Below are positions 1-64,000 of a stretch of DNA of 64,000 bases, one piece after another; within the stretch, counting starts at the first letter, position 1, and each line of letters starts with the position of its first letter. Under the pieces are notes generated by a model, which worked only from the letters and a program-made list of their open reading frames with translations, ran no database searches and was not told the origin of the DNA. Position numbers and translations under genes: made by a program. Location of the stretch: positions 1-64,000 of the forward strand of contig NZ_JASISY010000010.1 in the NCBI RefSeq assembly GCF_030063365.1. The letters run 5' to 3'. Origin of the DNA: Cryobacterium sp. PH29-G1 (GTDB lineage: Bacteria > Actinomycetota > Actinomycetes > Actinomycetales > Microbacteriaceae).

Positions 1-1159
1 AGGAGTCCGCGGCGATCTGGGCGAGGGTGCGGGGGTCGTCTTTCACGCTCTGCGCCCACGCGGCTCGTTCCGGGTCGACGAACCGCACCCCGCCGCGCCG
101 CGGACTGGTCAGCGCGTCATAGGTCGCCAGCCATAGTTCGCCCTGCTCCGGCGGCAGCAGCGCGTGCAGGGTGACCATGCCGTCCGCGCGCCGCCAGAGC
201 GACCAGGTGGTGTCGTCGCGGGCCTGCTTCTCCCGCGCCAGGATCCCCGCCGCGTCCAATTCGTCACGCAGGCGGCGGGCCCGTTTGAACGCCTGTTCGG
301 TGTTCAGGCCCGGCGCCTCGACCAGCAACAGCCGCAGGGCGGCGGCGAGTTTCTCGGCCGTGATCGCCTGGTCGAGGGTGCCGAGGCCGCGCAGCAGGGC
401 ATCGCCGACACCGGGCGAGAAAATGCCCGCGGTGATCGCGTGCATAATCGGCGCCTGCCACGGCACCACCACCACCGGCACCAGCGGCAGCGGAGGCGCC
501 GGCGGTACCAGTGGCACCAGCACGACCGGTGCGATCGGAACCGTTGCGATGACCGGCCCAGGCCGGGGCGGGGCGTCAGGGAGTGGCAGGTCGGGGTGCA
601 GTTCGGCCCACGCGGCGGCCCGATCGGCCTCCCGCGCCTCCCACTGGGCCGCTTCCCACTCCGCCGCACGCTGCGCATCGACCGCAGCTTCGACCGCAGC
701 CGCAGCCGCATCAGCCGCAGCATCGGCGGCGGCCTGCGCCACCCGCGCGGCTTCCCGCGCGGCTTCCCGCGCAACTTCCCGGGCGGCCGCAGCCTCCCGC
801 TCCGCCGTCTCCGTGTCGCTCATCAGCACCCCCACGGCCAGCAGCCGACCGGCCTCGACCCGACTCAAACCGGTGGCCTGCTGCACCATCAACGTCGGAG
901 TGCCAAAGCCATGCCGGGCCGCCAGGCCGGCCTGACCCAGCTCTGGCCGGGACCGCTGCGCAATCGTGCCCGCCAACAACGCCGCCGCCGTGTTGCTCAA
1001 CCGCAGCAAATCAGCAATCGGACCGCGCGCCGCGAGCACCTGCGCATCAGACAGCCCAGCGAACTCGGCACTGGACCCACCGAGCGCGGCCACAGCAGCC
1101 GCCGCCCGAGTGAGTTCCACCGCGAGTCCCACCGGGGAATCGAACGCCACGTTGTTCAT
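1..1159 (-). CDS. DUF222 domain protein (HNH endonuclease type), 3' end outside window
   Basis: Reading the minus strand from the ATG at 1157-1159 gives at least 386 open codons running off the left edge. The N-terminus (MNNVAFDSPVGLAVEL) and the later segment with LLVEAPGLNTEQAFKRAR and LWRRADGMVTLHALLPPEQG are typical of the DUF222 domain. That domain precedes an HNH nuclease domain in a multicopy actinobacterial family; the HNH part would lie outside the window and is inferred. Between the two DUF222 halves is an Ala/Glu/Arg-rich, probably coiled-coil, stretch (about residues 118-185) and a Pro/Val-rich linker. Such genes are often treated as mobile or repeated, but function is not established. 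No strong Shine-Dalgarno precedes the ATG. Confidence 0.8.
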   Translation of the reverse strand, partial: MNNVAFDSPVGLAVELTRAAAAVAALGGSSAEFAGLSDAQVLAARGPIADLLRLSNTAAALLAGTIAQRSRPELGQAGLAARHGFGTPTLMVQQATGLSRVEAGRLLAVGVLMSDTETAEREAAAAREVAREAAREAARVAQAAADAAADAAAAAVEAAVDAQRAAEWEAAQWEAREADRAAAWAELHPDLPLPDAPPRPGPVIATVPIAPVVLVPLVPPAPPLPLVPVVVVPWQAPIMHAITAGIFSPGVGDALLRGLGTLDQAITAEKLAAALRLLLVEAPGLNTEQAFKRARRLRDELDAAGILAREKQARDDTTWSLWRRADGMVTLHALLPPEQGELWLATYDALTSPRRGGVRFVDPERAAWAQSVKDDPRTLAQIAADS

Positions 1160-1469
1160 AATTCAACCCAACACCCGACCACCGACATTCCCGAGGAAAA
1201 ATCATGCTTACAAGCACTAAACCGCCCAAAGCCACCAAAGAATACCCAAAGACATGTTTTGACCTCTCGCAAGGCGGCCCGCTACCGTTCGGGCGCTTGA
1301 CCGCATTCTCGACTCTAAGTACTTCGCGAGCGGGGTGCGGGCGTGCACGATCGAGGCCATCCTCCTCTCTGCGGTAGAGGCGCGGAACTTCTCCTACCGT
1401 GATTGGAGCCTCGACACCAGCCTGTGGAAAACCTCAGCAGGATTGTAGCAATCCGTCTACTCTGACCCC
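1160..1469. other. Intergenic region, no convincing gene
   Basis: This stretch separates the DUF222 gene from the divergent lipoprotein gene. A plus-strand frame is open from about 1262 to a TAG at 1447-1449 and would encode about 60 residues including ILDSKYFASGVRACTIEA. It has no ATG and no ribosome binding site, so at most it is a gene remnant. No hairpin terminator or promoter stands out. Confidence 0.4.
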
Positions 1470-2066
1470 ATGCGAACCCCATCGCGTCGCCGCCCTGTGC
1501 ACAGCGTTGTGCTCAGCGCTCTCGTGCTCTGCCTATCCGTCAGTCTCTTAAGCGGATGCACGCCCACACCCACCATGCCGGCCACCGCCTCGCCCCCGGT
1601 GGCGGCGACCGCTAAGCCCACCACACCACCGGCCTTCGCCTCGAACGACGAGGCCCTGGCGGCGGCGACGATTTTCTACGAGTCCTATCAAGCAATGGCC
1701 AACACAATCTCTCGAGACGGCGGGGTCAACGCGGATCGAATCACAACGTTTGTTACTGAAAGCATGCTCCCCGGAGAAATGGAGACGTTTGACAGATTGG
1801 CAGCCCGTAGCGTCCGACTCGTCGGCGATATCGGATTTGATTCAATGTCTCTTCAGTCTGCAGATCTCGAGTCCGGGAGTATGAGCCTCTACTTGTGTTT
1901 GGACGTCTCCCGCGGTGAAGTCGTTGGTGAGGACGGCCATTCAATCGCATCATCGGACAGACCCACGAGATATCCGCTCGTAGTAGCCCTCACTCGAAAT
2001 GATTCAACCCACGCGCTACTCCTCGAGAAATCGGAAATATGGTCCGGATCAGATTTCTGCTCGTAG
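1470..2066 (+). CDS. Putative secreted lipoprotein, unknown function
   Basis: The 198-residue product starts with a basic n-region (MRTPSRRRP), a hydrophobic core and a lipobox LLSGC with the lipidated Cys at about residue 30, followed by a Thr/Pro/Ala-rich linker. The mature part resembles no family I recognise. It probably sits on the outer face of the membrane. The next gene starts 28 bases before its stop codon, so the two are likely translated together. The ORF is intact and its signal peptide is clear, which supports a real gene. The function is unknown. Confidence 0.75.
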   Translation: MRTPSRRRPVHSVVLSALVLCLSVSLLSGCTPTPTMPATASPPVAATAKPTTPPAFASNDEALAAATIFYESYQAMANTISRDGGVNADRITTFVTESMLPGEMETFDRLAARSVRLVGDIGFDSMSLQSADLESGSMSLYLCLDVSRGEVVGEDGHSIASSDRPTRYPLVVALTRNDSTHALLLEKSEIWSGSDFCS

Positions 2067-2929
2067 TTGCAGCCGTCTTCGGCACCTTGACCTCGCAGAT
2101 ATTCAGCGAGACGGTAACGGCGCAGGAGACGCTCGTGTCGACACCGATAATCCAGCTGAGAAACACCATCGAACTGCCTCCAGAATCGGGAGCTGTGGCG
2201 CATGGAAACGGCGTTGACCTTCTAGCGGGTTACACCACCGCGACAGGCGGCGTGAAGTCGGGTGGACGGCAGAACGGGAACCGCTCTGGCACCGGATCGG
2301 ACACACCGGCGGCACCGAGAGTGTGCGCGCACGGAGACCCGGCCAAACCCGGCATCACGTCCATCCCCTGCGGCAACGGACAATTCCTCCCCCTGGCCCG
2401 AAACAACACCCCCGCAACCCCCTGCACGGTCTGCTCCCCCGACACCATCGTGCGCGTCACCGACCTGCAGAACTTCCCCGCCTACGCCGCCCCAACCAGC
2501 ATGGAACCCAACGGCTGGGCCATCGTCGGACTCGCCACAAACTTCTGGGCCACAGCCTCCACCCAAATCAGCGAAGGACTCCTCCTCGGCCAACCAGCCC
2601 AAGTCATGTTCACCCCCACCGGCTACCACTGGAACTACGGCGACAGCAACACCATCTCAACAGCCACCGGCGGAGCCAGCTGGGACGACCTCGGCCTGGC
2701 CGAATTCTCCACCACCGCCACCAGCCACACCTACGCCACGAAAGACACCTATTCCGTCGTACTGACCGTCGAATACCACGCCGACTACAGCTTCGGCGAC
2801 CAAGGCTGGCGCCCCGTCGAAGGAACCGTCACCGTGACCTCGACCCCAATCACCGTCATCGCCGCCAACGAATCCACCGTACTCGTCGCCCACGACTGCG
2901 ACGCCAACCCCCACGGCCCCGGCTGCTAA
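2039..2929 (+). CDS. Secreted protein with PKD-like domain
   Basis: The 296-residue product has a signal peptide (MVRIRFLLVVAAVFGTLTSQ). A low-complexity Gly/Thr/Asn segment follows, then a Cys-containing region. The C-terminal half contains YHWNYGD, THSYAT-like SHTYATKDTYSVVLTV and VTVTSTP, the signature of a PKD (Ig-like) beta-sandwich. It lacks an LPXTG motif or C-terminal membrane helix, so it is probably released or held non-covalently. The gene overlaps the upstream lipoprotein gene by 28 bases in another frame, which suggests translational coupling. Codon use becomes strongly C-rich in the second half. Confidence 0.7.
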   Translation: MVRIRFLLVVAAVFGTLTSQIFSETVTAQETLVSTPIIQLRNTIELPPESGAVAHGNGVDLLAGYTTATGGVKSGGRQNGNRSGTGSDTPAAPRVCAHGDPAKPGITSIPCGNGQFLPLARNNTPATPCTVCSPDTIVRVTDLQNFPAYAAPTSMEPNGWAIVGLATNFWATASTQISEGLLLGQPAQVMFTPTGYHWNYGDSNTISTATGGASWDDLGLAEFSTTATSHTYATKDTYSVVLTVEYHADYSFGDQGWRPVEGTVTVTSTPITVIAANESTVLVAHDCDANPHGPGC

Positions 2930-2940
2930 CAGTCACTTCA

Positions 2941-2964
2941 CCAGACCAGACCAGACCAGACCAG
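2941..2964. repeat. CCAGA short tandem repeat
   Basis: Four copies of the pentamer CCAGA plus CCAG lie 11 bases after the stop codon of the PKD-like gene. The first of three unrelated tandem repeats in a 314-base gap (2930-3243) that carries no supportable gene. Confidence 0.9.
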
Positions 2965-2982
2965 CACCCCGACACCCCTACA

Positions 2983-3029
2983 GCGGAGCCGGTCTCGGAC
3001 GCGGAGCCGGTCTCGGACGCGGAGCCGAC
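2983..3029. repeat. 18-bp tandem repeat
   Basis: The 18-mer GCGGAGCCGGTCTCGGAC occurs at 2983-3000 and 3001-3018, followed by a partial third copy from 3019. The unit length is a multiple of three and one plus frame reads AEPVSD repeatedly, but that frame belongs to an ORF that runs through real genes and is not supported as coding. Confidence 0.9.
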
Positions 3030-3082
3030 GAGCGCACTACAGTCCCAGCTCAGCCACTATTGTGCGCCTGGACGGGCACTCC

Positions 3083-3138
3083 ACGTCGTCACGTCGTCAC
3101 GTCGTCACGTCGTCACGTCGTCAACTCGTCAACTCGTG
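3083..3138. repeat. 8-bp tandem repeat ACGTCGTC
   Basis: Five exact copies of ACGTCGTC (3083-3122) are followed by two degenerate copies (AACTCGTC, AACTCGTG). The array has no spacers, so it is not a CRISPR. It lies about 105 bases beyond the 3' end of the citrate synthase gene, between convergent genes. Confidence 0.9.
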
Positions 3139-3243
3139 ACCCAGTATCCTCGTCGGCTGCGCGCCGCAGCACGGCGCGGCACTGCGCGGCCAACCAACTA
3201 TGCGCATCCAGCCGCCGATCCAGCCCGCTGGCGAGCGATCCAG

Positions 3244-4569
3244 CTAGCGCTGCGGGTAGTCGCGGGCCGGCGAACCCACGTAGAGCTGCTGCGGGCGCCC
3301 GATCTTGGTAGAGGGGTCCTCGTTCATCTCACGCCAGTGCCCAATCCAGCCGGGCAGACGGCCGATCGCGAACAGCACGGTGAACATGCGCGTCGGAAAG
3401 CCCATCGCCTTGTAGATGACTCCGGTGTAGAAGTCCACGTTGGGGTAGAGACGACGTTCCTTGAAGTAGTCATCATTGAGCGCAATGTGCTCGAGTTCCT
3501 GCGCGATGTCCAGCAGGTCATCTTTCACGCCCAGGGCGGCAAGCACCTCATGGGCGCTCTCCTTGACCAGGGTGGCACGCGGGTCGTAGTTCTTGTAGAC
3601 CCGGTGGCCGAAGCCCATGAGCTTCACGCCCTGTTCTTTGTTCTTGACACGTTCGACATACTTTTCGACGCCCTGACCGGATGCCTGAATCTCGCCGAGC
3701 ATCGACAGCACGGCTTCGTTGGCACCGCCGTGCAGCGGGCCGAACAGTGCGTTGATGCCGGAGGACACCGACGCGAACAGGTTGGCTTCGGTCGAACCGA
3801 CCAGACGAACCGTCGAGGTGGACGCGTTCTGCTCGTGGTCCTCGTGCAGCATCAGCAGGCGTTCGAGCGCCTTGCTGACAACCGGGTTGACCTCGTAGGG
3901 CTCGGCCATGTTGCCGAAGTTGAGCTTGAGAAAGTTGTCGACGAAGCTCAGGGAGTTGTCGGGGTAAAGAAAAGCCTGACCGACGCTCTTCTTGTGCGCG
4001 TAGGCGGCCATAACCGGAAGCTTGGCCAGCAGACGAATGGTCGAAATCTCGACCTGCTCCGGGTCCTTCGGGTCGAGCGAGTCCTGGTAGAACGTTGAGA
4101 GGGCCGAGACACCCGAGGCAAGCACACTCATCGGGTGCGCCTTGTGCGGCAGGGAGTCAAAGAACCGGCGCATGTCTTCGTGCAACAACGTGTGGTGACG
4201 GATGCGATCGTCAAAGTTGGCAAGTTCGCTCGCGCTCGGCAGCTCACCGTAGATAAGCAGCCAAGCCGTCTCGAGAAAGTTCGAGTTCTGGGCGATCTGT
4301 TCGATCGGATACCCGCGATAACGCAGGATGCCCGCGTCACCGTCGATATAGGTAATCGCGGAGCGGGTTGCCGCCGTGTTGACGAAACCGTAGTCCAGCG
4401 TTGTCAGGCCGGTCTTCTTGGTCAAGGTGGAGATGTCGATGCTCGACACGCCGTCCACGCTGGTCAGAATGGGGAACTCTGCGCTCCCGCCGGGGAAAGT
4501 GAGGGTGACCTTGTTGGGGTCAGCGCTCATCGGTTCGCCGGATTTTGCGTGCTGCGCGACGTCGGTCAC
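3244..4569 (-). CDS. gltA: Citrate synthase
   Basis: The 441-residue type II citrate synthase condenses acetyl-CoA and oxaloacetate in the TCA cycle. Recognisable elements are LHGGANEAVL with a catalytic His, GFGHRVYKNYDPRA with the second His, and the C-terminal RPQQLYVG found in hexameric bacterial enzymes. I chose the GTG at 4567-4569 because GAGGAGG sits four bases upstream on the minus strand. An in-frame start 16 codons further up has no ribosome binding site. It is monocistronic; dapC lies downstream of its promoter region in the same orientation. Length and motifs are normal for the family. Confidence 0.96.
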   Translation of the reverse strand: MTDVAQHAKSGEPMSADPNKVTLTFPGGSAEFPILTSVDGVSSIDISTLTKKTGLTTLDYGFVNTAATRSAITYIDGDAGILRYRGYPIEQIAQNSNFLETAWLLIYGELPSASELANFDDRIRHHTLLHEDMRRFFDSLPHKAHPMSVLASGVSALSTFYQDSLDPKDPEQVEISTIRLLAKLPVMAAYAHKKSVGQAFLYPDNSLSFVDNFLKLNFGNMAEPYEVNPVVSKALERLLMLHEDHEQNASTSTVRLVGSTEANLFASVSSGINALFGPLHGGANEAVLSMLGEIQASGQGVEKYVERVKNKEQGVKLMGFGHRVYKNYDPRATLVKESAHEVLAALGVKDDLLDIAQELEHIALNDDYFKERRLYPNVDFYTGVIYKAMGFPTRMFTVLFAIGRLPGWIGHWREMNEDPSTKIGRPQQLYVGSPARDYPQR

Positions 4570-4743
4570 GGAGCCTCCTCGGGTATCACTGCCGGATGAA
4601 ATGTGGCGACGCGTCACTGAATCGGCCAGTGGTGAAACTGCTGTGGCCGACTCCGCCGCGACTACAGCCTAATCGGCCCAGCCGCCTACTGTTGCATCAG
4701 CCAAGGCTTCGGGCGGTTCGTTGGTGATAGTCCACAGCGCCAA

Positions 4744-4758
4744 CCCCCCTTTCGGGGG
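4744..4758 (-). terminator. Possible terminator after dapC
   Basis: A short C-run, TTTC loop and G-run form a 5-bp GC hairpin 6 bases beyond the dapC stop on the minus strand. There is no long T-tract, so the call is modest. Confidence 0.4.
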
Positions 4759-4763
4759 CAGCA

Positions 4764-5864
4764 TCAGGGATGCAAGCGTGCGGCTGCGGCAGCGATGCGC
4801 TCGTCGGTCGCGGTCAGCGAGAATCTCACGTGCTCGGGATAGACGTCGCCGTAGAACGGTCCGGGGCCGGCCAGAATGCCGAGCGCGGACAGCCGTTCGA
4901 TGGACTCCCACGCTGGTCGACCCTCGGTGGCCCACAGATAGAGCCCCGCCTCGCTTCGATCAACGCGAAAACCAGCCTGCTCCAGAGCCGGTTTCAGAAT
5001 TTCCCGGCGTGCCCGGTAGCGCTCCTTTTGCACTGCGACATGCTCGTCGTCTTCCAGGGCGGCAATCATGGCGGCCTGCAGCGGCGCAGGGAGCATGAGC
5101 CCGGCGTGCTTGCGCACCGTCAGCAGACGCCCCAGCACGCCACCGCAACCGGCAGCGAAGGCCGCACGATACCCGGCCATGTTGGACTGCTTGCTGAGCG
5201 AGTAAATGGCCACAATGTTGCGACGGTTTCCTTCGATCACTCGAGGATCGAGGATGCTCGGGATCGGCTCAGAATTCCACGGAGCGTCCCAGCCGAGCTC
5301 CGCGTAGCACTCGTCGCTCACGATCACGGCATCGAGTTCGCGGGCACGCGCGACCGCAGCGCGAAGCTCGTCTACGGACAGCACCCGACCATCCGGGTTG
5401 CCCGGGCTGTTCAGCCAGATCAGCTTGGTCGATTCGGGCCACTCGGCGGGATCGTCGGAGGCGACAGCGGTGGCGCCGGCGATTGCTGCGCCGATCGCGT
5501 ACGTCGGGTAGGCCGCGCGCGGGTGCACAATCGTGTCGCCCTCCCCGAAGCCGAGCATGAACGGCATCAGCGCGACGAGTTCTTTGGAGCCGATCGTGGG
5601 CAACACGTTCTTCGGCTCCAGCCCGGTGACACCGCGACGGCGGGCGTACCAGGCGATGATCGCCTGCTGCAGGGCGGGCGTACCGACGGTCTGCGGGTAC
5701 GCGTGGGCATCCGTCGCCGCACGCAACGCCTGCTGCACCACATCGGGCGTCGCATCCACCGGAGAACCAATCGACAGGTCGACGATTCCATCGACGTGCT
5801 GCCGGGCCTGGGCGGCAAAAGGGACCATCTGATCCCAGGGATAGTCGGGAAGCGGCTTCAGCAC
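4764..5864 (-). CDS. dapC: Succinyldiaminopimelate transaminase
   Basis: The 366-residue product is a fold-type I PLP aminotransferase of the actinobacterial DapC family. It makes N-succinyl-LL-diaminopimelate in lysine and peptidoglycan precursor synthesis. Visible features are LKPLPDYPWD at the N-terminus, SIGSPVDATPD, VSDECYAELGWD with the PLP-contacting Asp and Tyr, and SLSKQSNMAGYR carrying the Schiff-base Lys. The start lies 9 bases after the fdxA stop, so fdxA and dapC form an operon, an arrangement common in actinobacteria. Nothing about the gene is unusual. Confidence 0.93.
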   Translation of the reverse strand: MLKPLPDYPWDQMVPFAAQARQHVDGIVDLSIGSPVDATPDVVQQALRAATDAHAYPQTVGTPALQQAIIAWYARRRGVTGLEPKNVLPTIGSKELVALMPFMLGFGEGDTIVHPRAAYPTYAIGAAIAGATAVASDDPAEWPESTKLIWLNSPGNPDGRVLSVDELRAAVARARELDAVIVSDECYAELGWDAPWNSEPIPSILDPRVIEGNRRNIVAIYSLSKQSNMAGYRAAFAAGCGGVLGRLLTVRKHAGLMLPAPLQAAMIAALEDDEHVAVQKERYRARREILKPALEQAGFRVDRSEAGLYLWATEGRPAWESIERLSALGILAGPGPFYGDVYPEHVRFSLTATDERIAAAAARLHP

Positions 5865-5873
5865 GAGATGCTC

Positions 5874-6197
5874 TTAGTGCTGAACCTGCGGCGGCAGTGC
5901 CGAGATGACGGGGTGGTCTTTGGCGAGCACGCCCACCTTGGCCGCGCCGCCCGGGGAGCCGATGTCGTCGAAAAATTCAACGTTGGCCTTGTAGTAGTCG
6001 GCCCACTGCTCGGGCAGGTCGTCTTCGTAGTAGATGGCCTCGACCGGGCAAACCGGTTCGCAGGCGCCACAGTCGACGCACTCATCGGGATGAATGTAGA
6101 GCGAGCGTTCGCCCTCATAAATGCAGTCCACCGGGCATTCGTCGATGCAGGCACGATCTTTGACATCAACGCACGGCAGAGCGATCACATACGTCAC
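5874..6197 (-). CDS. fdxA: 7Fe-type ferredoxin FdxA
   Basis: The 107-residue protein has cysteines at 9, 17, 21 and 25, then 40, 43, 46 and 50 ([11 protein letters not shown]). This is the pattern of actinobacterial ferredoxins with one [3Fe-4S] and one [4Fe-4S] cluster. It acts as a soluble low-potential electron carrier. The acidic C-terminal extension is typical of the FdxA group. It is the first gene of a pair with dapC. The upstream gene on the same strand, a PIG-L-like membrane protein, ends 83 bases before... its transcription direction is the same, so it may be read into from that gene. Confidence 0.95.
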
Positions 6198-6279
6198 AGG
6201 CTGGGGATTCCCTTCGAGAGCGGACTCTTGATTCTACGCCTCCCTCCGTCGAGACGCCTCAACCTGGGACAGCTCGCAG

Positions 6280-7311
6280 TTATCGGCGGCGAGGCGGCAG
6301 TTTCGGCCATGCCAGTACCAGGGCCGCGATCAGCGCCGGCACAACGGTCCACAGGGTTCCCATCAAACCGGCCGGTACGAGCACCGACCCTCCGGAACCG
6401 CGCAGGGACAGTACAAAAATGGTCACGAGCAGCCCCACCGCGGCCAGGCCGACCACGAGTCGATCCCCCACCACGAGGCGCAGCCCGAGCAACAGGGCAC
6501 CAATTGCCACGAAAGCGATGGTCAGTCCAATCGGAAGCGCCGCGCCGAACACCGTCAGTGTGGCCTGGTGCGCGATGGTTCCCAGTACACCAAAGAGGAT
6601 GCCCAGCAGCAGGCCACCGAAAACGGCCAGCGATCGATTGGCCAGGGTCAGCTGCCGGGGGTGGTGGTTCGGCGGTACGTGAACTCGCGGGGTCGGGGTC
6701 GGGGTCGGGGTCGGGCGCGGGGCATCCGCTCGCAGAAATGTTTCAGTTTCCGTAACCTCGTCGACGGCGGCATCAGACTCCGTGTGTGCGAGGGTGCGCG
6801 TGTTCCCGGCGAGGCTCCATCGATCAGGAAAACGTTGGAGTGCGCGCAGCTTCTGATCGCGGTGTGCACCCACGTCGATCGCAATAAGACGCTGCCCCGG
6901 CGCCTGCCGCACCGTGCGGGCCAGAAAAACCGGTAGGCCAGCCTCGTGCGCGGCCGTCGTCACAGACGAGCGCAGCGCGTCATCCACGGCGCCGACGACA
7001 ACGGCGGTCGCACCGAGCTCCTCGATGGCCTCACGCACCGCCCGAGCCAGTTCGCGCCGATCAAAGTCGATACCACCAACGGATGCCGCCGGCAACGCAT
7101 GCCAGGTACGCGCCCCGAGATCGGTCAGTGCTGCGGTCGCGGCGGCGGCATCCGCTTCGGTCGGCACATCGCGGTAGAGCACGACGACCCGGGATCCATC
7201 GGCGCGCAATCGGGCAATGGTGCCGCCGGTCAGGGCGGATTCATCGCCCGGTCGCGCATGCACGAACACGATGCGCTCATCGCTGCCGGACATGACCATG
7301 GACGTACGCAC
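6280..7311 (-). CDS. PIG-L-like pseudoenzyme with C-terminal membrane domain
   Basis: The first 170 or so of 343 residues resemble the PIG-L/LmbE deacetylase fold, with TGGTIARL following the metal motif as in mycothiol-pathway MshB. The metal motif itself, normally AHPDDE, reads A19-R-P-G-D-E here. The His ligand is replaced by Arg20 and the general-base Asp by Gly22, so deacetylase activity is unlikely. A Pro/Thr repeat (PTPTPTPTP) links to a C-terminal part with four or five hydrophobic helices. The GTG start at 7311 has GGAG eight bases upstream. Position next to fdxA suggests a conserved neighbourhood, but the role is unknown. Confidence 0.7.
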   Translation of the reverse strand: MRTSMVMSGSDERIVFVHARPGDESALTGGTIARLRADGSRVVVLYRDVPTEADAAAATAALTDLGARTWHALPAASVGGIDFDRRELARAVREAIEELGATAVVVGAVDDALRSSVTTAAHEAGLPVFLARTVRQAPGQRLIAIDVGAHRDQKLRALQRFPDRWSLAGNTRTLAHTESDAAVDEVTETETFLRADAPRPTPTPTPTPRVHVPPNHHPRQLTLANRSLAVFGGLLLGILFGVLGTIAHQATLTVFGAALPIGLTIAFVAIGALLLGLRLVVGDRLVVGLAAVGLLVTIFVLSLRGSGGSVLVPAGLMGTLWTVVPALIAALVLAWPKLPPRRR

Positions 7312-7409
7312 CGTTTCTACTCCGCTGACCGTTCATTACTGGGTAACACCTGTGCCCGAATCACATCATAACTAGACACCATCACGCCGTTCGGGTTAGA
7401 GTCGAAATC

Positions 7410-7427
7410 GGTAAGGTTAGCCTTACC
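7410..7427. promoter_or_regulatory. IdeR/DtxR-type iron box
   Basis: GGTAAGGTTAGCCTTACC is a near-perfect palindrome that matches the core of the actinobacterial IdeR/DtxR consensus (TTAGGTTAGGCTAACCTAA). It lies 32 bases before the efeU start, so iron-dependent repression of efeUOB is the obvious reading. Confidence 0.75.
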
Positions 7428-7459
7428 AACTTACTTACCCGAACATTACGAGGAATCCC

Positions 7460-8323
7460 GTGCTCGCAAACTACCTGATCGGCCTGCGCGAAGGTCTTGA
7501 GGCCGCCCTGATCGTGACGATTCTCATCGCCTACGTCGTGAAGATCAACCGGCGTGACGTCCTGCCACGCATCTGGCTCGGTGTCGGCCTGGCCGTGCTG
7601 CTTGCCCTCGGGATTGGCGCCCTGCTCACCTACGGCACCTACGGGCTGTCCTTCACCGCGCAGGAGACTATTGGCGGCGTGCTCTCCATCGTCGCCACCG
7701 GCTTAGTGACGTGGATGGTGTTCTGGATGCTGCGCACCGCGCGCGACCTCAAGGGCCATTTGCAGGGCCACATCGACAAGCACCTCGTCGGCGCCGGACT
7801 CGTTCTCGTGGCTTTTCTCGCTGTGGGCCGTGAAGGCATTGAAACAGCACTGTTCCTCTGGGCGGCCGTGCAGGCTACCGGTGCCACGACCATGCCCCTG
7901 CTCGGCGCGGCACTGGGCATCGTCACCGCGGTTGCGCTCGGCTGGCTCATTTACGCCGGCATGCTCAAGATCAACCTGTCGAAGTTCTTCACCTATACCG
8001 GCGCCATTCTCATTGTCGTCGCTGCTGGGGTGCTCTCCTACGGCGTACACGACCTGCAGGAGGCCGGCATCCTGCCCGGTCTGCATGCCCTCGCTTTCAA
8101 CGTGAGCGCCGCCGTTCCGCCGGACAGCTGGTACGGCACCCTGCTCAAAGGCACGCTCAACTTCTCCCCCGCCACCACCTGGCTGGAGATGTTCGCCTGG
8201 CTGGCCTATGCCCTACCCACCCTGACCCTTTTCATCAAAAAGAGCCGCGACGGCCGCCCCAGTATGCGCCCGGCACCGGCTGCGCCCACCTCGCCGGCGC
8301 CCGCGCCCGTCGTCGCGCACTAG
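7460..8323 (+). CDS. efeU: High-affinity iron permease EfeU (FTR1 family)
   Basis: The 287-residue polytopic membrane protein carries the two REGxE iron-binding motifs of the FTR1/EfeU family: REGLE at residues 10-14 and REGIE at about 124. Six or seven hydrophobic helices follow the usual pattern. It imports iron across the membrane after handling by EfeO and EfeB. The GTG start has AGGA just upstream. The C-terminus ends in an Ala/Pro-rich cytoplasmic tail. It is first in the efeUOB operon, 33 bases before efeO, and an iron box precedes it. Confidence 0.93.
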   Translation: MLANYLIGLREGLEAALIVTILIAYVVKINRRDVLPRIWLGVGLAVLLALGIGALLTYGTYGLSFTAQETIGGVLSIVATGLVTWMVFWMLRTARDLKGHLQGHIDKHLVGAGLVLVAFLAVGREGIETALFLWAAVQATGATTMPLLGAALGIVTAVALGWLIYAGMLKINLSKFFTYTGAILIVVAAGVLSYGVHDLQEAGILPGLHALAFNVSAAVPPDSWYGTLLKGTLNFSPATTWLEMFAWLAYALPTLTLFIKKSRDGRPSMRPAPAAPTSPAPAPVVAH

Positions 8324-8356
8324 CGTTCGTTTCCTACTCCCCACTGAAGGATCTCC

Positions 8357-9526
8357 ATGCCTCGTGTTATTCGTTCTGCCAGCCTGCTCGGCGTCGGCCT
8401 GCTCGGCGTCAGCGTACTCAGCGGTTGTGTCGCGAACAACCCGACGTCTACGCATACGGCACTCACCGTCGACAGCAGCCAGACGGAATGCGCGGTCTCC
8501 GCGAACGAGGCTCCGGCCGGCAGCATCCGCTTCACGGTCACCAACTCCGGTGACCAGGTGACCGAGTTCTACCTGCTCGCTGAAGACGGTCTGCGTATCG
8601 TCGGCGAGGCAGAGAACATTGGCCCGGGCCTCAGTCGCGACCTCGTGGTGCAACTCGCCGCCGGCAACTATTTCACCGCGTGCAAGCCGGGCATGACCGG
8701 TGACGGCGTCGGCAAGGCGGAGTTCACCGCCACAGAATCGGATGCTGCCGCCACCGTCGACGTTGACCTCGCGGCCCAGATTGACACTGCCAATACGAAT
8801 TACGCCTCCTACGTGAGCGACCAGATCGACCAACTCGTCACCGGTACCGATGCGTTCGCCGCGGCATACCTGGCCGGGGATGACGACGCCGCGCGCACCC
8901 TCTATGCCGCCACCCGAATGCACTGGGAGCGCGTGGAGACCATCGCCGAATCGTTCGGCGATCTCGACCCGAAGCTCGACCTCCGCGAGGCTGACCTCGA
9001 GGAAGGCCAAAACTGGACCGGCTGGCACGCAATCGAGAAAGACCTGTGGCCCGCCGAGGCTGAGGCCGATTTCGAGGCGTACAGCGCCGAGAAGCGCGCA
9101 TCCCTCACCGCGCAGCTCGTCACCGACACAGCCACCCTGCACGAGAAGGTGCAGGGTCTCACGTTCACGCTGTCGCAGCAGACCAACGGCGCCATCGGCC
9201 TGCTTGACGAGGTGGCTTCCGGCAAGGTCACCGGCGAGGAAGAGCGGTGGTCACACACCGACCTCTGGGATTTCCAGGCCAACGTTGATGGTGCCAAGGT
9301 GCTCTACGCCGGCGTGCGCGACATTCTTCTACAGGAAGACCCCGACCTGGCCGCGAGCCTCGACACCGAGTTTGCGGCGCTCCAGACACTGCTCGATGCC
9401 CAGCGCGTTGATGACGGATTCACCTACTACAACGACCTCACGACAGCTGAGATTCGCGATCTCGCCAACCAGGTCAACGCGCTCGGCGAGCCGTTGAACC
9501 AGCTCACCGCAGCGCTCGTCTTGTGA
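8357..9526 (+). CDS. efeO: Iron uptake lipoprotein EfeO
   Basis: The 389-residue protein has a lipoprotein signal (LSGC at about residue 20-23). An N-terminal cupredoxin-like domain (about residues 30-125, with ECAVSANEAPAG and FTACKPGM) is followed by an imelysin/M75 domain. That second domain contains the HxxE metal motif in GWHAIEKDLW. EfeO binds iron outside the membrane and passes it to EfeU. AAGGATC lies just upstream of the ATG. The stop codon overlaps the GTG start of efeB by four bases (GTGA), so the two are translationally coupled. Confidence 0.94.
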   Translation: MPRVIRSASLLGVGLLGVSVLSGCVANNPTSTHTALTVDSSQTECAVSANEAPAGSIRFTVTNSGDQVTEFYLLAEDGLRIVGEAENIGPGLSRDLVVQLAAGNYFTACKPGMTGDGVGKAEFTATESDAAATVDVDLAAQIDTANTNYASYVSDQIDQLVTGTDAFAAAYLAGDDDAARTLYAATRMHWERVETIAESFGDLDPKLDLREADLEEGQNWTGWHAIEKDLWPAEAEADFEAYSAEKRASLTAQLVTDTATLHEKVQGLTFTLSQQTNGAIGLLDEVASGKVTGEEERWSHTDLWDFQANVDGAKVLYAGVRDILLQEDPDLAASLDTEFAALQTLLDAQRVDDGFTYYNDLTTAEIRDLANQVNALGEPLNQLTAALVL

Positions 9527-9570
9527 AGCGCGCCGTGAAGCGCGCCGTGAAGCCCGCCGTGAAGCCCGCC
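9523..9570. repeat. 12-bp tandem repeat at the efeB start
   Basis: Four 12-bp units (two GTGAAGCGCGCC, two GTGAAGCCCGCC) span the start region of efeB. Each unit begins with a GTG in frame, so copy number changes would only add or remove four residues and one potential start. Confidence 0.9.
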
Positions 9571-10866
9571 ACGCGGGCCGAGTCCGTCGACACGCCCACG
9601 CCCACCCACGGTCTGTCCCGGCGCGGCCTCCTCGGCCTGGCCGGCGCCAGTGTCGCCGGGATCGGACTCGGCGTTGCCGGTGACCGGGTCGCGCTGGCTG
9701 CTTCGACAACACCGGAAACAGCATCCGCTACCGCCGTGTATCCGTTCTATGGCACCCATCAGGCCGGCATCGTCACGCCGACGCAAGATCGACTGCACTT
9801 CGCTGCCTTCGATGTTGCGGCCGGAACGACGCGCGCCGATTTGATTGAACTTCTGCAGGACTGGACGATCGCCGCCGCGGCGATGAGCGCCGGTCAGGAC
9901 ATCGGCGAATACGGCGCCGTCAGCGGCCCCTATGACGCACCACCCGAAGACACCGGCGAGGCCCAGGGGCTGCCCACGTCCGGACTGACCATTACGTTCG
10001 GCTTCGGCCCGACCCTGTTCGAAACAGCGGATGGCGTCGACCGCTTCGGCATCAATAGCCGCCGGCCGCCCGAACTCACGCCCCTGCCGCACTTTCCCGG
10101 TGACGACCTTGATCCTGATCGAAGCGATGGCGACCTCTGCATCCAGGCCTGCTCCAACGATCCCCAGGTCGCCGTACACGCGATTCGCAACCTGTCGCGC
10201 ATCGCCTTCGGTCGGGCCGCCCTGCGTTGGACCCAGCTCGGTTTCGGACGTACCTCATCGACCTCGACAGCCCAGGCCACCGCACGCAATCTGTTCGGCT
10301 TCAAGGACGGCACCGCCAACATCAAGGCAGAAGAGCCCCAGGTCGTCACCGACCAAGTCTGGGTATCCAGCGCCGACGGGCCGGAGTGGCTGGCCGGCGG
10401 CTCCTACCTGGTGACGCGGCGCATCCGCATGACCATCGAGACCTGGGATCGCACAATTCTGCGGGAGCAGGAGACGGTGTTCGGCCGTACCAAGGGTTCC
10501 GGCGCCCCTCTCTCGGGCGGCACCGAGTTCAGCGAGCCGGATTTCACCCTCGCGGGGCGTGATGATCAGCCGCTCATCAGCGCTGACGCGCACATGCGGC
10601 TGGCACATCCGGACCAGAACAAGGGCACCCAGCTGCTGCGCCGCGGCTACAACTTCGTTGACGGCAACGATGCTCTGGGCCGGCTCGACGCCGGGCTGTT
10701 CTTCATCAGCTTTCAGCGATCACCGGCCCAGTTCACCGACATTCAACTGAATCTGGCCAAGAACGATGCGCTCAACGAGTACATTCGCCATGTCGGCAGC
10801 GCCCTGTTCGCCGTTCCCGCCGGAGCCGCCACTGGCAGCTATGTCGGAGCCCCCCTCTTCGCCTAG
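9523..10866 (+). CDS. efeB: Dyp-type heme peroxidase EfeB (deferrochelatase)
   Basis: The 447-residue product has a Tat signal (LSRRGLLGLAGASVAG), so the folded heme protein is exported. The Dyp signature GFKDGTANI (GxxDG) is present, as are the conserved Arg-rich and His-containing parts later on. In the Efe system it oxidises ferrous iron or frees iron from heme for EfeO/EfeU. The extreme N-terminus before the Tat motif is a 12-bp DNA repeat encoding KRAV/KPAV units. Any of four in-frame GTG codons (9523, 9535, 9547, 9559) could be the start. I chose 9523 for the four-base overlap with efeO. Confidence 0.92.
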   Translation: MKRAVKRAVKPAVKPATRAESVDTPTPTHGLSRRGLLGLAGASVAGIGLGVAGDRVALAASTTPETASATAVYPFYGTHQAGIVTPTQDRLHFAAFDVAAGTTRADLIELLQDWTIAAAAMSAGQDIGEYGAVSGPYDAPPEDTGEAQGLPTSGLTITFGFGPTLFETADGVDRFGINSRRPPELTPLPHFPGDDLDPDRSDGDLCIQACSNDPQVAVHAIRNLSRIAFGRAALRWTQLGFGRTSSTSTAQATARNLFGFKDGTANIKAEEPQVVTDQVWVSSADGPEWLAGGSYLVTRRIRMTIETWDRTILREQETVFGRTKGSGAPLSGGTEFSEPDFTLAGRDDQPLISADAHMRLAHPDQNKGTQLLRRGYNFVDGNDALGRLDAGLFFISFQRSPAQFTDIQLNLAKNDALNEYIRHVGSALFAVPAGAATGSYVGAPLFA

Positions 10867-10889
10867 CGGGCCAGCATCCGCCCGTCACC

Positions 10890-10947
10890 GAGGCGTGAGT
10901 TTTGACCCCTTTTTCGCCCGTCGAAAACCCCTCGAAACTCACACCTC
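10890..10947. repeat. Interrupted inverted repeat between efeB and typA
   Basis: GAGGCGTGAGTTT (10890-10902) pairs with AAACTCACACCTC (10935-10947) with one G-T mismatch. The interior holds CCCC flanked by T-rich and A-rich runs. It could end efeB transcription or be a small REP-like element. Confidence 0.55.
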
Positions 10948-10981
10948 GCCGCGCGGCAGCGTCCGCTTCCAGACACAAAAC

Positions 10982-11005
10982 GCCCCCTCGGCGAACCGAG
11001 GGGGC
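10982..11005 (-). terminator. Rho-independent terminator of typA
   Basis: GCCCCCTCGG and CCGAGGGGGC form a perfect 10-bp stem with a CGAA loop. On the minus strand it is followed by GTTTTGT, 17 bases beyond the typA stop. Confidence 0.85.
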
Positions 11006-11021
11006 ATTGTGGTGCTGCTGG

Positions 11022-12932
11022 CTAGTTAGCGTCCATCTTCTTGACGCGTGAAACCTGGCGCGAGCGAGCGGATGCCGTGAGCTCCACCTTGCGAATACGC
11101 ACGGCTGCCGGAGTAACCTCGACGCACTCGTCTTCACGAGCGAATTCAAGGCACTGCTCGAGCGAGAGCTGCTTAGGCGGCGTCATCGACTCGAACGTGT
11201 CGGAGCTGGACTGACGCATGTTGGTCAGTTTCTTTTCCTTGGTGATGTTCACGTCCATGTCGTCGGCGCGTGAGTTCTCGCCGATGACCATGCCTTCGTA
11301 AACTTCACTGGTCGGCAGAACGAAGAACGACATGCGCTCCTGCAGGTTGATCAGGGCGAACGGGGTGACAACACCGGAGCGGTCGGCCACGATGGAACCG
11401 TTGGTCCGGGTGCTGATGGTGCCGGCCCAGGGCTCGTAACCGTGCAGGATCGCGTTGGCGATACCGGTACCGCGCGTGTCGGTGAGGAACTGCGTGCGGA
11501 AGCCGATCAGGCCGCGCGACGGAACGATGAATTCCATTCGAACCCAGCCGGTGCCGTGGTTCGCCATGTTCTCCATGCGACCCTTGCGGGCGGCGAGCAG
11601 CTGCGTGATGGCGCCGAGGTACTCTTCGGGCGCGTCAATGGTGAGGTGCTCGAACGGCTCGTGCACCTTGCCGTCGATGCGCTTGACGACTACCTGCGGC
11701 TTGCCGACGGTGAGTTCGAAGCCTTCACGACGCATCTGCTCGACGAGGATGGCGAGGGCCAGTTCTCCACGACCCTGCACCTCCCAGGCGTCCGGGCGTC
11801 CGATGTCGACGACCTTGAGCGAGACGTTTCCGATGAGCTCGCGGTCGAGGCGGTCCTTGACCATGCGTGCGGTGAGCTTGTGGCCCTTGATCTTGCCCAT
11901 GAGCGGCGAGGTGTTGGTGCCGATGGTCATCGAGATGGCCGGGTCGTCAACCGTGATGGTCGGCAACGGGCGCACGTCGTCGGGGTCACAGAGAGTCTCA
12001 CCAATGGTGATGTTCTCGATACCGGCCACGGCCACGATGTCGCCGGGGCCGGCACTCTCGGTCGGGTAGCGGTCCAGCGCCTTGGTGATGAGCAGCTCGG
12101 TGATCTTCACGTTGCTGACGGTGCCGTCCTGCTGCACCCAGGCTACGGTCTGGCCCTTCTTGATGGTGCCGTTGAAGATGCGCAGAAGCGCGAGGCGTCC
12201 CAGGAACGGCGACGCGTCGAGGTTGGTGACGTGCGCCTGAAGGGGGTGCTCGTCATCGTAGGTCGGTGCCGGGATGTGCTTGAGGATGGCGTCGAACAGC
12301 GGTTCGAGGTCATCATTGTCGGGCAACGTGCCGTCTTCAGGCTTGTTCCAGCTGGCGGCACCGTTACGACCGGATGCATAGACGACGGGCACGTCGAGGA
12401 CGGCGTCGAGGTCGAGGTCGGGAAAGTCGTCGGCCATGTCGCTCGCGAGGCCGATGAGGAGGTCCTGGCTCTCGGCCACGACCTCGTCGATGCGCGCGTC
12501 GGGACGGTCGGTCTTGTTGACCAGAAGAATAACGGGCAGCTTGGCCTCGAGCGCTTTGCGGAGCACGAATCGGGTCTGCGGCAGCGGGCCCTCACTCGCG
12601 TCAACGAGAAGAACGACGCCGTCAACCATGGACAGTCCGCGCTCAACCTCGCCACCGAAGTCGGCGTGGCCCGGGGTGTCGATCACGTTGATGGTGATGG
12701 GACCGTCGGCAGCGTGGATGCCCTTGTACGAAACCGCCGTGTTCTTGGCGAGAATCGTGATGCCCTTTTCGCGCTCGAGTTCGTTCGAGTCCATCGCGCG
12801 TTCCTCAACGTGTGAGTGATCCGCGAAGGAGTCAGTCTGCTTGAGCATCGCGTCAACCAGCGTCGTCTTACCGTGGTCAACGTGAGCAACGATTGCAACA
12901 TTTCGGAGGTTATTGCGTGTAGCAATCGCCAT
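11022..12932 (-). CDS. typA: Translational GTPase TypA/BipA
   Basis: The 636-residue GTPase has the P-loop AHVDHGKT at residues 16-23, DTPGHADFGGE (G3) and NKTDRPDAR (G4). Domains II, III and V and the BipA-specific C-terminal domain follow. BipA binds the ribosome and supports assembly and growth under stress and cold. AAGGATC precedes the ATG. It is monocistronic, with a clear terminator downstream. Length and motifs are normal. Confidence 0.96.
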   Translation of the reverse strand: MAIATRNNLRNVAIVAHVDHGKTTLVDAMLKQTDSFADHSHVEERAMDSNELEREKGITILAKNTAVSYKGIHAADGPITINVIDTPGHADFGGEVERGLSMVDGVVLLVDASEGPLPQTRFVLRKALEAKLPVILLVNKTDRPDARIDEVVAESQDLLIGLASDMADDFPDLDLDAVLDVPVVYASGRNGAASWNKPEDGTLPDNDDLEPLFDAILKHIPAPTYDDEHPLQAHVTNLDASPFLGRLALLRIFNGTIKKGQTVAWVQQDGTVSNVKITELLITKALDRYPTESAGPGDIVAVAGIENITIGETLCDPDDVRPLPTITVDDPAISMTIGTNTSPLMGKIKGHKLTARMVKDRLDRELIGNVSLKVVDIGRPDAWEVQGRGELALAILVEQMRREGFELTVGKPQVVVKRIDGKVHEPFEHLTIDAPEEYLGAITQLLAARKGRMENMANHGTGWVRMEFIVPSRGLIGFRTQFLTDTRGTGIANAILHGYEPWAGTISTRTNGSIVADRSGVVTPFALINLQERMSFFVLPTSEVYEGMVIGENSRADDMDVNITKEKKLTNMRQSSSDTFESMTPPKQLSLEQCLEFAREDECVEVTPAAVRIRKVELTASARSRQVSRVKKMDAN

Positions 12933-13111
12933 AAAAATAGATCCTTACGAAGAATGAGTGCCGCAGAGTCTCGCGCGCGACGAAGAATGGATACCAGGGG
13001 TCATAATGTGACCCAAGGAATTATCCTACCGTATCTAAGCGCGGGGTCGGCGGGGTCGCCCCCGCTCCGGATTCTGCAGTTCCATTTCGCCAGGCCGGCT
13101 AGGGTCCCCTA

Positions 13112-14893
13112 CTAATTGCTGGACGCCATTAACTCGCGGCGCAGCTCACGGCGGGCACGCTGCTCGGTCGGATCGGGGATCGGAACGGCCGCCAGCAGTC
13201 GCTGGGTATACGCGTCCTTCGGGTAACGCAGAATCTCATCGCGCGTGCCGGTCTCCACGATGCGGCCATGGTGCATAACCGCGATGCGATCGGCGAGCAC
13301 ATCGATGACGGCAAGGTCATGGGTGATGAACAGGCAGGCGAAATTCATCTGCTGCTGCAGTGACTGGATCAGCTGCAAGACCCGAGCCTGCACCGACACG
13401 TCGAGGGCGCTGGTCGGCTCATCCGCGATGAGCACCTTCGGTTCGAGGGAGAGCGCGCGGGCGATACCCACACGCTGCTTCTGCCCGCCGGAGAGTTCGT
13501 GTGGAAAACGGCTGCGGTAGGCGCGCGGCAGTTCGACGCTGTCCAGCAGTCGCTCGACCTCGGCGCTCAAGGCTGCTCCCTTCAAACCCTTGGCCAGTCG
13601 CAGCGGCTCACCGATGCTGTCACCGATGGGCATCCGCGGGTTGAGCGAAGACGAGGGATCTTGAAAGACGATGCCGACGCTTTTGTGCAGCCGGTGGATC
13701 TCGTCGCGGCTCGCCTTCGAAATATCCTGGCCGGCCACGTGCAGGGCGCCCGCGGTGATCGGTAGCAGGCCGATGGCCGCGCGACCGAGAGTGGTTTTGC
13801 CGGAACCCGACTCCCCCACCAGACCGAGAACCTCGCCTTGCCGCACGTACAGGTTGACCTTGTCGACGGCCCGGAACGCCGCGACGCGGCCGTGTTTGGG
13901 ATATTCGATGACAACGTCGTCGAACTTGACGACCACCTCGCGGCTGTCATTCCGGGCCTCGGAAGCCGCCGCGTTGGCCAGCCGCTCATTGACTTCGATG
14001 CGCGCGGCGAGCACCGCATCGACCACGATGTCCGTGCCGATGGCGAGCGCTGCGGTCATGTCGATGGCTTCTTCACCGCGCTGACCCAGGTGGGGAACCG
14101 CCTTGAGCAGGGCGATTGTGTAGGGGTGCGTGGGTTCGTTGAAGATCTGATCGACCGTGCCGCGTTCGACGATCACGCCCCGTCGCATGACGGCGATGTC
14201 ATCGGCAAGGTCGGCGACCACGCCCATGTCGTGCGTGATCAAGAGGATGGCGCTGTCGAGCCGGTCGCGCAGGCTGCGGAGCAGGTCGAGGATCTCCGCC
14301 TGTACCGTCACGTCCAGCGCCGTTGTCGGTTCGTCGGCGATGAGTAGTTGCGGGTCGCAGGAGATGGACTGGGCGATCATGGCGCGCTGGCGCTGTCCGC
14401 CGGATAGTTGGTGTGGGTAGGAGTTGAACGCTTTCAGCGGGTCGGGCAGCTCGACCATGTCGAGCAGCTCCAAAGCGCGGGCTTTGGCCTGCGAGGGCGA
14501 CATCCCAAAGTGAGCGCGCAGTGTTTCAATGATCTGGAATCCAATCGTGTAGACCGGGTTCAGAGCCGTCATCGGTTCCTGAAAGATCATTGCGATCTGG
14601 CCGCCACGCACCGTGTGCATCTGCGCGGGCTTCAGCCCCATGAGCTCACGGCCGCTGAGCTTGACGCTGCCCGAGATACGGCTGTTCTCCGGCAGCAAAT
14701 CGAGAATGGCCATGGAACTGGCGCTTTTCCCCGAACCGGATTCGCCGACGATGGCCAGCACCTTGCCGCGCTCGATCGAATAGTTCAGTTTGAGTGCGGC
14801 CGGCACCCAGACGTTGTCCACGCCGAAGTGCACGGTGAGGTCGGTGACCTGCAATACAGGGCCGGAGAACGTGGTCGACACCTGATCGGTCAT
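13112..14893 (-). CDS. Peptide ABC transporter, fused double ATPase (DppD-DppF type)
   Basis: The 593-residue protein joins two ABC ATPase domains that are separate subunits in enteric Dpp/Opp systems. Domain 1 has Walker A GESGSGKSAS and LSGGQRQR. Domain 2 has GESGSGKTTLG and LSGGQKQR, and each has an ADEPTxALDV Walker B. It powers the permeases encoded upstream at 15591-18169. A gene on the opposite strand (14962-15570) sits between it and the permease gene, so it is either read through about 700 bases of untranslated message or from its own promoter. The substrate is probably peptides, inferred from family. Confidence 0.9.
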   Translation of the reverse strand: MTDQVSTTFSGPVLQVTDLTVHFGVDNVWVPAALKLNYSIERGKVLAIVGESGSGKSASSMAILDLLPENSRISGSVKLSGRELMGLKPAQMHTVRGGQIAMIFQEPMTALNPVYTIGFQIIETLRAHFGMSPSQAKARALELLDMVELPDPLKAFNSYPHQLSGGQRQRAMIAQSISCDPQLLIADEPTTALDVTVQAEILDLLRSLRDRLDSAILLITHDMGVVADLADDIAVMRRGVIVERGTVDQIFNEPTHPYTIALLKAVPHLGQRGEEAIDMTAALAIGTDIVVDAVLAARIEVNERLANAAASEARNDSREVVVKFDDVVIEYPKHGRVAAFRAVDKVNLYVRQGEVLGLVGESGSGKTTLGRAAIGLLPITAGALHVAGQDISKASRDEIHRLHKSVGIVFQDPSSSLNPRMPIGDSIGEPLRLAKGLKGAALSAEVERLLDSVELPRAYRSRFPHELSGGQKQRVGIARALSLEPKVLIADEPTSALDVSVQARVLQLIQSLQQQMNFACLFITHDLAVIDVLADRIAVMHHGRIVETGTRDEILRYPKDAYTQRLLAAVPIPDPTEQRARRELRRELMASSN

Positions 14894-14961
14894 AGCTTCC
14901 TGCTTTCGTTGATGCTGCTGTTCGTGCGTGGTCGGCGGTCAACATCTGGCAGCATGGCTGC

Positions 14962-15570
14962 ATGCCCGTCGCCGCCGACCCGAATATTTTTTACTCGCGC
15001 TTCAACCGCATCATCGCCGCCATTTTCGCCGCGGTTACCGCGATGTCCGCACTGAGCCTGTTCCTGCTGCCGACGGCATCGAACCGCTGGTTGGTCGTTC
15101 CGGCCCTGTTCGTGATGCTGTTCGTCTGGGAGATGCTCTGGCGCCCCACCCTGCAGGTGGACGATCAGGCCGTCACCATCCGCAATCCCCTGCGCACCAT
15201 CGTGGTGCCGTGGGCCGCGCTCGTGCACGTCGACACTAAATTCGCGCTCACCCTGTACACACCGGGCCGCAAGTTCGCGGTGTACTGCGCTCCTGCGCCC
15301 GGCCGCAGCCTCACCAGTGCCGGACGACGAAAGACCACCGACCCCGTGCCCTACCTCACCGGCGCCCCGCGCCCCGGTGACCTGCCCAGCAGCGAGTCCG
15401 GCGAGGCGGCGCACCTGGTGCGCGCACGCTGGGACGCCCTGCAGAGAAGCGGCCGGGTGCAGGGCGGCCTCGCGGCGCAAACCCCCGTATCGGTTGTCTG
15501 GGCTTGGGGTCGGGCGGGCGTGCTTCTGACCGGCGCTGCGGCATCCATTGTGGCCATTCTTCTGTCCTAA
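14962..15570 (+). CDS. PH domain-containing membrane protein
   Basis: The 202-residue protein has two hydrophobic helices near the N-terminus, then LQVDDQAVTIRNPLRTIVVPW, a bacterial PH (DUF/bPH) domain start, and a final hydrophobic helix. This matches the small actinobacterial PH-domain membrane proteins of unknown function. It is encoded against the flow of the surrounding peptide transporter operon, between the permease and ATPase genes, and so looks inserted or rearranged. It may be expressed independently from upstream of 14962. Confidence 0.75.
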   Translation: MPVAADPNIFYSRFNRIIAAIFAAVTAMSALSLFLLPTASNRWLVVPALFVMLFVWEMLWRPTLQVDDQAVTIRNPLRTIVVPWAALVHVDTKFALTLYTPGRKFAVYCAPAPGRSLTSAGRRKTTDPVPYLTGAPRPGDLPSSESGEAAHLVRARWDALQRSGRVQGGLAAQTPVSVVWAWGRAGVLLTGAAASIVAILLS

Positions 15571-15590
15571 GAAGCAAGAATTGCGCGGCG

Positions 15591-16637
15591 TCACGGCCGG
15601 TCCTCCAGCTCCGGTTCCGGCCGGGTTTCGCGCATCTTGCTGAGCTTGAACCGGCGGTGTCGCGGGTCGAAGGCGTCGCGCAGACCGTCTCCGACAAAGT
15701 TCACCAGCAGCGCGAGTGACACGATAAACGCACCGGGCCACCAGAACAGCCATGGCCGGGTCTGGAACGCTGATTGGTTGGAGCTGATCAGCAGGCCGAG
15801 CGACACATCGGGCGAGCGGATGCCGTAGCCGAGATAGCTCAGGGCCGTCTCCAACAGAATTGCCGAGGCCATGATCAGCGTCGCCGAGACGATGACCACG
15901 CCCATGGCGTTGGGCAGGATGTGTTTGAAGATGATGCGCATGTCGCTGGCACCGGCCACGCGGGCGGCCTCCACGAATTCGCGTTCGCGCAGCGAGAGAA
16001 ACTCGCCGCGCACCAGCCGGGCGATGCCCATCCAGGAGAAGAACCCGAGCATGATCGCGAGCACCGGAGCGCCCAGACTGCCGAACCAGTGGCCGACGAC
16101 GGAACCGATGACCAGCGCCGGAATCACGATGAACACGTCGGTAATCCTCATCAAGACGGCGTCGACGGTGCCGCGATAATAGCCGGCAATGGCCCCGACG
16201 AACACGCCGACAACGGTCGCGATGAGTCCCAGCACGACCATGACGAGTGCGGAATTCTGGATGCCGCGCATGGTCATGGCGAAATAGTCCTTGCCGATGC
16301 GGTCCTGACCGAACGGATGCTCGCCCAGAGAGATCCCGTTGCCGCCAAGAAACTGTGGCAGCACGGAGAGCGTCGGATTGCCGCCGTTCTCCTGCGGGTT
16401 GAGCGCCTTGTATCCGTACTTCCACCAGCCGGGAATCGGGCCGAGACCGATGGCAGAGAAGGAAAACAGAATAATAAGCAGCAGGATGATGACCGAAACG
16501 ACGGCCACCTTGTTGCCGACGAATCGACGCCAAATCAGGCGCCCCTGGCTCTCGGGAACCGAGCTCGCCACGGCGAGTTCATCGGCGGGTGTTTCAGTGG
16601 GAGGCGGTATGGGCCCCGCGCCAGTCGGTGTGGACAT
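15591..16637 (-). CDS. Peptide ABC transporter permease (DppC type)
   Basis: The 348-residue permease has an N-terminal cytoplasmic stretch, a first membrane helix, a periplasmic loop and the five-helix BPD_transp_1 domain. The EAA loop reads EFVEAARVAGASDMRIIFKHILPN. It forms the channel with the DppB-type permease. Its ATG overlaps that gene's TAA stop by one base (TAATG), which shows tight coupling. The C-terminal tail is basic and acidic mixed (RHRRFKLSKMRETRPE). Confidence 0.92.
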   Translation of the reverse strand: MSTPTGAGPIPPPTETPADELAVASSVPESQGRLIWRRFVGNKVAVVSVIILLLIILFSFSAIGLGPIPGWWKYGYKALNPQENGGNPTLSVLPQFLGGNGISLGEHPFGQDRIGKDYFAMTMRGIQNSALVMVVLGLIATVVGVFVGAIAGYYRGTVDAVLMRITDVFIVIPALVIGSVVGHWFGSLGAPVLAIMLGFFSWMGIARLVRGEFLSLREREFVEAARVAGASDMRIIFKHILPNAMGVVIVSATLIMASAILLETALSYLGYGIRSPDVSLGLLISSNQSAFQTRPWLFWWPGAFIVSLALLVNFVGDGLRDAFDPRHRRFKLSKMRETRPEPELEDRP

Positions 16638-18169
16638 TAGCGAATCCTCACTCTCGGGTCGAGCCCGGCATAGGCCATATCGGCCAGAAAATTGAAGGTG
16701 ATCGCCATGACGGCCACGATCAGAAAATAGCCCATGACCGGGTTCAGGTCCCCGCGGTCGAGCCCCGCATTGAACAGGCTGCCCATCCCGGGAATGGCGA
16801 AGACCTTCTCGGTGATGATCGCGCCACCGAGCAGAGCCCCAACGTCGAAGGCGACGAGGGTGGTCAGCGGAATCAACATGTTTCGAAAGGCGTGCCGCAC
16901 GATCACGGTGCGTTCCGGAAGCCCCTTGGCCCGGGCGGTGCGAATGTAGTCGAGGCTGAGTACTTCGAGCATGCCGGCTCTGGAGTACCGGGTATAGCCG
17001 GCGAACGAGATCAGCAGCAGCGAGATGGTCGGCAGGGTGAGATGCGCGAAGGTGTCGAGGCCGGTCAGCCAGACATCGCCACTCAATCCCGGGGTCTTCG
17101 AGCCGACAGTTGCGATCGGGCGCCCATTGGTAGCGATGAGCAGTGCGCCCCAGGACTGCATGAAGCGGTCAAGCAGAACCACGGCCCCCGATAGGAGCGC
17201 CGTGACGATACCGACCCGCATATTCTGGCCACGGTCATAACCGCCGGCCAGAAACCCGCTCAGGAGCCCGACGGCCGCGGTGGCCAACGCCAGGATGATG
17301 AGGGTGCCGGCGCTCGAGACGTCGAACAGGTGCTGCAGTGTGAAGTAGGCCACGAGGGCGATGACCGCGTTGATGCCCGCAGTGATCAGGGCCCGACGGT
17401 TGCGGAGGCCGGCGAGCAGGGTTGCGGCACCAAGGGCGATCGCGGCGACCAACACCACGACGGGGATAGCGCCGAGGCCTGGGTGCATGAACCACCCCGT
17501 TGCGCTCATCAACAGCAAGACCCCGGATGTCGCGAGCCCGGACACTAGAAACACGACGAGTCGGCGCCGGCCGTCACCGCCGAGAAGGGATTGCCAAATG
17601 GCACCGACAACGAGGCCGATGGCGACGAGCGCGACGCTCCCAATCACGGGGTCACGCAAAAAGTCGTTGAACCCGATGGCGATAAATTCTTTGAGGAGCA
17701 CTGCCACGAGGAATGCGGGCAGGGAGTACAGGAAGAAACTGATGAAGGTGACCGTGTTGTCCAGGCCGCTGTATTGGCGCAGCGCGGTGATGATGCCAAT
17801 TGTCACGCCGAGCAGAATGGCGAGGACGAGTGCGAGAGTGACCAACTGCACCGTTGCGGCCAAGGCGTTGGGCAGGATGTCAATCACCCGAGCATTGGAA
17901 ATCGTGGAACCGAGGTCGCAGGCGTTGGCGAACGGGATGGCGCATTTGGCTACCCCGCCGATCCAGAGCACCCAGCGCAGCGGCGGGGGCACGTCAAGAT
18001 TGAGCAGCGCCACCCGAGCGTTGATGAGTTGCTGCTTGTTGGGCGAATTGCTGCCCTGCAGGTCCTGGAGCGGCTGCGCCGAATACCCCACCATGACGTA
18101 CATCAGAAACGATGCTGCGACCAGAATCAGAATAGAAACGAGAATTCGTCTCAGGACAAAGCTCACCAT
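16637..18169 (-). CDS. Peptide ABC transporter permease (DppB type), enlarged
   Basis: The 510-residue protein begins like DppB (MVSFVLRRILVSILI) and ends with a standard BPD_transp_1 region including EAA loop SLDYIRTARAKGLPERTVIVRHAFRN. Family members are usually 310-340 residues. The excess is roughly residues 175-350: an insert with several further hydrophobic segments and a short basic loop (GGDGRRRL) between the third and fourth core helices. The insert splits the permease domain without breaking the frame, so the protein is probably functional with additional membrane helices. It is third-from-last in the operon, after the binding-protein gene and a hairpin. Confidence 0.87.
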   Translation of the reverse strand: MVSFVLRRILVSILILVAASFLMYVMVGYSAQPLQDLQGSNSPNKQQLINARVALLNLDVPPPLRWVLWIGGVAKCAIPFANACDLGSTISNARVIDILPNALAATVQLVTLALVLAILLGVTIGIITALRQYSGLDNTVTFISFFLYSLPAFLVAVLLKEFIAIGFNDFLRDPVIGSVALVAIGLVVGAIWQSLLGGDGRRRLVVFLVSGLATSGVLLLMSATGWFMHPGLGAIPVVVLVAAIALGAATLLAGLRNRRALITAGINAVIALVAYFTLQHLFDVSSAGTLIILALATAAVGLLSGFLAGGYDRGQNMRVGIVTALLSGAVVLLDRFMQSWGALLIATNGRPIATVGSKTPGLSGDVWLTGLDTFAHLTLPTISLLLISFAGYTRYSRAGMLEVLSLDYIRTARAKGLPERTVIVRHAFRNMLIPLTTLVAFDVGALLGGAIITEKVFAIPGMGSLFNAGLDRGDLNPVMGYFLIVAVMAITFNFLADMAYAGLDPRVRIR

Positions 18170-18258
18170 GCCGGGACTACCTCACTGTCGGAGTTGGTTC
18201 ACTGTCGGAGTTGTTCGCAATCCTGATCGGAAGACGAAGCCGGATGGCGCCCGACCCG

Positions 18259-18296
18259 CGAGTTGGGCTCCTGGGCGAACCCAGGAGCCCAACTCG
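18259..18296 (-). terminator. Strong stem-loop between binding protein and permease genes
   Basis: A perfect 17-bp stem (arms 18259-18275 and 18280-18296) with a CGAA loop lies 13 bases after the binding-protein stop. It has no T-tract. It may protect or partially terminate the message so that binding protein exceeds permease. Confidence 0.75.
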
Positions 18297-18308
18297 CTAT
18301 CGAGCTAT

Positions 18309-20096
18309 CTAGTTATTGACGGACCATTCCCAGAAGTTCCAGAACGGACCGGTCTGGTTGCCCATGTACTCCACACCGCTCACGCGCTTGGAGACACCGA
18401 ACACGCCCGGCAGCTGGAACAGCGGAAGGCCATAGGCATCCGCGAACATCTGCTTGTCCATCTTCTTTTCCAGGGCGATCAATTTGTCGGGATCCAGGGT
18501 CGTCTGGGTCGCGATGGCATCGGCGTTCGTTCCCGTGTACCGGTTGTAGTTTCCACCGCCGTCGGTCGAGAAGATCTGTGAAATACCGGCCGAGCCGACA
18601 CCAGGGCTGATCCAACCGAAGAGCGAGGCGTCATAGTCGCCGCCCTCAAGCAGTGAGCTCCAGTCGGGCGAGCCCACGTCGACAACGGTGATGCCTGCCT
18701 TGGCAGCGGATTCCTGAATTGCCTGGAATTCGTCGACCCGGTTCGGGTTCTTCGTGTTGTAGAGAATCCGAACCGAGGGAGTCGCACCGGCCAAGAGCGC
18801 CTTGGCCCCGTCGATATCAACATCGGCGTAGTCCTTCGAGCCGTTGTTGGCAACGGAATCCGCGTAGGGCTCGTTGGCCGGAACCCAGATCTGCGAGTTC
18901 AGCACCTTGGCGTCGGGGTTGACCGGCGTCACGATGGAGTCGAGGATCTGCTGGCGCGGTACCGTCTTGAGGAATGCCTGACGAACGGCGAGATCAGCGA
19001 AGACCGGCTGGTCAAACCGCAGGTCGAGGTGGTCGTAGGAGACCTGGTCGCCGGTGAGTACATCGGCTCCGGTATTCTCCAGCGCGGTCAGGGTGTCAGC
19101 GGATGCCTGCGGGTTGATGATGTCGACCTCGCCGTTTTGCAGCGCTGTGACCTGGGCGTTGGCGTCGGGAATAACACGGAGGATCATCTTGTCAATCTTG
19201 GGAATCATGCCTCCGACGTAGTACTTGTTGCGCTCCAGCGTGAACGACTGGCCGGGAGTCCAGCCGGTCGGCACCATCGGTCCGCTCGAGACGAGCAGGT
19301 CAGGGTCGGTCGGGAAGGCGGTCACGTCATAGCCGGTGTTCACGAAGTCAGCGGCAGCCCGAAGTGTGGGGTCGGGCGCGGCAGGGTTGGCCCGGTCGCC
19401 CTTCGGCAGGCCCTTGAGCAGAGCGGTCAAGTCGGCCGCTGAGCTCAGTCCGGCCTTCTTGGCCACGATGTGGGCGGGCTGGCCGATCGGGTTGACCAGC
19501 TCCCAGTCCACGTAGGGTGTGCCGTAGACGAGGGTCATCGACAGGTTGTCGTCACTGACCGTGGGGTAGGCGGTGGTGTCCAGACCGGCCGTGCTGGCCG
19601 CGATCTCGAAGTACGTGGTGCCGGTCGCGACCTCACCCGTGGCCTCATCGACGGTGGAGCTGTCGTAGTAGCCGGACTGGGTCGCCCACGACAGCACCAT
19701 ATCGTCGGCCGTCACGGGCTCGCCGTCGGACCACTTGTCATCGGGGTTGAGAGTGTAGGTGACGGTCTGCGGGTCGTCGCTGGTTTTCTTGAAAGTGCCG
19801 AACTTGTCTTCGCGCACGATGTTGAAGTCTTTGTCGATGTACGAGAAAGCGGAGCCGTAGTTACCCATGAGGTACCCGACCTGGCCGTTGGTGTCGAGGT
19901 TGGACTGCGGAGTCTGGTTGTTGAACGACGTGAAGTCGTTGACCACGGCAACCGTCACCGTGCCGCCGCCGCTGGCGGAATCCGAGTTGGTGCCGGTGCT
20001 GCCTGATGTGGTGCATGCGGTCAGGGCGAGAGCAGCGACACCGAGAACGGCGACCCCGCTGAGGCTCTTCCTGAACATTTTTCCTCTGATGGACAA
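18309..20096 (-). CDS. Peptide ABC transporter substrate-binding lipoprotein (family 5)
   Basis: The 595-residue lipoprotein has a basic N-terminus, hydrophobic core and lipobox LTAC (Cys at about 28). The mature domain is an SBP family 5 (DppA/OppA) fold, with PDDKWSDGEPVTADDMVLSW and VRQAFLKTVPRQQILD as family landmarks. It captures peptides outside the cell for the downstream permeases. The TTG at 20096 has AGGAGG upstream; an ATG six codons later (20078) has AGAGGA three bases away and is a reasonable alternative. A good promoter sits at 20166-20194. Confidence 0.92.
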   Translation of the reverse strand: MSIRGKMFRKSLSGVAVLGVAALALTACTTSGSTGTNSDSASGGGTVTVAVVNDFTSFNNQTPQSNLDTNGQVGYLMGNYGSAFSYIDKDFNIVREDKFGTFKKTSDDPQTVTYTLNPDDKWSDGEPVTADDMVLSWATQSGYYDSSTVDEATGEVATGTTYFEIAASTAGLDTTAYPTVSDDNLSMTLVYGTPYVDWELVNPIGQPAHIVAKKAGLSSAADLTALLKGLPKGDRANPAAPDPTLRAAADFVNTGYDVTAFPTDPDLLVSSGPMVPTGWTPGQSFTLERNKYYVGGMIPKIDKMILRVIPDANAQVTALQNGEVDIINPQASADTLTALENTGADVLTGDQVSYDHLDLRFDQPVFADLAVRQAFLKTVPRQQILDSIVTPVNPDAKVLNSQIWVPANEPYADSVANNGSKDYADVDIDGAKALLAGATPSVRILYNTKNPNRVDEFQAIQESAAKAGITVVDVGSPDWSSLLEGGDYDASLFGWISPGVGSAGISQIFSTDGGGNYNRYTGTNADAIATQTTLDPDKLIALEKKMDKQMFADAYGLPLFQLPGVFGVSKRVSGVEYMGNQTGPFWNFWEWSVNN

Positions 20097-20518
20097 GATT
20101 CCTCCTGGGCGAAATAATCATCGGCGCACGGCGCTGGGGCCGCGAGCAGATCGTGGTTTGCTACGACCATAGAGAGAAACCGTCGCTGTGCCAAGCAATT
20201 GGCGGAACTGTTATGAAATAGCTCCATTCTTTTTCGTTCAAGTCGGGCATTTTGCACAAATACTGCGTTCCGTCAGTCGTCGCGCTTACTTTGCATCGTT
20301 TGGTGCGGCTCGGAGCGACGATAATCAGCGGGCGCCCGCGCCGGGCGGCAGGTGCCGTGGCGGAGAGTCGACCAGCAGGTGATGAAGCGGCGGAACCGCT
20401 CCCCTAATCCACCGAAACTGAACGTGACCTCCGAGTTCGCCTTTGATTTCGTGAGGGGACATATACGTTTATAAGCGCAATGGTCCTGACCAAAACCACT
20501 TTCTGAACGGAGATATCT
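20097..20518. other. Divergent intergenic region
   Basis: This 422-base region separates the binding-protein operon from the small secreted protein gene. Apart from the minus-strand promoter at 20166-20194 and possible plus-strand elements near 20440-20480 (including TATAAG), I see no gene, RNA or hairpin. Confidence 0.5.
20166..20194 (-). promoter_or_regulatory. Candidate sigma-70-type promoter of the first peptide operon
   Basis: On the minus strand TTGGCA (20189-20194) and TATGGT (20166-20171) are separated by 17 bases, 70 bases before the binding-protein start. Confidence 0.45.
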
Positions 20519-20914
20519 ATGAAGACGAAACGGAAGTTCATCGCGGCTCTCGTCGGTGCCCTGCTGCTGGTAGGCGCCCCTATCGGTGCGACCGCGGCCT
20601 CAGCGGTTCAAGATCAAGGGGATCCAAGCAACGGCTACCCAAGCCCGAACCCGCCTACTTCTCCGATCCCTGATTCAATACCCTGGGTTTGTTTCCAGTG
20701 GGGGCCGGGGCCGGAACCGGGCGCCTCAGTACACAAGTACATCGTGTGGTGCCCCGAGGGTGTCTTTCCCGGCACGATTTACGGCAGCGACGGCGTGAAA
20801 TACGGTGAGGTCGCGTGGACGAATTGCGGAAATGGTTACCCCAAGGACCACATGTTCAATGACTGGTCGTGCAACGCAACCTGGAAGAGCTACCCGTATC
20901 CCACTTCGTTCTAG
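20519..20914 (+). CDS. Small secreted protein, unknown function
   Basis: The 131-residue precursor has a signal peptide (KTKRKFIAALVGALLLVGAP...) with probable cleavage after ATAASA. The mature protein of about 100 residues is rich in Gly, Pro and Trp. It has four cysteines (CFQWGP, WCPEG, NCGNG, SCNAT), enough for two disulfides. GGAGAT lies seven bases before the ATG. It stands alone between two peptide-uptake operons and is read in the opposite direction. I recognise no family; a bacteriocin-like or cell-surface role is only speculation. Confidence 0.7.
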   Translation: MKTKRKFIAALVGALLLVGAPIGATAASAVQDQGDPSNGYPSPNPPTSPIPDSIPWVCFQWGPGPEPGASVHKYIVWCPEGVFPGTIYGSDGVKYGEVAWTNCGNGYPKDHMFNDWSCNATWKSYPYPTSF

Positions 20915-21030
20915 CTAGTCTCTCGGGCGGTGTCCAGCATGCCTGACGTTTCTGGCGCAGCTGGGTACCGGCCCGTGACTCGACGTCGAGACCTACGGTG
21001 ACACACCCCACACCAACGAGTGACAGACCA

Positions 21031-21065
21031 CAGGCCCGACCGGGATCGTTCCCCAGTCGGGCCTG
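21031..21065 (-). terminator. Terminator of the second peptide operon
   Basis: CAGGCCCGAC (21031-21040) and GTCGGGCCTG (21056-21065) form a perfect 10-bp stem with a 15-base loop, 20 bases beyond the ATPase stop. Confidence 0.7.
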
Positions 21066-21084
21066 ATCGTAATGTTGGTGCGGA

Positions 21085-22833
21085 CTACCGTCCGAACTCG
21101 AAGTTAGCTCCGGGGATCGCCCCCAGCAACTCTTGGGTGTAGAGCTCACGCGGTTTCTCGAAGACCTCGTCGGTGGGCGCCGCTTCGACGATTCGCCCCT
21201 TCTGCATGACACAGACGTTATCGGCGACGAGGCGTACCACCGCCAAGTCGTGCGTGATGAACAGGTAGGTCAACCCGAGCTCCGACTGCAACTCGGTAAG
21301 GAGATTCAGAATCTGCCCTTGCACGAGCACATCCAGGGCAGACACGGCCTCATCCAGAACGAGAACATCGGGTTTGAGGGCCAGAGCGCGCGCAATGGCG
21401 ATTCGCTGGCGCTGACCGCCGGAGAGCTCGCTCGGGTAACGGAACTGTGTCGTGGCTGGAAGCGACACCTGGTCGAGCAACTCGAGTACACGCTTCTGAC
21501 GTTCTTTTCTGGATCCCACTTTGTGTGCCAGCAGAGGTTCCGCGATGGTGTTTCCCACGTTGTACTGCGGGTCGAGCGACCCATACGGGTCTTGGAACAC
21601 CGGCTGCACGCGGCGGCGAAAGTTCAACAACTCGCGCCCGGTCAATCCGGCGACATCACGCCCGTCGAATTCAATGCGCCCGCTCGTTGTGCTCTCCAAC
21701 TGCAGAATGAGCTTGGCCACCGTGGACTTACCCGAACCGGACTCCCCCACGATCGCAGTGGTGGTACCTTTCTCGACCCCGAACGATACGTCGTTCACGG
21801 CGAGGAGTTCGTCGTAACGCAGACCCGACTTGCGGATGCGGTACTTCTTGGTAATGCCCTCCACGGAGATCAGGGCCTTGCCCGAGGCTGCCAGCTCGCG
21901 GTCGGTAGCCCGACGAATCAAGGCCGTATCGGTGCCGCCAGCCGAAAAGATTTCGGTGGTCGGAGCATCCTGATTCTTTTTCGCCTGGATGCGCCGTGAC
22001 GCGAGGCTTGGTGCCGCTGCCACGAGGCGCTGGGTGTACGGATGCTGGGGGTTGGCAAGGATCTCTTGCGATGGGCCCGATTCGACCACCTTTCCCTTGT
22101 ACATCACAACGAGCTGTTCGGCACGTTCGGCGGCGAGGCCGAGGTCGTGCGTGATGAACAGCACGCTCGTGCCATAGTCCCGGGTCAGAGTCGCGAGGTG
22201 ATCGAGAATCTGACGCTGCACGGTGACGTCGAGGGCGCTCGTCGGTTCATCGGCGATGAGCAGCTTGGGACGAGCCGATAGCCCGATGCCGATGAGCACA
22301 CGCTGACGCATTCCGCCCGAGAACTGGTGCGGATATTGCTTGAGTCGGTCGGCGGCATCAGCCAGCCCCGCCTCTTGCAAAACCTCGATGGTGCGCTGCT
22401 TGAGGACTTTGCCACGGACGTCACTGTTCGACCGAATCGCTTCCGCGACCTGAAAGCCGATATTCCACACGGGGTTCAAGTTGCTCATCGGGTCTTGCGG
22501 CACGTAGCCGATCTGACTGCCACGCACGGCCTGCATCTCTTTGGGCGTGAGCCGGGTCAGATCACGGCCCTGGAAGAGGATTTGCCCGCCGGTCACCGTT
22601 CCGGTGCCGGCAAGCAGGTTAATGATTGCCTGCGCCGTGGTGGTCTTTCCGGATCCGGACTCCCCCACGATGGCGAGTGTCTGGCCCGGATAGAGCGTGA
22701 GGCTCACGCCACGCACCGCGGGAACGATTCCCCGCTGGGTACGGAACCCCACCTCAAGGTCTCGGATTTCCAGGAGCGGCGCGGAGTCGGTCGACGGGGA
22801 CTGGTTCACGGTTTCGTTCACTAACTGGGTCAT
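21085..22833 (-). CDS. Peptide ABC transporter, fused double ATPase (second operon)
   Basis: The 582-residue protein carries two ABC ATPase domains: GESGSGKTTTAQ and FSGGMRQR in the first, GESGSGKSTVAK and LSGGQRQR in the second. Each is followed by an oligopeptide-transporter C-terminal motif (HPYTQRLVAA; ELYTQELLGA). It is paralogous to the protein at 13112-14893. Its ATG overlaps the stop of the permease gene by four bases (ATGA). It energises the second peptide importer. Confidence 0.92.
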   Translation of the reverse strand: MTQLVNETVNQSPSTDSAPLLEIRDLEVGFRTQRGIVPAVRGVSLTLYPGQTLAIVGESGSGKTTTAQAIINLLAGTGTVTGGQILFQGRDLTRLTPKEMQAVRGSQIGYVPQDPMSNLNPVWNIGFQVAEAIRSNSDVRGKVLKQRTIEVLQEAGLADAADRLKQYPHQFSGGMRQRVLIGIGLSARPKLLIADEPTSALDVTVQRQILDHLATLTRDYGTSVLFITHDLGLAAERAEQLVVMYKGKVVESGPSQEILANPQHPYTQRLVAAAPSLASRRIQAKKNQDAPTTEIFSAGGTDTALIRRATDRELAASGKALISVEGITKKYRIRKSGLRYDELLAVNDVSFGVEKGTTTAIVGESGSGKSTVAKLILQLESTTSGRIEFDGRDVAGLTGRELLNFRRRVQPVFQDPYGSLDPQYNVGNTIAEPLLAHKVGSRKERQKRVLELLDQVSLPATTQFRYPSELSGGQRQRIAIARALALKPDVLVLDEAVSALDVLVQGQILNLLTELQSELGLTYLFITHDLAVVRLVADNVCVMQKGRIVEAAPTDEVFEKPRELYTQELLGAIPGANFEFGR

Positions 22834-23777
22834 CGGCGTGCCCTCGCTTGGGGGTCGAGCGCATCACGCAAAACGTCACCGAGCATGAGGAATGCCAGCA
22901 CGGTCAAGGACAGCGCGATCGACGGGTAGAGGAGAACCTGCGGACTCGTGCGGATGGATGTCTGGGCTTCGCCGATATCGCGCCCCCACGACATCGTGCC
23001 CGGGCCGAGGCCGATGCCCAGGAAGGAGAGTGTGGCCTCCGCAACAATGAACGTTCCTAGCGAGACTGTCGCGATGACAATCACGGGTGCGATGGCATTG
23101 GGAACCACATGCCGGAGCAGAATTTTGAACTTCGATACACCGAGCGCGACGGAAGCCACAACGTAGTCCGAATTGCGGGCGGTCAGCACGGCACCACGCA
23201 TAATGCGGGCTACCTGTGGCCAGGCAAACATCGAAATCACCAGAGCGATGACAACCGGGGTACGGTCCGGCAGCACCGACAGCAGCACGATGGCGCCAAG
23301 CACTGTCGGAACGGCAAAGAAGATATCGCCGACGCGCGAGACCACGGCGTCGAGCCACTTTCCGTAGTAGCCGGCAAGGGCACCGACGATGAGGCCGAAC
23401 AGGGTCACGATGACCGCTGCCAGAAGCCCGACAGTGACCGAGGCGCCGGTGCCGAAGATGATTCTGGAATAGACGTCACAGCCCTGAAATGTGAATCCGA
23501 GGGGATGCCCGGATTGCGGTAATCCATTGCTGTTCGACAGCTGACATTGCGTTGGGGAAACCGAGGAGAACAAGGCGGGGAAGAGTGCAACCGCAAGAAT
23601 CAGCACGATGAGTCCGGAGGAGATCCAGAACGTTGGTCGGCGACGCATCGCGTCCCAGGCATCCGCCCAGGTGCTGCGTGCTTTCTCGGTCTCGTCGAGT
23701 CTGTCGATGGCAACGAGGGGGGTGTCTTCAAACGCTGCAACGAAGTGCGGCTGCGCGCCATGGTTCTTACTTGGCAT
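22830..23777 (-). CDS. Peptide ABC transporter permease (DppC type, second operon)
   Basis: The 315-residue permease has a cytoplasmic N-terminus and six hydrophobic helices. The EAA loop contains DYVVASVALGVSKFKILLRHVVPN. It pairs with the DppB-type permease encoded just upstream, whose 3' end it overlaps by 11 bases. It is of normal family length. Confidence 0.93.
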   Translation of the reverse strand: MPSKNHGAQPHFVAAFEDTPLVAIDRLDETEKARSTWADAWDAMRRRPTFWISSGLIVLILAVALFPALFSSVSPTQCQLSNSNGLPQSGHPLGFTFQGCDVYSRIIFGTGASVTVGLLAAVIVTLFGLIVGALAGYYGKWLDAVVSRVGDIFFAVPTVLGAIVLLSVLPDRTPVVIALVISMFAWPQVARIMRGAVLTARNSDYVVASVALGVSKFKILLRHVVPNAIAPVIVIATVSLGTFIVAEATLSFLGIGLGPGTMSWGRDIGEAQTSIRTSPQVLLYPSIALSLTVLAFLMLGDVLRDALDPQARARR

Positions 23778-24696
23778 AACGAATCCTTGGGTCCAGCGCC
23801 GCGTACAGCAGGTCGACGAGCAGATTGGCGAGTACGAAGATCACGACCATGACGGCGATGAAGGAGACCACGGTTGGCCCTTCTCCGAGCCGAATAGCCT
23901 TGAACACGGTTCCACCGACTCCGTTGATGTTGAAGATTCCCTCGGTGACGATAGCCCCGACCATGAGGGAACCAATGTCGACACCGAGAAAGGTGATCAC
24001 GGGCACGAGCGAGTTACGCAACACGTGCACGGTCACGACGCGCGGTCGCGAGATCCCCTTGGCCGTAGCCGTTCGCACGAAGTCGGCGTTGAGGTTGTCA
24101 GAAACGCTCGCGCGCGTAAGCCGCACGATGTAGGCAAACGAAACGGATGCCAGTACCAGCGCCGGCAGAATCAGTTGGTCCCACGGGGCTGCTCCACTCA
24201 CCGTGGTGCGCGCCCAGCCGAGCTGCACGCCAAACACGAATTGCAGCACAAAGCCAACGACAAAGGTTGGCACGCTGATCAGGAGCAGGCTCACGACGAG
24301 CGCACTCGCATCAAACAGCTTGCCCTTGCGCAGGCCGGCGATGAGACCCACGAGAATACCGAAGCCCGCTTCGAAGGCGAGCGCCAGCATTGCCAGGCGC
24401 GCCGTGATGGGAAAGGCCGAAGCCATGACCTCCGAAACTGACCGGCCGGAATAGGTCGTGCCGAGGTTTCCCTGAAAGAAATTACCGATGTAGAGCAGGT
24501 ACTGCACCACAAACGGTTTATCGAGGTTGTACTCGGCGCGAATCTGCGCGATAACCGCTGGCGATGGCGGACGCTCGCCGTAGAGCGCCGAAATCGGGTC
24601 ACCGGGCAGTGAAAAGACCATGAAGTAGATGAGAAAAGTCGCGCCGAAGAACACGGGGATCATCTGGAGCAAACGTTTGCCGGTATACCAGAGCAT
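23767..24696 (-). CDS. Peptide ABC transporter permease (DppB type, second operon)
   Basis: The 309-residue protein starts MLWYTGKRLLQMIPVFFG and has six helices. The EAA loop reads DFVRTATAKGISRPRVVTVHVLRN. I chose the ATG at 24694-24696 because GGAGAG is seven bases upstream; a longer frame to 24747 adds 17 unlikely residues. Unlike its counterpart at 16637-18169 it has the standard family length, which makes the insert in that one stand out. Confidence 0.93.
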   Translation of the reverse strand: MLWYTGKRLLQMIPVFFGATFLIYFMVFSLPGDPISALYGERPPSPAVIAQIRAEYNLDKPFVVQYLLYIGNFFQGNLGTTYSGRSVSEVMASAFPITARLAMLALAFEAGFGILVGLIAGLRKGKLFDASALVVSLLLISVPTFVVGFVLQFVFGVQLGWARTTVSGAAPWDQLILPALVLASVSFAYIVRLTRASVSDNLNADFVRTATAKGISRPRVVTVHVLRNSLVPVITFLGVDIGSLMVGAIVTEGIFNINGVGGTVFKAIRLGEGPTVVSFIAVMVVIFVLANLLVDLLYAALDPRIRYAK

Positions 24697-24813
24697 CAGC
24701 TCTCCATCGGGGAAGTCGCCACGAGGCTGGGCGGTACAGGTCGCCAAACAGCTCTACGCAGCATTACGAACGTCGGGGTCATGAAATATCGCAATCGTCA
24801 AAAGGTCACTCAA

Positions 24814-24840
24814 GAGGCCCGGGGTCTGAGCCCGGGCCTC
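24814..24840 (-). terminator. Stem-loop between binding protein and permease genes (second operon)
   Basis: GAGGCCCGGG (24814-24823) and CCCGGGCCTC (24831-24840) form a perfect 10-bp stem with a 7-base loop, 28 bases beyond the binding-protein stop. It takes the same position as the hairpin in the first operon. Confidence 0.7.
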
Positions 24841-24867
24841 TCGTGATGTCGTACTAGAAGCGAACTG

Positions 24868-26541
24868 TTAGTTCCTGGTGATCTCGAAGTAGAGCGGCAC
24901 GGAATCCCACCCGAACTCGACGTTGCTCACGGTCTCAGACCAGACACCCGATGTGTTCTGGTACCAGAGCGGGATGGTCGGGAGGTCCTGAAGCAGCACT
25001 TCCTGAGCCTCGACGTACTTGGCGGTGGCGTCTTCAACGCTCGAAGCCGCAGCGCCCTCCTTGAGGAGCGTGTCGAACTCAGCGCTGCTGTAGCCCTCGT
25101 AGTTCGAGCCGGCACCGGTCTGGTACAGCGGGGCGAGGAAGTTATACAACGACGGGTAGTCGGCCTGCCAACCGGCGCGGGTTGCACCGGTCAGTGTCGA
25201 CGCCTTGCGGTCATCGAGTGAGGCGGCGAAGGTCGGATACGGCTTGCCGACCGCAGCTATCCCGAGCGTGTTTTTGACGCTGTTCACAACGGCGTCGACC
25301 CAGACTTGGTGGGGCCCATCCGCGTTGTACGCGATGTCGAAAGTGCCGGTGTACGGCGAAATTGCGTCGGCTTCAGCCCACTTGGCCTGGGCCTCTTCGG
25401 GGTTGAATTCGAGAACTTCGGAGCCCTTGAGGGAATCCGAGTAGCCGTCGATGACCGGGGAGGCGAAGTCGGTGGCCGGGGTACGGGTGCCCTGGAAGAC
25501 AACGTCGGTGATCTCCGCACGGTCAATCGCCATGGAGATGGCCGCGCGACGCAGTTTGCCTTCCTCACCACTCCAGTGCTCGAGGTAGTACGGCATGTTG
25601 AAGGCCTGGAATACCGCGGCGGGCTCGTTCACGAAGGTGTCCGGAAAGTCCGACTCGTAGTTCGCGAGGGCGGATTCGGGGATCGCGTCGAGCACATCGA
25701 GGTCGCCGCCCTGGAGAGCCGCATAGGCAGCCTCAAAGGAAGCGAAGAAGATGATGGTCAACCCGTCGTTGGCGGGGGTGCGTACCCCCGCATAGTCCGG
25801 GTTGGTAACGAGGTCGATCTGCACGTCGTGCTGCCAGGCATCAGCGCCAGCGAGTTCGTACGGACCATTGCCGATCGGGTTCTGGCCGAAGGCATCCATA
25901 TCCTCGAAGGCGACGGCGGGCAAGGGCGAGTAGGCCGCGTAGCCCAGGCGGAGCGGCCAGTCGGCCTCGGAGCCGGCGAGCTCCACGGTGAATGTCGTGT
26001 CGTCAACAACGGTCAGGCCCGACATGGTCTGGGCGAGCGGGTCGGGAATCTGGAGCACCGCACCGGAGTCGTCCGTGGCTCCGGTTGGGTCGTCCTTGGT
26101 GTTGGCGACGTCGGTGTAGCCAACGATGTTGTCGAAGAAGCCGGACGATCCCTGCGCGTTTGTGACGAGCGCGCCGTAATTCCAGGCGTCAACGAACGAC
26201 GAGGCCGTTACGGGCTCGTCGTTGGTAAAGGTCCAGCCGTCATTCAGTGTGACGGTCCAGTTGGTGGCGTCATCGGATTCGATCGACTGGGCGACCTCGT
26301 CCTGAATTTCTCCGCTCGCCGAGTAGGAGACCAGTCCGGCGAAGATTGACGTGATGATCTTTCCGCCGCCGACCTCCGTGGTGTTGGTCGGGATCAGAGA
26401 CATCTGCGGCTCGGAGCCATTTGTGGTGATGATTGCGCTTCCATCACCCGATGTCGCTCCGCCGCTGGCACAGCCGGAGAGCGCGAGGGCTCCCGTGGAC
26501 GCGAGAGCGAGGGCTAACATGCCCATTCTCCTGATTTTCAA
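24868..26541 (-). CDS. Peptide ABC transporter substrate-binding lipoprotein (family 5, second operon)
   Basis: The protein is a lipoprotein (lipobox LSGC) of the SBP family 5. Landmarks are NGSEPQMSLIPTNTTEVGG, WTVTLNDGWTFTNDEPV and LRRAAISMAIDRAEIT. I chose the TTG at 26541 (557 residues) because GGAG lies six bases upstream and it gives a proper basic n-region MKIRRMG. A GTG at 26592 would add 17 residues; an ATG at 26517 is also preceded by AGGAG. It delivers peptides to the permeases that follow. Confidence 0.9.
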   Translation of the reverse strand: MKIRRMGMLALALASTGALALSGCASGGATSGDGSAIITTNGSEPQMSLIPTNTTEVGGGKIITSIFAGLVSYSASGEIQDEVAQSIESDDATNWTVTLNDGWTFTNDEPVTASSFVDAWNYGALVTNAQGSSGFFDNIVGYTDVANTKDDPTGATDDSGAVLQIPDPLAQTMSGLTVVDDTTFTVELAGSEADWPLRLGYAAYSPLPAVAFEDMDAFGQNPIGNGPYELAGADAWQHDVQIDLVTNPDYAGVRTPANDGLTIIFFASFEAAYAALQGGDLDVLDAIPESALANYESDFPDTFVNEPAAVFQAFNMPYYLEHWSGEEGKLRRAAISMAIDRAEITDVVFQGTRTPATDFASPVIDGYSDSLKGSEVLEFNPEEAQAKWAEADAISPYTGTFDIAYNADGPHQVWVDAVVNSVKNTLGIAAVGKPYPTFAASLDDRKASTLTGATRAGWQADYPSLYNFLAPLYQTGAGSNYEGYSSAEFDTLLKEGAAASSVEDATAKYVEAQEVLLQDLPTIPLWYQNTSGVWSETVSNVEFGWDSVPLYFEITRN

Positions 26542-26862
26542 TTTCTGCTCCAATGCACAAATGACGCCCGACACAGCTCTTGACCTTGTCACGCGCCAAT
26601 AGAGTCAACCCGGCAACGTTCTTTACCACCCCGGTCGGGGGGTTGTTAAGACCCTAGTTCGCAACGCGCCCATTATGGGTACTGACGGGCGAACCGTTAC
26701 ATGCACGCAATGTTTCGGCCAACTATTGAGCACACTGTCACAGAGCCTGCACTTATGTTGCACAGTCGGCACTGGTGCACGCCTGCACCGTTCGGGTGGT
26801 TCGGGGCGCTCAGCCGTGAATGGACGCACGGTAGCGACAGCTCGCGCTGGCAGGATAGAGCC
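26542..26862. other. Divergent intergenic region
   Basis: About 320 bases between the second binding-protein gene and the CPBP protease gene. The frame open from 26701 upstream of the protease start looks non-coding. I see no RNA gene, and only a weak GC hairpin near 26628-26646 (CACCCCGG and TCGGGGGG). Confidence 0.4.
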
Positions 26863-27663
26863 ATGCCGACCGCATCCTCCCCACGTCCGACTCCGCTTGA
26901 CCGGACACTGCGAACGCGACTGATCTGGGAAGTCGGCATCGTGCTGGCCCTCTCCCTCGGGGCATCCGCTGTCTATTCGATCGTGTCGATCGTGGCCCGG
27001 CTGACCGATACGACACCACTCGCCGATCAGTCGGCCACGATCAACGGCTCGCAGTCGCCGCGGGAGTGGCTCGACTTCACCTACCAGTTTCTGGGCATCG
27101 CCTTCGGGCTCGCCGCGGTGGCGCTGGTGCTGTTTCTCTTGTGGCGGCCCGGACACAATCCGTATACCCGGCTCGGCTTCGACCTCACCCGGCCCGGCAA
27201 AGATCTGCTCGGCGGGTTCGGGCTGCTGCTCGTCATCGGCATTCCGGGCCTGGCGCTGTATCTGGCCGGACGCGCCTTCGGCTTCACCGTGGCCGTGGTA
27301 CCCGCACCGCTCGATAGCTTTTGGTGGACCATACCGATTCTCGTCTTCGCCGCCCTCAAGGCTGCGCTGGTCGAGGAGATCATCGTGGTCGGCTACCTGT
27401 TCACCCGGCTGCGCGAACTCGGCTGGTCGACCTGGACCATCATCCTGAGCTCGGCCGTGCTGCGCGGCAGCTACCACCTGTATCAGGGCGTTGGCCCCTT
27501 TTTCGGCAACGTGGCCATGGGCGTGGTGTTCGGCTGGTGCTACACCCGGTGGGGGCGCACCATGCCGCTGGTGGTGACGCACTGGCTGCTCGACATACTC
27601 TCGTTCGTCGGCTACCCGCTCGCGCTGGCCTGGTGGCCGGGGCTACTCGCCCCCACCAGCTGA
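26863..27663 (+). CDS. CPBP family intramembrane metalloprotease
   Basis: The 266-residue membrane protein has the CPBP (CAAX protease/Abi) motifs in order: ALVEEIIVVGYL with the paired Glu residues, SYHLYQGVGPFFGN, and VVTHWLLD. About seven hydrophobic helices surround the active site. Family members cut within the membrane or serve as bacteriocin immunity proteins. The target here is unknown. I start at the ATG at 26863; the frame extends 54 codons upstream without a ribosome binding site. It converges with gcvP. Confidence 0.87.
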   Translation: MPTASSPRPTPLDRTLRTRLIWEVGIVLALSLGASAVYSIVSIVARLTDTTPLADQSATINGSQSPREWLDFTYQFLGIAFGLAAVALVLFLLWRPGHNPYTRLGFDLTRPGKDLLGGFGLLLVIGIPGLALYLAGRAFGFTVAVVPAPLDSFWWTIPILVFAALKAALVEEIIVVGYLFTRLRELGWSTWTIILSSAVLRGSYHLYQGVGPFFGNVAMGVVFGWCYTRWGRTMPLVVTHWLLDILSFVGYPLALAWWPGLLAPTS

Positions 27664-27701
27664 GGCTGGGCTTGACCGAGTTGAGCCCGCTTGCCCGATA
27701 C

Positions 27702-27737
27702 GGGTGGCCGCTACGCCCGTAACCGGAGCGGCCACCC
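27702..27737. terminator. Bidirectional terminator between CPBP and gcvP
   Basis: GGGTGGCCGCT (27702-27712) and AGCGGCCACCC (27727-27737) form a perfect 11-bp stem with a 14-base loop between convergent genes. Confidence 0.65.
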
Positions 27738-27764
27738 ATTCGCGCGCTGTGGCGGGCGAAGCCC

Positions 27765-30665
27765 CTACTCGAACGCCTCCGGCGGCGGACAGGCGCAGAC
27801 CAGGTTGCGGTCCCCGAAGGCGTTGTCGATGCGCCGCACCGGTGGCCAATACTTGTTGCGCACCAGCGACGCGAGCGGGTAGACCGCGGTAGCCCGGTCG
27901 TACGGATGCTCCCACTCCCCCTCGATCACGCACTGCGCGGTATGCGGCGCGTTGTGCAGCGGGTTGTCGTCGGCGCTCCAGCGGCCGGCGGCGACGGCAT
28001 CCGCTTCGGCTTTGATGGCGATCATGGCGTCAACGAAGCGGTCGATTTCGCCGAGATCTTCGCTCTCGGTGGGTTCGACCATGAGGGTACCGGCCACCGG
28101 AAAGCTCATCGTCGGCGAGTGGAAGCCATAGTCGACGAGGCGTTTTGCCACGTCGTCAACGGTGATCCCCGTGGCCGCGGTGAGCGGGCGCAGGTCGAGA
28201 ATGCACTCGTGCGCGACCAGGCCGTTTTCGCCCGAGTAGAGCAGCGGGTAGCTGTTCTCCAGACGTTTGGCAACGTAGTTGGCGGCGAGCACGGCGGCAC
28301 CGGTGGCCAGTTTGAGTCCGTCGATGCCCATCATGCGCACGTACGCCCAGGAGATGGGCAGGATGCTCGGGCTGCCGTAGGGGGCGGCCGAGACCGGCCC
28401 GCCGGCGTGCACGACGGTTGCGGTGGATCCGGCATTGCCGAGCAGGTAGTGCTCGTCGCTCTGCGCGAGCGGGTGCCCGGGCAAAAATGGTGCGAGGTGC
28501 GCCTTGGCCGCAACCGGGCCGACACCCGGGCCGCCGCCGCCGTGCGGGATACAGAAGGTCTTGTGCAGGTTCAGGTGCGAGACGTCGCCGCCGAAATCGC
28601 CGTAGCGGGCGAAGCCGAGCAGGGCGTTGAGGTTGGCACCGTCGACGTAGACCTGACCGCCGGCCGCGTGCACGGCCGCACAGATGGTCGCTACCTCATG
28701 CTCGTAAACGCCGTGGGTGGACGGGTAGGTGATCATGAGGGCGGCGAGGTTTTCGGCGTGTTCGGCAATCTTGGCGTGCAGATCGGCCAAATCAACGTTG
28801 CCCAGCTCGTCACAGGCCACAACGACGACACGCATGCCGGCCAGGGCAGCGGATGCCGCGTTGGTGCCGTGCGCGCTCGATGGGATCAGGCAGACTGTGC
28901 GACCCGTCTCACCGTTGGACCGATGAAACCCTGAAATAGCGAGGAGCCCGGCCAGTTCGCCCTGGCTGCCGGCGTTCGGCTGCAGCGACACGGAATCGTA
29001 GCCGGTGACATCGCTCAGCCAGGTTTCGAGCTGGCGCACGAGGTGCAGGTAGCCCTCAACATCCGCTGCGGGTGCGAAGGGGTGGATTCCGGCGAATTCG
29101 GGCCAGCTGACGGCCTCCATTTCGCTCGCCGCGTTGAGCTTCATGGTGCAGGAGCCCAGCGGGATCATGCCGCGGTCCAGCGCATAGTCGTAGTCGGCGA
29201 GCCGCTTGAGGTAGCGCATCATGCTGGTCTCGGATCGGTGAGTGTTGAACACCGGATGGGTCAGGTACTCGCTCACCCGCTCAAGCTCGACCGGCAGCCC
29301 GTGCTGCACGCTGTCGAAGTCGACGTGCCCGAACGCGTCGCGACCCCCGAAGGCTCCCACGACGTAGGACAGGTCGGCGAGCGTGGTGGTCTCATCGACC
29401 GACACGCTGATGGTGTTCGGGTCGACCAGACGCAGGTTGTAGCCGCTGGCCGCTGCCTTCATCACGACCTCGGCGGCACCCGCCGGCACGTTGATCTGGA
29501 ATGTGTCGAAGAACGCGTCACTGAGCACGTCGACGTCGATCGCCCGCAAGGCCACGACGAGCGCTCCGGCCCGCGCGTGCACCCGTTCGGCAATCGCCTT
29601 CAGGCCCTGCGGACCGTGGTAGACCGCGTACATGCCCGCCATGACGGCGAGCAGCACCTGGGCGGTACAGATGTTCGAGGTGGCTTTGTCGCGGCGAATG
29701 TGCTGTTCGCGTACCTGCAGGGCGAGGCGGTAGGCCGGGTGCCCGACCGAGTCAACGCTCACGCCGACGAGTCGGCCGGGGAGCTGACGTTCCAGCCCCT
29801 TCCGAACGGCCATATAGCCGGCGTGCGGTCCGCCGAACCCCATCGGCACCCCGAAGCGCTGGCTGGTTCCGACGGCAACATCGGCGCCGAGGTCGCCGGG
29901 CGACTTCAACAGGGTGAGGGCGAGCAGGTCGGCGGCCACGACGGCGAGCGCCCTGTTTTCGTGTGCGAGGTCAATCACGGACTGCGGGTTCCAGATGCGA
30001 CCGGATGCTGCCGGATACTGCACGAAGACACCGAAATAGTCGCCGAGATCATCGGCCGTGGTCTGCTCGTTCAGTGCCACGGGGGCGAGCTCAATACCGA
30101 GAGCGGCGGCGCGATTGGCGAGCAGCGCGTGGGTCTGCGGGAAGGCATCTGTGTCAACGATGAAGCGGCGGGAACCGGATTTGGAGGCGCGCCGGGCCAG
30201 CAGCATGCCTTCCACCACAGCCGTGGACTCGTCGAGCATCGACGCGTTGGCCACGGCCAGCCCGGTGAGGTCGGCGATCATGGTCTGAAAGTTCAGGAGG
30301 GCTTCGAGGCGGCCCTGCGAGATCTCCGGCTGGTACGGCGTATAGGCGGTGTACCAGCTGGGGTTCTCAAATACGTTGCGCTTGATCACGGCCGGCGTGA
30401 ACGTGTCGTAGTAGCCGAGGCCGATCATTGAACGTTTCACCGTATTGCGGCCGGCCAGGGCTCGAAGTTCGGCCACGGCCTCGTTCTCGCTCGCGGCGGG
30501 GGGCAGCGCGCTGTCCCCGTCCTGCCGAAACAGGTCGGCGTGGATCGAGGCGGGCATGGCAGCGGAAACGAGGTCTTCCACCGAGTCGTAGCCGAGCGTG
30601 GCGAGCATGTGGGACTGGGCGTCGGCATCGGTTCCGATGTGACGCTGCGTGAAGGCCTGGGTCAT
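27765..30665 (-). CDS. gcvP: Glycine decarboxylase (P protein)
   Basis: The 966-residue PLP enzyme decarboxylates glycine and passes the aminomethyl group to the lipoyl arm of GcvH. It starts [15 protein letters not shown]; both halves of the homodimeric-type P protein are fused. The PLP Lys lies in [18 protein letters not shown]. The ATG at 30663-30665 was chosen over an in-frame start 29 codons upstream because it matches the family N-terminus and follows the gcvH stop by eight bases. It is last in the gcvT-gcvH-gcvP operon controlled by the glycine riboswitch. Confidence 0.97.
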
Positions 30666-30673
30666 TGGGAGGT

Positions 30674-31045
30674 TTACTCCCCGACCAGGGCGGAATACTC
30701 GGCAAAGCTGAGCAGCGTGGGGAGGGTCTCGAATTCGACCTTGATCAGCCATCCCTCACCGAAGGGGTCGCTGTTGACAAGCTCGGGGGTGTCGATCACC
30801 TTGGCGTTGGTGGCAGTGACGGTGCCGTCCACCGGGGCGAACAGTTCGCCGACCGACTTGGTCGATTCGATCTCGCCCACCACGGTGCCGCCGGCAACGG
30901 TGCTGCCGACCTCGGGCAGTTCGACGAAGACGACGTCCCCGAGCTTCTCAGCGGCGTAGGCGGTGATGCCCACGGTCGCGACGCTGCCGTCGACCAGAAC
31001 CCACTCGTGCTCGGCGGTGTACTGCAGTTTCGATGTGTCTGTCAT
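30674..31045 (-). CDS. gcvH: Glycine cleavage system H protein
   Basis: The 123-residue lipoyl-carrier protein shuttles the aminomethyl intermediate between P, T and L proteins. The lipoylated Lys is in [11 protein letters not shown]. Length and HEWV start region ([11 protein letters not shown]) are standard. It lies between gcvT and gcvP in the operon. Confidence 0.97.
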
Positions 31046-31089
31046 GGTGTGCCTTTCACAGGTTTCACGGATTCAGAAAAGAAATCGGT

Positions 31090-32268
31090 CTACTTGACGC
31101 GCTTATAGAAGGGAAGAGATGTGACGGTGGCGGGAATGCGCGTGCCGCGAACGTCGACGTACACCTCGGTGCCGAGGCGGGCGAGGTCGGCGGTGACGTA
31201 TGCCATGGCGATCGGGTAGCCGAGGGTCGGCGACAGGGCACCGCTCGTGATCACTCCGTCGCTCGCCTCGGCATCGAGGCTGCGGAAGATCTCGTAGTCT
31301 GCGCGGCCAGCACGCTTGCCGGCCGACATCAGGCCCACCAGAACGGATGCCCCGACCGGTGGGCCGACCTCGCTCGCGCTGCGGCCGACGAAGTCGTTCT
31401 CCTTATTCAGATTGACCACGCGGCCAAGGCCGGCCTGCGCCGGGAAGGTGGTGAGGTTCAGTTCATGGCCGTAGAGCGGCATGCCGGCTTCCAGCCGCAG
31501 TGTGTCGCGACTAGCGAGACCGGCCGGAACCAGACCCTTGTCCGCACCCGCAACTACGAGCGCATCCCACAGTTCACGGGCTTGGGCGGGCGCGAGATAC
31601 AGCTCGAAGCCGTCTTCGCCGGTGTACCCGGTGCGGGCGACCAGCAGCGGCTGGCCGCGGAAGGTGGCATCCGATATGCGGTAATACTTCATGAAACGCA
31701 GGTCGGTGCCCACGGTCACGCCCTCGGTGGCATCAAGAATGGCGCGGGCGTTCGGACCCTGCACGGCGATGAGGGCGTAGTCGTCGCTCTGGTCGAGCAC
31801 GCTCACGGTGAAGTCGGCGGCACGCGCCAGGAGTGCGTCGAAGGCGGCGAACCGGTTGCCGGCGTTGGCCACGATGAGGAACCTGTCGTCGTCGAGGCGG
31901 TAGACGACGAGATCGTCGATGATGCCGCCGTTCTCGGCGAGCAGCAGGCTGTACTTGGCCTGGCCGAGTTCGATGACCGAGAGCTTGCCGGCCAGGGCGA
32001 AGTCAAGGTAGGCGGCGGCGTCCGGGCCCTCGACCAGGATCTCGGCCATGTGCGACAGATCGAACAGGCCGGCCTCGTGGCGCACCGCGTGGTGCTCAGC
32101 GAGGTCGCTCGAGTAACGCACCGGCATTTGCCACCCGGCGAAGTCGGTGAAGCTCGCACCGTTGTCGACGTGCGTTTGGTGCAGCGGCGAAAAACGCTCA
32201 GTGCCTACCAAAGACGGTGCGTCTTCGGAGGACGAGGGTGCGGAGGTGCGAGAATCGGCCGATGTCAT
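31090..32268 (-). CDS. gcvT: Aminomethyltransferase (T protein)
   Basis: The 392-residue enzyme releases ammonia and transfers the methylene group to tetrahydrofolate. Landmarks are FSPLHQTHVDNGA, GWQMPVRY, FDLSHMAEI with the folate-site residues, and YTGEDGFELYL. The N-terminal 20 residues are a Ser-rich extension. GGAGA precedes the ATG. It is the first gene of the operon, 72 bases downstream of the riboswitch. Confidence 0.96.
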   Translation of the reverse strand: MTSADSRTSAPSSSEDAPSLVGTERFSPLHQTHVDNGASFTDFAGWQMPVRYSSDLAEHHAVRHEAGLFDLSHMAEILVEGPDAAAYLDFALAGKLSVIELGQAKYSLLLAENGGIIDDLVVYRLDDDRFLIVANAGNRFAAFDALLARAADFTVSVLDQSDDYALIAVQGPNARAILDATEGVTVGTDLRFMKYYRISDATFRGQPLLVARTGYTGEDGFELYLAPAQARELWDALVVAGADKGLVPAGLASRDTLRLEAGMPLYGHELNLTTFPAQAGLGRVVNLNKENDFVGRSASEVGPPVGASVLVGLMSAGKRAGRADYEIFRSLDAEASDGVITSGALSPTLGYPIAMAYVTADLARLGTEVYVDVRGTRIPATVTSLPFYKRVK

Positions 32269-32340
32269 GAGTTCTCCGGGTGACAGGGCCGAACAGGTGC
32301 GGCCGCGGCTGGTACGACGCTCGGTTGAGCGTCGCGGGAA

Positions 32341-32529
32341 CTCCCCCTCTGTCGCTCGTGCCTGAGAGCTTCACCAGCACCTGAGCGCTGATTTTCACCG
32401 TGGGCGAGACCGTTAAGCGCCCGGTCTACTTTTCAGAGTGGCCAGTTCGATGCGGTACGAGTACCTGAGAGATTGTCGGGGAGGATTGCTCCTTCGGTGT
32501 TCGCACGCCGCAGCGCCGAACTCTCCCGC
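32341..32529 (-). ncRNA. Tandem glycine riboswitch
   Basis: On the minus strand upstream of gcvT, two aptamer-like segments follow each other. Each ends with the signature CTCTCAGG (ATCTCTCAGGTAC and GCTCTCAGGCAC). The first also carries GGGAGAG at its start and GGAGCAATCCTCCC. This is the classic layout of the cooperative glycine riboswitch that turns on gcv operons. Boundaries are approximate. Confidence 0.9.
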
Positions 32530-32619
32530 ATCGTCCATATGGCCCGATATTTAGTTAGCGTGGTGCAGCCGATACGTCATCGTGATCGCTACTGCTGCCC
32601 AGCCTAGCCCCACACGCCG

Positions 32620-33228
32620 CTAGCTCCACACCCCACTGCTGCCGCGGCGATGACTGCCCTGCAGATGGGTATCGATCATGCCGATCGCCTCCATCAGAGC
32701 GAACATCGTCGTCGGACCGACGAAGGCGAACCCGATTTTCTTCAGCGCTTTGGCGAGGGCGACGGATTCCGCGGAGCTCGTCGGCACGTCGGCCTGTGTG
32801 CGTGGCCGTGGCGTTTCTTCGGGTTGAAACCCCCAGACGAAGTCGACCAGCCCACCATGCTCGCGCAGCGCGAGAGTTGCCCGCGCGTTGGTGATGGTGG
32901 CGCGAATCTTCAGGCGGTTGCGCACGATCGCCTCGTCCTGAAGTAGCCGCGCCACGTCATCATCGGTGAAAGCAGCGACCACGTCGGGATCAAAGTCGGC
33001 GAAAGCGGTGCGAAACCCGGCACGCTTGCGCAAAATGATGGCCCAGGACAGCCCGGATTGAAACGCCTCGAGACTGATGCGCTCGAACAGGGCGTGTTCG
33101 GTACGCACCGGAATGCCCCACTCGGTGTCGTAATAATTTCGCAACATCGGGTCGACCGAGGCCCAGAAGGGGCGCCCGAGGCCGTCGGGGCCGACAACGG
33201 TGCCGGATACGGCTGAGATCTCTGTCAT
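32620..33228 (-). CDS. tag: DNA-3-methyladenine glycosylase I
   Basis: The 202-residue protein removes 3-methyladenine from alkylated DNA. The TAG family motifs are present: YYDTEWGIPV, LFERISLEAFQSGLSW, ILRKRAGFRTAFADFDP and KKIGFAFVGPTTMFALMEAIGMIDTH. The C-terminal region with H in DTHLQGSH corresponds to the zinc-binding part of the family. It stands alone upstream of a divergent ABC exporter. Confidence 0.93.
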   Translation of the reverse strand: MTEISAVSGTVVGPDGLGRPFWASVDPMLRNYYDTEWGIPVRTEHALFERISLEAFQSGLSWAIILRKRAGFRTAFADFDPDVVAAFTDDDVARLLQDEAIVRNRLKIRATITNARATLALREHGGLVDFVWGFQPEETPRPRTQADVPTSSAESVALAKALKKIGFAFVGPTTMFALMEAIGMIDTHLQGSHRRGSSGVWS

Positions 33229-33314
33229 CTATCCCATTAGACACCAGCGGGCACACCCGGCGGCAGCCGAGATGCGAGGATGAGATCGATTTCGGCGTTT
33301 CCAACGTCGACGAT

Positions 33315-33351
33315 CACTTTTCGGCGACGTGGCGCACTTCTCGGCGACATG
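33315..33351 (+). promoter_or_regulatory. Direct repeat upstream of the ABC exporter, possible operator
   Basis: CACTTTTCGGCGACGTG (33315-33331) recurs as CACTTCTCGGCGACATG (33335-33351), differing at two positions and offset by 20 bases, about two helical turns. It lies 42 bases before the exporter ATPase start. Confidence 0.4.
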
Positions 33352-33393
33352 TCAGAGGGGACTAAAATTTGCAACCAGAGCGAGGGAGACTTC

Positions 33394-34416
33394 ATGAGCC
33401 ACGTTGCACTCGACCCGTCCACAGGCGTTCGCGCCGACGGCACCCGGTCGGACGTGGCGATCGACGTGATCGACCTCGTCAAGCAGTTCGGCCACAATCG
33501 GGCGCTGAACGGTGTGACTTTTCAGGTACCGCGCGGCTCGGTGTTCGGAGTGATCGGTCCCAATGGCGCCGGTAAGACCACGATTATGCGTGCCCTTCTC
33601 GACATTATTCGACCGACCTCTGGACAGGCCACCGTGCTCGGTACCCCGTCGCGGAACGCGGGACCAGACTTGCGGCGACGAATCGGATATCTGCCAGGCG
33701 AGCTGATCCTCGAAGGGCGCACGAGCGGACGACGCCTGCTGGCGCACTACGCCGATATCTCGGGCCCGGTCCAGGCCGGCCACGTGCACGAGTTGGCCGA
33801 GCGGCTGGGGCTCGATCTGGATCGGCAGGTGCGCAAGCTGTCCAAGGGCAATAAGCAAAAGCTCGGCATTGTGCAGGCCTTCATGCACCAGCCCGAATTG
33901 CTCGTGCTCGATGAACCCACGAGCGGCCTCGACCCGCTTATGCAGCAGGAATTTCTGACGATGGTGCGCGAGGCCCAGAGCCGCGGTCAGACCGTTTTTC
34001 TTTCGTCTCACGTGATCAGCGAGATTCAGCAGGCGGCGGATGAGGTCGCTATTCTGCGCGACGGTCGAATCGTCACCATCAACACGGTGGACGAACTACG
34101 CAGCACTGCCATCCGTCACCTGCGCCTGGTGGCGAGCGGTATTCGCCCCACCGATCTCGCCGCCGTGCTGGGTGCACTCGAGGGTGTGACGACCCTCGAG
34201 TGCACGCTGACGCCGGCCGGTGATGCCGAGGCCGTCGCCACCCTGAGCGGCGAGATCGCGCCGTTCGTGCAGGCGATCTCGACCCTGCAGCTGAAGGACC
34301 TCATGCTGGAGGAGCCAGATCTGGAGGAGTCCGTGTTGAAACTGTATTCCGCCCCCGCCCACACGAGTTCCCCCTCGAGCCCCCCTTCGAGCCCACCGAG
34401 GGACGTGACCACATGA
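33394..34416 (+). CDS. ABC transporter ATP-binding protein (ABC-2 exporter)
   Basis: The 340-residue ATPase has Walker A GPNGAGKTT, a signature LSKGNKQKLG and Walker B LLVLDEPTSGLDP. The signature variant is that of DrrA/CcmA-type drug or lipid exporters. I start at the ATG at 33394 behind GAGGGAGAC. A Ser/Pro-rich C-terminal tail overlaps the permease gene by four bases. With the permease it forms a two-gene exporter of unknown substrate. Confidence 0.9.
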   Translation: MSHVALDPSTGVRADGTRSDVAIDVIDLVKQFGHNRALNGVTFQVPRGSVFGVIGPNGAGKTTIMRALLDIIRPTSGQATVLGTPSRNAGPDLRRRIGYLPGELILEGRTSGRRLLAHYADISGPVQAGHVHELAERLGLDLDRQVRKLSKGNKQKLGIVQAFMHQPELLVLDEPTSGLDPLMQQEFLTMVREAQSRGQTVFLSSHVISEIQQAADEVAILRDGRIVTINTVDELRSTAIRHLRLVASGIRPTDLAAVLGALEGVTTLECTLTPAGDAEAVATLSGEIAPFVQAISTLQLKDLMLEEPDLEESVLKLYSAPAHTSSPSSPPSSPPRDVTT

Positions 34417-35246
34417 CCGTCGTGCAGGACAGCGCGCCTACCGTGCGCCGGGCGCCATTGCCAATCTTCGGCAAGGTCTTCACCGATTCCTGGCGCGGGT
34501 TGGTGGGCTGGGCACTCGGGCTTGCCGCAGCCGCTTTTCTCTACCTCCCGCTCTACCCGAGCATCAGCGGGGGCTCTGCAATGCAGGACATCATCAAGAA
34601 CCTGCCGCCGGAGCTGATCAAAACCCTCAATTACGACCAGATCGGTACCGGTGCCGGTTACGCGCAGGCCACCGTGTTCGGACTGATCGGGTTTGTGCTG
34701 ATGACTATCGCGGCGACCAGCTGGGGTGCCAGTGCGCTGGGCGGCGACGAGGAGTCGGGAAGACTCGAGCTCACCCTGGCCCACGGGGTGACTCGAGTGC
34801 AGGTGGCCGCGGCACGGTTCTGTGCCATCGCGGTCAAGATCCTCGTCCTGTCCGCTCTGACATTCCTGTTCGTGCTGGCGCTGAATGATCCCGCCCAGCT
34901 TCAGATTGATCTGGGAAACCTGCTCGGTACGAGTCTTATGTTTGGCGGGGTGTCACTGCTGACGGCATCCGTGGCGCTGCTCGGCGGAGCACTCAGCGGG
35001 CGGCGCATCGGCGGTATCGCTGCCGGATCGGGAGTGGCCGTCGTCGGGTATATCTTCAACGCGCTCGGCAATCAGAGCGCGGGCCTGGAGTGGCTGCACA
35101 ACCTGAGCCCGTACTACTGGGCCTTCGGCAGCAACCCGTTGAGTTCAGGCGCTGACCCGGCAACGATCGCGGCGTTCTACGCGCTCTCGCTTGTGCTCGC
35201 TGCAGCCGCAGCCCTGGCGCTGCGTCAGCGGGATATCGGGGTCTAG
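34413..35246 (+). CDS. ABC-2 type exporter permease
   Basis: The 277-residue membrane protein has about six hydrophobic helices, a conserved LGGDEESGRLELTLAHGVTR cytoplasmic loop and an ending LALRQRDIGV, all typical of ABC-2 permeases that partner single ATPases. It overlaps the ATPase gene by four bases (ATGA). The next gene on the other strand ends four bases away. Confidence 0.87.
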   Translation: MTVVQDSAPTVRRAPLPIFGKVFTDSWRGLVGWALGLAAAAFLYLPLYPSISGGSAMQDIIKNLPPELIKTLNYDQIGTGAGYAQATVFGLIGFVLMTIAATSWGASALGGDEESGRLELTLAHGVTRVQVAAARFCAIAVKILVLSALTFLFVLALNDPAQLQIDLGNLLGTSLMFGGVSLLTASVALLGGALSGRRIGGIAAGSGVAVVGYIFNALGNQSAGLEWLHNLSPYYWAFGSNPLSSGADPATIAAFYALSLVLAAAAALALRQRDIGV

Positions 35247-35250
35247 GCCG

Positions 35251-35853
35251 TCACCACGCACACGCGTCCGCGGCAGCCTGGGTGAGTTCAATGGTGTTGT
35301 CGAGCAGGGCCGCCATGTTCTCAGAGCGCAGCAGCACGATCTGGTCGAGCGGCCCGACCGGGGCGATCGCGGCGAGCTGCCAGGCCGCTGCGGTCGGATC
35401 GTGGGAAAGTGCCACGTCGGGCGACCATTCCTGGTCGGCGAACTCACTCGCGAGCGACAGGGTGCGCCGCACCAGCTGTTCGGCTTCTTCGCGGCGCGGC
35501 AGCAGCGAATCGTCCCAGTCCAGATCGGGCAGTTCGCGCACGGCGGCGAGCGGATACGGGTCCTCCGGCATCCACTCGGTCACCTCGATTCTGCGCTCAC
35601 CCTGCACGACAAGACCGAGGTAGCCCTCTGGTGCTTCCAGCTGGGTGACCCGGGCGACCGTGCCGACGCTGAATCGACGCTCGCCGCCGCCGACCTCCTG
35701 TCCCCGTTCGATCAGAACAATGCCGAATTCGGCCGGAGGGGAATCCAGCACGCGGGCGAGCATCACGAGATACCGCTGCTCAAAGACCCGCAGTTGCAGG
35801 GGCATGTAGGGAAAGAGCACGGATCCCAGGGGAAACATCGGCAGGGTATTCAT
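35251..35853 (-). CDS. Lon N-terminal (LON substrate-binding) domain protein
   Basis: The 200-residue protein begins MNTLPMFPLGSVLFPYMPLQLRVFEQRY, the start of the Lon substrate-binding domain, and has GERRIEVTEW later. It lacks the ATPase and protease parts of Lon. Stand-alone LON-domain proteins are common in actinobacteria; they probably bind unfolded or specific proteins, but no role is proven. The frame extends far upstream of the ATG at 35851-35853, without family similarity. Confidence 0.85.
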   Translation of the reverse strand: MNTLPMFPLGSVLFPYMPLQLRVFEQRYLVMLARVLDSPPAEFGIVLIERGQEVGGGERRFSVGTVARVTQLEAPEGYLGLVVQGERRIEVTEWMPEDPYPLAAVRELPDLDWDDSLLPRREEAEQLVRRTLSLASEFADQEWSPDVALSHDPTAAAWQLAAIAPVGPLDQIVLLRSENMAALLDNTIELTQAAADACAW

Positions 35854-35982
35854 GCATCCAGCGAACCACGTCAGCGCTGTTACGCCTACCCCGAGCATCG
35901 GATGCCGGTAGGCGGTGGCATTTTCGACGCGTAGCCTTGATGTTCTGGCGCTTAATCCGCGCAACCCAACGAGAGGCTGTTC

Positions 35983-36339
35983 GTGGACATCACCCTGCTG
36001 GGCCACTTCGTGGCCGCCGCTGAGGCACCTGATTTTGCCCGCGCCGCGCAGGCGCTCGGAATTTCGCGCGACACCCTGAGCGCGTCGGTGAAGCAAATCG
36101 AGGCAGAGCTCGGCTATGCCCTGTTCGATCGTTCTGCCGAGCGCACGACGCTCACCGAGATCGGCTCGGTATTTCTGGTCGATGCACGACTGGAGCTCGC
36201 CCAGTCAGCGGGCCAGGGTGCCCGGCCTGGCAAGAATGGCGGTTCCGGTGGCGGCAAGGCAAAAGCCCACAAGGGCAAGGGTCGGGCTCCGGCCGTCAAG
36301 GGTCAGCCAAAGTTGGGCAAGAGGCGCCAGTCGCGCTAG
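35983..36339 (+). CDS. Short LysR-type DNA-binding protein with basic tail
   Basis: The first 65 or so of 118 residues are a LysR helix-turn-helix (LLGHFVAAAEAPDFARAAQALGIS, SVKQIEAELGYALFDRS). The effector-binding domain of LysR regulators is absent. In its place is a Gly/Lys/Arg-rich tail (GKAKAHKGKGR, GKRRQSR) that could bind DNA or RNA nonspecifically. The GTG at 35983 follows GAGAGG. This may be a truncated regulator that acquired a new tail, or a small nucleoid-type protein. No neighbour indicates a target. Confidence 0.7.
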   Translation: MDITLLGHFVAAAEAPDFARAAQALGISRDTLSASVKQIEAELGYALFDRSAERTTLTEIGSVFLVDARLELAQSAGQGARPGKNGGSGGGKAKAHKGKGRAPAVKGQPKLGKRRQSR

Positions 36340-36452
36340 CCGCGAAGCAGCGAGGCGCGACGGCGCAGCCACGCAGGCCCCGGGCCGCTCGCTGGCCTCG
36401 CTCGGATCGTCAGACGCGGCGCTTCTCGGGACGCGCGGGACTTGCGCCGGTA

Positions 36453-36474
36453 CGCGGGAGGCCGAACTCCCGCG
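36453..36474. terminator. Candidate hairpin between convergent genes
   Basis: CGCGGGAG and CTCCCGCG form a perfect 8-bp stem with a 6-base loop in a very GC-rich 204-base gap between the LysR-like gene and the convergent ABC-F gene. There is no T-tract. Confidence 0.4.
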
Positions 36475-36543
36475 CACTGGCGCAACTCCCGCGCTGCGAC
36501 CGGCAGCCCGCCGGCCCCGAGCGACGGGAATCGACCGGAACCA

Positions 36544-38208
36544 TCAGAGTTCGGTGACCTGCCCCGCATTGACGTTCCAGTGTCGGTCGGTGTGCACGTG
36601 CTCGAGCATGCGCCGGTCGTGGGTGACCAGCAGCAGCGTGCCCTCATAGGCGTCGAGCGCCTGTTCGAGCTGTTCGATGGCGGCGAGGTCGAGGTGGTTG
36701 GTGGGTTCGTCGAGCACGAGTAGGTTGACGCCGCGGGCTTGCAGCAGGGCCAGGCCGGCCCGGGTGCGCTCCCCCGGCGACAGCTCATCAACCGGACGAT
36801 TCACATGGTCGGCCTTGAGCCCGAACTTCGCCAGCAGGGTGCGTACCGCGGCCGGCGACAGCTCGGGAACGAGCACCTCGAAGCTCACGGCGAGGGGTCG
36901 GGTACCGGCCAGAAGCGCCCGTGCCTGGTCGATTTCGCCGATTGCCACGCTGCTGCCGAGGTGGGCCCCGCCGGCATCCGGCTTCTGACGACCGAGCAGC
37001 GCCCGCAGCAGGGTGGACTTGCCGGCGCCGTTAGGACCGGTGATGCCGATGCGTTCGCCGCCATTGACCTGCAGCGACAGGGGTCCGAGGGTGAACGTAC
37101 CCTGCCGAAACTCGGCGTTGCTCAGCGTCGCCACAACGGCGCTGGAACGCGTGGCCGAGCCGATGGTGAACTCGAGCTGCCACTCCTTGCGAGGCTCCTC
37201 CACCTCATCGAGGCGCGCGATGCGGCTTTCCATCTGCCGCACCTTCTGAGCCTGCTTTTCGCTCGACTCGACGGAGGCCTTGCGCCGGATCTTGTCGTTG
37301 TCTGGCGCCTTCTTCATGGCGTTGCGCACGCCCTGACTTGACCATTCCCGCTGCGTTCTGGCCCGGCCAACGAGGTCGGCCTTTTTGGCTGCGAACTCGT
37401 CGTAGTTCTCGCGGTTGTGGCGCCGAGCCGTTTCGCGTTCCTCCAAATAGGAGTCATAGCCGCCGCCGAACACCCGATTCGCCCCCTGAGCAAGGTCGAG
37501 TTCGAGCACTCGGGTAACGCAACGGGCCAGAAATTCGCGGTCGTGGCTGACCAGCACCACACCGCCGCGCAGGCCCCGGACGAAGGCTTCGAGTCGCTCG
37601 AGTCCGTCGAGGTCGAGGTCGTTGGTGGGCTCGTCGAGCAACACGATATCGAATCGGGAGAGCAACAACGCGGCCAGTCCCACGCGCGCGGCCTGGCCGC
37701 CCGAGAGCGCGGTCATCGGGGTGTCGGCGGTGAGCGCGGCACCCAGGTCAAGACCCAGATCGGCGAGAACGAGCGGCAACCGTTCGTCGAGGTCGGCGGC
37801 GCCGCTGGCCAGCCAGCGCTCCAGCGCGGTCGAATAGGTGTCGGCCGGGTCGATTCCGCCGGCGGGCGGCGCGGTGTCTCCGAGAGCGGATGCCGCGGCA
37901 TCCATCTCGCGGGTCGCCTCGGCGCAGCCGGTACGCCGGGCGATGTAGCCGGCGATGGTCTCTCCGGGAACACGTTCGTGCTCCTGCGGCAGAGCGCCGA
38001 CGAAGGCATCCGCCGGACTGAGCGTGATCGTGCCGGCCTGCGGCTCACCCGATCCGGCCAACAGGTTCAACAGCGTGGATTTACCCGCGCCGTTGGCACC
38101 GACCACACCGATCACGTCACCGGGGGCGACCGTGAGGTCGAGCGATTCAAACAGGGTGCGGTGCGCGTAGCCGCCGGCCAGCCCCTTGGCCACGAGTGTT
38201 CCGGTCAT
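36544..38208 (-). CDS. ABC-F family ATPase
   Basis: The 554-residue soluble protein has two ABC domains without membrane parts: GANGAGKST with ALSGGQAARVG, and GPNGAGKST with LSPGERTRAGL. A charged linker of about 80 residues joins them, including the RRKASVESSEKQAQK stretch. ABC-F proteins act on the ribosome as translation factors or antibiotic-resistance factors. The subfamily cannot be fixed by eye. The methyltransferase gene upstream is on the same strand, 41 bases away. Confidence 0.88.
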   Translation of the reverse strand: MTGTLVAKGLAGGYAHRTLFESLDLTVAPGDVIGVVGANGAGKSTLLNLLAGSGEPQAGTITLSPADAFVGALPQEHERVPGETIAGYIARRTGCAEATREMDAAASALGDTAPPAGGIDPADTYSTALERWLASGAADLDERLPLVLADLGLDLGAALTADTPMTALSGGQAARVGLAALLLSRFDIVLLDEPTNDLDLDGLERLEAFVRGLRGGVVLVSHDREFLARCVTRVLELDLAQGANRVFGGGYDSYLEERETARRHNRENYDEFAAKKADLVGRARTQREWSSQGVRNAMKKAPDNDKIRRKASVESSEKQAQKVRQMESRIARLDEVEEPRKEWQLEFTIGSATRSSAVVATLSNAEFRQGTFTLGPLSLQVNGGERIGITGPNGAGKSTLLRALLGRQKPDAGGAHLGSSVAIGEIDQARALLAGTRPLAVSFEVLVPELSPAAVRTLLAKFGLKADHVNRPVDELSPGERTRAGLALLQARGVNLLVLDEPTNHLDLAAIEQLEQALDAYEGTLLLVTHDRRMLEHVHTDRHWNVNAGQVTEL

Positions 38209-38249
38209 TACTCCATATTCTCATTGCCCGGGGAGCCCGAGCGACCGGG

Positions 38250-38921
38250 TTAGACCGCAGTGGTGCGCCGGAGCGTCAGAACACTGTCGACGAGGTCAAC
38301 GACCTGGCCGTCCGGGCCGGTGGCTGTGCGGCTGATGGCGGCCTTGGTGAGAATCGTCCAGTGCTCGGCGGGCAGCTCGAGCGAGGCGAGCACCTCGTCT
38401 GCGGTCGGCAGGGCAACGCCGTCGGGAGTGTGCTTGGACCACGGCGGAAACTGGGCATGGCCAACCACCAGGAGCACCCCGCCCGGCGCGACCGTGGCAG
38501 CGGCGCGGCGCAAAATGATCTCGCGGGGCAGCTCGACCGGTGACTGCAGAAAGTGTGCCGTGACGAGGTCGAATGGGCCCGTGGGCTGCCAGGTCGCCAG
38601 ATCGGCGGCGACCCAGCGGATGCGGTCGCCCAGGCCCGCCGCAACCGCCGTGGCCTCACCGCGGGCGAGGGCGGTGGGGGCGATATCGACGGCCGTGACG
38701 GACCATCCGTTCTGCGCCAACCAGAGCGCATCGCCGCCCTCGCCGCTGCCGAGGTCGAGCGCGGTGCCCGGAACGAGGTCGGCAGCCTCGCGCTCCAGCG
38801 CGGCGTTCGCACGTCCGCTCCAGGCACGGTCACTCTCGCGATACCGGCCCTCCCAGAAGGTTGCGGCGTCCGCTTGCGGCTCTCCGTCATGCCGGTGCGT
38901 GTGACCGTCTGAAGTTGTCAT
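38250..38921 (-). CDS. Class I SAM-dependent methyltransferase
   Basis: The 223-residue protein has the methyltransferase motif I LDLGSGEGGDALWLA, then VTAVDIAPTAL and WVAADLATW. FWEGRYRESDRAWSG at the N-terminus resembles the TehB/thiopurine-type group of small-molecule methyltransferases. The N-terminus is His-rich (DGHTHRHDGE). The ATG at 38919-38921 was chosen; the frame extends 31 codons further. The substrate is unknown. Confidence 0.85.
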   Translation of the reverse strand: MTTSDGHTHRHDGEPQADAATFWEGRYRESDRAWSGRANAALEREAADLVPGTALDLGSGEGGDALWLAQNGWSVTAVDIAPTALARGEATAVAAGLGDRIRWVAADLATWQPTGPFDLVTAHFLQSPVELPREIILRRAAATVAPGGVLLVVGHAQFPPWSKHTPDGVALPTADEVLASLELPAEHWTILTKAAISRTATGPDGQVVDLVDSVLTLRRTTAV

Positions 38922-38964
38922 GGCTCTACGATGCCCGGTATTGCCGGTCGGCGCAAAGCTCGCT

Positions 38965-39081
38965 CTACCGGCAGGTGCACTGCTGGCTGGTCGGAATGTC
39001 GGCCATGACCTCATCGACGTGCTGGCCGCAGCCGACCCAGCCGATTTTTGAACATTTTTCGCAACGAATAGGACTGCACAT
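38965..39081 (-). CDS. 38-residue Cys-rich small protein
   Basis: On the minus strand an ATG at 39079-39081, six bases after GAGGAG, opens a 38-residue frame ending in TAG at 38965-38967. The product has five cysteines arranged CSPIRCEKCSK ... WVGCGQHVDE ... CTCR, suggesting a small zinc-binding fold. The CxxC-GCGQHVDxVM pattern is one I have seen in actinobacterial small proteins of unknown function. It follows the rhodanese gene by 56 bases, 28 of which are a tandem repeat. Confidence 0.7.
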   Translation of the reverse strand: MCSPIRCEKCSKIGWVGCGQHVDEVMADIPTSQQCTCR

Positions 39082-39093
39082 GGTGTCTCCTCA

Positions 39094-39121
39094 GTGATTG
39101 GTGATTGGTGATTGGTGATTG
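39094..39121. repeat. 7-bp tandem repeat GTGATTG in a 5' leader
   Basis: Four exact copies of GTGATTG (CAATCAC on the minus strand) end 7 bases before the ribosome binding site of the 38-residue gene and begin 17 bases after the rhodanese stop. Confidence 0.9.
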
Positions 39122-39137
39122 GCGGGTTGAACGCGGG

Positions 39138-39506
39138 TTACGGGGTGGTGACGATCGACAGACCAGTCGACGCGGAGGCGTCCGACATTCCGTGTGCGTC
39201 GGTCAGGCCGGTGAAGCCGAGGTCCGTCATGCGGGTGGTGGCCGCAGCCGACCGGTTTCCGGAAGCGCAATAGACGACGTAGTCGCCGTCCTTCGGGAGC
39301 GAGGAAATATCGGTGTCGAAGGTGGTCGACTGCACGTCGATGTTGATGGCACCGTCCAGGTGTCCGGCGGCGAATTCGCTCGGCGTGCGCACGTCAACGA
39401 TGACGGTGCCCGCGGCCAGCTCGACCGGCTCGACTGCAGTAGAGCAGGCTGCCAGACCGAGCACGACGGTTACAGCGAGAGCCAGTACGGCGAAGGTTTT
39501 CTTCAT
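39138..39506 (-). CDS. Lipoprotein rhodanese
   Basis: The 122-residue protein has a lipoprotein signal (MKKTFAVLALAV, LAAC) and a single rhodanese domain. Landmarks are VIVDVRTPSEFAAGHLDGAINIDV and the active loop YCASGNRS with the sulfur-carrying Cys. It would handle persulfide sulfur outside the membrane. The ATG at 39504-39506 gives the signal peptide directly. Its promoter carries a CsoR/CstR-like palindrome shared with the thioredoxin gene. Confidence 0.9.
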   Translation of the reverse strand: MKKTFAVLALAVTVVLGLAACSTAVEPVELAAGTVIVDVRTPSEFAAGHLDGAINIDVQSTTFDTDISSLPKDGDYVVYCASGNRSAAATTRMTDLGFTGLTDAHGMSDASASTGLSIVTTP

Positions 39507-39551
39507 GGGCTGCTTTCGATGGGGGTGATGCGGCCGGGCCGGTGCCCGATG

Positions 39552-39580
39552 ATTACATACCCTAGGGGGTATATCGTCAA
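39552..39580 (-). promoter_or_regulatory. Rhodanese promoter with CsoR/CstR-like operator
   Basis: On the minus strand TTGACG (-35) and TGTAAT (-10) are 17 bases apart. The spacer contains the palindrome ATACCC-N4-GGGTAT (39557-39572), so a bound repressor would block RNA polymerase. Confidence 0.7.
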
Positions 39581-39701
39581 AAGGCAAATTTATGTTTTCG
39601 CCCGGTCGTGGTCCGGGTGAACTGCTCGCTAGAGTGAAGTTGAGGCGGCTCCCGAGATCGAGTCGCACGCCCGTCCGGGCCGCGACCAAGAGGATCAGAC
39701 C

Positions 39702-41030
39702 GTGAATATCGACAGAACACCGGCCCAGCCCCTGGCTGTACCACCCACCTCGTCGCCGGCCGGGCAGCAGGACGGGCAGCAGGGCGGGTCAGGCGCTGAG
39801 CCGCAGACCGTTCCGATGCACACCGCATTGCAGAAACGCGTCGTGCGGGTGCTGATCGCCGGGCAGATTCTCGGTGGAATCGGCATGGGCGCAACCTTGT
39901 CATTGGGTGCATTGTTGGCCGCCGAGCTCTCCGGATCGAGTGCCTGGTCGGGCATGGCAGCAACCATGAGCACCCTCGGCGCCGCGATCGTGGCCGTGCC
40001 GCTGGCCCGCCTGGCGCAGGCGCACGGGCGTCGCGTGTCCCTTGCGACCGGTTCGATCACCGCGGGCGTGGGCGCCATACTCGCCATCACCGCGGTTGCC
40101 GTGGATGTCTTCCCCCTGCTCTTACTCGCACTCATGCTGCTCGGTGCCGGATCGGCCACAAACCTTCAGGCCCGATTTGCGGCCACCGACCTCGCCAGCC
40201 CACGTTTTCGAGCCCGCGATCTCTCGATCGTGGTCTGGTCGACGACCATTGGCGCCGTGCTCGGCCCCAACCTGTTCGGTCCGGGCGAAGCGCTCGGCGC
40301 CGCCCTCGGGCTTCCCGCGATGACCGGCGCATTTGCCTTTTCGCTTGCCGCCACGGTCGCTGCAGCGCTGGTCTATTCGCTCGGACTGCGACCAGACCCG
40401 CTGCTGACCGCTCTGGCCGCACGAACGAAAAGCGCGGGAATCCGTCGCGCCAGCGGCGGTCTGGCCATTCTGCGTGGCAATGCGGCGGCCCGCTATGCCG
40501 TGGTCGTCATCGCCCTCAGCCATGCCACCATGGTCGCGCTCATGTCCATGGCCCCCGTGCATCTGCGCGACCACGGGGCAACGCTGACCATCGTGGGGCT
40601 GACGATCAGCCTGCACGTCGCCGGAATGTACGCCCTCTCCCCCGTTTTCGGCGCACTCTCCGACCGCGTCGGGCGAATTCCGGTTATTTTCGGCGGGCAG
40701 GCCATGCTGCTGGTCGCGCTCACCGTGGCGTGGCTCAGCGACGGCACCCAGGGCACAATGACCCTGGGCCTGATCTTTCTGGGACTGGGCTGGTCGGCAT
40801 CCGTTGTGGCCGGCTCGGCCCTCGTGTCTGAAGCCGTCGAGATTGAGGATCGTTCCTCGCTGCAAGGATTCTCCGACCTCTCCATGAACGCAGCCGGCGC
40901 GCTCGGCGGTGCGCTCGCCGGACCGATTCTGGCGCTGGCCGGATATTCGACACTGGGCATTTGCGCTATGGCCCTCGTCGTCGTCGTCGTTGTCTGGTCG
41001 GCAGTGCGCCTGCGCGCAACTCACGCCTAA
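39702..41030 (+). CDS. MFS transporter
   Basis: The 442-residue protein has a Gln/Gly-rich cytoplasmic N-terminus and 12 hydrophobic helices. ARLAQAHGRRVSL and ALSDRVGRIPVI are the loop motifs of major facilitator proteins. The GTG at 39702 lies behind AGAGGA. It is divergent from the rhodanese gene and ends 42 bases before the thioredoxin start, so export of a sulfur or thiol compound is conceivable but unproven. Confidence 0.85.
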   Translation: MNIDRTPAQPLAVPPTSSPAGQQDGQQGGSGAEPQTVPMHTALQKRVVRVLIAGQILGGIGMGATLSLGALLAAELSGSSAWSGMAATMSTLGAAIVAVPLARLAQAHGRRVSLATGSITAGVGAILAITAVAVDVFPLLLLALMLLGAGSATNLQARFAATDLASPRFRARDLSIVVWSTTIGAVLGPNLFGPGEALGAALGLPAMTGAFAFSLAATVAAALVYSLGLRPDPLLTALAARTKSAGIRRASGGLAILRGNAAARYAVVVIALSHATMVALMSMAPVHLRDHGATLTIVGLTISLHVAGMYALSPVFGALSDRVGRIPVIFGGQAMLLVALTVAWLSDGTQGTMTLGLIFLGLGWSASVVAGSALVSEAVEIEDRSSLQGFSDLSMNAAGALGGALAGPILALAGYSTLGICAMALVVVVVVWSAVRLRATHA

Positions 41031-41037
41031 CCACTCA

Positions 41038-41066
41038 TTGCACATATACCCCGTAGGGTATAAACT
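41038..41066 (+). promoter_or_regulatory. Thioredoxin promoter with CsoR/CstR-like operator
   Basis: TTGCAC (-35), a 17-base spacer holding ATACCC-CGTA-GGGTAT (41046-41061) and TAAACT (-10) replicate the rhodanese promoter layout. The -10 ends only six bases before the ATG, so the transcript is probably leaderless. Confidence 0.7.
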
Positions 41067-41072
41067 CGGACC

Positions 41073-41453
41073 ATGGCAACCATCGACATCACCGAGAAAA
41101 CATTCGACGCGACCATCACCGACAACGCCATCGTGCTCGTCGACTTTTGGGCAGGCTGGTGCGCACCGTGCCGCGCATTCGCCCCGACCTTCACCGCGGC
41201 ATCGGAGAAATACCCCGAGATCACCTTCGCGAAGGTGGACACCGAGGCGGAGCAGGCTCTGGCCTCGGCCGCCGGTATTCGTTCCATTCCGACGCTTATG
41301 GCCTTCCGCGACAAGGTACTCGTCTTCTCCCAGCCCGGAGCGCTCAACGCCGCAAGCCTCGATGAGCTCATCGTCGGGGTGCAAGGCCTCGACATGGACG
41401 CTGTACACGCGAGCGTTGCTGCCCAGCAGGCCGGCGACCCGGTCACGCAGTAA
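41073..41453 (+). CDS. Thioredoxin
   Basis: The 126-residue protein has the thioredoxin fold with active site W29-C-A-P-C33 (WCAPC instead of the common WCGPC) and the cis-Pro loop IRSIPTL. It reduces disulfides and may take part in persulfide reduction together with the rhodanese under the shared operator. There is no leader between the -10 and the ATG. The last codons (ACG CAG TAA) are part of an 8-bp tandem repeat that continues beyond the stop. Confidence 0.92.
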   Translation: MATIDITEKTFDATITDNAIVLVDFWAGWCAPCRAFAPTFTAASEKYPEITFAKVDTEAEQALASAAGIRSIPTLMAFRDKVLVFSQPGALNAASLDELIVGVQGLDMDAVHASVAAQQAGDPVTQ

Positions 41454-41484
41454 CGCAGTAACGCAGTAACGCAGTAACGCAGTA
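41445..41484. repeat. 8-bp tandem repeat ACGCAGTA over the thioredoxin stop
   Basis: Five copies of ACGCAGTA begin in the last codons of the thioredoxin gene and continue downstream, so each unit repeats the stop codon context. Confidence 0.9.
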
Positions 41485-41504
41485 ACGCGCAAGCTCGTCA
41501 TCGC

Positions 41505-41532
41505 AGTCGGGGCCTCCCTGGAGGCCCCGACT
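41505..41532. terminator. Bidirectional terminator
   Basis: AGTCGGGGCCTC (41505-41516) and GAGGCCCCGACT (41521-41532) form a perfect 12-bp stem with a 4-base loop and TTT following on the plus strand, between convergent thioredoxin and regulator genes. Confidence 0.85.
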
Positions 41533-41574
41533 TTCGGTGTCCCGGTCGCGATCCGAACGGATCGCCTGCAGCGA

Positions 41575-43521
41575 CTACGACTCCGTGACGGTGATACCGA
41601 AGCTTTTCAGCTTACGGTAAAGCGATGACCTCGCGATTCCCAGCGACTCGGCCGCGCGCATCCGGTTGCCTTCAGCCTTGTGCAGGGCACCGACGATGAG
41701 GTCGCGCTCGCCCGCTTCGAGCGCCGACAACACACGGGGCGCACCACCGTGGCAATAGGCCGGCAGATCTTCGGCTTGGATCGCTCCGACGGGTCGCGCG
41801 AGCAGGGCCGTGTCGAGCGCCTCTTCGAGCTGTCTGATATTGCCCGGCCAAGGATAGCGGGAGATGACCCGCATCGCTCCGGCACTCACGGTGGCGGGCC
41901 GCAACCCTGCCCGCCGCGCGAGAACCCGGGTGACGATGTCGGACAAATCGTTGATGCGATGCCGCAAGGGCGCCACCGTGACGGAGGTTTCGAAATGGTG
42001 CAGCAGGGCTGTGTACGGGCGCGCAGCGACCAGATCGGCCTGAAGATCGGGTTGCGACACCGTGACGGCGACGCCATCGGCGACGCCGTTCAACTCTTTG
42101 GCGGTCGTGGCGCGTGCGCTGAGAAAGGCGTCGAGTTGGGCGATGGCTGGTGGGTTGAGCCGATCAATATTGCGAAATATGTGAAGCGTGCACTGGCCGG
42201 CCGCACGCGAGGAGTCACGGTCGAGAAAATGTTGCAGGCCGTGGTCGTTCAGTTCATCGGCGCCGTAGACAGCGCTGCGACCGGTGGGCACGACATGACC
42301 AAACAGCTCCGCAACGAGCGATACCTTGCCGCCGCCCTCCTCGCCCAGAACGAGCAAAGCCGAGCCTGCAGTCAGCGCCGACACCACACTGGCCGATGCC
42401 CGCTTACCGAGCAACGATGACATGTCGCTAAGAATGGCCGCGACATCGTGCGATTCGCTCTCGCGCTCAGCTGACGGCGCCCGTGAGTGTTCGCTGAGCC
42501 GCGCGCTGGGTCGCGGCTCGCGCCTCGCAGGAGGCAGCAGGCTCAGACCGAACCCGGCCGCAGCAGCAGCCACGGCCACAGGCCCGACGCCGATTGCCGC
42601 CGCCGGCTCGGACACGATGTCAACGACCACGACAATACCGGCGACGTCGGGACCGACCACGACGCGCTTGCCGCGGATGTGCACGACTTTGCCGGAAGGG
42701 AGTTCAATCTCATCGATCGGCTGCCCCGGCGCGATCATCAGGTAGCGGGCGTGCTCGTGGATGGTCCACTGTTCATCGGGGGCGAACAGGCTCTGCGCCA
42801 CCGCGTTGCCCATGACGACAGTTCCGCCGATCGCCATGACGGCACCGCGGGTGTGGGCATCCACCCGCACGTACGCCTCGAACAGGGCCTGCTGCCGCTG
42901 ACTACGATCGACGAGCAGGTTGCGCTCGATCTCGTGGGCGGCCGAACGCACCAGGGATTGCATCAGCGGGCTGGAATGTTCGCTCAGGCAGCTGATGTCG
43001 AGCACCCCCTCGACCCGACCGGTCAGCGGGTCACGAATCGGACTCCCCGCGCAGGCGAACGGCTGCAAATGCTCCAGGTAATGCTCGGGACCCACAATAT
43101 ACAGCGGCTGGCCCGACTCCAGCACCGTGCCGATCCCGTTGGTTCCCACGTTGGCCTCGGCATAGTTGAAACCCGGAGCCAGCGACACGTCGTCGAGCAG
43201 GGTGCCGATCGTCCTGTCGGTTTCGGAGCGACTGAGGATTCTCGCCTTGTAGTCGGTGAGCACGATCGACAGCGGCATCTCGGCCATCTCGTCGCTCAGC
43301 CGGGCGATGACCGGTTCCGAGCAGCGCATAAGCCGGCCGGTGAGATCCAAATCGCCGTGAAACACCGCCTGAGATGATGCGGCATCGACTCCAGCCGAGA
43401 CGGATCGGTGCCAGGAGGCCGCCACCAGACCGGGAACCGATTGGGTTTCGGCGCGACCGAAGCGCAGAAAATCGGCGCGCGCAGCAGCAATCTTGATTCG
43501 CCGTTCGGCGATTCTGTGCAT
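41575..43521 (-). CDS. AcoR-type transcriptional activator (GAF, degenerate AAA+, Fis HTH)
   Basis: The 648-residue protein starts with a GAF sensory region (SIVLTDYKARILSRSET, NGIGTVLESGQPLYIVGPEHY). A poorly conserved AAA+ region follows, where Walker A reads GEEGGGKVS and the GAFTGA loop that contacts sigma-54 is missing. The C-terminus is a Fis-type HTH (MRAAESLGIARSSLYRKLKSFGI). AcoR-type proteins activate ketone and acetoin catabolism genes. It is divergent from the carboxylase operon, so it is its likely regulator and works without sigma-54. GGGAG is five bases before the ATG. Confidence 0.88.
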   Translation of the reverse strand: MHRIAERRIKIAAARADFLRFGRAETQSVPGLVAASWHRSVSAGVDAASSQAVFHGDLDLTGRLMRCSEPVIARLSDEMAEMPLSIVLTDYKARILSRSETDRTIGTLLDDVSLAPGFNYAEANVGTNGIGTVLESGQPLYIVGPEHYLEHLQPFACAGSPIRDPLTGRVEGVLDISCLSEHSSPLMQSLVRSAAHEIERNLLVDRSQRQQALFEAYVRVDAHTRGAVMAIGGTVVMGNAVAQSLFAPDEQWTIHEHARYLMIAPGQPIDEIELPSGKVVHIRGKRVVVGPDVAGIVVVVDIVSEPAAAIGVGPVAVAAAAAGFGLSLLPPARREPRPSARLSEHSRAPSAERESESHDVAAILSDMSSLLGKRASASVVSALTAGSALLVLGEEGGGKVSLVAELFGHVVPTGRSAVYGADELNDHGLQHFLDRDSSRAAGQCTLHIFRNIDRLNPPAIAQLDAFLSARATTAKELNGVADGVAVTVSQPDLQADLVAARPYTALLHHFETSVTVAPLRHRINDLSDIVTRVLARRAGLRPATVSAGAMRVISRYPWPGNIRQLEEALDTALLARPVGAIQAEDLPAYCHGGAPRVLSALEAGERDLIVGALHKAEGNRMRAAESLGIARSSLYRKLKSFGITVTES

Positions 43522-43582
43522 ATCGACTCCCTTGTGGACACTTCAAGCATGCGCCCTACCTGCCGCGAGCGCCAGCGGCGAT

Positions 43583-43601
43583 GTGTCCCAATCTGGGACA
43601 C
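43583..43601. promoter_or_regulatory. Palindrome between regulator and carboxylase operon
   Basis: GTGTCCCA-ATC-TGGGACAC is a perfect inverted repeat with 8-bp arms, midway in the 166-base divergent region. A related half-site GTGTCC lies near 43535-43541 on the minus strand. It is the best candidate binding site for the AcoR-type regulator. Confidence 0.6.
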
Positions 43602-43687
43602 GGCACGTTGCCACGGCGGAGGCACTGTTGATATCGAAGCTCCCCAGGGAGCATCGATCACTCACCACAAACCGCAAAGGAGCGCTC

Positions 43688-45544
43688 ATGGAACGATTGA
43701 TCAACATCGACAACGGTGGCACCCTCACCGACATTGTCGTCGCCAGCGGAACGGATTTCACGTTCACCAAGACACTCACGACCCCGGTCGATTTGTCCCA
43801 GTGTCTCTTCGACGCCATGACCAAGGCATCGGTTCAGATCTACGGCGAGGCGAACCTGCCCGACCTACTGCACTCGACCCAGCACATCCGCTATTCGTCA
43901 ACGCAGGGCACCAACGCACTCGTGCAACGCAAGGGCCCGCTGATCGGGCTCATCACCGACGATCCCGCGCTGCCCGAGTTGCTGGGAAAGTCGGAGGAGA
44001 CGGCCGCGCTGTTCACCGATCTGATCGGTAACCGAGTCGGCCTTGTCTCGGCCGACGGCGCCCCGGAGGAACTCGCCCAGCAGCTCGTCGCCGAGATCAA
44101 CCGACTGACCACGGCCGGCGCGGAGCGTCTCGTTGTCGCCGCAGGTAGCTCAGAGCGCGAGCACCTGTTCAAGCGCACCATGCTCAAGAATTTTCCCCGA
44201 CACCTTCTCGGCTCGGTGCCGATTCTGTTCTCCCGCGAATTCGCCTCGGACACGTCGCGACACCGTCAGGTCTGGTCGGGCATTCTCAATTCTTTTCTGC
44301 ACCCGACGGTGGAGCGTTTTCTGTACAGCGCCGAACACCGGCTGCGTGCCTACAAGGTAAAAAACCCTCTTCTGATCTACCGCAACGACGGCGCATCCTC
44401 TCGTGTTGCCAAGTCCGTGGCGCTGAAAACCTACTCTTCGGGACCGCGCGGTGGGCTTGAGGGCACGCGTGCCCTCGCCGAGGCCTATGGGCTCGACAAC
44501 GTGCTCATGATCGATGTCGGCGGCACAACAACGGATGTCGGCACCGTCTCCAACCGGGAGATCGCCGTCGACCGACGCGGATCGATCCAAGGTGTCGACA
44601 TCTCGTATGAGATGAGCGACGTACGTTCGACCGGAGTCGGCGGCAGCTCAATCATTGCCGTGCACGACGGCGAGATCACGGTCGGACCGGAAAGTGTCGG
44701 AGCCGCGCCCGGACCGGCCTGCTTCGGTTTCGGTGGCACCTCGGCCACGATCACCGACGTCAACCTGCTTCTCGGAGTACTCGACCCCGCCACTTACCTG
44801 AACGGTGAAATGGCCCTCGACGCCGAGCGGTCGCGCGTGGTCATCATGAAGACCGTCGCCGACCCGCTGGGAATCAGCCTCGAGGAGGCGCTGATCCGCA
44901 TGGAGGCCAGCTACTCCAGCCACCTGGCACAGTCCTTCGCCGACCTCGTGAGCCCCACCGGCGACACAACGCTCGCCGCTTTCGGTGGCGGCGGGCCGAT
45001 GAGCGCCTGCAGTGCCGCGCGCATTGCCGGCGTACGCACCGTGCTGGTACCGCGGCTCGCCGCGGTGTTCTCGGCCTACGGCATCAGCTTCTCCGACATC
45101 GCCCAGTCGTACGAAACCCACGTGACCGGGTTCTCGGATGCCGAACTGAGCGCGGTGCGCATCGCGATGGAAGCGGATGCCGGCAAGGACATGTTCCAGG
45201 AAGGCCATGACCTCAGCGAATGCGAGCTGGATTGGACGACCATCGTCGAAGACGGCGAAGAGATCCTCTCCCTCAAGGCCACCTTCCAGTTGCCGCACCC
45301 GACCATCGACAGTGGTGCAGCCGCAGCGGCGAGCGCCGCCGTGGCCTCCGACACCCGACAGGTGCGCTCCACGGCCACCCAGATCGACAGCACCCCGGTC
45401 TACCTGCTCGACGACCAGAAGCCCGGTGCCACGGCGGCCGGGCCGGCCATCGTCGAGGGCCCCTTCTTCACTGCACGTGTGCCGCTTGGCTGGACCCTCA
45501 CGGTCTCCGCTGCCGGCGACCTGCAGCTCACCGACACGTTCTAA
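43688..45544 (+). CDS. HyuA-like carboxylase subunit (hydantoinase A/oxoprolinase family), first copy
   Basis: The 618-residue protein belongs to the ASKHA-fold hydantoinase A family that phosphorylates ketone or lactam substrates. Motifs are NIDNGGTLTDIVV, YSSTQGTNALVQRKGP, MIDVGGTTTDVG, GPACFGFGGTSATITDVNLLLG and AFGGGGPM. I start at the ATG at 43688, six bases after AGGAG. It is about 90 residues shorter than the second HyuA-like subunit encoded at 46031-48157. Three-subunit acetone carboxylases have only one such subunit, so this extra copy points to a five-subunit enzyme of the acetophenone carboxylase type. The estimated mass is about 66 kDa. Confidence 0.88.
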   Translation: MERLINIDNGGTLTDIVVASGTDFTFTKTLTTPVDLSQCLFDAMTKASVQIYGEANLPDLLHSTQHIRYSSTQGTNALVQRKGPLIGLITDDPALPELLGKSEETAALFTDLIGNRVGLVSADGAPEELAQQLVAEINRLTTAGAERLVVAAGSSEREHLFKRTMLKNFPRHLLGSVPILFSREFASDTSRHRQVWSGILNSFLHPTVERFLYSAEHRLRAYKVKNPLLIYRNDGASSRVAKSVALKTYSSGPRGGLEGTRALAEAYGLDNVLMIDVGGTTTDVGTVSNREIAVDRRGSIQGVDISYEMSDVRSTGVGGSSIIAVHDGEITVGPESVGAAPGPACFGFGGTSATITDVNLLLGVLDPATYLNGEMALDAERSRVVIMKTVADPLGISLEEALIRMEASYSSHLAQSFADLVSPTGDTTLAAFGGGGPMSACSAARIAGVRTVLVPRLAAVFSAYGISFSDIAQSYETHVTGFSDAELSAVRIAMEADAGKDMFQEGHDLSECELDWTTIVEDGEEILSLKATFQLPHPTIDSGAAAAASAAVASDTRQVRSTATQIDSTPVYLLDDQKPGATAAGPAIVEGPFFTARVPLGWTLTVSAAGDLQLTDTF

Positions 45545-45572
45545 TTTGTTTCCCAAGGAAGGTACAAACAAA

Positions 45573-46028
45573 ATGCGCGTTCCCATGACCGAATACCTGC
45601 TCATCGACCTCGACACCGAACGGTGGATCTGCCGCATCTGCGCTCACGACTTTGGTGACGCCCGCGGCAACTACAAGGAAGGCACCCTGGTCTACGACCG
45701 GGACCCCACGGAGATTCACCCCCCGGTGATTGACCCGGAAAAGTACGAGTTCACCTTCTCTCCCGACCCGACCTTCTGCCGCATCCTGGAGTTCTACTGC
45801 CCCACCTGCGGCACCCAGATCGAGGCCGAGTACCTGCCGCCGGGGCACCCCCCGACCGTTGACATGCTCTGGGACATCGACTCGCTGCGCGAAAAGTGGG
45901 AAATCCACGGTGGCAACCCCGAAGAGGTCATCAATTACGGTCCGGGCGAGAACGCCGAGACCGACCTCAGCGCCCAGTTTGATACCTCGTCCGCACATTC
46001 CCACGCACACCGCACCGAAGGGCACTGA
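45573..46028 (+). CDS. Ketone carboxylase gamma-type small subunit
   Basis: The 151-residue protein matches the acetone carboxylase gamma (AcxC) family. It has CRICAHDFGDARGNYKEG and ILEFYCPTCGTQIEAEYLPPG, two CxxC pairs that probably bind zinc. The start ATG at 45573 has AAGGAAGG ten bases upstream. The His-rich tail (SHAHRTEGH) is uncommon. It lies between the two HyuA-like genes with a 2-base gap to the next. Confidence 0.9.
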   Translation: MRVPMTEYLLIDLDTERWICRICAHDFGDARGNYKEGTLVYDRDPTEIHPPVIDPEKYEFTFSPDPTFCRILEFYCPTCGTQIEAEYLPPGHPPTVDMLWDIDSLREKWEIHGGNPEEVINYGPGENAETDLSAQFDTSSAHSHAHRTEGH

Positions 46029-46030
46029 CC

Positions 46031-48157
46031 GTGAAACGAATTTCCGTAGACATCGGCGGCACATTCAGCGACTGCTTCTTCGTCTGGGACGACGTGTACA
46101 TCGAGTCGAAGGCACTCACCACCCATCACAACCTCGCCCTCGGCTTCAACGAAGCCCTCGACCGGGCCTGTGAGCGGGCCGGCATCACACGGGAAACCGC
46201 GCTCAAAGAAGTCGACTCCGTGCGCTACGCGACCACCCTCGGCACCAACGCCCTGATCGAGGGCAAGGGACCGCGGGTCGCCGCTATTGTTACCCACGGC
46301 TTCGAAGACACCATCCCGCTCTCCCGCGGCCGCGGCTACGGCGAAGGACTCGACGGCGTCAAGCAGGGCGATATGCCCGATGCCCAGCGTCCCGAACCGC
46401 TCGTGCCGCGCCGGCTCATCCGTTCGGTCAAGGAACGCATCGACTCGGTCGGCGAGGTGCTCGTGCCGTTGATGTACGACGATGTGCGCACCCAGGTGCG
46501 CGAACTCGTTGACAACGGTGCAGAGGCCATCGTCATTGCCTTGACCAACGCCACCGAGAACTCGGTGCACGAGGACCGCATTCTCGAGATCATTCTCGAC
46601 GAGTACCCCTCGCACGAGCTCGGGTCGATTCCGGTACTGCTCAGCAGCCAGGTCTCGGGCCGCAAGGGCGAATATGTGCGGGCGATGGCCACCATCGTCG
46701 ACGCTTTTCTGCACCAGACGATGTTTTTCGCTCTCAACCAGCTCTCGAACAACCTGCGCGATTCCGGCTATGAAAAGCCCATGCTTGTCATCCACAACTC
46801 GGGCGGCATGGCGCAGCCCAATTCAACGGATGCCCTGCAAACAATTCACTCCGGACCGATCGCCGGCGTCGGCGCAGCCCAGCACCTGTCGGAATCGACC
46901 GGGCTCGGCGACGTCGTGTCGATGGACATGGGCGGTACCTCGTTCGACATCGGGCTGGTACCCGAGGGAGGGGTGCGGCACTACGACTTCCAACCCACCA
47001 TCGGGCGTTGGATGGTCTCGGCACCGATGATCCACCTCAACACCCTCGGCGCCGGCGGCGGCTCCATCGCCGCTTACAACCGCATTCACCACGCGATTCA
47101 GATCGGACCGGAGTCGGCCGGTAGTGACCCGGGCCCGGCCTGCTACGACCGCGGCGGATTGCGCCCCACCGTGACCGATGCCGACCTTGTGCTCGGCTAT
47201 CTCGACCCGGACAACTACGCCAACGGTCACATCAAGCTCAACAAGAAGCGCTCGATCTACGTGATTGACGAGACGCTCAGCGACGAGCTCGACCTGGACG
47301 CGGTCGAAGTTGCCAAGGTGATCAAGAAAACCGTTGACGAGCAGATGGCGATCGGCATCGAGAAGGAGCTGCGTTCGCGTGGCGGCCTGATCGAGGATTA
47401 CACCATGCTCGCCTACGGCGGCAACGGCCCGTTGCACGCCTGCGGCATCGCGACCAGCGCCGGCATTAGCCGCATTCTGTTTCCCCCGTTCGCCTCCGTA
47501 TTCTCGGCGCTCGGTGCCGGCAACATGCGTCCACTGCACATCCACGAACGCAGCGCCTACGTCGTGCTCTACGAGGCGATCAAGCGCAGCCTGTACAGCG
47601 AGTACGCGGCACTGAACGGGTACATCGAAGAACTCGAAGCCAAGGGTGCCGAAGACCTGGTGCGTCAGGGCTACGACCGCGCCGATGTGCGCTACCGCCT
47701 CGAAATGGACATGCGCTACGGCAACCAGCTCGTCACCACGGCCGTCGCGTTCGACATCAACCGGGTCAATGGGGTCGCCGATGTGCTGCACCTGATCAAA
47801 ACGTTCTCCGAAATATTCGGCGAGCGCTACGGCGAGGGCACGCAGGCACCTGAGGCCGGCATCCGGGTGCAGACGATTCGAGTGGCGTCGTTCATCGAGG
47901 GCGAAGTCATTAAGTTCGAGTCGATCGAGATCGGCGGCGAAAAGAGCAAACCAGCCCCGGTCTCACACCGTACGGTGCACTTCACCAGCATTGCCGGCCC
48001 GGTCGACACCCCCGTTTACGATGCCGAGGCGCTCCACCACGAATACGTGATTCACGGTCCGGCGATTGTCACGACCGAGAACACGACCTATCTGGTGGAA
48101 CCGGGCTGGCGCCTGGAGCCGACCGTGCAGGGAGCGGTATGGCTGCTCAGCGACTAA
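46031..48157 (+). CDS. HyuA-like carboxylase subunit, second copy (acetone carboxylase beta type)
   Basis: The 708-residue protein is a full-length hydantoinase A family subunit close to acetone carboxylase beta. Motifs are SVDIGGTFSDCFFVWDD, GTNALIEGKGPRVA, SMDMGGTSFDIGLV, GPACYDRGGLRPTVTDADLVLGYLDP and AYGGNGPLHACG. It supplies the nucleotide-binding and substrate-phosphorylating activity. The GTG start at 46031 follows the small-subunit stop by 2 bases. The mass (about 77 kDa) fits both acetone carboxylase beta and the 75-kDa acetophenone carboxylase subunit. Confidence 0.92.
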   Translation: MKRISVDIGGTFSDCFFVWDDVYIESKALTTHHNLALGFNEALDRACERAGITRETALKEVDSVRYATTLGTNALIEGKGPRVAAIVTHGFEDTIPLSRGRGYGEGLDGVKQGDMPDAQRPEPLVPRRLIRSVKERIDSVGEVLVPLMYDDVRTQVRELVDNGAEAIVIALTNATENSVHEDRILEIILDEYPSHELGSIPVLLSSQVSGRKGEYVRAMATIVDAFLHQTMFFALNQLSNNLRDSGYEKPMLVIHNSGGMAQPNSTDALQTIHSGPIAGVGAAQHLSESTGLGDVVSMDMGGTSFDIGLVPEGGVRHYDFQPTIGRWMVSAPMIHLNTLGAGGGSIAAYNRIHHAIQIGPESAGSDPGPACYDRGGLRPTVTDADLVLGYLDPDNYANGHIKLNKKRSIYVIDETLSDELDLDAVEVAKVIKKTVDEQMAIGIEKELRSRGGLIEDYTMLAYGGNGPLHACGIATSAGISRILFPPFASVFSALGAGNMRPLHIHERSAYVVLYEAIKRSLYSEYAALNGYIEELEAKGAEDLVRQGYDRADVRYRLEMDMRYGNQLVTTAVAFDINRVNGVADVLHLIKTFSEIFGERYGEGTQAPEAGIRVQTIRVASFIEGEVIKFESIEIGGEKSKPAPVSHRTVHFTSIAGPVDTPVYDAEALHHEYVIHGPAIVTTENTTYLVEPGWRLEPTVQGAVWLLSD

Positions 48158-48209
48158 GCGTTCCCACCATCCCCGTCACACTTCGCATAAGCAAAGGAGC
48201 TTGAGCACC

Positions 48210-50546
48210 ATGACACTGACAACTGACGAATTCGTACCAAGCAGTGGAAACGACGACGGCGCAGCCCAGCTGCTGACCGAGCAGGAGCAGCAGTGGGTCG
48301 ACAAGTTCATGGACGAGACCACTCTCTTCCTCGGACCTGACCCGGCCATTATGCGCCACCACGAAATCATGCCGCGCACCGCCTACGAGGAGAAGTGCAT
48401 CTCCGAGGGCATCGACCCGCTGGAGATCGACCGGATCCGCAAGCGCCTGGCCGGCGCCCTCGACGAAGCGTTCGAGATGTGCGAGAGCATGGGCGCCGCT
48501 CCCGGCGCCAAATGGGCGGACCTGTCCTGCGCGGTCTATACCGCCGAGGGTGACGTCACCTATCTCTCCAATCGTGGCGTCATCGCGTTCTCCTCGGTGC
48601 TGCACCACCCCATCCGCTACATCATGAAGAACTGGAAGGATGAGCCCACCGTCGGTATCAACGAGGGTGACGGTTTCTTCCACAACGACTCCCGCTTCGG
48701 TATGGTGCACAACACCGACCAGTCGATGCTGGTGCCGGTCATTCGTGGCGGAGTCATCATCGCCTGGGTTGGCGCGACCATTCACGAGGGTGAAAACGGC
48801 GCCTGCGAGCCGGGCGGTATGCCCAGCGGCTCCGAAACACCTTTCGATGACGGCTTGCGGGCCTCGCCGATCAAGATCGTGGAAAAGGGCCACCTGCGGC
48901 GCGACCTGCTGACCTTTCTGCAGCACTCCACCCGCGACCCGAAACTCATGCTCGCCGACATCAAGGTGAAAATGGGCGCCGTGCGCCGCATCATGGACAC
49001 CGTCGACCGTCTCATCGACGAGGTCGGGCAGGAGACATTCGTTGCCTCCCTGCGCGTCACCGTGGAAGACGTTGAGACCGAGGTGCGCCGCCGCATCGGC
49101 GAACTGCCCGACGGCACGGTTACGTTCAACCAGTTCGTCGACTCGACGCTGAAAGAAAACATCCTGATCAAGTTCGCCTGCAAGATCACCATCAAGGGCG
49201 AGCGTATGATCGTGGACCTCACCGGTACCGGCCCCGAAATTCTCAACCGCGCCATCAACTCCCCGCTCGCCTCGACCAAGGCGTTCATGGTGCAGGCGAT
49301 TCTGTCGTACTGGTGGCCCGACCTGCCACGCTCCACCGGAGCGATGAGCCCGATTGAGGTCATCACCGAAGAGCACAGCTGGGCGGATGCCGGGTACGAC
49401 GCCCCCGTCGGCCAATCACTGCAGGCCTCCTTCCGCGGTTTCTCCGCCTTGCAGAGCGCGTTCGCCAAGATGCAGTTCTCGGCACCGCAGAAATACTCCA
49501 ACGTCGTCGCGCCCTGGTTCAACCAGATCAACGACTTTCTCTGGGGCGGCACCACCCAAAACGGCGAACAGGTCGGTAACCTGTGCGCCGACCTGAACGG
49601 CATGGGCGGCGGAGCGAAGGCTTTCCGTGATGGTGAGGACGCCGTTGCTCCGCTGTTCTGCGCGATGGCCGACATCGGCGAGCAGGAAGTCATGGAAGAG
49701 GAGGTGCCCTTCCTGCAACTCGTCAGTAAGCGTCTCGTTCGTGACAATCAGGGCTTCGGCAAGTTTCGCGGAGGCATGGGCTACGAAATGATGGTCGCCT
49801 CGCGCGGCACACCCAGCTGGGGCTTCATGACCGTCACGAGCGGATCGAAGTTCTCCTCCGTGCCCGGCATGTTCGGTGGCTACGGTTGCCCCGTGTACCC
49901 CCTCGCGATGGTGAAAAATGTCAACATCTACGACATCATCAAAAAGGATCCGACGCAGTTCAACCTCTCGATGGAACGAGTGATGAACGAGCAGCCGTTT
50001 GAGGGCGGCGACTACCAGTCCTCGCACATGGGGTTGCAGTTCGACGTGGCGAAGGAGGGCGAGCTCTACATGATCGCCCAGGGAGCGGGCGGCGGCTACG
50101 GCGATGTGCTGGAGCGCGACCCGGAGCTCGTGGTGACCGACCTGGAACTCGACCGCATTAGCGCCCACACGGCGTCGACCATGTACGGCGTGGTCTGGGA
50201 GCCCGGCACCTACGTCGTGCACGAGGAGCAGACCGCCCAGTTGCGGGCGCAGATGCGGCGCGATCGCATTTCGCGCGGCACTCCCTACAAGGAGTTCGTG
50301 CAGAAGTTCGTGCAGGAAGAGCCGCCGGCCGAGCTGCACTACTTCGGTTCCTGGGGCCAGGACGACGACGAAAACCTGATCGCCACCCACTGGGGTGGAG
50401 CAGAACCGGAACGGGTCAAGGGCAAGCTCGCCGAGCTCCCGCTGATCATGGTTCCGGACCGTCGGGTACTCAAGATCACCAAGCTCGAGGCCCGCGTGCG
50501 GGAACTCGAAAAGAAGTACGGCGAAGTCGTCGCGCACAAGTCCTAA
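48210..50546 (+). CDS. HyuB-like carboxylase subunit (acetone carboxylase alpha type)
   Basis: The 778-residue protein is of the hydantoinase B/oxoprolinase family and close to acetone carboxylase alpha. Landmarks are RTAYEEKCISEGIDP, FSSVLHHPIRYIMKNW, GDGFFHNDSRFGMVHNTDQ with likely metal ligands, and a long C-terminal region ending KLEARVRELEKKYG. It carries the carboxylation site where the enol and carbonyl phosphate meet. I start at the ATG at 48210 with AAAGGAG 11 bases upstream; the open frame begins 48 codons earlier inside the previous gene. Confidence 0.92.
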   Translation: MTLTTDEFVPSSGNDDGAAQLLTEQEQQWVDKFMDETTLFLGPDPAIMRHHEIMPRTAYEEKCISEGIDPLEIDRIRKRLAGALDEAFEMCESMGAAPGAKWADLSCAVYTAEGDVTYLSNRGVIAFSSVLHHPIRYIMKNWKDEPTVGINEGDGFFHNDSRFGMVHNTDQSMLVPVIRGGVIIAWVGATIHEGENGACEPGGMPSGSETPFDDGLRASPIKIVEKGHLRRDLLTFLQHSTRDPKLMLADIKVKMGAVRRIMDTVDRLIDEVGQETFVASLRVTVEDVETEVRRRIGELPDGTVTFNQFVDSTLKENILIKFACKITIKGERMIVDLTGTGPEILNRAINSPLASTKAFMVQAILSYWWPDLPRSTGAMSPIEVITEEHSWADAGYDAPVGQSLQASFRGFSALQSAFAKMQFSAPQKYSNVVAPWFNQINDFLWGGTTQNGEQVGNLCADLNGMGGGAKAFRDGEDAVAPLFCAMADIGEQEVMEEEVPFLQLVSKRLVRDNQGFGKFRGGMGYEMMVASRGTPSWGFMTVTSGSKFSSVPGMFGGYGCPVYPLAMVKNVNIYDIIKKDPTQFNLSMERVMNEQPFEGGDYQSSHMGLQFDVAKEGELYMIAQGAGGGYGDVLERDPELVVTDLELDRISAHTASTMYGVVWEPGTYVVHEEQTAQLRAQMRRDRISRGTPYKEFVQKFVQEEPPAELHYFGSWGQDDDENLIATHWGGAEPERVKGKLAELPLIMVPDRRVLKITKLEARVRELEKKYGEVVAHKS

Positions 50547-50558
50547 TATTCACTAGCT

Positions 50559-50606
50559 GACCCGCGGCTGCGGGGCCGTCTCCTTACGGCCCCGCAGCCG
50601 CGGGTC
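50559..50606 (+). terminator. 21-bp stem-loop between HyuB-like gene and fifth gene
   Basis: Arms 50559-50579 and 50586-50606 are perfectly complementary over 21 bp with a 6-base loop, followed by a T-rich tract of TTTG repeats. It looks like a strong terminator yet the next gene starts 38 bases later in the same direction, so partial read-through or a separate promoter must serve that gene. Confidence 0.85.
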
Positions 50607-50644
50607 GAACGTTTTGTTTGTTTGTTTGATTGATGGGAGAAACC

Positions 50645-51448
50645 GTGACGATTTCGCTAAATGAGCTCCTGGCCGTGCCAACGTCGGGCCGCCGTCGGGC
50701 CGTGGTGCTGGACAGCCACGATTATGCGCAATCCGTGTTCTTGCAGGGCAAGCCCGTGCCGTGGCAGGAACCGATGGCGTACGCGAATTTTTTCGGCCAG
50801 GTTCAGGGCGTTCTGAAGTCTGACCTTGCATTGCTGAGCCTCGATCGATTTTACGCCGAGCGTGTAGCGGCCGACCCGAAACTACAAGCATCAATGGGTG
50901 CCAAGTCCCGTACCGGCTATGCACTCCGCACCCTGCTCAACGATGCCGACACGACCGCGTTCGTCATCGAACTCGCCACGGTCTTCAGTCAGACCCAGCG
51001 GGTGCCGGTCGTGCTGCAAATTCCGTCGCCCATGCAATGGTTGGCGCGCACGCATCCGTTTTCGGGAGCGACCGACGTGTCGGGGCTCGATGCCGACAAC
51101 GCCGAAAACGCCTCCATGTACGTCGCCGACTGGCTACGCGGATTCGCCGCACTGCCACTGATGGCGGTCATGCTCGACGATCGCGGGCCCACGGTCGGAA
51201 CGGCACCGGTGCCCCTGTCGACGTATTCGCCAATCGCGAATGTCACCGATCATTACCGGTGGGCACTCGCCCAGCGCCACGATGACCGGGTCGAGCTGCA
51301 CGGCAGTGAGCTTCGCGGCGCCGTGATCGGAGCGGATTTCTGGTCGACCGACACGGCAGCGCTGCCGGACGGCGATTTTCTCGTGGGTGAAGTGCCGCTC
51401 GCGGCCGTTCCGGAGCAAGTCCTCTCCCGCATCTCGGCGCTGGACTAG
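50645..51448 (+). CDS. Unrecognised 267-residue protein, fifth gene of the carboxylase locus
   Basis: The protein has no signal peptide or membrane helix. It contains VVLDSHDYAQSVF, VPVVLQIPSPMQWL, DWLRGFAALPLMAVMLDD and VTDHYRWALAQR, which might fit a TIM-barrel-like fold, but I cannot assign a family. I chose the GTG at 50645, four bases after GGGAGA; the TTG at 50630 or ATG at 50633 would also be possible. The size of about 29 kDa and position after the HyuB-like gene resemble the 34-kDa fifth subunit (ApcE) of acetophenone carboxylase, which is a comparison by context only. Its stop overlaps the convergent DUF2461 gene by four bases. Confidence 0.75.
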   Translation: MTISLNELLAVPTSGRRRAVVLDSHDYAQSVFLQGKPVPWQEPMAYANFFGQVQGVLKSDLALLSLDRFYAERVAADPKLQASMGAKSRTGYALRTLLNDADTTAFVIELATVFSQTQRVPVVLQIPSPMQWLARTHPFSGATDVSGLDADNAENASMYVADWLRGFAALPLMAVMLDDRGPTVGTAPVPLSTYSPIANVTDHYRWALAQRHDDRVELHGSELRGAVIGADFWSTDTAALPDGDFLVGEVPLAAVPEQVLSRISALD

Positions 51449-52167
51449 GCGGAACGCCGCCGCCCCGTGGCAGCTTCTTGCTCGAGCGGGGTGGCCGTAG
51501 CCAAGGGAATATTCAGAAAGTCGATGAGGGGCTGCAACGCTCGAAATCTCTCCACAACAAGGTCGATGAAGTTCTCCTCCAAGGCCACGTCGCCCGGCAG
51601 CATCGCCAACAGCGCCCAGCTGCGATTGAGCAGCAGATCGGCTGCCGGGTGGTCGATCGGAAACCCGCGCGGTGGGCGGCTGAGTTTGTTGCCCTCCAGC
51701 GGTTCCGCCAGCGTGCGAAGCGCTGGCGCCGCCAGCAGCGCGCGCAACTCAACGTGATGGTCGAGGATATAGTCGCGGATGGCACGCAGTTGCGGCGCCT
51801 GGGGTGCATACGCACCGCCGGCCACCATGACGCCGTGCACCCCCACCTGCAGAAAATACCCGGCTCCCCCGGTCTTTTCCAGCCCGTGCCGCGGCCAGGA
51901 TGCAGCGAGATGGGTCTTGTAGGGAGTCTTGTCTTTCGAGAAGCGGACGTCGCGATAGATGCGCAGCATGGCCTTCTTCGACGGGCGAACGTGGTCGCCG
52001 GCAAAGTCTCCCATCGCATCGTTGAGAGCGTCGATCACCGTGAGCATGCATTGTTTCAGCTCGACCTCGTAGGTCGGTTTGTGCGCTTCGAACCATTCAC
52101 GTTCGTTGCGGTGTTCGAGTTCGTCGAGAAAGTCGAATGTCTGCGCGCTGAAATGGGGCTTCACCAC
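51445..52167 (-). CDS. DUF2461 (TIGR02453) family protein
   Basis: The 240-residue protein shows the family core FDFLDELEHRNEREWFEAHKP, RIYRDVRFSKDKTPYKTHLAA and GYFLQVG. The function of this widespread family is unknown. Its ending RRRSA overlaps the convergent fifth carboxylase-locus gene by four bases. The HhH-GPD gene lies immediately downstream of its start on the same strand, six bases apart. Confidence 0.9.
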   Translation of the reverse strand: MVKPHFSAQTFDFLDELEHRNEREWFEAHKPTYEVELKQCMLTVIDALNDAMGDFAGDHVRPSKKAMLRIYRDVRFSKDKTPYKTHLAASWPRHGLEKTGGAGYFLQVGVHGVMVAGGAYAPQAPQLRAIRDYILDHHVELRALLAAPALRTLAEPLEGNKLSRPPRGFPIDHPAADLLLNRSWALLAMLPGDVALEENFIDLVVERFRALQPLIDFLNIPLATATPLEQEAATGRRRSA

Positions 52168-52173
52168 GCGAGA

Positions 52174-52743
52174 CTACGCCTTTGCGGCCGCCTTCGCGGC
52201 ACGCTTGGTCTCCCGCACGCGGGTGAGTGATTCGGGGTCGACGATGTCGGCCACCGATCGAAAGGCTCCGTCCTCCCCATAGGGAGCGGATGCTTCGCGC
52301 CAGCCAGCCGCATCGACCCCGAGTCGCTTGCCGAGCAGCGCAAGAAAGATTTTCGCTTTCTGCTCGCCGAACCCGGGCAGTGCTTTGAGCCGACGCAGAA
52401 TCTCGGGTCCCGAGGGGGAACCGGCGGTCCAGATTGCGGTCGTGTCGCCGTTCCAGGTGTTCACGATGACTTCGGAAACCTCTTGCACGCGTTTGGCCAT
52501 CGACCCCGGAAAACGGTGCACGGCCGGAGACTGCCGAAATACCTCGACAAAGGCATCCGCGTCGTAGCCGGCGATCGTCGCCGGGTCGAGCGCTCCGATG
52601 CGAGCCTGGATCTTGGCCGGGCCGACGAAAGCGGTCTCCATGGCGATCTGCTGGTCGAGGAGCATGCCAACGAGCAGAGCAAATGGGTTCTCGCTGAGCA
52701 GGGTGTCTGCGGCGGCATCATTGGTGAGGTGCAGTGTCGTCAT
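52174..52743 (-). CDS. HhH-GPD family base excision repair protein
   Basis: The 189-residue protein matches the short actinobacterial HhH-GPD group. ALLVGMLLDQQIAMETAF is the start of the fold and LKALPGFGEQKAKIFLALLGKR is the helix-hairpin-helix with a Lys after the GFGEQ turn. It probably removes damaged bases; the specificity is unknown. The ATG at 52741-52743 replaces a longer frame with 10 more residues. The Ala/Lys tail is typical. Confidence 0.9.
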   Translation of the reverse strand: MTTLHLTNDAAADTLLSENPFALLVGMLLDQQIAMETAFVGPAKIQARIGALDPATIAGYDADAFVEVFRQSPAVHRFPGSMAKRVQEVSEVIVNTWNGDTTAIWTAGSPSGPEILRRLKALPGFGEQKAKIFLALLGKRLGVDAAGWREASAPYGEDGAFRSVADIVDPESLTRVRETKRAAKAAAKA

Positions 52744-52841
52744 GCGCCCATTGTGCCACTGCCCGGCTGGCATCGCGTGCGCTACCTATATAACCGTGCC
52801 AGAGCGCGACAGAGGAACGCGCACGTGTTGCGGTGCACTCG

Positions 52842-54230
52842 TTACGCTGTGGCGCGCTGGGCTGTCCAATACTCGGCGATATCGGAGATGAGCTTCTGGG
52901 TGGCGTCGGTACCATCGGAGCGGGTCGCCGTGAAATCGTCGCCGCCCGCATTCCAGGTGACCGCGAAGATGATGGGGCGGTCGAAGACGTCGATCGTGAC
53001 CGGTCGGGTTTTCCACAGCTCGCTGGCCAGAACGACGTCGACGATCTGATGCCCTTTCGCGGCGGTGTACTCGGGTGGGAGAAACTTCACCGCGGTGGGA
53101 GAAATATACATGGCAACGGCGCCGGTACCGAGTTTCGCGACGCTATCGAGCAGGGCAAGCTGTTCCGGTACGGTGCCGTCACCGTTCACGTACAGCGAGC
53201 GTTGCTCGGTGTTGACCGTGACCATGCCCAGACCGGCGGGCCGGGGCTCGGCGTTGATAGCCGTAACGACCGCCGCGTAGCGATCGACGTCATCCACGGT
53301 GACGCTGATCGTTCCCTCCTCCGTTCGGTCTTGCGTGACGCCGGGCAGAGCATCAAGGAAATCCAGGAACGGGCCGTAAGCGGCCGTCGCCACGCTGACC
53401 ACGCGGGTGGACGACGAATACGTGTCGCCCCCGACTGACACTGTGAAGGTGCTCGCTGCGAGCGTGGGTTCAGCGACGAGGGCTTGCAGTGTGGCAGCTA
53501 CGCGCTTCAGAGCTGCGGCATCCACGAGCTCGACCGTGGCGTCCCCGCACATCGAGACGTCCATGGACGTGACCGTGGTATCGGCGAGTAGATCTCCGGC
53601 CACGGCCACGAGTGCATCATTGGTGGCGCACGTCGCCGACGTAGCATCCGCAGCATCCGCTGAGCGCGTGCGCGCATCGTTCGACACCGAGAAACCCGCT
53701 GTGTCGCCCGTGCTGGAGACGTCGACCGGCAGCTCGTTGGCGGCGCTGTACCCGGCATAAGCGGAGAGAATTTGGTCCTTGGCCGTGTACAGGCCCCGAC
53801 CAGAAGACGAGACATACCCCGAGGTGACCGTGGGATCGTTCGCCATGACCAGCCAGCTGTCGGCCAGGCTCGAGGTTGTGGTCGCGTTGTGATCAACTAT
53901 TACCGATACGTCGTGATACTGCAGCGAGATGCTCAGGTCGTTTTTGTCGACGAGGTATTCCGCAGAGTCCCGGGCGAGCCGGCGAGCCTGGTCGTCGGTG
54001 GCGGAGTCCTTGATCTCTGCTGTCACGGTGGGATCGCACATCGCCTCGCAACCGGCCAGGCGCATCGAGGAGGACTGCACGATGGGGTGTTCGAGCATCC
54101 ACTTGTTCGCGGCGTTGCCCTGAGGCGAGCAGGCGACGAGTGCGATCGTTGCCGTCAGACAGAGTGTGACGGCCGCGATTCTATGCGCGCGGGAGCGTGC
54201 CGATCGACTGAAGATGCGATTGAGCGTCAC
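52842..54230 (-). CDS. Putative lipoprotein, unknown function
   Basis: The 462-residue product has a lipoprotein signal (basic n-region, LVACS with Cys at about 34). The mature part is acidic and Thr/Val/Ala-rich with several short beta-rich repeats, including cysteine pairs near the N-terminus (LAGCEAMCDP) and in the middle. It has no recognisable catalytic motif. It stands alone between a DNA repair gene and the divergent formaldehyde module. It is conserved-looking but unnamed. Confidence 0.75.
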   Translation of the reverse strand: MTLNRIFSRSARSRAHRIAAVTLCLTATIALVACSPQGNAANKWMLEHPIVQSSSMRLAGCEAMCDPTVTAEIKDSATDDQARRLARDSAEYLVDKNDLSISLQYHDVSVIVDHNATTTSSLADSWLVMANDPTVTSGYVSSSGRGLYTAKDQILSAYAGYSAANELPVDVSSTGDTAGFSVSNDARTRSADAADATSATCATNDALVAVAGDLLADTTVTSMDVSMCGDATVELVDAAALKRVAATLQALVAEPTLAASTFTVSVGGDTYSSSTRVVSVATAAYGPFLDFLDALPGVTQDRTEEGTISVTVDDVDRYAAVVTAINAEPRPAGLGMVTVNTEQRSLYVNGDGTVPEQLALLDSVAKLGTGAVAMYISPTAVKFLPPEYTAAKGHQIVDVVLASELWKTRPVTIDVFDRPIIFAVTWNAGGDDFTATRSDGTDATQKLISDIAEYWTAQRATA

Positions 54231-54369
54231 GCGTTACCTCCGGGAGTCTCTCCTAGATTGACACAACCACACCGCTCCGGTGGCGCAATTCTGGCCAACA
54301 CCCGATCAGGATGATTCGCTAGGTTGGTCTTCAACCGTTTCGATTGCCCCGCATTTCACGAGGAGCTCC

Positions 54370-55464
54370 ATGCCCATCACCGTCCAAGGCGCGATCGCCC
54401 GTTCCAAGGGTGCTCCCGTCGAGCTCACCGACATCGTCATTCCCGATCCCGGACCGGGCGAGGTCGTCGTCGACATCGACACCTGCGGCGTCTGCCACAC
54501 CGACTTCCATTACAAGGAGGGCGGGATCAATGACGACTTCCCGTTTCTGCTCGGCCACGAAGCCGCCGGCCGGGTAAGCATCATCGGTGCGGGCGTCACG
54601 CACGTTTCTGTCGGCGATTTCGTCGTGCTTAACTGGCGGGCCGTCTGCGGCGACTGCCGCGCCTGCAAGCGGGCCGAGCCCTGGTATTGCTTCAACACCT
54701 TTAATGCCGCGCAAAAGATGACCCTCACCGACGGCACCGAGCTCAGTCCGGCGCTGGGTATCGGCGCATTCGCCGAGAAGACCCTCGTGCACGAACGCCA
54801 GTGCACCAAGGTGAACCCCAACGCGGACCCCGCCGCGGTCGGTCTCCTCGGCTGCGGCATTATGGCCGGCATCGGCGCAGCCATGAACACCGGTCATGTC
54901 TCCCCCGGCAACTCGGTGGCCGTGATCGGCTGTGGCGGCGTCGGCGACGCAGCCGTGGTCGGTGCCGCTCTCGCCGGGGCATCCACCATCATCGCGATCG
55001 ACCGCGACGCCAAGAAGCTCAATAAGGCCACCGAGTTCGGCGCCACGCACATTATCGACTCCTCAGGGCTCGACGAGGCCGGCGTGGTTGCGGCCGTTCA
55101 GGCGCTCACCGGCGGCTTCGGCGCCGACGTCGTCATCGACGCGGTCGGCCGCCCCGAAACCTGGCGGCAGGCGTTCTACGCCCGCGACCTGGCCGGCACC
55201 GTCGTTCTCGTTGGTGTGCCGACGCCCGACATGATGCTCGAGATCCCTCTGCTTGACGTGTTCGGCCGCGGCGGCTCGCTCAAGTCCTCCTGGTACGGCG
55301 ATTGCCTGCCGGAACGCGACTTCCCGATGCTCACGGAGCTTTACCTGCAGGGCAAGCTGCCGCTGGCCGATTTTGTGAGCGAACGTATCGGAATCGAAGA
55401 CATCGAGGCGGCCTTCGCCAAGATGGCCTCCGGCGACGTGCTGCGTTCCGTGGTGGTGCTGTAA
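54370..55464 (+). CDS. S-(hydroxymethyl)mycothiol dehydrogenase
   Basis: The 364-residue zinc alcohol dehydrogenase oxidises the adduct of formaldehyde and mycothiol. The catalytic zinc ligands are in CGVCHTDFH and GHEAAG; the structural zinc site is [15 protein letters not shown]; the NAD fold is [29 protein letters not shown] matches the mycothiol-dependent group rather than the glutathione one. AGGAG lies just before the ATG. It is coupled to the MBL gene with a one-base overlap, the usual partner in actinobacteria. Confidence 0.92.
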
Positions 55465-56093
55465 TGACCGCCCGCATCGACCATCTGGTGACCGCGGGCA
55501 CGTTCAGCCTCGACGGCGGAACGTGGGCATTGGAGAACAACGTCTGGATCATCGGCGACGACACCGAGTGTGTCGTCATCGACGCCGCCCATGATGCGGA
55601 TGCCATCCTCGCGGCCGTCGGCAATCGCCGACTGCTCGGCATTCTCAGCACGCACGGGCACAACGACCACATCGGAGCCGCGGGAGCGGTCGCCGAAGCA
55701 GCGGATGCTCCAATCTATTTGCACCCCGATGACCGGATGCTGTGGGACGTCATCTACCCGCAGGATGCGCCGGTTCGCGACTTTGCCGACGGAGCGCGCA
55801 TCAGCGTGGCCGGCGTCGAGCTGCAGGTCATCCACACCCCCGGGCACTCGCCGGGTTCGGTCTGCTTGTACGCTCCGGCGTTGGGCACCCTGTTCAGCGG
55901 GGACACACTGTTTCACGGCGGACCGGGTGCGACCGGCCGCTCGTACAGTGACTTCCCCACGATCATCGAATCAATCAGCACGAGGCTGCTCACCCTGCCC
56001 GCCGACACCGTCGTGAACACCGGCCACGGCGAGTCGACCAGTATCGGGGCCGAGGCCCCGGATCTGGCCGACTGGATCGCGCGCGGACACTAG
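55464..56093 (+). CDS. MBL-fold hydrolase, formaldehyde module
   Basis: The 209-residue protein has the metallo-beta-lactamase motif STHGHNDHIGAAG (HxHxDH), the later His in HTPGHSPGS, Asp in SGDTLF and His in TGHGEST. Its position after the mycothiol dehydrogenase suggests it hydrolyses the S-formylmycothiol product, inferred from repeated co-occurrence in actinobacteria. The ATG overlaps the dehydrogenase TAA by one base. Confidence 0.92.
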   Translation: MTARIDHLVTAGTFSLDGGTWALENNVWIIGDDTECVVIDAAHDADAILAAVGNRRLLGILSTHGHNDHIGAAGAVAEAADAPIYLHPDDRMLWDVIYPQDAPVRDFADGARISVAGVELQVIHTPGHSPGSVCLYAPALGTLFSGDTLFHGGPGATGRSYSDFPTIIESISTRLLTLPADTVVNTGHGESTSIGAEAPDLADWIARGH

Positions 56094-56171
56094 GGGCGCC
56101 CCGCGGGCTGCTCACCCCGAACCGTCTGGGCCACCGTGTGCAGCAAACACAGCGCGTCCGGCACCACTGAG

Positions 56172-56552
56172 TCAACACCGCCCATATGCAGACGCACAGA
56201 TCGGGAGGACCCGCATTGGCGGGGGGAATGCGGAAGGAGGTTCACGCGCCCCGAAGGGGGCGATGGCGTTAATTTCGCCTGCCACACAATCCTCAGCGAC
56301 ATCGAGGTCGAACTGGGACTGCAGGTTGAGCCAGAACTGCGCTGATGTTCCAAAGTATTCGGCCAAGCGTAGGGCGGTATCGGCCGAGATACCGTGCTTT
56401 CCATGGACGATCTCGTTGATCCGTCGCGGCGGAACGCGGATCGATACGGACAGCTTGTTCTGGGTGATGCCGAGCTCCTCAATGAAGTCCAACATAAGGA
56501 CTTCGCCCGGGTGAATCGGCGCGAGCTTGTCGCTCTTGTCAGTGATAGTCAT
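56172..56552 (-). CDS. HigA-type antitoxin (toxin partner broken)
   Basis: The 126-residue protein is of the HigA/VapI HTH_3 family: HPGEVLMLDFIEELGITQNKLS and VPPRRINEIVHGKHGISADTALRLAEYFGTS. Its core matches the antitoxin at 60150-60470. From about residue 98 it continues past the normal end into an unrelated Pro-rich tail (REPPSAFPPPMR), as if the original stop was lost. The toxin gene just upstream is a remnant, so this is probably a free regulator or decaying gene. Confidence 0.85.
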   Translation of the reverse strand: MTITDKSDKLAPIHPGEVLMLDFIEELGITQNKLSVSIRVPPRRINEIVHGKHGISADTALRLAEYFGTSAQFWLNLQSQFDLDVAEDCVAGEINAIAPFGAREPPSAFPPPMRVLPICASAYGRC

Positions 56553-56661
56553 TGATCTCTACCTCCTCTGGGCCACCGTCGGTCCACAATTAACAGATCC
56601 GCCACTGGTCATTGATCCTGATGCTGTACTGGCCGGCTCGGTCGTCCCTCAGCCGCTCAAG
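56539..56661 (-). pseudogene. higB toxin remnant with in-frame stop
   Basis: On the minus strand, reading from 56661 gives LERLRDDRAGQYSIRINDQW then RIC, a TAA (56590-56592), and LWTDGGPEEVEINDYH. This is the C-terminal half of a HigB/RelE toxin, with Phe at CF(V)W replaced by a stop. The N-terminal half is not detectable upstream. It overlaps the HigA start as intact higBA pairs do. Confidence 0.85.
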
Positions 56662-56785
56662 CCGTGAGCGACAACTCGAACAGACGTCAACGGACACACA
56701 GTGACAGACGCATACTTCTAAAACGATCAATCTTGACAGAAATCATGACTGCGCATAGCGTCGAAAGCGAAGTGAGGAGTTGGGC

Positions 56786-57910
56786 ATGGGCGAGCACTCG
56801 GGTTCGAATACGGCGGCCCTCTCTTCCGCCGGGGTGAGCATCTGGCTCGACGACCTGTCCCGGGCGCGCATCTCATCGGGCGGCCTCAGAACTCTCATCG
56901 CCGAGCGAAACGTGGTGGGCATCACCACCAACCCGACGATCTTCGCGGCAGCACTGGCAGGCGGGAATGCCTACATCGAGCAGCTCGCCGTGTTGGCGGC
57001 CGCAGGCGCATCGGTGACCGAGACGGTGTTCGCACTCACAACCGCGGATGTCGCCGCTGCCTGCGATGTCTTCCTGCCTGTGTACGAGGCCACGGACGGG
57101 CTCGATGGGCGGGTGTCGATCGAGGTCAGTCCGGCGGTCGCCCATGACGCGGCGGCCACCCTTGAGGAGGTCGAGCGTCTGCACGCCGCAGTCGCGCGCC
57201 CGAACGCCTATATCAAGATCCCCGCGACCGAAGAGGGGCTGGAGGCGATCGCCGAGGCCACCGCGCGCGGGATCAGCGTGAACGTGACCCTGATCTTCAG
57301 TCTTGACCGCTACCGCGGTGTCATCGACGCCTACCTCGACGGTCTCGCGCGCGCCTACGCGGCCGGGCTCGATTTGGCCGGCATCCGTTCCGTGGCGTCG
57401 TTCTTCGTCTCCCGGGTCGACACGGAGGTGGACCGGCAGCTGGAGCAGATCGGGACACCGTCGGCCCTGGGACTGCGGGGTCTGGCCGGTATCGCCAACG
57501 CGCGTCTGGCCCACGAGCTGTTCGTCCGAGAGTTCTCGACCGTTCGAGCCACCCGTCTGCTTGACCTCGGTGCCCACCGGCAGCGTCCGCTGTGGGCCTC
57601 CACGGGCGTGAAGAACCCTGCGCTGCGGGACACCCTCTATGTGGAGGAGCTTGTCGTGTCCGGCGTGGTGAACACAATGCCGGAGAAGACCCTGGAGGCT
57701 TTCTCCGACCACGGTCAGGTTCGTGGGGATACCATCACCGGCGGCTACGGGCCGGCACGGCAGTTGCTCGAGAACCTGAGCGCGCTCGGGATCTCCTACG
57801 ACGAGGTGACCGCCACCCTAGAGAGAGAGGGCATCGAGAAGTTCGCCGCTTCCTGGGCCGAGCTCACCGCAACGGTCACTACGGCATTGCGCGCGAACCA
57901 GCCACAATGA
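56786..57910 (+). CDS. tal: Transaldolase
   Basis: The 374-residue enzyme links the pentose phosphate pathway with glycolysis. [12 protein letters not shown] and [12 protein letters not shown] are the family N-terminus; [16 protein letters not shown] holds the Schiff-base Lys; SRVDTEVDR and TLEAFSDHG follow. GAGGAG lies six bases before the ATG. The tkt, zwf and pgl genes usually found next to it are missing, and it lies in a block flanked by broken toxin-antitoxin modules, so it may be a second copy acquired by transfer. Confidence 0.94.
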
Positions 57911-57986
57911 CCGTGCTGACAGGAGCACCCGTGTCGGGGTTGCCGGGCGGCGATCACGCGCGTTGGAACTCAGTGATCCGGTGTCC

Positions 57987-58547
57987 ATGACGAGGGAGCG
58001 GTCAATCGGGCGTGCAGTGCCGCAGGTGTTCACGATCGGTCACTCCACTCGTGAACTTGATGAGGTACTGGCGATGCTGCGTGCGAACGGGGTGACCGAT
58101 CTGGTGGACGTGCGCGCGTTCCCCTCGTCGAGGAAGTATCCGCAATGGAACCAGGTCGCGATCGAGGAGGCATTGCCCTCGGACATCGGGTACCGGTGGA
58201 TCCGGGACCTCGGTGGCCGCAGACACACGCCGACCGGCGTGCCGAGCCCAAACGGTGCGTGGAGGGTCAAGTCATTCCGTGACTACGCTGACTACATGGC
58301 GACCGAGGCGTTCCACTCAGGCCTCGCTGAGCTGCGACGGATCGCGGACGAGTCGACACCGGCGATCATGTGCAGCGAGGCAGTGCCGTGGCGGTGTCAC
58401 CGGCGATTGATCACGGACGCGCTCATTGTCGCCGGGGTGGAGGTCTTCGACATCATGTCAGTCTCGTCGACCCGGCGGGCTCTAATGGACGCATCCGCGC
58501 TGGTGCAGGACGGAACGATCACCTATCCCGAAGCTGGAAGAAGTTGA
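57987..58547 (+). CDS. DUF488 family protein
   Basis: The 186-residue protein has the DUF488 signature: FTIGHSTRELDEVLAMLR, LVDVRAFPSSRKYPQWN, and ESTPAIMCSEAVPWRCHRRLIT. The family has an invariant Cys in the MCSE motif and unknown function. I use the ATG at 57987; a TTG at 57963 is possible. It is two bases ahead of an alkyltransferase-like gene and so is likely to act with it in DNA repair. Confidence 0.88.
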   Translation: MTRERSIGRAVPQVFTIGHSTRELDEVLAMLRANGVTDLVDVRAFPSSRKYPQWNQVAIEEALPSDIGYRWIRDLGGRRHTPTGVPSPNGAWRVKSFRDYADYMATEAFHSGLAELRRIADESTPAIMCSEAVPWRCHRRLITDALIVAGVEVFDIMSVSSTRRALMDASALVQDGTITYPEAGRS

Positions 58548-58549
58548 GC

Positions 58550-58840
58550 ATGAACGCGGTCGCGGAAGTCCGCGCAGTGGTCTTGGCGATCCCGACCGGA
58601 CGCGTCGCAGCATACGGCGACATCGGACGGGCACTGGGAATAGGGCCTCGGCAGGCGGGTCGGGCCGTCGCGTCACTGGCCGACGACGTACCCTGGTGGC
58701 GGGTCGTTTACGCCGATGGCACGTCGGCCACGTGCCATGCAGGAGCAGCGCGCGCGCTTTTCGAAGTGGAAGGCGTTCCGTTCCGTGATGGCCGCGTCGA
58801 CATGTCTACGGCCCGTATCGACGTCGTCCACTGTCCCTGA
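58550..58840 (+). CDS. MGMT-like alkyltransferase-like protein (ATL)
   Basis: The 96-residue protein has the DNA-binding core of O6-methylguanine methyltransferases (PTGRVAAYGDIGRALG, RQAGRAVAS). The acceptor PCHRV motif reads PWWRVV, so the reactive Cys is replaced by Trp, as in ATL proteins. ATLs flag O6-alkylguanine for nucleotide excision repair rather than repairing it. It lies between a DUF488 gene and a uracil-DNA glycosylase-like gene, sharing one base with the latter. Confidence 0.9.
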   Translation: MNAVAEVRAVVLAIPTGRVAAYGDIGRALGIGPRQAGRAVASLADDVPWWRVVYADGTSATCHAGAARALFEVEGVPFRDGRVDMSTARIDVVHCP

Positions 58841-59421
58841 TGGACCCGTTCGACGCGATCAGACAGTCCATTGTCGACGACGAGGGCAATGCGGTCATGC
58901 AACAGAACGGATGGCAGCCTGTGTATGCGGCGTCCGCGCGGGCCAAGATCGCGGTGATTGGGCAGGCGCCCGGACGCAAGGCGCAGGCGAGCGGTGTGCC
59001 GTGGGACGACGCCAGCGGGAAGAGGTTGATCGACTGGCTGGGCGTCACAGAGGAGCAGTTTCGGAATCCTGGATTGTTCGCGCTGCTGCCGATGGATTTC
59101 TACTATCCTGGTGCCGCCCGCAGCGGCGATCTGCGGCCTCGAAGAGGGTTCGCTGAACGGTGGCATCCGCCGTTGTTCGCGCTGATGCCCGACATACGGT
59201 TGGTCCTGCTGATCGGCCGCTATGCGCAGATTCAGTATTTGCCGTTGGCCCGACAGAAGACGCTGACAGACATCGTGCGCGACTATCGACGATTCATTCC
59301 CGAGCGGTTTCCGCTCGCGCACCCGTCGCCGCTGAACTTCCGCTGGCTGGCAAAGAACCCGTGGTTCGTCGCCGACGTTCTCCCGGAGCTGCGCACGCAC
59401 GTTCGCGCCGCACTCCAATAG
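58840..59421 (+). CDS. Uracil-DNA glycosylase family protein
   Basis: The 193-residue protein has VIGQAPGRKAQASGVPWDDASGKRL, corresponding to the GxAPG motif of UDG families, and the second motif HPSPLNFRW. Length and the N-terminal QQNGWQPVY fit a UDG-like group of single-domain glycosylases. It probably excises uracil or similar bases. The ATG overlaps the ATL stop (TGATG), so DUF488, ATL and UDG are read as one unit. Confidence 0.9.
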   Translation: MDPFDAIRQSIVDDEGNAVMQQNGWQPVYAASARAKIAVIGQAPGRKAQASGVPWDDASGKRLIDWLGVTEEQFRNPGLFALLPMDFYYPGAARSGDLRPRRGFAERWHPPLFALMPDIRLVLLIGRYAQIQYLPLARQKTLTDIVRDYRRFIPERFPLAHPSPLNFRWLAKNPWFVADVLPELRTHVRAALQ

Positions 59422-59450
59422 CTACGGGTCAAAAGGGGTATGGGCCGGGC

Positions 59451-60068
59451 ATGGCATTCCCCAGTGCCCCGGCGGCCCGCTGGCACGCCTCGAGCTTCGG
59501 GCACACTTCACCAGCACCGGTTCGTTCATTCAGCCACGCCGACACACCAGGGGCACGACGGTGGTCCTCCTATCTGGCCGACGGGATGGAGCTGGCCGAC
59601 TCAACGGATTGGTTCGAACTCTGGGATCGACATGCGGAATCCGAAAGGTCAGTCGAGCCAGCCCCGATACCCGCGCGCGGCCGTCTTGACCCGCTGACCG
59701 CACGCGCGTTCACCGACACACTCATGCTGCAGGCATCCCCCGATACAGTGCTGCACTGTTTGTACTGGGAAGGATATGGCTCCGTTTCCACTGATTCAGG
59801 CGGCCCGATTGTTCATCAATTCGGCCATGACTTTGTCAGCAGCGACCTCACGATTCGACAATTGATGCGGAAGGCGACATCCGACCGAATTCCGGAATTC
59901 GCCCATGACGACCTGGGGAACTTCGCCTGGGGCACCAACCTCTACCCCGACTCGCTCATCATCGCGAGCACAGAGCCGATCTACCGTGCGCTTATCAATG
60001 ACCCGCGGCTGGACACAGTGATGATCAGGAGAGAGTCGGACCTCCTGCCCGTGAGCTCCGGAGACTGA
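59451..60068 (+). CDS. Unknown protein, 205 residues
   Basis: The soluble protein contains TVLHCLYWEGYGSVST and ASTEPIYRALINDPRLDTVMIR. This vaguely recalls uncharacterised actinobacterial proteins with a WEGYG stretch and a closing LADPRLE-like segment, but I do not assign a family. The ATG at 59451 gives the listed length; a Gly-rich weak ribosome binding site lies upstream. It follows the UDG gene by 29 bases and may be the fourth gene of that cluster. Confidence 0.6.
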   Translation: MAFPSAPAARWHASSFGHTSPAPVRSFSHADTPGARRWSSYLADGMELADSTDWFELWDRHAESERSVEPAPIPARGRLDPLTARAFTDTLMLQASPDTVLHCLYWEGYGSVSTDSGGPIVHQFGHDFVSSDLTIRQLMRKATSDRIPEFAHDDLGNFAWGTNLYPDSLIIASTEPIYRALINDPRLDTVMIRRESDLLPVSSGD

Positions 60069-60149
60069 AGACCGCCCGCCTCCTGGCCTCAATCCGCCAC
60101 TCGAGGTACACGATGATGAGGCAGTCCCGGTCGACAAACTGTCAGGTAG

Positions 60150-60470
60150 TCACGCGACCTTCAGCGGTGTGATCAATGCAACCTTGTCCCGCAGCGCCCG
60201 GCGCTCGCGACGCAGCTCATAGTGTGACTGCAGGTTCATCCAGAACTCTTCCGATGTTCCGAAGTACCGCGCCAGGCGTATGGCTGTGTCAGCCGTGATG
60301 CCCCGCTTGCCGTGCACGATCTCATTGATCCGGCGCGGCGGCACCCCAATGCTGACCGCGAGCTTGTTCTGCGTGATCCCGAATCCATCGATGAAGTCTT
60401 CCATCAGGATCTCTCCCGGATGGATCGGCTCGATCATGTCATTCTCAGTGGTAGTCGACGAGTTCGACAT
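60150..60470 (-). CDS. HigA-type antitoxin (toxin partner frameshifted)
   Basis: The 106-residue protein has the HigA HTH (HPGEILMEDFIDGFGITQNKLA, VPPRRINEIVHGKRGITADTAIRLARYFGTS) and the normal C-terminus LITPLKVA. It would repress its own operon and neutralise HigB. Its start overlaps the toxin gene; an internal ATG at 60437 is an alternative. The toxin frame is broken by an extra base. Confidence 0.9.
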   Translation of the reverse strand: MSNSSTTTENDMIEPIHPGEILMEDFIDGFGITQNKLAVSIGVPPRRINEIVHGKRGITADTAIRLARYFGTSEEFWMNLQSHYELRRERRALRDKVALITPLKVA

Positions 60471-60727
60471 TGTCCGCTCCTCCTTCTCTCCAGACGAAGC
60501 AGATGCGCCACTGGGCGTTCACCCGAATGCTGTACTGACCTCGACGGTCACCGACCAGCCGCTCCAAACGATTCCCCGGCGGTATCCGAAGATCCTCGAC
60601 ATCCTTGGCCGCGTTGACCAGTTCCAGTTTCCGCAGCGTGGGCTCGCTGTACGGTCCGGTCGACACCCTTGACGTGCTGCTCGTGCCAGATCTTTTCAGT
60701 GTCCTTGCTGCCGAACGACCTGATCAC
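60445..60727 (-). pseudogene. higB toxin gene with +1 frameshift
   Basis: The GTG at 60725-60727 starts VIRSFGSKDTEKIWHEQHVKGVDRT, the normal HigB N-terminus. The rest (LRKLELVNAAKDVEDLRIPPGNRLERL ... WRICFVW ... VELVDYH) is in the next frame. One extra C in the minus-strand run at 60640-60642 causes the shift. Removing it gives a 93-residue HigB, the family length. A sequencing error cannot be excluded. Confidence 0.8.
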
Positions 60728-60760
60728 GTGACCAATATATAACGGTCAACGTCAATAACG

Positions 60761-61834
60761 CTAGACGTTAAACCTGAACTCCACCACGTCGCCGTCTTGC
60801 ATGACGTATTCCTTGCCCTCGATGCGGGCTTTCCCCTTGGACCGAGCCTCGGCGATCGATCCGGCGGCCATGAGGTCCTCGAAGGAGAAAATTTCGGCCT
60901 TGATAAAGCCCTTCTGAAAGTCGGTGTGAATGACACCGGCGGCCTGCGGCGCGGTCCAACCCTTGTGGATGGTCCAGGCGCGGCACTCTTTCGGACCGGC
61001 CGTGAGGTAGGTCTGCAGGCCGAGGGTGTCGAAGCCGATCCGGGCGAGCTGGTCGAGGCCACTCTCGGACTGGCCGGTTGAGGCCAGCATCTCGGCGGCG
61101 TCTTCGGCATCGAGTTCGCTCAGTTCGCTCTCGAGTTTGGCGTCGAGGAACACGGCGTTCGCCGGGGCGACGAGCGCGGCGAGGGTGTCGAGCTTGGCCT
61201 GGTCCTGCAGCACCTCCTCGTCAACATTAAAGACGTAGATGAACGGCTTGGCGGTCAGCAGACCGAGTTCGCTGATCGGATCAATGTCGAGCGTCGACGA
61301 CGACAGCGGCTGGCCGGCATCCAGAATGGCCTGCGCCTTGAGCGCGGTCTCAAGAACGAGCGGCGCCATCTTGCGGCCCTTGACCTCTTTCTCGAAGCGC
61401 AGCACGGCCTTCTCGAGGGTCTGCAGGTCGGCGAGAATCAGCTCGGTGTTGATTGTTTCCATGTCGCCGGCCGGGTTGACCTTGCCGTCGACGTGCACGA
61501 CGTCAGGGTCGGCGAATCCCCGAATGACCTGAGCGATGGCATCCGCTTCTCGAATATTGGCCAGGAACTTGTTGCCCAGCCCCTCCCCCTCACTGGCGCC
61601 GCGCACGATGCCGGCGATGTCGACGAACGACACCGGTGCCGGCAGTAGCGCCTTGCTGCCATAAATGGTGGCGAGGTCGGCCAGGCGCGAATCGGGAAGG
61701 TTCACGATTCCAACGTTGGGCTCGATCGTTGCGAACGGGTAGTTCGCTGCGAGCACGTTGTTCTTGGTCAGGGCGTTGAAGAGGGTGGACTTTCCCACGT
61801 TGGGGAGTCCGACGATTGCAATTGTAAGAGCCAC
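60761..61834 (-). CDS. ychF: Obg-related ATPase YchF
   Basis: The 357-residue P-loop protein has [35 protein letters not shown] and the C-terminal TGS domain with [19 protein letters not shown]. YchF prefers ATP over GTP because of NLNADD-type changes in the G4 motif; here NVDEEV takes that place. It binds the ribosome and takes part in stress responses. It is monocistronic and standard in length. Confidence 0.96.
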
Positions 61835-61897
61835 GAGAGATTATTCTACCGGCCGCGTCGCCGTCGGCTCTGTCGGTGGCCCATGAGAGCATAAAGC

Positions 61898-62512
61898 GTG
61901 CTGAATTTCACCGCGATCGATTTCGAAACCGCCAACTCCTCGGGCGCTTCGGCGTGCTCCGTCGGCATGGTGAAAGTGCGTGACGGCGTGGTCGTCGACA
62001 CGGCCTATTGGCTCATTGCGCCCCCGCCTGGTCACGACACGTTTTCCGAGTGGAACACCCGTATTCACGGCATTACCGCAGCGGATGTCGTGGGTGCCGC
62101 CAGCTGGTCCGAGCAGCTTCCGCGGTTGGTCGCCTTCGCCGACGGTGACCATCTCGTGGCGCACAATGCCGGCTTCGACCTCGGTGTGATTAAAACGGCG
62201 TCGCTCGTGACCGATCAGCCGGTGCCCGATTTTCATTACGTCTGCAGCCTGCAGGTGGCTCGCCGAACCTATCATCTCGAGTCGTATCGGTTGCCGATCG
62301 CGGCCATGGCGGCGGGCTTCGAGGACTTCTCGCACCACAATGCCCTGGCCGACGCCGAGGCGTGCGCGGCCATCATGATTCATGCGGCCAAGCGCCACGA
62401 GGTCGACACACTCGAGCGGCTGGCTCACGTGACGCGGGTCAAGGTCGGAGTGATCGGGCCGGTCGCCACCAAAGAACATGCCTCAACGCACGGTCCGATG
62501 GCGCTCAATTAG
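61898..62512 (+). CDS. DEDDh 3'-5' exonuclease (DnaQ-like)
   Basis: The 204-residue protein has the exonuclease motifs AIDFETANSS (Asp-Glu), AHNAGFDLG (Asp) and HNALADAEACAAI (His-Asp). This makes it a stand-alone DnaQ-type DEDDh nuclease, probably acting in DNA or RNA processing. The GTG start at 61898 is divergent from ychF. The substrate is unknown. Confidence 0.9.
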   Translation: MLNFTAIDFETANSSGASACSVGMVKVRDGVVVDTAYWLIAPPPGHDTFSEWNTRIHGITAADVVGAASWSEQLPRLVAFADGDHLVAHNAGFDLGVIKTASLVTDQPVPDFHYVCSLQVARRTYHLESYRLPIAAMAAGFEDFSHHNALADAEACAAIMIHAAKRHEVDTLERLAHVTRVKVGVIGPVATKEHASTHGPMALN

Positions 62513-62618
62513 GCAGATTCACACCAGAGCACTCTTCCGCAAAGCGAATCTACGCCAGCAATTCGCCTGATCCGAGTGTCATTCCGACGATGTCGGTGGG
62601 CGCTGACAGACTTAAGGC

Positions 62619-64000
62619 ATGGATCCACTGCTGAGTTTGATTGTCGGTCTCGTCATCGGTGCCGCACTGGGGGCGCTGCTGGCCACTGTGCTGCTGCAAC
62701 GCCGTCGCGCGGAAGGCGCCAGCAACCCGGGTGATAATTCCGTCGTGCTCGAGGCCCGACACCAGATGGCCCTCGCCGAGGCACGGGCGAGTGAGGCGAC
62801 AGTGCGGGCAGCCTTGCAGAGTGAGCTGTCCGCCGCACTCGCCACCGTCGATGGACTCAACGCGCAAATCGATCATGACCGGGCCACGGCACGTGAAGTC
62901 GTTGATCGGCAGCGTTCCGACCAGCAGCTACAGTCCGAACGGGAGAAGCGGGAGCACCTCGTGTTGGAGGCCCTCAGCCCGGTGCGGGAGACCCTGCGCA
63001 CCATGCAGGAGAAGGTCACCGAACTAGAGTCCCAGCGCAGCGAACAGTACGGTTCTCTCGCTGAGCAGCTCAAGCAGGCCCAGATCTCCGACCAGCAGCT
63101 GCGGGTGACCACCGAATCACTCGCCAGCGCGCTGCGTTCCAACAGCACGCGCGGGGTGTGGGGTGAAACCCAGCTGCGGCGCGTGGTCGAAGCGGCCGGC
63201 CTGGCCCAATACGTGGACTTCAACACCCAAACCAATATCACGACGGATGCCGGGCTCGGCCGGCCGGACATGGTGGTGCGCCTGCCCGGCAACAAATCGA
63301 TCGCGATCGACGCGAAGGTTCCGCTTGAGCACTACATCGAGGCCAGCACGATTCCCTACACGGCCACCGGCGAGGAGGGCGCACGTCGCAAAACGCTCAT
63401 CGACAAGCACGTGAAGGCGGTACGCGCCCACATCGATGCCCTCGCCAAAAAGACCTACTGGGAAGGCTTCGATGCCAGCCCGGAGTTCGTGATCGCCTTC
63501 ATACCGAGCGAGTCCCTGCTGTCGGCAGCGCTCGAAGCTGATCCGTCGATTCTGGACTACTCGTTCAGCAAGCGGGTGGCTCTGGCGTCGCCGGTGAACC
63601 TCTGGGCGGTGCTCAAGACGGTCGCCTTCACCTGGCAGCAGCAGGCGGTGACCGATGAAGCGCAAAAGCTTTTCGATCTCGGCAACGCTCTGTACCAAAG
63701 GCTCGGTGCGTTGTCCGGCCACGCCGAGTCGCTGCGCAAAGCGCTGGAACGAACCGTGGACAGCTACAACAAGTTCGCCAATTCACTCGAGTCTCGAGTG
63801 CTTGTGACCGCTCGGCAGTTTCCGGGGATCGACCAGACCAAGATCGGACTGCTGACCGAACCGGCCATCATCCACGATTCACCACGCAAACTGACCGCGC
63901 CCGAGTTCGAAGCTCGGGCAGCCGCTCCTGATCCAGAATCGCCGAATCCGGAAACGCCCGGCGCTTCAGACCTCGAAGCCGCTGAGCTGGATGCCGTCGA
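62619..64000 (+). CDS. rmuC: DNA recombination protein RmuC, 3' end outside window
   Basis: The protein begins with a membrane anchor (LLSLIVGLVIGAALGALLATVLL) and a long coiled coil (about residues 45-165). The RmuC nuclease-like domain follows with GVWGETQLRRVVEAAG, GRPDMVVRLPGNKSIAIDAKVPLEHY and GFDASPEFVIAFIPSE. At least 460 codons are present and the C-terminal Pro/Glu-rich tail runs off the right edge. RmuC limits inversions and acts near replication-fork structures. Confidence 0.93.
   Translation, partial: MDPLLSLIVGLVIGAALGALLATVLLQRRRAEGASNPGDNSVVLEARHQMALAEARASEATVRAALQSELSAALATVDGLNAQIDHDRATAREVVDRQRSDQQLQSEREKREHLVLEALSPVRETLRTMQEKVTELESQRSEQYGSLAEQLKQAQISDQQLRVTTESLASALRSNSTRGVWGETQLRRVVEAAGLAQYVDFNTQTNITTDAGLGRPDMVVRLPGNKSIAIDAKVPLEHYIEASTIPYTATGEEGARRKTLIDKHVKAVRAHIDALAKKTYWEGFDASPEFVIAFIPSESLLSAALEADPSILDYSFSKRVALASPVNLWAVLKTVAFTWQQQAVTDEAQKLFDLGNALYQRLGALSGHAESLRKALERTVDSYNKFANSLESRVLVTARQFPGIDQTKIGLLTEPAIIHDSPRKLTAPEFEARAAAPDPESPNPETPGASDLEAAELDAV

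Follow-up and report, generated by a model that had tools for sequence, protein, structure and literature searches.

The locus examined here raises two questions: what kind of enzyme do its co-oriented genes encode, and on which substrate does that enzyme act? The window, a 64,000-nucleotide stretch of the Cryobacterium sp. PH29-G1 genome, contains five co-oriented genes at positions 43688–51448 and a divergently oriented gene for a GAF/Fis-type regulator. It is probable that the five genes encode a predicted five-subunit enzyme of the acetophenone carboxylase (Apc) type, ATP-using and biotin-free, that likely carboxylates acetone to acetoacetate. The features of the locus are as follows.

41575–43521, minus strand: divergent regulator, 648 aa (Pfam: GAF, AAA_lid_14, HTH_8)
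43688–45544, plus strand: α′ subunit (ApcA-like), 618 aa, ASKHA kinase type, predicted bicarbonate kinase
45573–46028, plus strand: γ subunit (ApcB-like), 151 aa, four-cysteine zinc protein
46031–48157, plus strand: α subunit (ApcC-like), 708 aa, ASKHA kinase type, predicted ketone kinase
48210–50546, plus strand: β subunit (ApcD/HyuB-like), 778 aa, predicted C–C bond-forming metal subunit
50559–50606, plus strand: RNA hairpin just 5′ of the ε gene, 21-bp stem and 6-nt loop
50645–51448, plus strand: ε subunit (ApcE-like by predicted fold), 267 aa, GTG start, UroD-like barrel

All six genes were found where the sequence-only reading had placed them, and Pfam analysis returned the domain content that it had described, namely two Hydantoinase_A-type proteins, one Hydantoinase_B protein, one Acetone_carb_G zinc protein, and one protein without a family. 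Its proposal of a five-subunit layout was also upheld by gene order and homology, which indicated a biotin-free ketone carboxylase with its five genes laid out as in Apc. The order α′-γ-α-β-ε is that of apcABCD(E), as given in an earlier study (PMC5214803). Across 80 related loci from three phyla, 68 showed the same A-B-C-D-E order, including three loci with an inserted alcohol dehydrogenase gene and a few with partial matches (e.g., L050 and L058). Therefore, the five-gene set is far beyond chance.

Searches against the PDB demonstrated that all core subunits match the Apc of Aromatoleum much better than acetone carboxylase (Acx), with 268 vs. 125, 116 vs. 37, 479 vs. 281, and 275 vs. 144 bits for genes A, B, C, and D, respectively. 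The top matches were all chains of 5L9W: chain b (ApcA) for α′ (E value, 2e-78), chain C for γ (1e-32, compared to 2e-8 for Acx γ), chain B for α (2e-142, compared to 2e-82 for Acx), and chain A for β (1e-80, compared to 4e-41 for Acx). Both ASKHA subunits possess phosphate-1, phosphate-2, and adenosine motifs (DNGGTLTD, DVGGTTTD, and GAAPGPAC in α′; DIGGTFSD, DMGGTSFD, and GSDPGPAC in α). The R/KERiDsxG segment was present in α (KERIDSVG at 134), and KERIDxxG was absent from α′, as it is from ApcA, which is the Apc-type pattern. Residues C20, C23, C76, and C79 of γ were invariant across 19 sequences, and the metal site of β (D104, H167, D170, and H192) was conserved. Apc of A. aromaticum (ApcABCDE; core structure 5L9W, ApcE structure 9FOU) likewise has five genes in identical order, two kinase-type subunits, a four-cysteine γ, and a D/H/D/H metal site, but the β subunit of the window is about 94 residues longer.

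Acx, as represented by AcxABC of Xanthobacter and Aromatoleum, shares with the window the presumed reaction from acetone to acetoacetate and the HyuA, HyuB, and zinc subunits. However, it is encoded by three genes in the order kinase-β-type-γ, with one kinase subunit and no ε, and differs in its pocket residues; at the metal site, two of the three Acx rows had E/H/D/H and the third (L125) had E/Q/D/H. An AcxABC homologue has been described in H. pylori (PMC2244623, available text), and no close Acx relative was found in the 18 genomes searched, which were actinobacteria such as Rhodococcus. The individual subunits had been read from the sequence as closer to acetone carboxylase. This view was overturned by the PDB searches and by a fuller α-subunit tree (run under a mixture model, with three hydantoinase-type rows and three additional Acx rows), in which a joint clade with Acx was rejected (AU test, p = 0.0056, with long branches in play). 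A rapid FastTree containing only one Acx row had joined Acx to the α clade of the window with a support of 1.0; the join was gone in the fuller tree before being rejected.

The α- and β-subunit trees bore out the earlier suggestion of a distinct branch: the clade of the window is a separate deep branch with members in Actinomycetota, Pseudomonadota, and Helicobacter, and it has plasmid-borne copies in Rhodococcus, such as the operon on pRHL2 of R. jostii RHA1 (L119) (in genus counts, L040 was counted as Rhodococcus despite its taxonomy label, Gloeocapsa). The window shares 29–37% identity (A, C, and D) and 49–56% identity (B) with the canonical-type loci L106 and L107. A grouping of the window clade with canonical Apc that leaves out L108 and L109 was borderline (p = 0.0507), with long branches remaining in the tree, and the β tree did not resolve how Apc, Acx, L108/L109, and the clade of the window branch relative to one another. 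The trees also bear on whether the operon could be an ATP-dependent hydantoinase or lactamase system misread as a carboxylase, which is highly improbable. The HyuA and HyuB folds are common to both kinds of system, and the genome has three other HyuAB-type loci, but the HyuA and HyuB proteins from elsewhere in the genome grouped apart from those of the operon in both trees. Moreover, hydantoinase clusters consist of two genes without γ according to the available text of PMC5214803, whereas the operon has five genes, γ among them.

The sequence-only reading turned in part on how the 618- and 267-residue proteins group. The former grouped with ApcA in a quick FastTree. The 267-residue protein had no match in Pfam or NCBIfam or, by phmmer, in the PDB; its family profile returned nothing significant from the PDB (best E value, 0.35), and profile–profile comparison with four ApcE relatives using hhalign was insignificant (probability, 0.9%). 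Its AlphaFold model had a pLDDT of 94.8, and the top match in a fold search was the solved ApcE (9FOU). The identity of the protein comes from the fold search, every sequence route being insignificant: as modeled, it is very likely an Apc-type ε subunit with a UroD-like barrel. Compared to uroporphyrinogen decarboxylase and the MtaA methyltransferase, which have this fold, it was 8–13% identical in alignments and 70–90 residues shorter. A model of the ApcE relative L097, built from a four-row alignment, was too poor to be used (pLDDT, 50.5). In the hhalign path, P129 aligns with P147 and N199 with N213, and every one of these residues is invariant within its own family.

The ε gene lies downstream of the β gene in the same 68 of 80 loci, and the 12 misses comprise five contig ends and seven Helicobacter loci. 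Among 396 Actinomycetota genomes, E was present in exactly two, those with a zinc subunit scoring at least 250 bits; a haloarchaeal plasmid locus (L122) matched the E profile weakly (28 bits). The cluster of Helicobacter bizzozeronii belongs to the same clade as the window and adjoins scoAB and a thiolase gene; it was described as a four-gene “acetophenone carboxylase” cluster in the available text of PMC3234257. Of the 11 Helicobacter loci fetched, four have the ε gene, including another strain of this species (L058), and seven have no detectable one. When PMC5214803 was written, biochemical characterization covered only a single Apc-branch enzyme, and that study left the role of its ε subunit open.

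The substrate, which the sequence-only reading had left open, was narrowed toward acetone by gene context. Matches to 3-oxoacid CoA-transferase (scoA and/or scoB type) were found in 31 of 80 loci, counted in the fetched flanks and including the source of the query (L042); in nine loci, the scoA match begins 2–18 nt past E. Each of the 11 Helicobacter loci is immediately preceded by thiolase-scoA-scoB, and this thiolase is of the acetyl-CoA C-acyltransferase type (TIGR01930, above cut-off). In 10 of 80 loci (source locus L077 included), the operon has near it a gene of the alcohol dehydrogenase (ADH) type with at least 50% identity to a Mycolicibacterium query; in three Streptomyces loci, such a gene sits between D and E. 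In the genome of the window itself, a scoAB-type pair is accompanied by a divergently oriented IclR-type gene, and there is also a 68%-identical ADH. A CoA-transferase subunit gene also follows the plasmid-borne canonical Acx operon of Ancylobacter. The CoA-transferase and alcohol dehydrogenase genes beside the operon in relatives make acetone the likely substrate.

An aryl-ketone carboxylase, in which the same machine would make benzoylacetate-type products for an aromatic pathway, would suit ApcA–D being the best characterized relatives of every core subunit and a fifth subunit modeled with the ApcE fold. This reading is nevertheless unlikely, since the neighbors in relatives are 3-oxoacid-type CoA-transferases and thiolases, whereas a benzoylacetate-CoA ligase gene is part of the Aromatoleum operon (PMC4729919, available text) and an AMP-ligase-like frame, identified by eye, follows two ApcE-bearing clusters (L099 and L100). 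All four NCBIfam Apc equivalog cut-offs were also missed by far (320.9, 134.6, 526.9, and 299.9 bits against 1250, 250, 1500, and 1500, respectively), and NF042977 had no match in the genome in an NCBIfam search. Finally, the ketone pocket differs. The window α has T72, I272, H273, P276, I324, H335, and L336, and 13 of the 15 clade members compared share this code (TIHPIHL), with I, H, H, and L in place of Apc F281, N282, Q344, and T345. By comparison, three Apc rows read LFNPIQT, and three of the four Acx rows read LIVPMAM.

The pocket also bears on whether another small or methyl ketone, such as butanone, hydroxyacetone, or a longer 2-ketone, is the substrate and acetone a side substrate. 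The CoA-transferase and thiolase context would suit any 3-oxoacid, and the ADH family is broad; however, the Helicobacter scoAB and TIGR01930 thiolase fit acetoacetyl-CoA, and a pocket code nearly the same across phyla argues for one common substrate. This alternative is likewise unlikely.

For the preferred acetone carboxylase, a mechanism may be drawn from Apc biochemistry. The α subunit would phosphorylate the ketone enol and α′ would phosphorylate bicarbonate, converting two ATP to two ADP, in contrast to the single-kinase, AMP-forming Acx. The activated pieces would then be joined inside a closed complex requiring a detachable ε subunit. Judging from the neighborhoods of relatives, acetone may often originate from 2-propanol, and a 3-oxoacid CoA-transferase and thiolase would take over the acetoacetate.

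The divergent gene had been read as an AcoR-type activator. A GAF/Fis-type regulator is indeed present, and in many actinobacterial loci a homologue adjoins the operon, but Pfam recognized only the GAF sensor, AAA lid, and Fis-type helix-turn-helix and not a sigma-54 interaction domain, and the genome had no Sigma54_DBD match and no detectable sigma-54. No sigma-70-like promoter was found by a simple scan. The hairpin between D and E folds with −59.4 kcal/mol (z, −7.3), and z was −3 or lower in 46 of 64 D–E gaps, including that of the window. It is a new observation that this structure is conserved and its sequence is not. The hairpin was absent from a consensus terminator scan, its tail fails the T-run rule as read, and it is not a proven terminator. 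It may lower ε expression or separate it from that of the core, leaving the core in excess over its helper subunit.

We tentatively propose, with slightly less than even confidence, that these loci constitute a third, widespread branch of biotin-free ketone carboxylases, a five-subunit, two-kinase acetone carboxylase that performs the Acx reaction by Apc chemistry, with a sequence-cryptic UroD-like ε dosed by an RNA hairpin. Records for R. jostii RHA1 call the zinc subunit “acetone carboxylase subunit gamma,” use “hydantoinase/oxoprolinase” or “hydantoinase B/oxoprolinase” for the three large subunits, and list ε as “hypothetical protein”; the Apc-type assignment corrects these database labels. 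The hairpin is a possible simple device to set subunit ratios within an operon. With its own pocket code, a conserved ε of the same predicted fold, seven Helicobacter loci without a detectable ε, and plasmid copies in Rhodococcus, the clade makes both the role of ε and the genes for acetone carboxylation in actinobacteria directly testable. If the proposal is true, it is this branch that, in actinobacteria such as Rhodococcus, would encode the acetone carboxylase activity reported for R. rhodochrous B276.

The five genes (43688–51448, forward strand) and the divergent regulator (41575–43521, reverse strand) were confirmed in the window sequence at the coordinates that the sequence-only reading had assigned to them. 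The operon encodes subunits alpha′ (A, 618 residues), gamma (B, zinc subunit, 151), alpha (C, 708), beta (D, 778) and epsilon (E, 267). The first four genes are spaced by 28, 2 and 52 nt, and 98 nt precede the fifth, for which a GTG start codon at 50645 follows a GGGAG motif. The five genes presumably form a single transcript. Long antisense open frames, a common feature of high-GC DNA, lie opposite real genes at many places in window 36336–57910, and they are unlikely to be genes.

The regulator has kept its GAF and Fis-type DNA-binding domains, and the lid alone was recognised of its AAA domain. Sigma-54 was not detectable in the same genome by a search that was positive in 4 of 14 control genomes. 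A MalT/LuxR-type regulator is found near the operon instead in Arthrobacter, Corynebacterium, Brevibacterium and others. Elsewhere in the window, an EfeUOB-type iron-uptake operon (EfeU, EfeO and deferrochelatase/peroxidase genes; 7460–10866) and the glycine cleavage genes gcvP and gcvT (27765–32268) were observed.

Individual subunits had been proposed to be closer to acetone carboxylase (Acx), but this was contradicted by PDB searches: the 618-, 151-, 708- and 778-residue proteins best matched chains b, C, B and A, respectively, of 5L9W, the Aromatoleum acetophenone carboxylase (Apc) core, with Acx well behind for each. The best NCBIfam models for the four proteins were ApcA, ApcB, ApcC and ApcD, all scoring far below their equivalog cut-offs, which indicates that the operon is Apc-type yet not an acetophenone carboxylase as curated. 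Regarding the signature features listed in PMC5214803, phosphate and adenosine motifs are present in both ASKHA subunits, KERIDSVG occurs in alpha only, and gamma has four cysteines. Beta D104, H167, D170 and H192 align with the candidate metal-site residues of Apc and with the Mn ligands of Acx, given as Glu89, His150, Asp153 and His175 (PMC5543143, PMC8453981). The length of beta leans to Acx, with 778 residues compared to 776 in Acx and 684 in Apc. Apc-like clusters are described as having four or five genes, the fifth very divergent (PMC5214803).

In the alpha tree (27 rows), a group supported at 100/99 united the window clade with canonical Apc and two further loci, L108 and L109, and excluded Acx and the HyuA proteins of the same genome. 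A joint clade of the window clade and Acx was rejected for alpha (p = 0.0056), a test in which the tool warned of long branches. A FastTree phylogeny of 63 rows joined alpha′ with ApcA (support 0.97) and put one Acx row with the window's alpha clade (support 1.0). In the beta tree (26 rows), the branching order of four deep lineages was not resolved. In both the alpha and the beta tree, Rhodococcus was joined by Marinobacter, and Helicobacter and Corynebacterium by Psychrobacter; these groupings suggest horizontal transfer. No description of this five-gene actinobacterial branch was found in the open-access titles and abstract starts that were searched. Three other HyuAB-type loci occur in the same genome (G000:C28; L001–L003, L126–L128), and no zinc-subunit matches were found in their 1.5-kb flanks.

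Related loci were collected by scanning a genome collection with a 19-row zinc-subunit alignment, and the best 80 of 374 confirmed loci were analyzed. Flanking genes (up to 10 kb, less at contig ends) were typed by tblastn with representatives assigned by Pfam/NCBIfam. Genes matching scoA and/or scoB, for 3-oxoacid CoA-transferase subunits, flanked 31 of these best 80 loci, five of which had a single match (L025, L031, L037, L039 and L047). A scoA match began 2–18 nt past E in nine of the best 80 (L034, L042, L060, L064, L067, L068, L074, L078 and L081). Thiolase-scoA-scoB preceded the operon in all 11 Helicobacter loci of this set, as is also reported for H. bizzozeronii (PMC3234257). An alcohol dehydrogenase (ADH) at least 50% identical lay close to the operon in 10 of the best 80, and a zinc ADH gene stood between D and E in three (L067, L068 and L083). 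The Cryobacterium genome itself carries, in neighbourhoods other than the operon's, an ADH homologue with 68% identity (next best, 34%) and a scoAB-type pair accompanied by an IclR-type gene, which shares 55% identity with its counterpart adjoining the operon of the Corynebacterium locus L029.

The ketone pocket was compared at the seven Apc positions given in PMC5214803. Of 15 clade members, 13 have the code TIHPIHL (L121 and L122 deviate). All three Apc sequences have LFNPIQT and three Acx sequences LIVPMAM; L125, an additional Acx-like sequence that is more distant, has LMIPMHL. Acetone carboxylase activity has been published for R. rhodochrous B276 (title cited in PMC5059922), and we infer that it is linked to these genes. 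In 18 genomes from the genus to which the Rhodococcus locus L055 belongs, full-length Acx beta matches were at most 31% identical and short fragments at most 44%; E was present in four. In window 54280–56093, a gene for S-(hydroxymethyl)mycothiol dehydrogenase (TIGR03451, score above cut-off) precedes one for a likely metallo-hydrolase, assigned by eye; the two probably serve formaldehyde detoxification.

An RNA hairpin was detected between D and E:

50559–50606, RNA hairpin with a 21-bp stem, z −7.3

D-E gaps were sampled from 68 of the best 80 loci plus the window. Five were set aside for gap length (L035, L058, L067, L068 and L083), and the first 160 nt were scored in the 64 with gaps of 30–320 nt. 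The 64 include many closely related loci (14 Cryobacterium, 8 Arthrobacter and 7 or 8 Rhodococcus), and each of 15 named genera contributed at least one long stem. A z of −3 or lower was obtained in 46 of the 64 gaps and a stem of at least 12 pairs, one mismatch allowed, in 45. The corresponding counts were 1 and 0 for equal-length control stretches within D, and 8 and 6 for those after E. A stem of 12 never occurred in A-B, B-C and C-D gaps of at least 25 nt (66, 32 and 37 cases), a weaker control because these gaps are shorter. Some loci, including those of Helicobacter and Corynebacterium (L029) as well as L010, L040 and L066, had a weak hairpin or none, and the hairpin sequence varied from genus to genus in the examples printed. 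Three Streptomyces loci carry an inserted ADH, and there the stem (17, 13 and 18 pairs) lay within 160 nt before E and not after D, indicating that the hairpin travels with the epsilon gene. The hairpin may lower the expression of the epsilon gene or separate it from that of the core.

E followed D in 68 of the best 80 loci and was missing in 12; at L005, L021, L023, L057 and L073 the sequence stops at or before the E position. Among 396 Actinomycetota genomes, the zinc-subunit model was positive in 20, two at 250 bits or more and 18 at 30–180, and the E model detected exactly those two, a small sample; in the second, E lies 4.6 kb downstream. The Rhodococcus operon is plasmid-borne, as on RHA1 pRHL2, where E is annotated as "hypothetical protein". 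Deeper five-gene relatives reside on plasmids of Neorhizobium, Cupriavidus and a haloarchaeon (E match weak there). L108 and L109 (genomes G220 and G127) represent a further Apc-like cluster, followed by an AMP-ligase and a thiolase-type gene; a stretch of about 1 kb between its gamma and alpha genes matched the ApcE model weakly (36 and 32 bits), so this lineage may carry its epsilon gene at a different place.

Within the best 80 loci, four Helicobacter loci have an epsilon gene (L045, L049, L050 and L058). None was detected by unfiltered profile search in seven others (L048, L051, L052, L056, L059, L061 and L062), and tblastn of Helicobacter E proteins against these seven gave nothing significant (best E value, 0.22). 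Helicobacter operons with and without a detectable epsilon gene are natural test cases for the role of epsilon.
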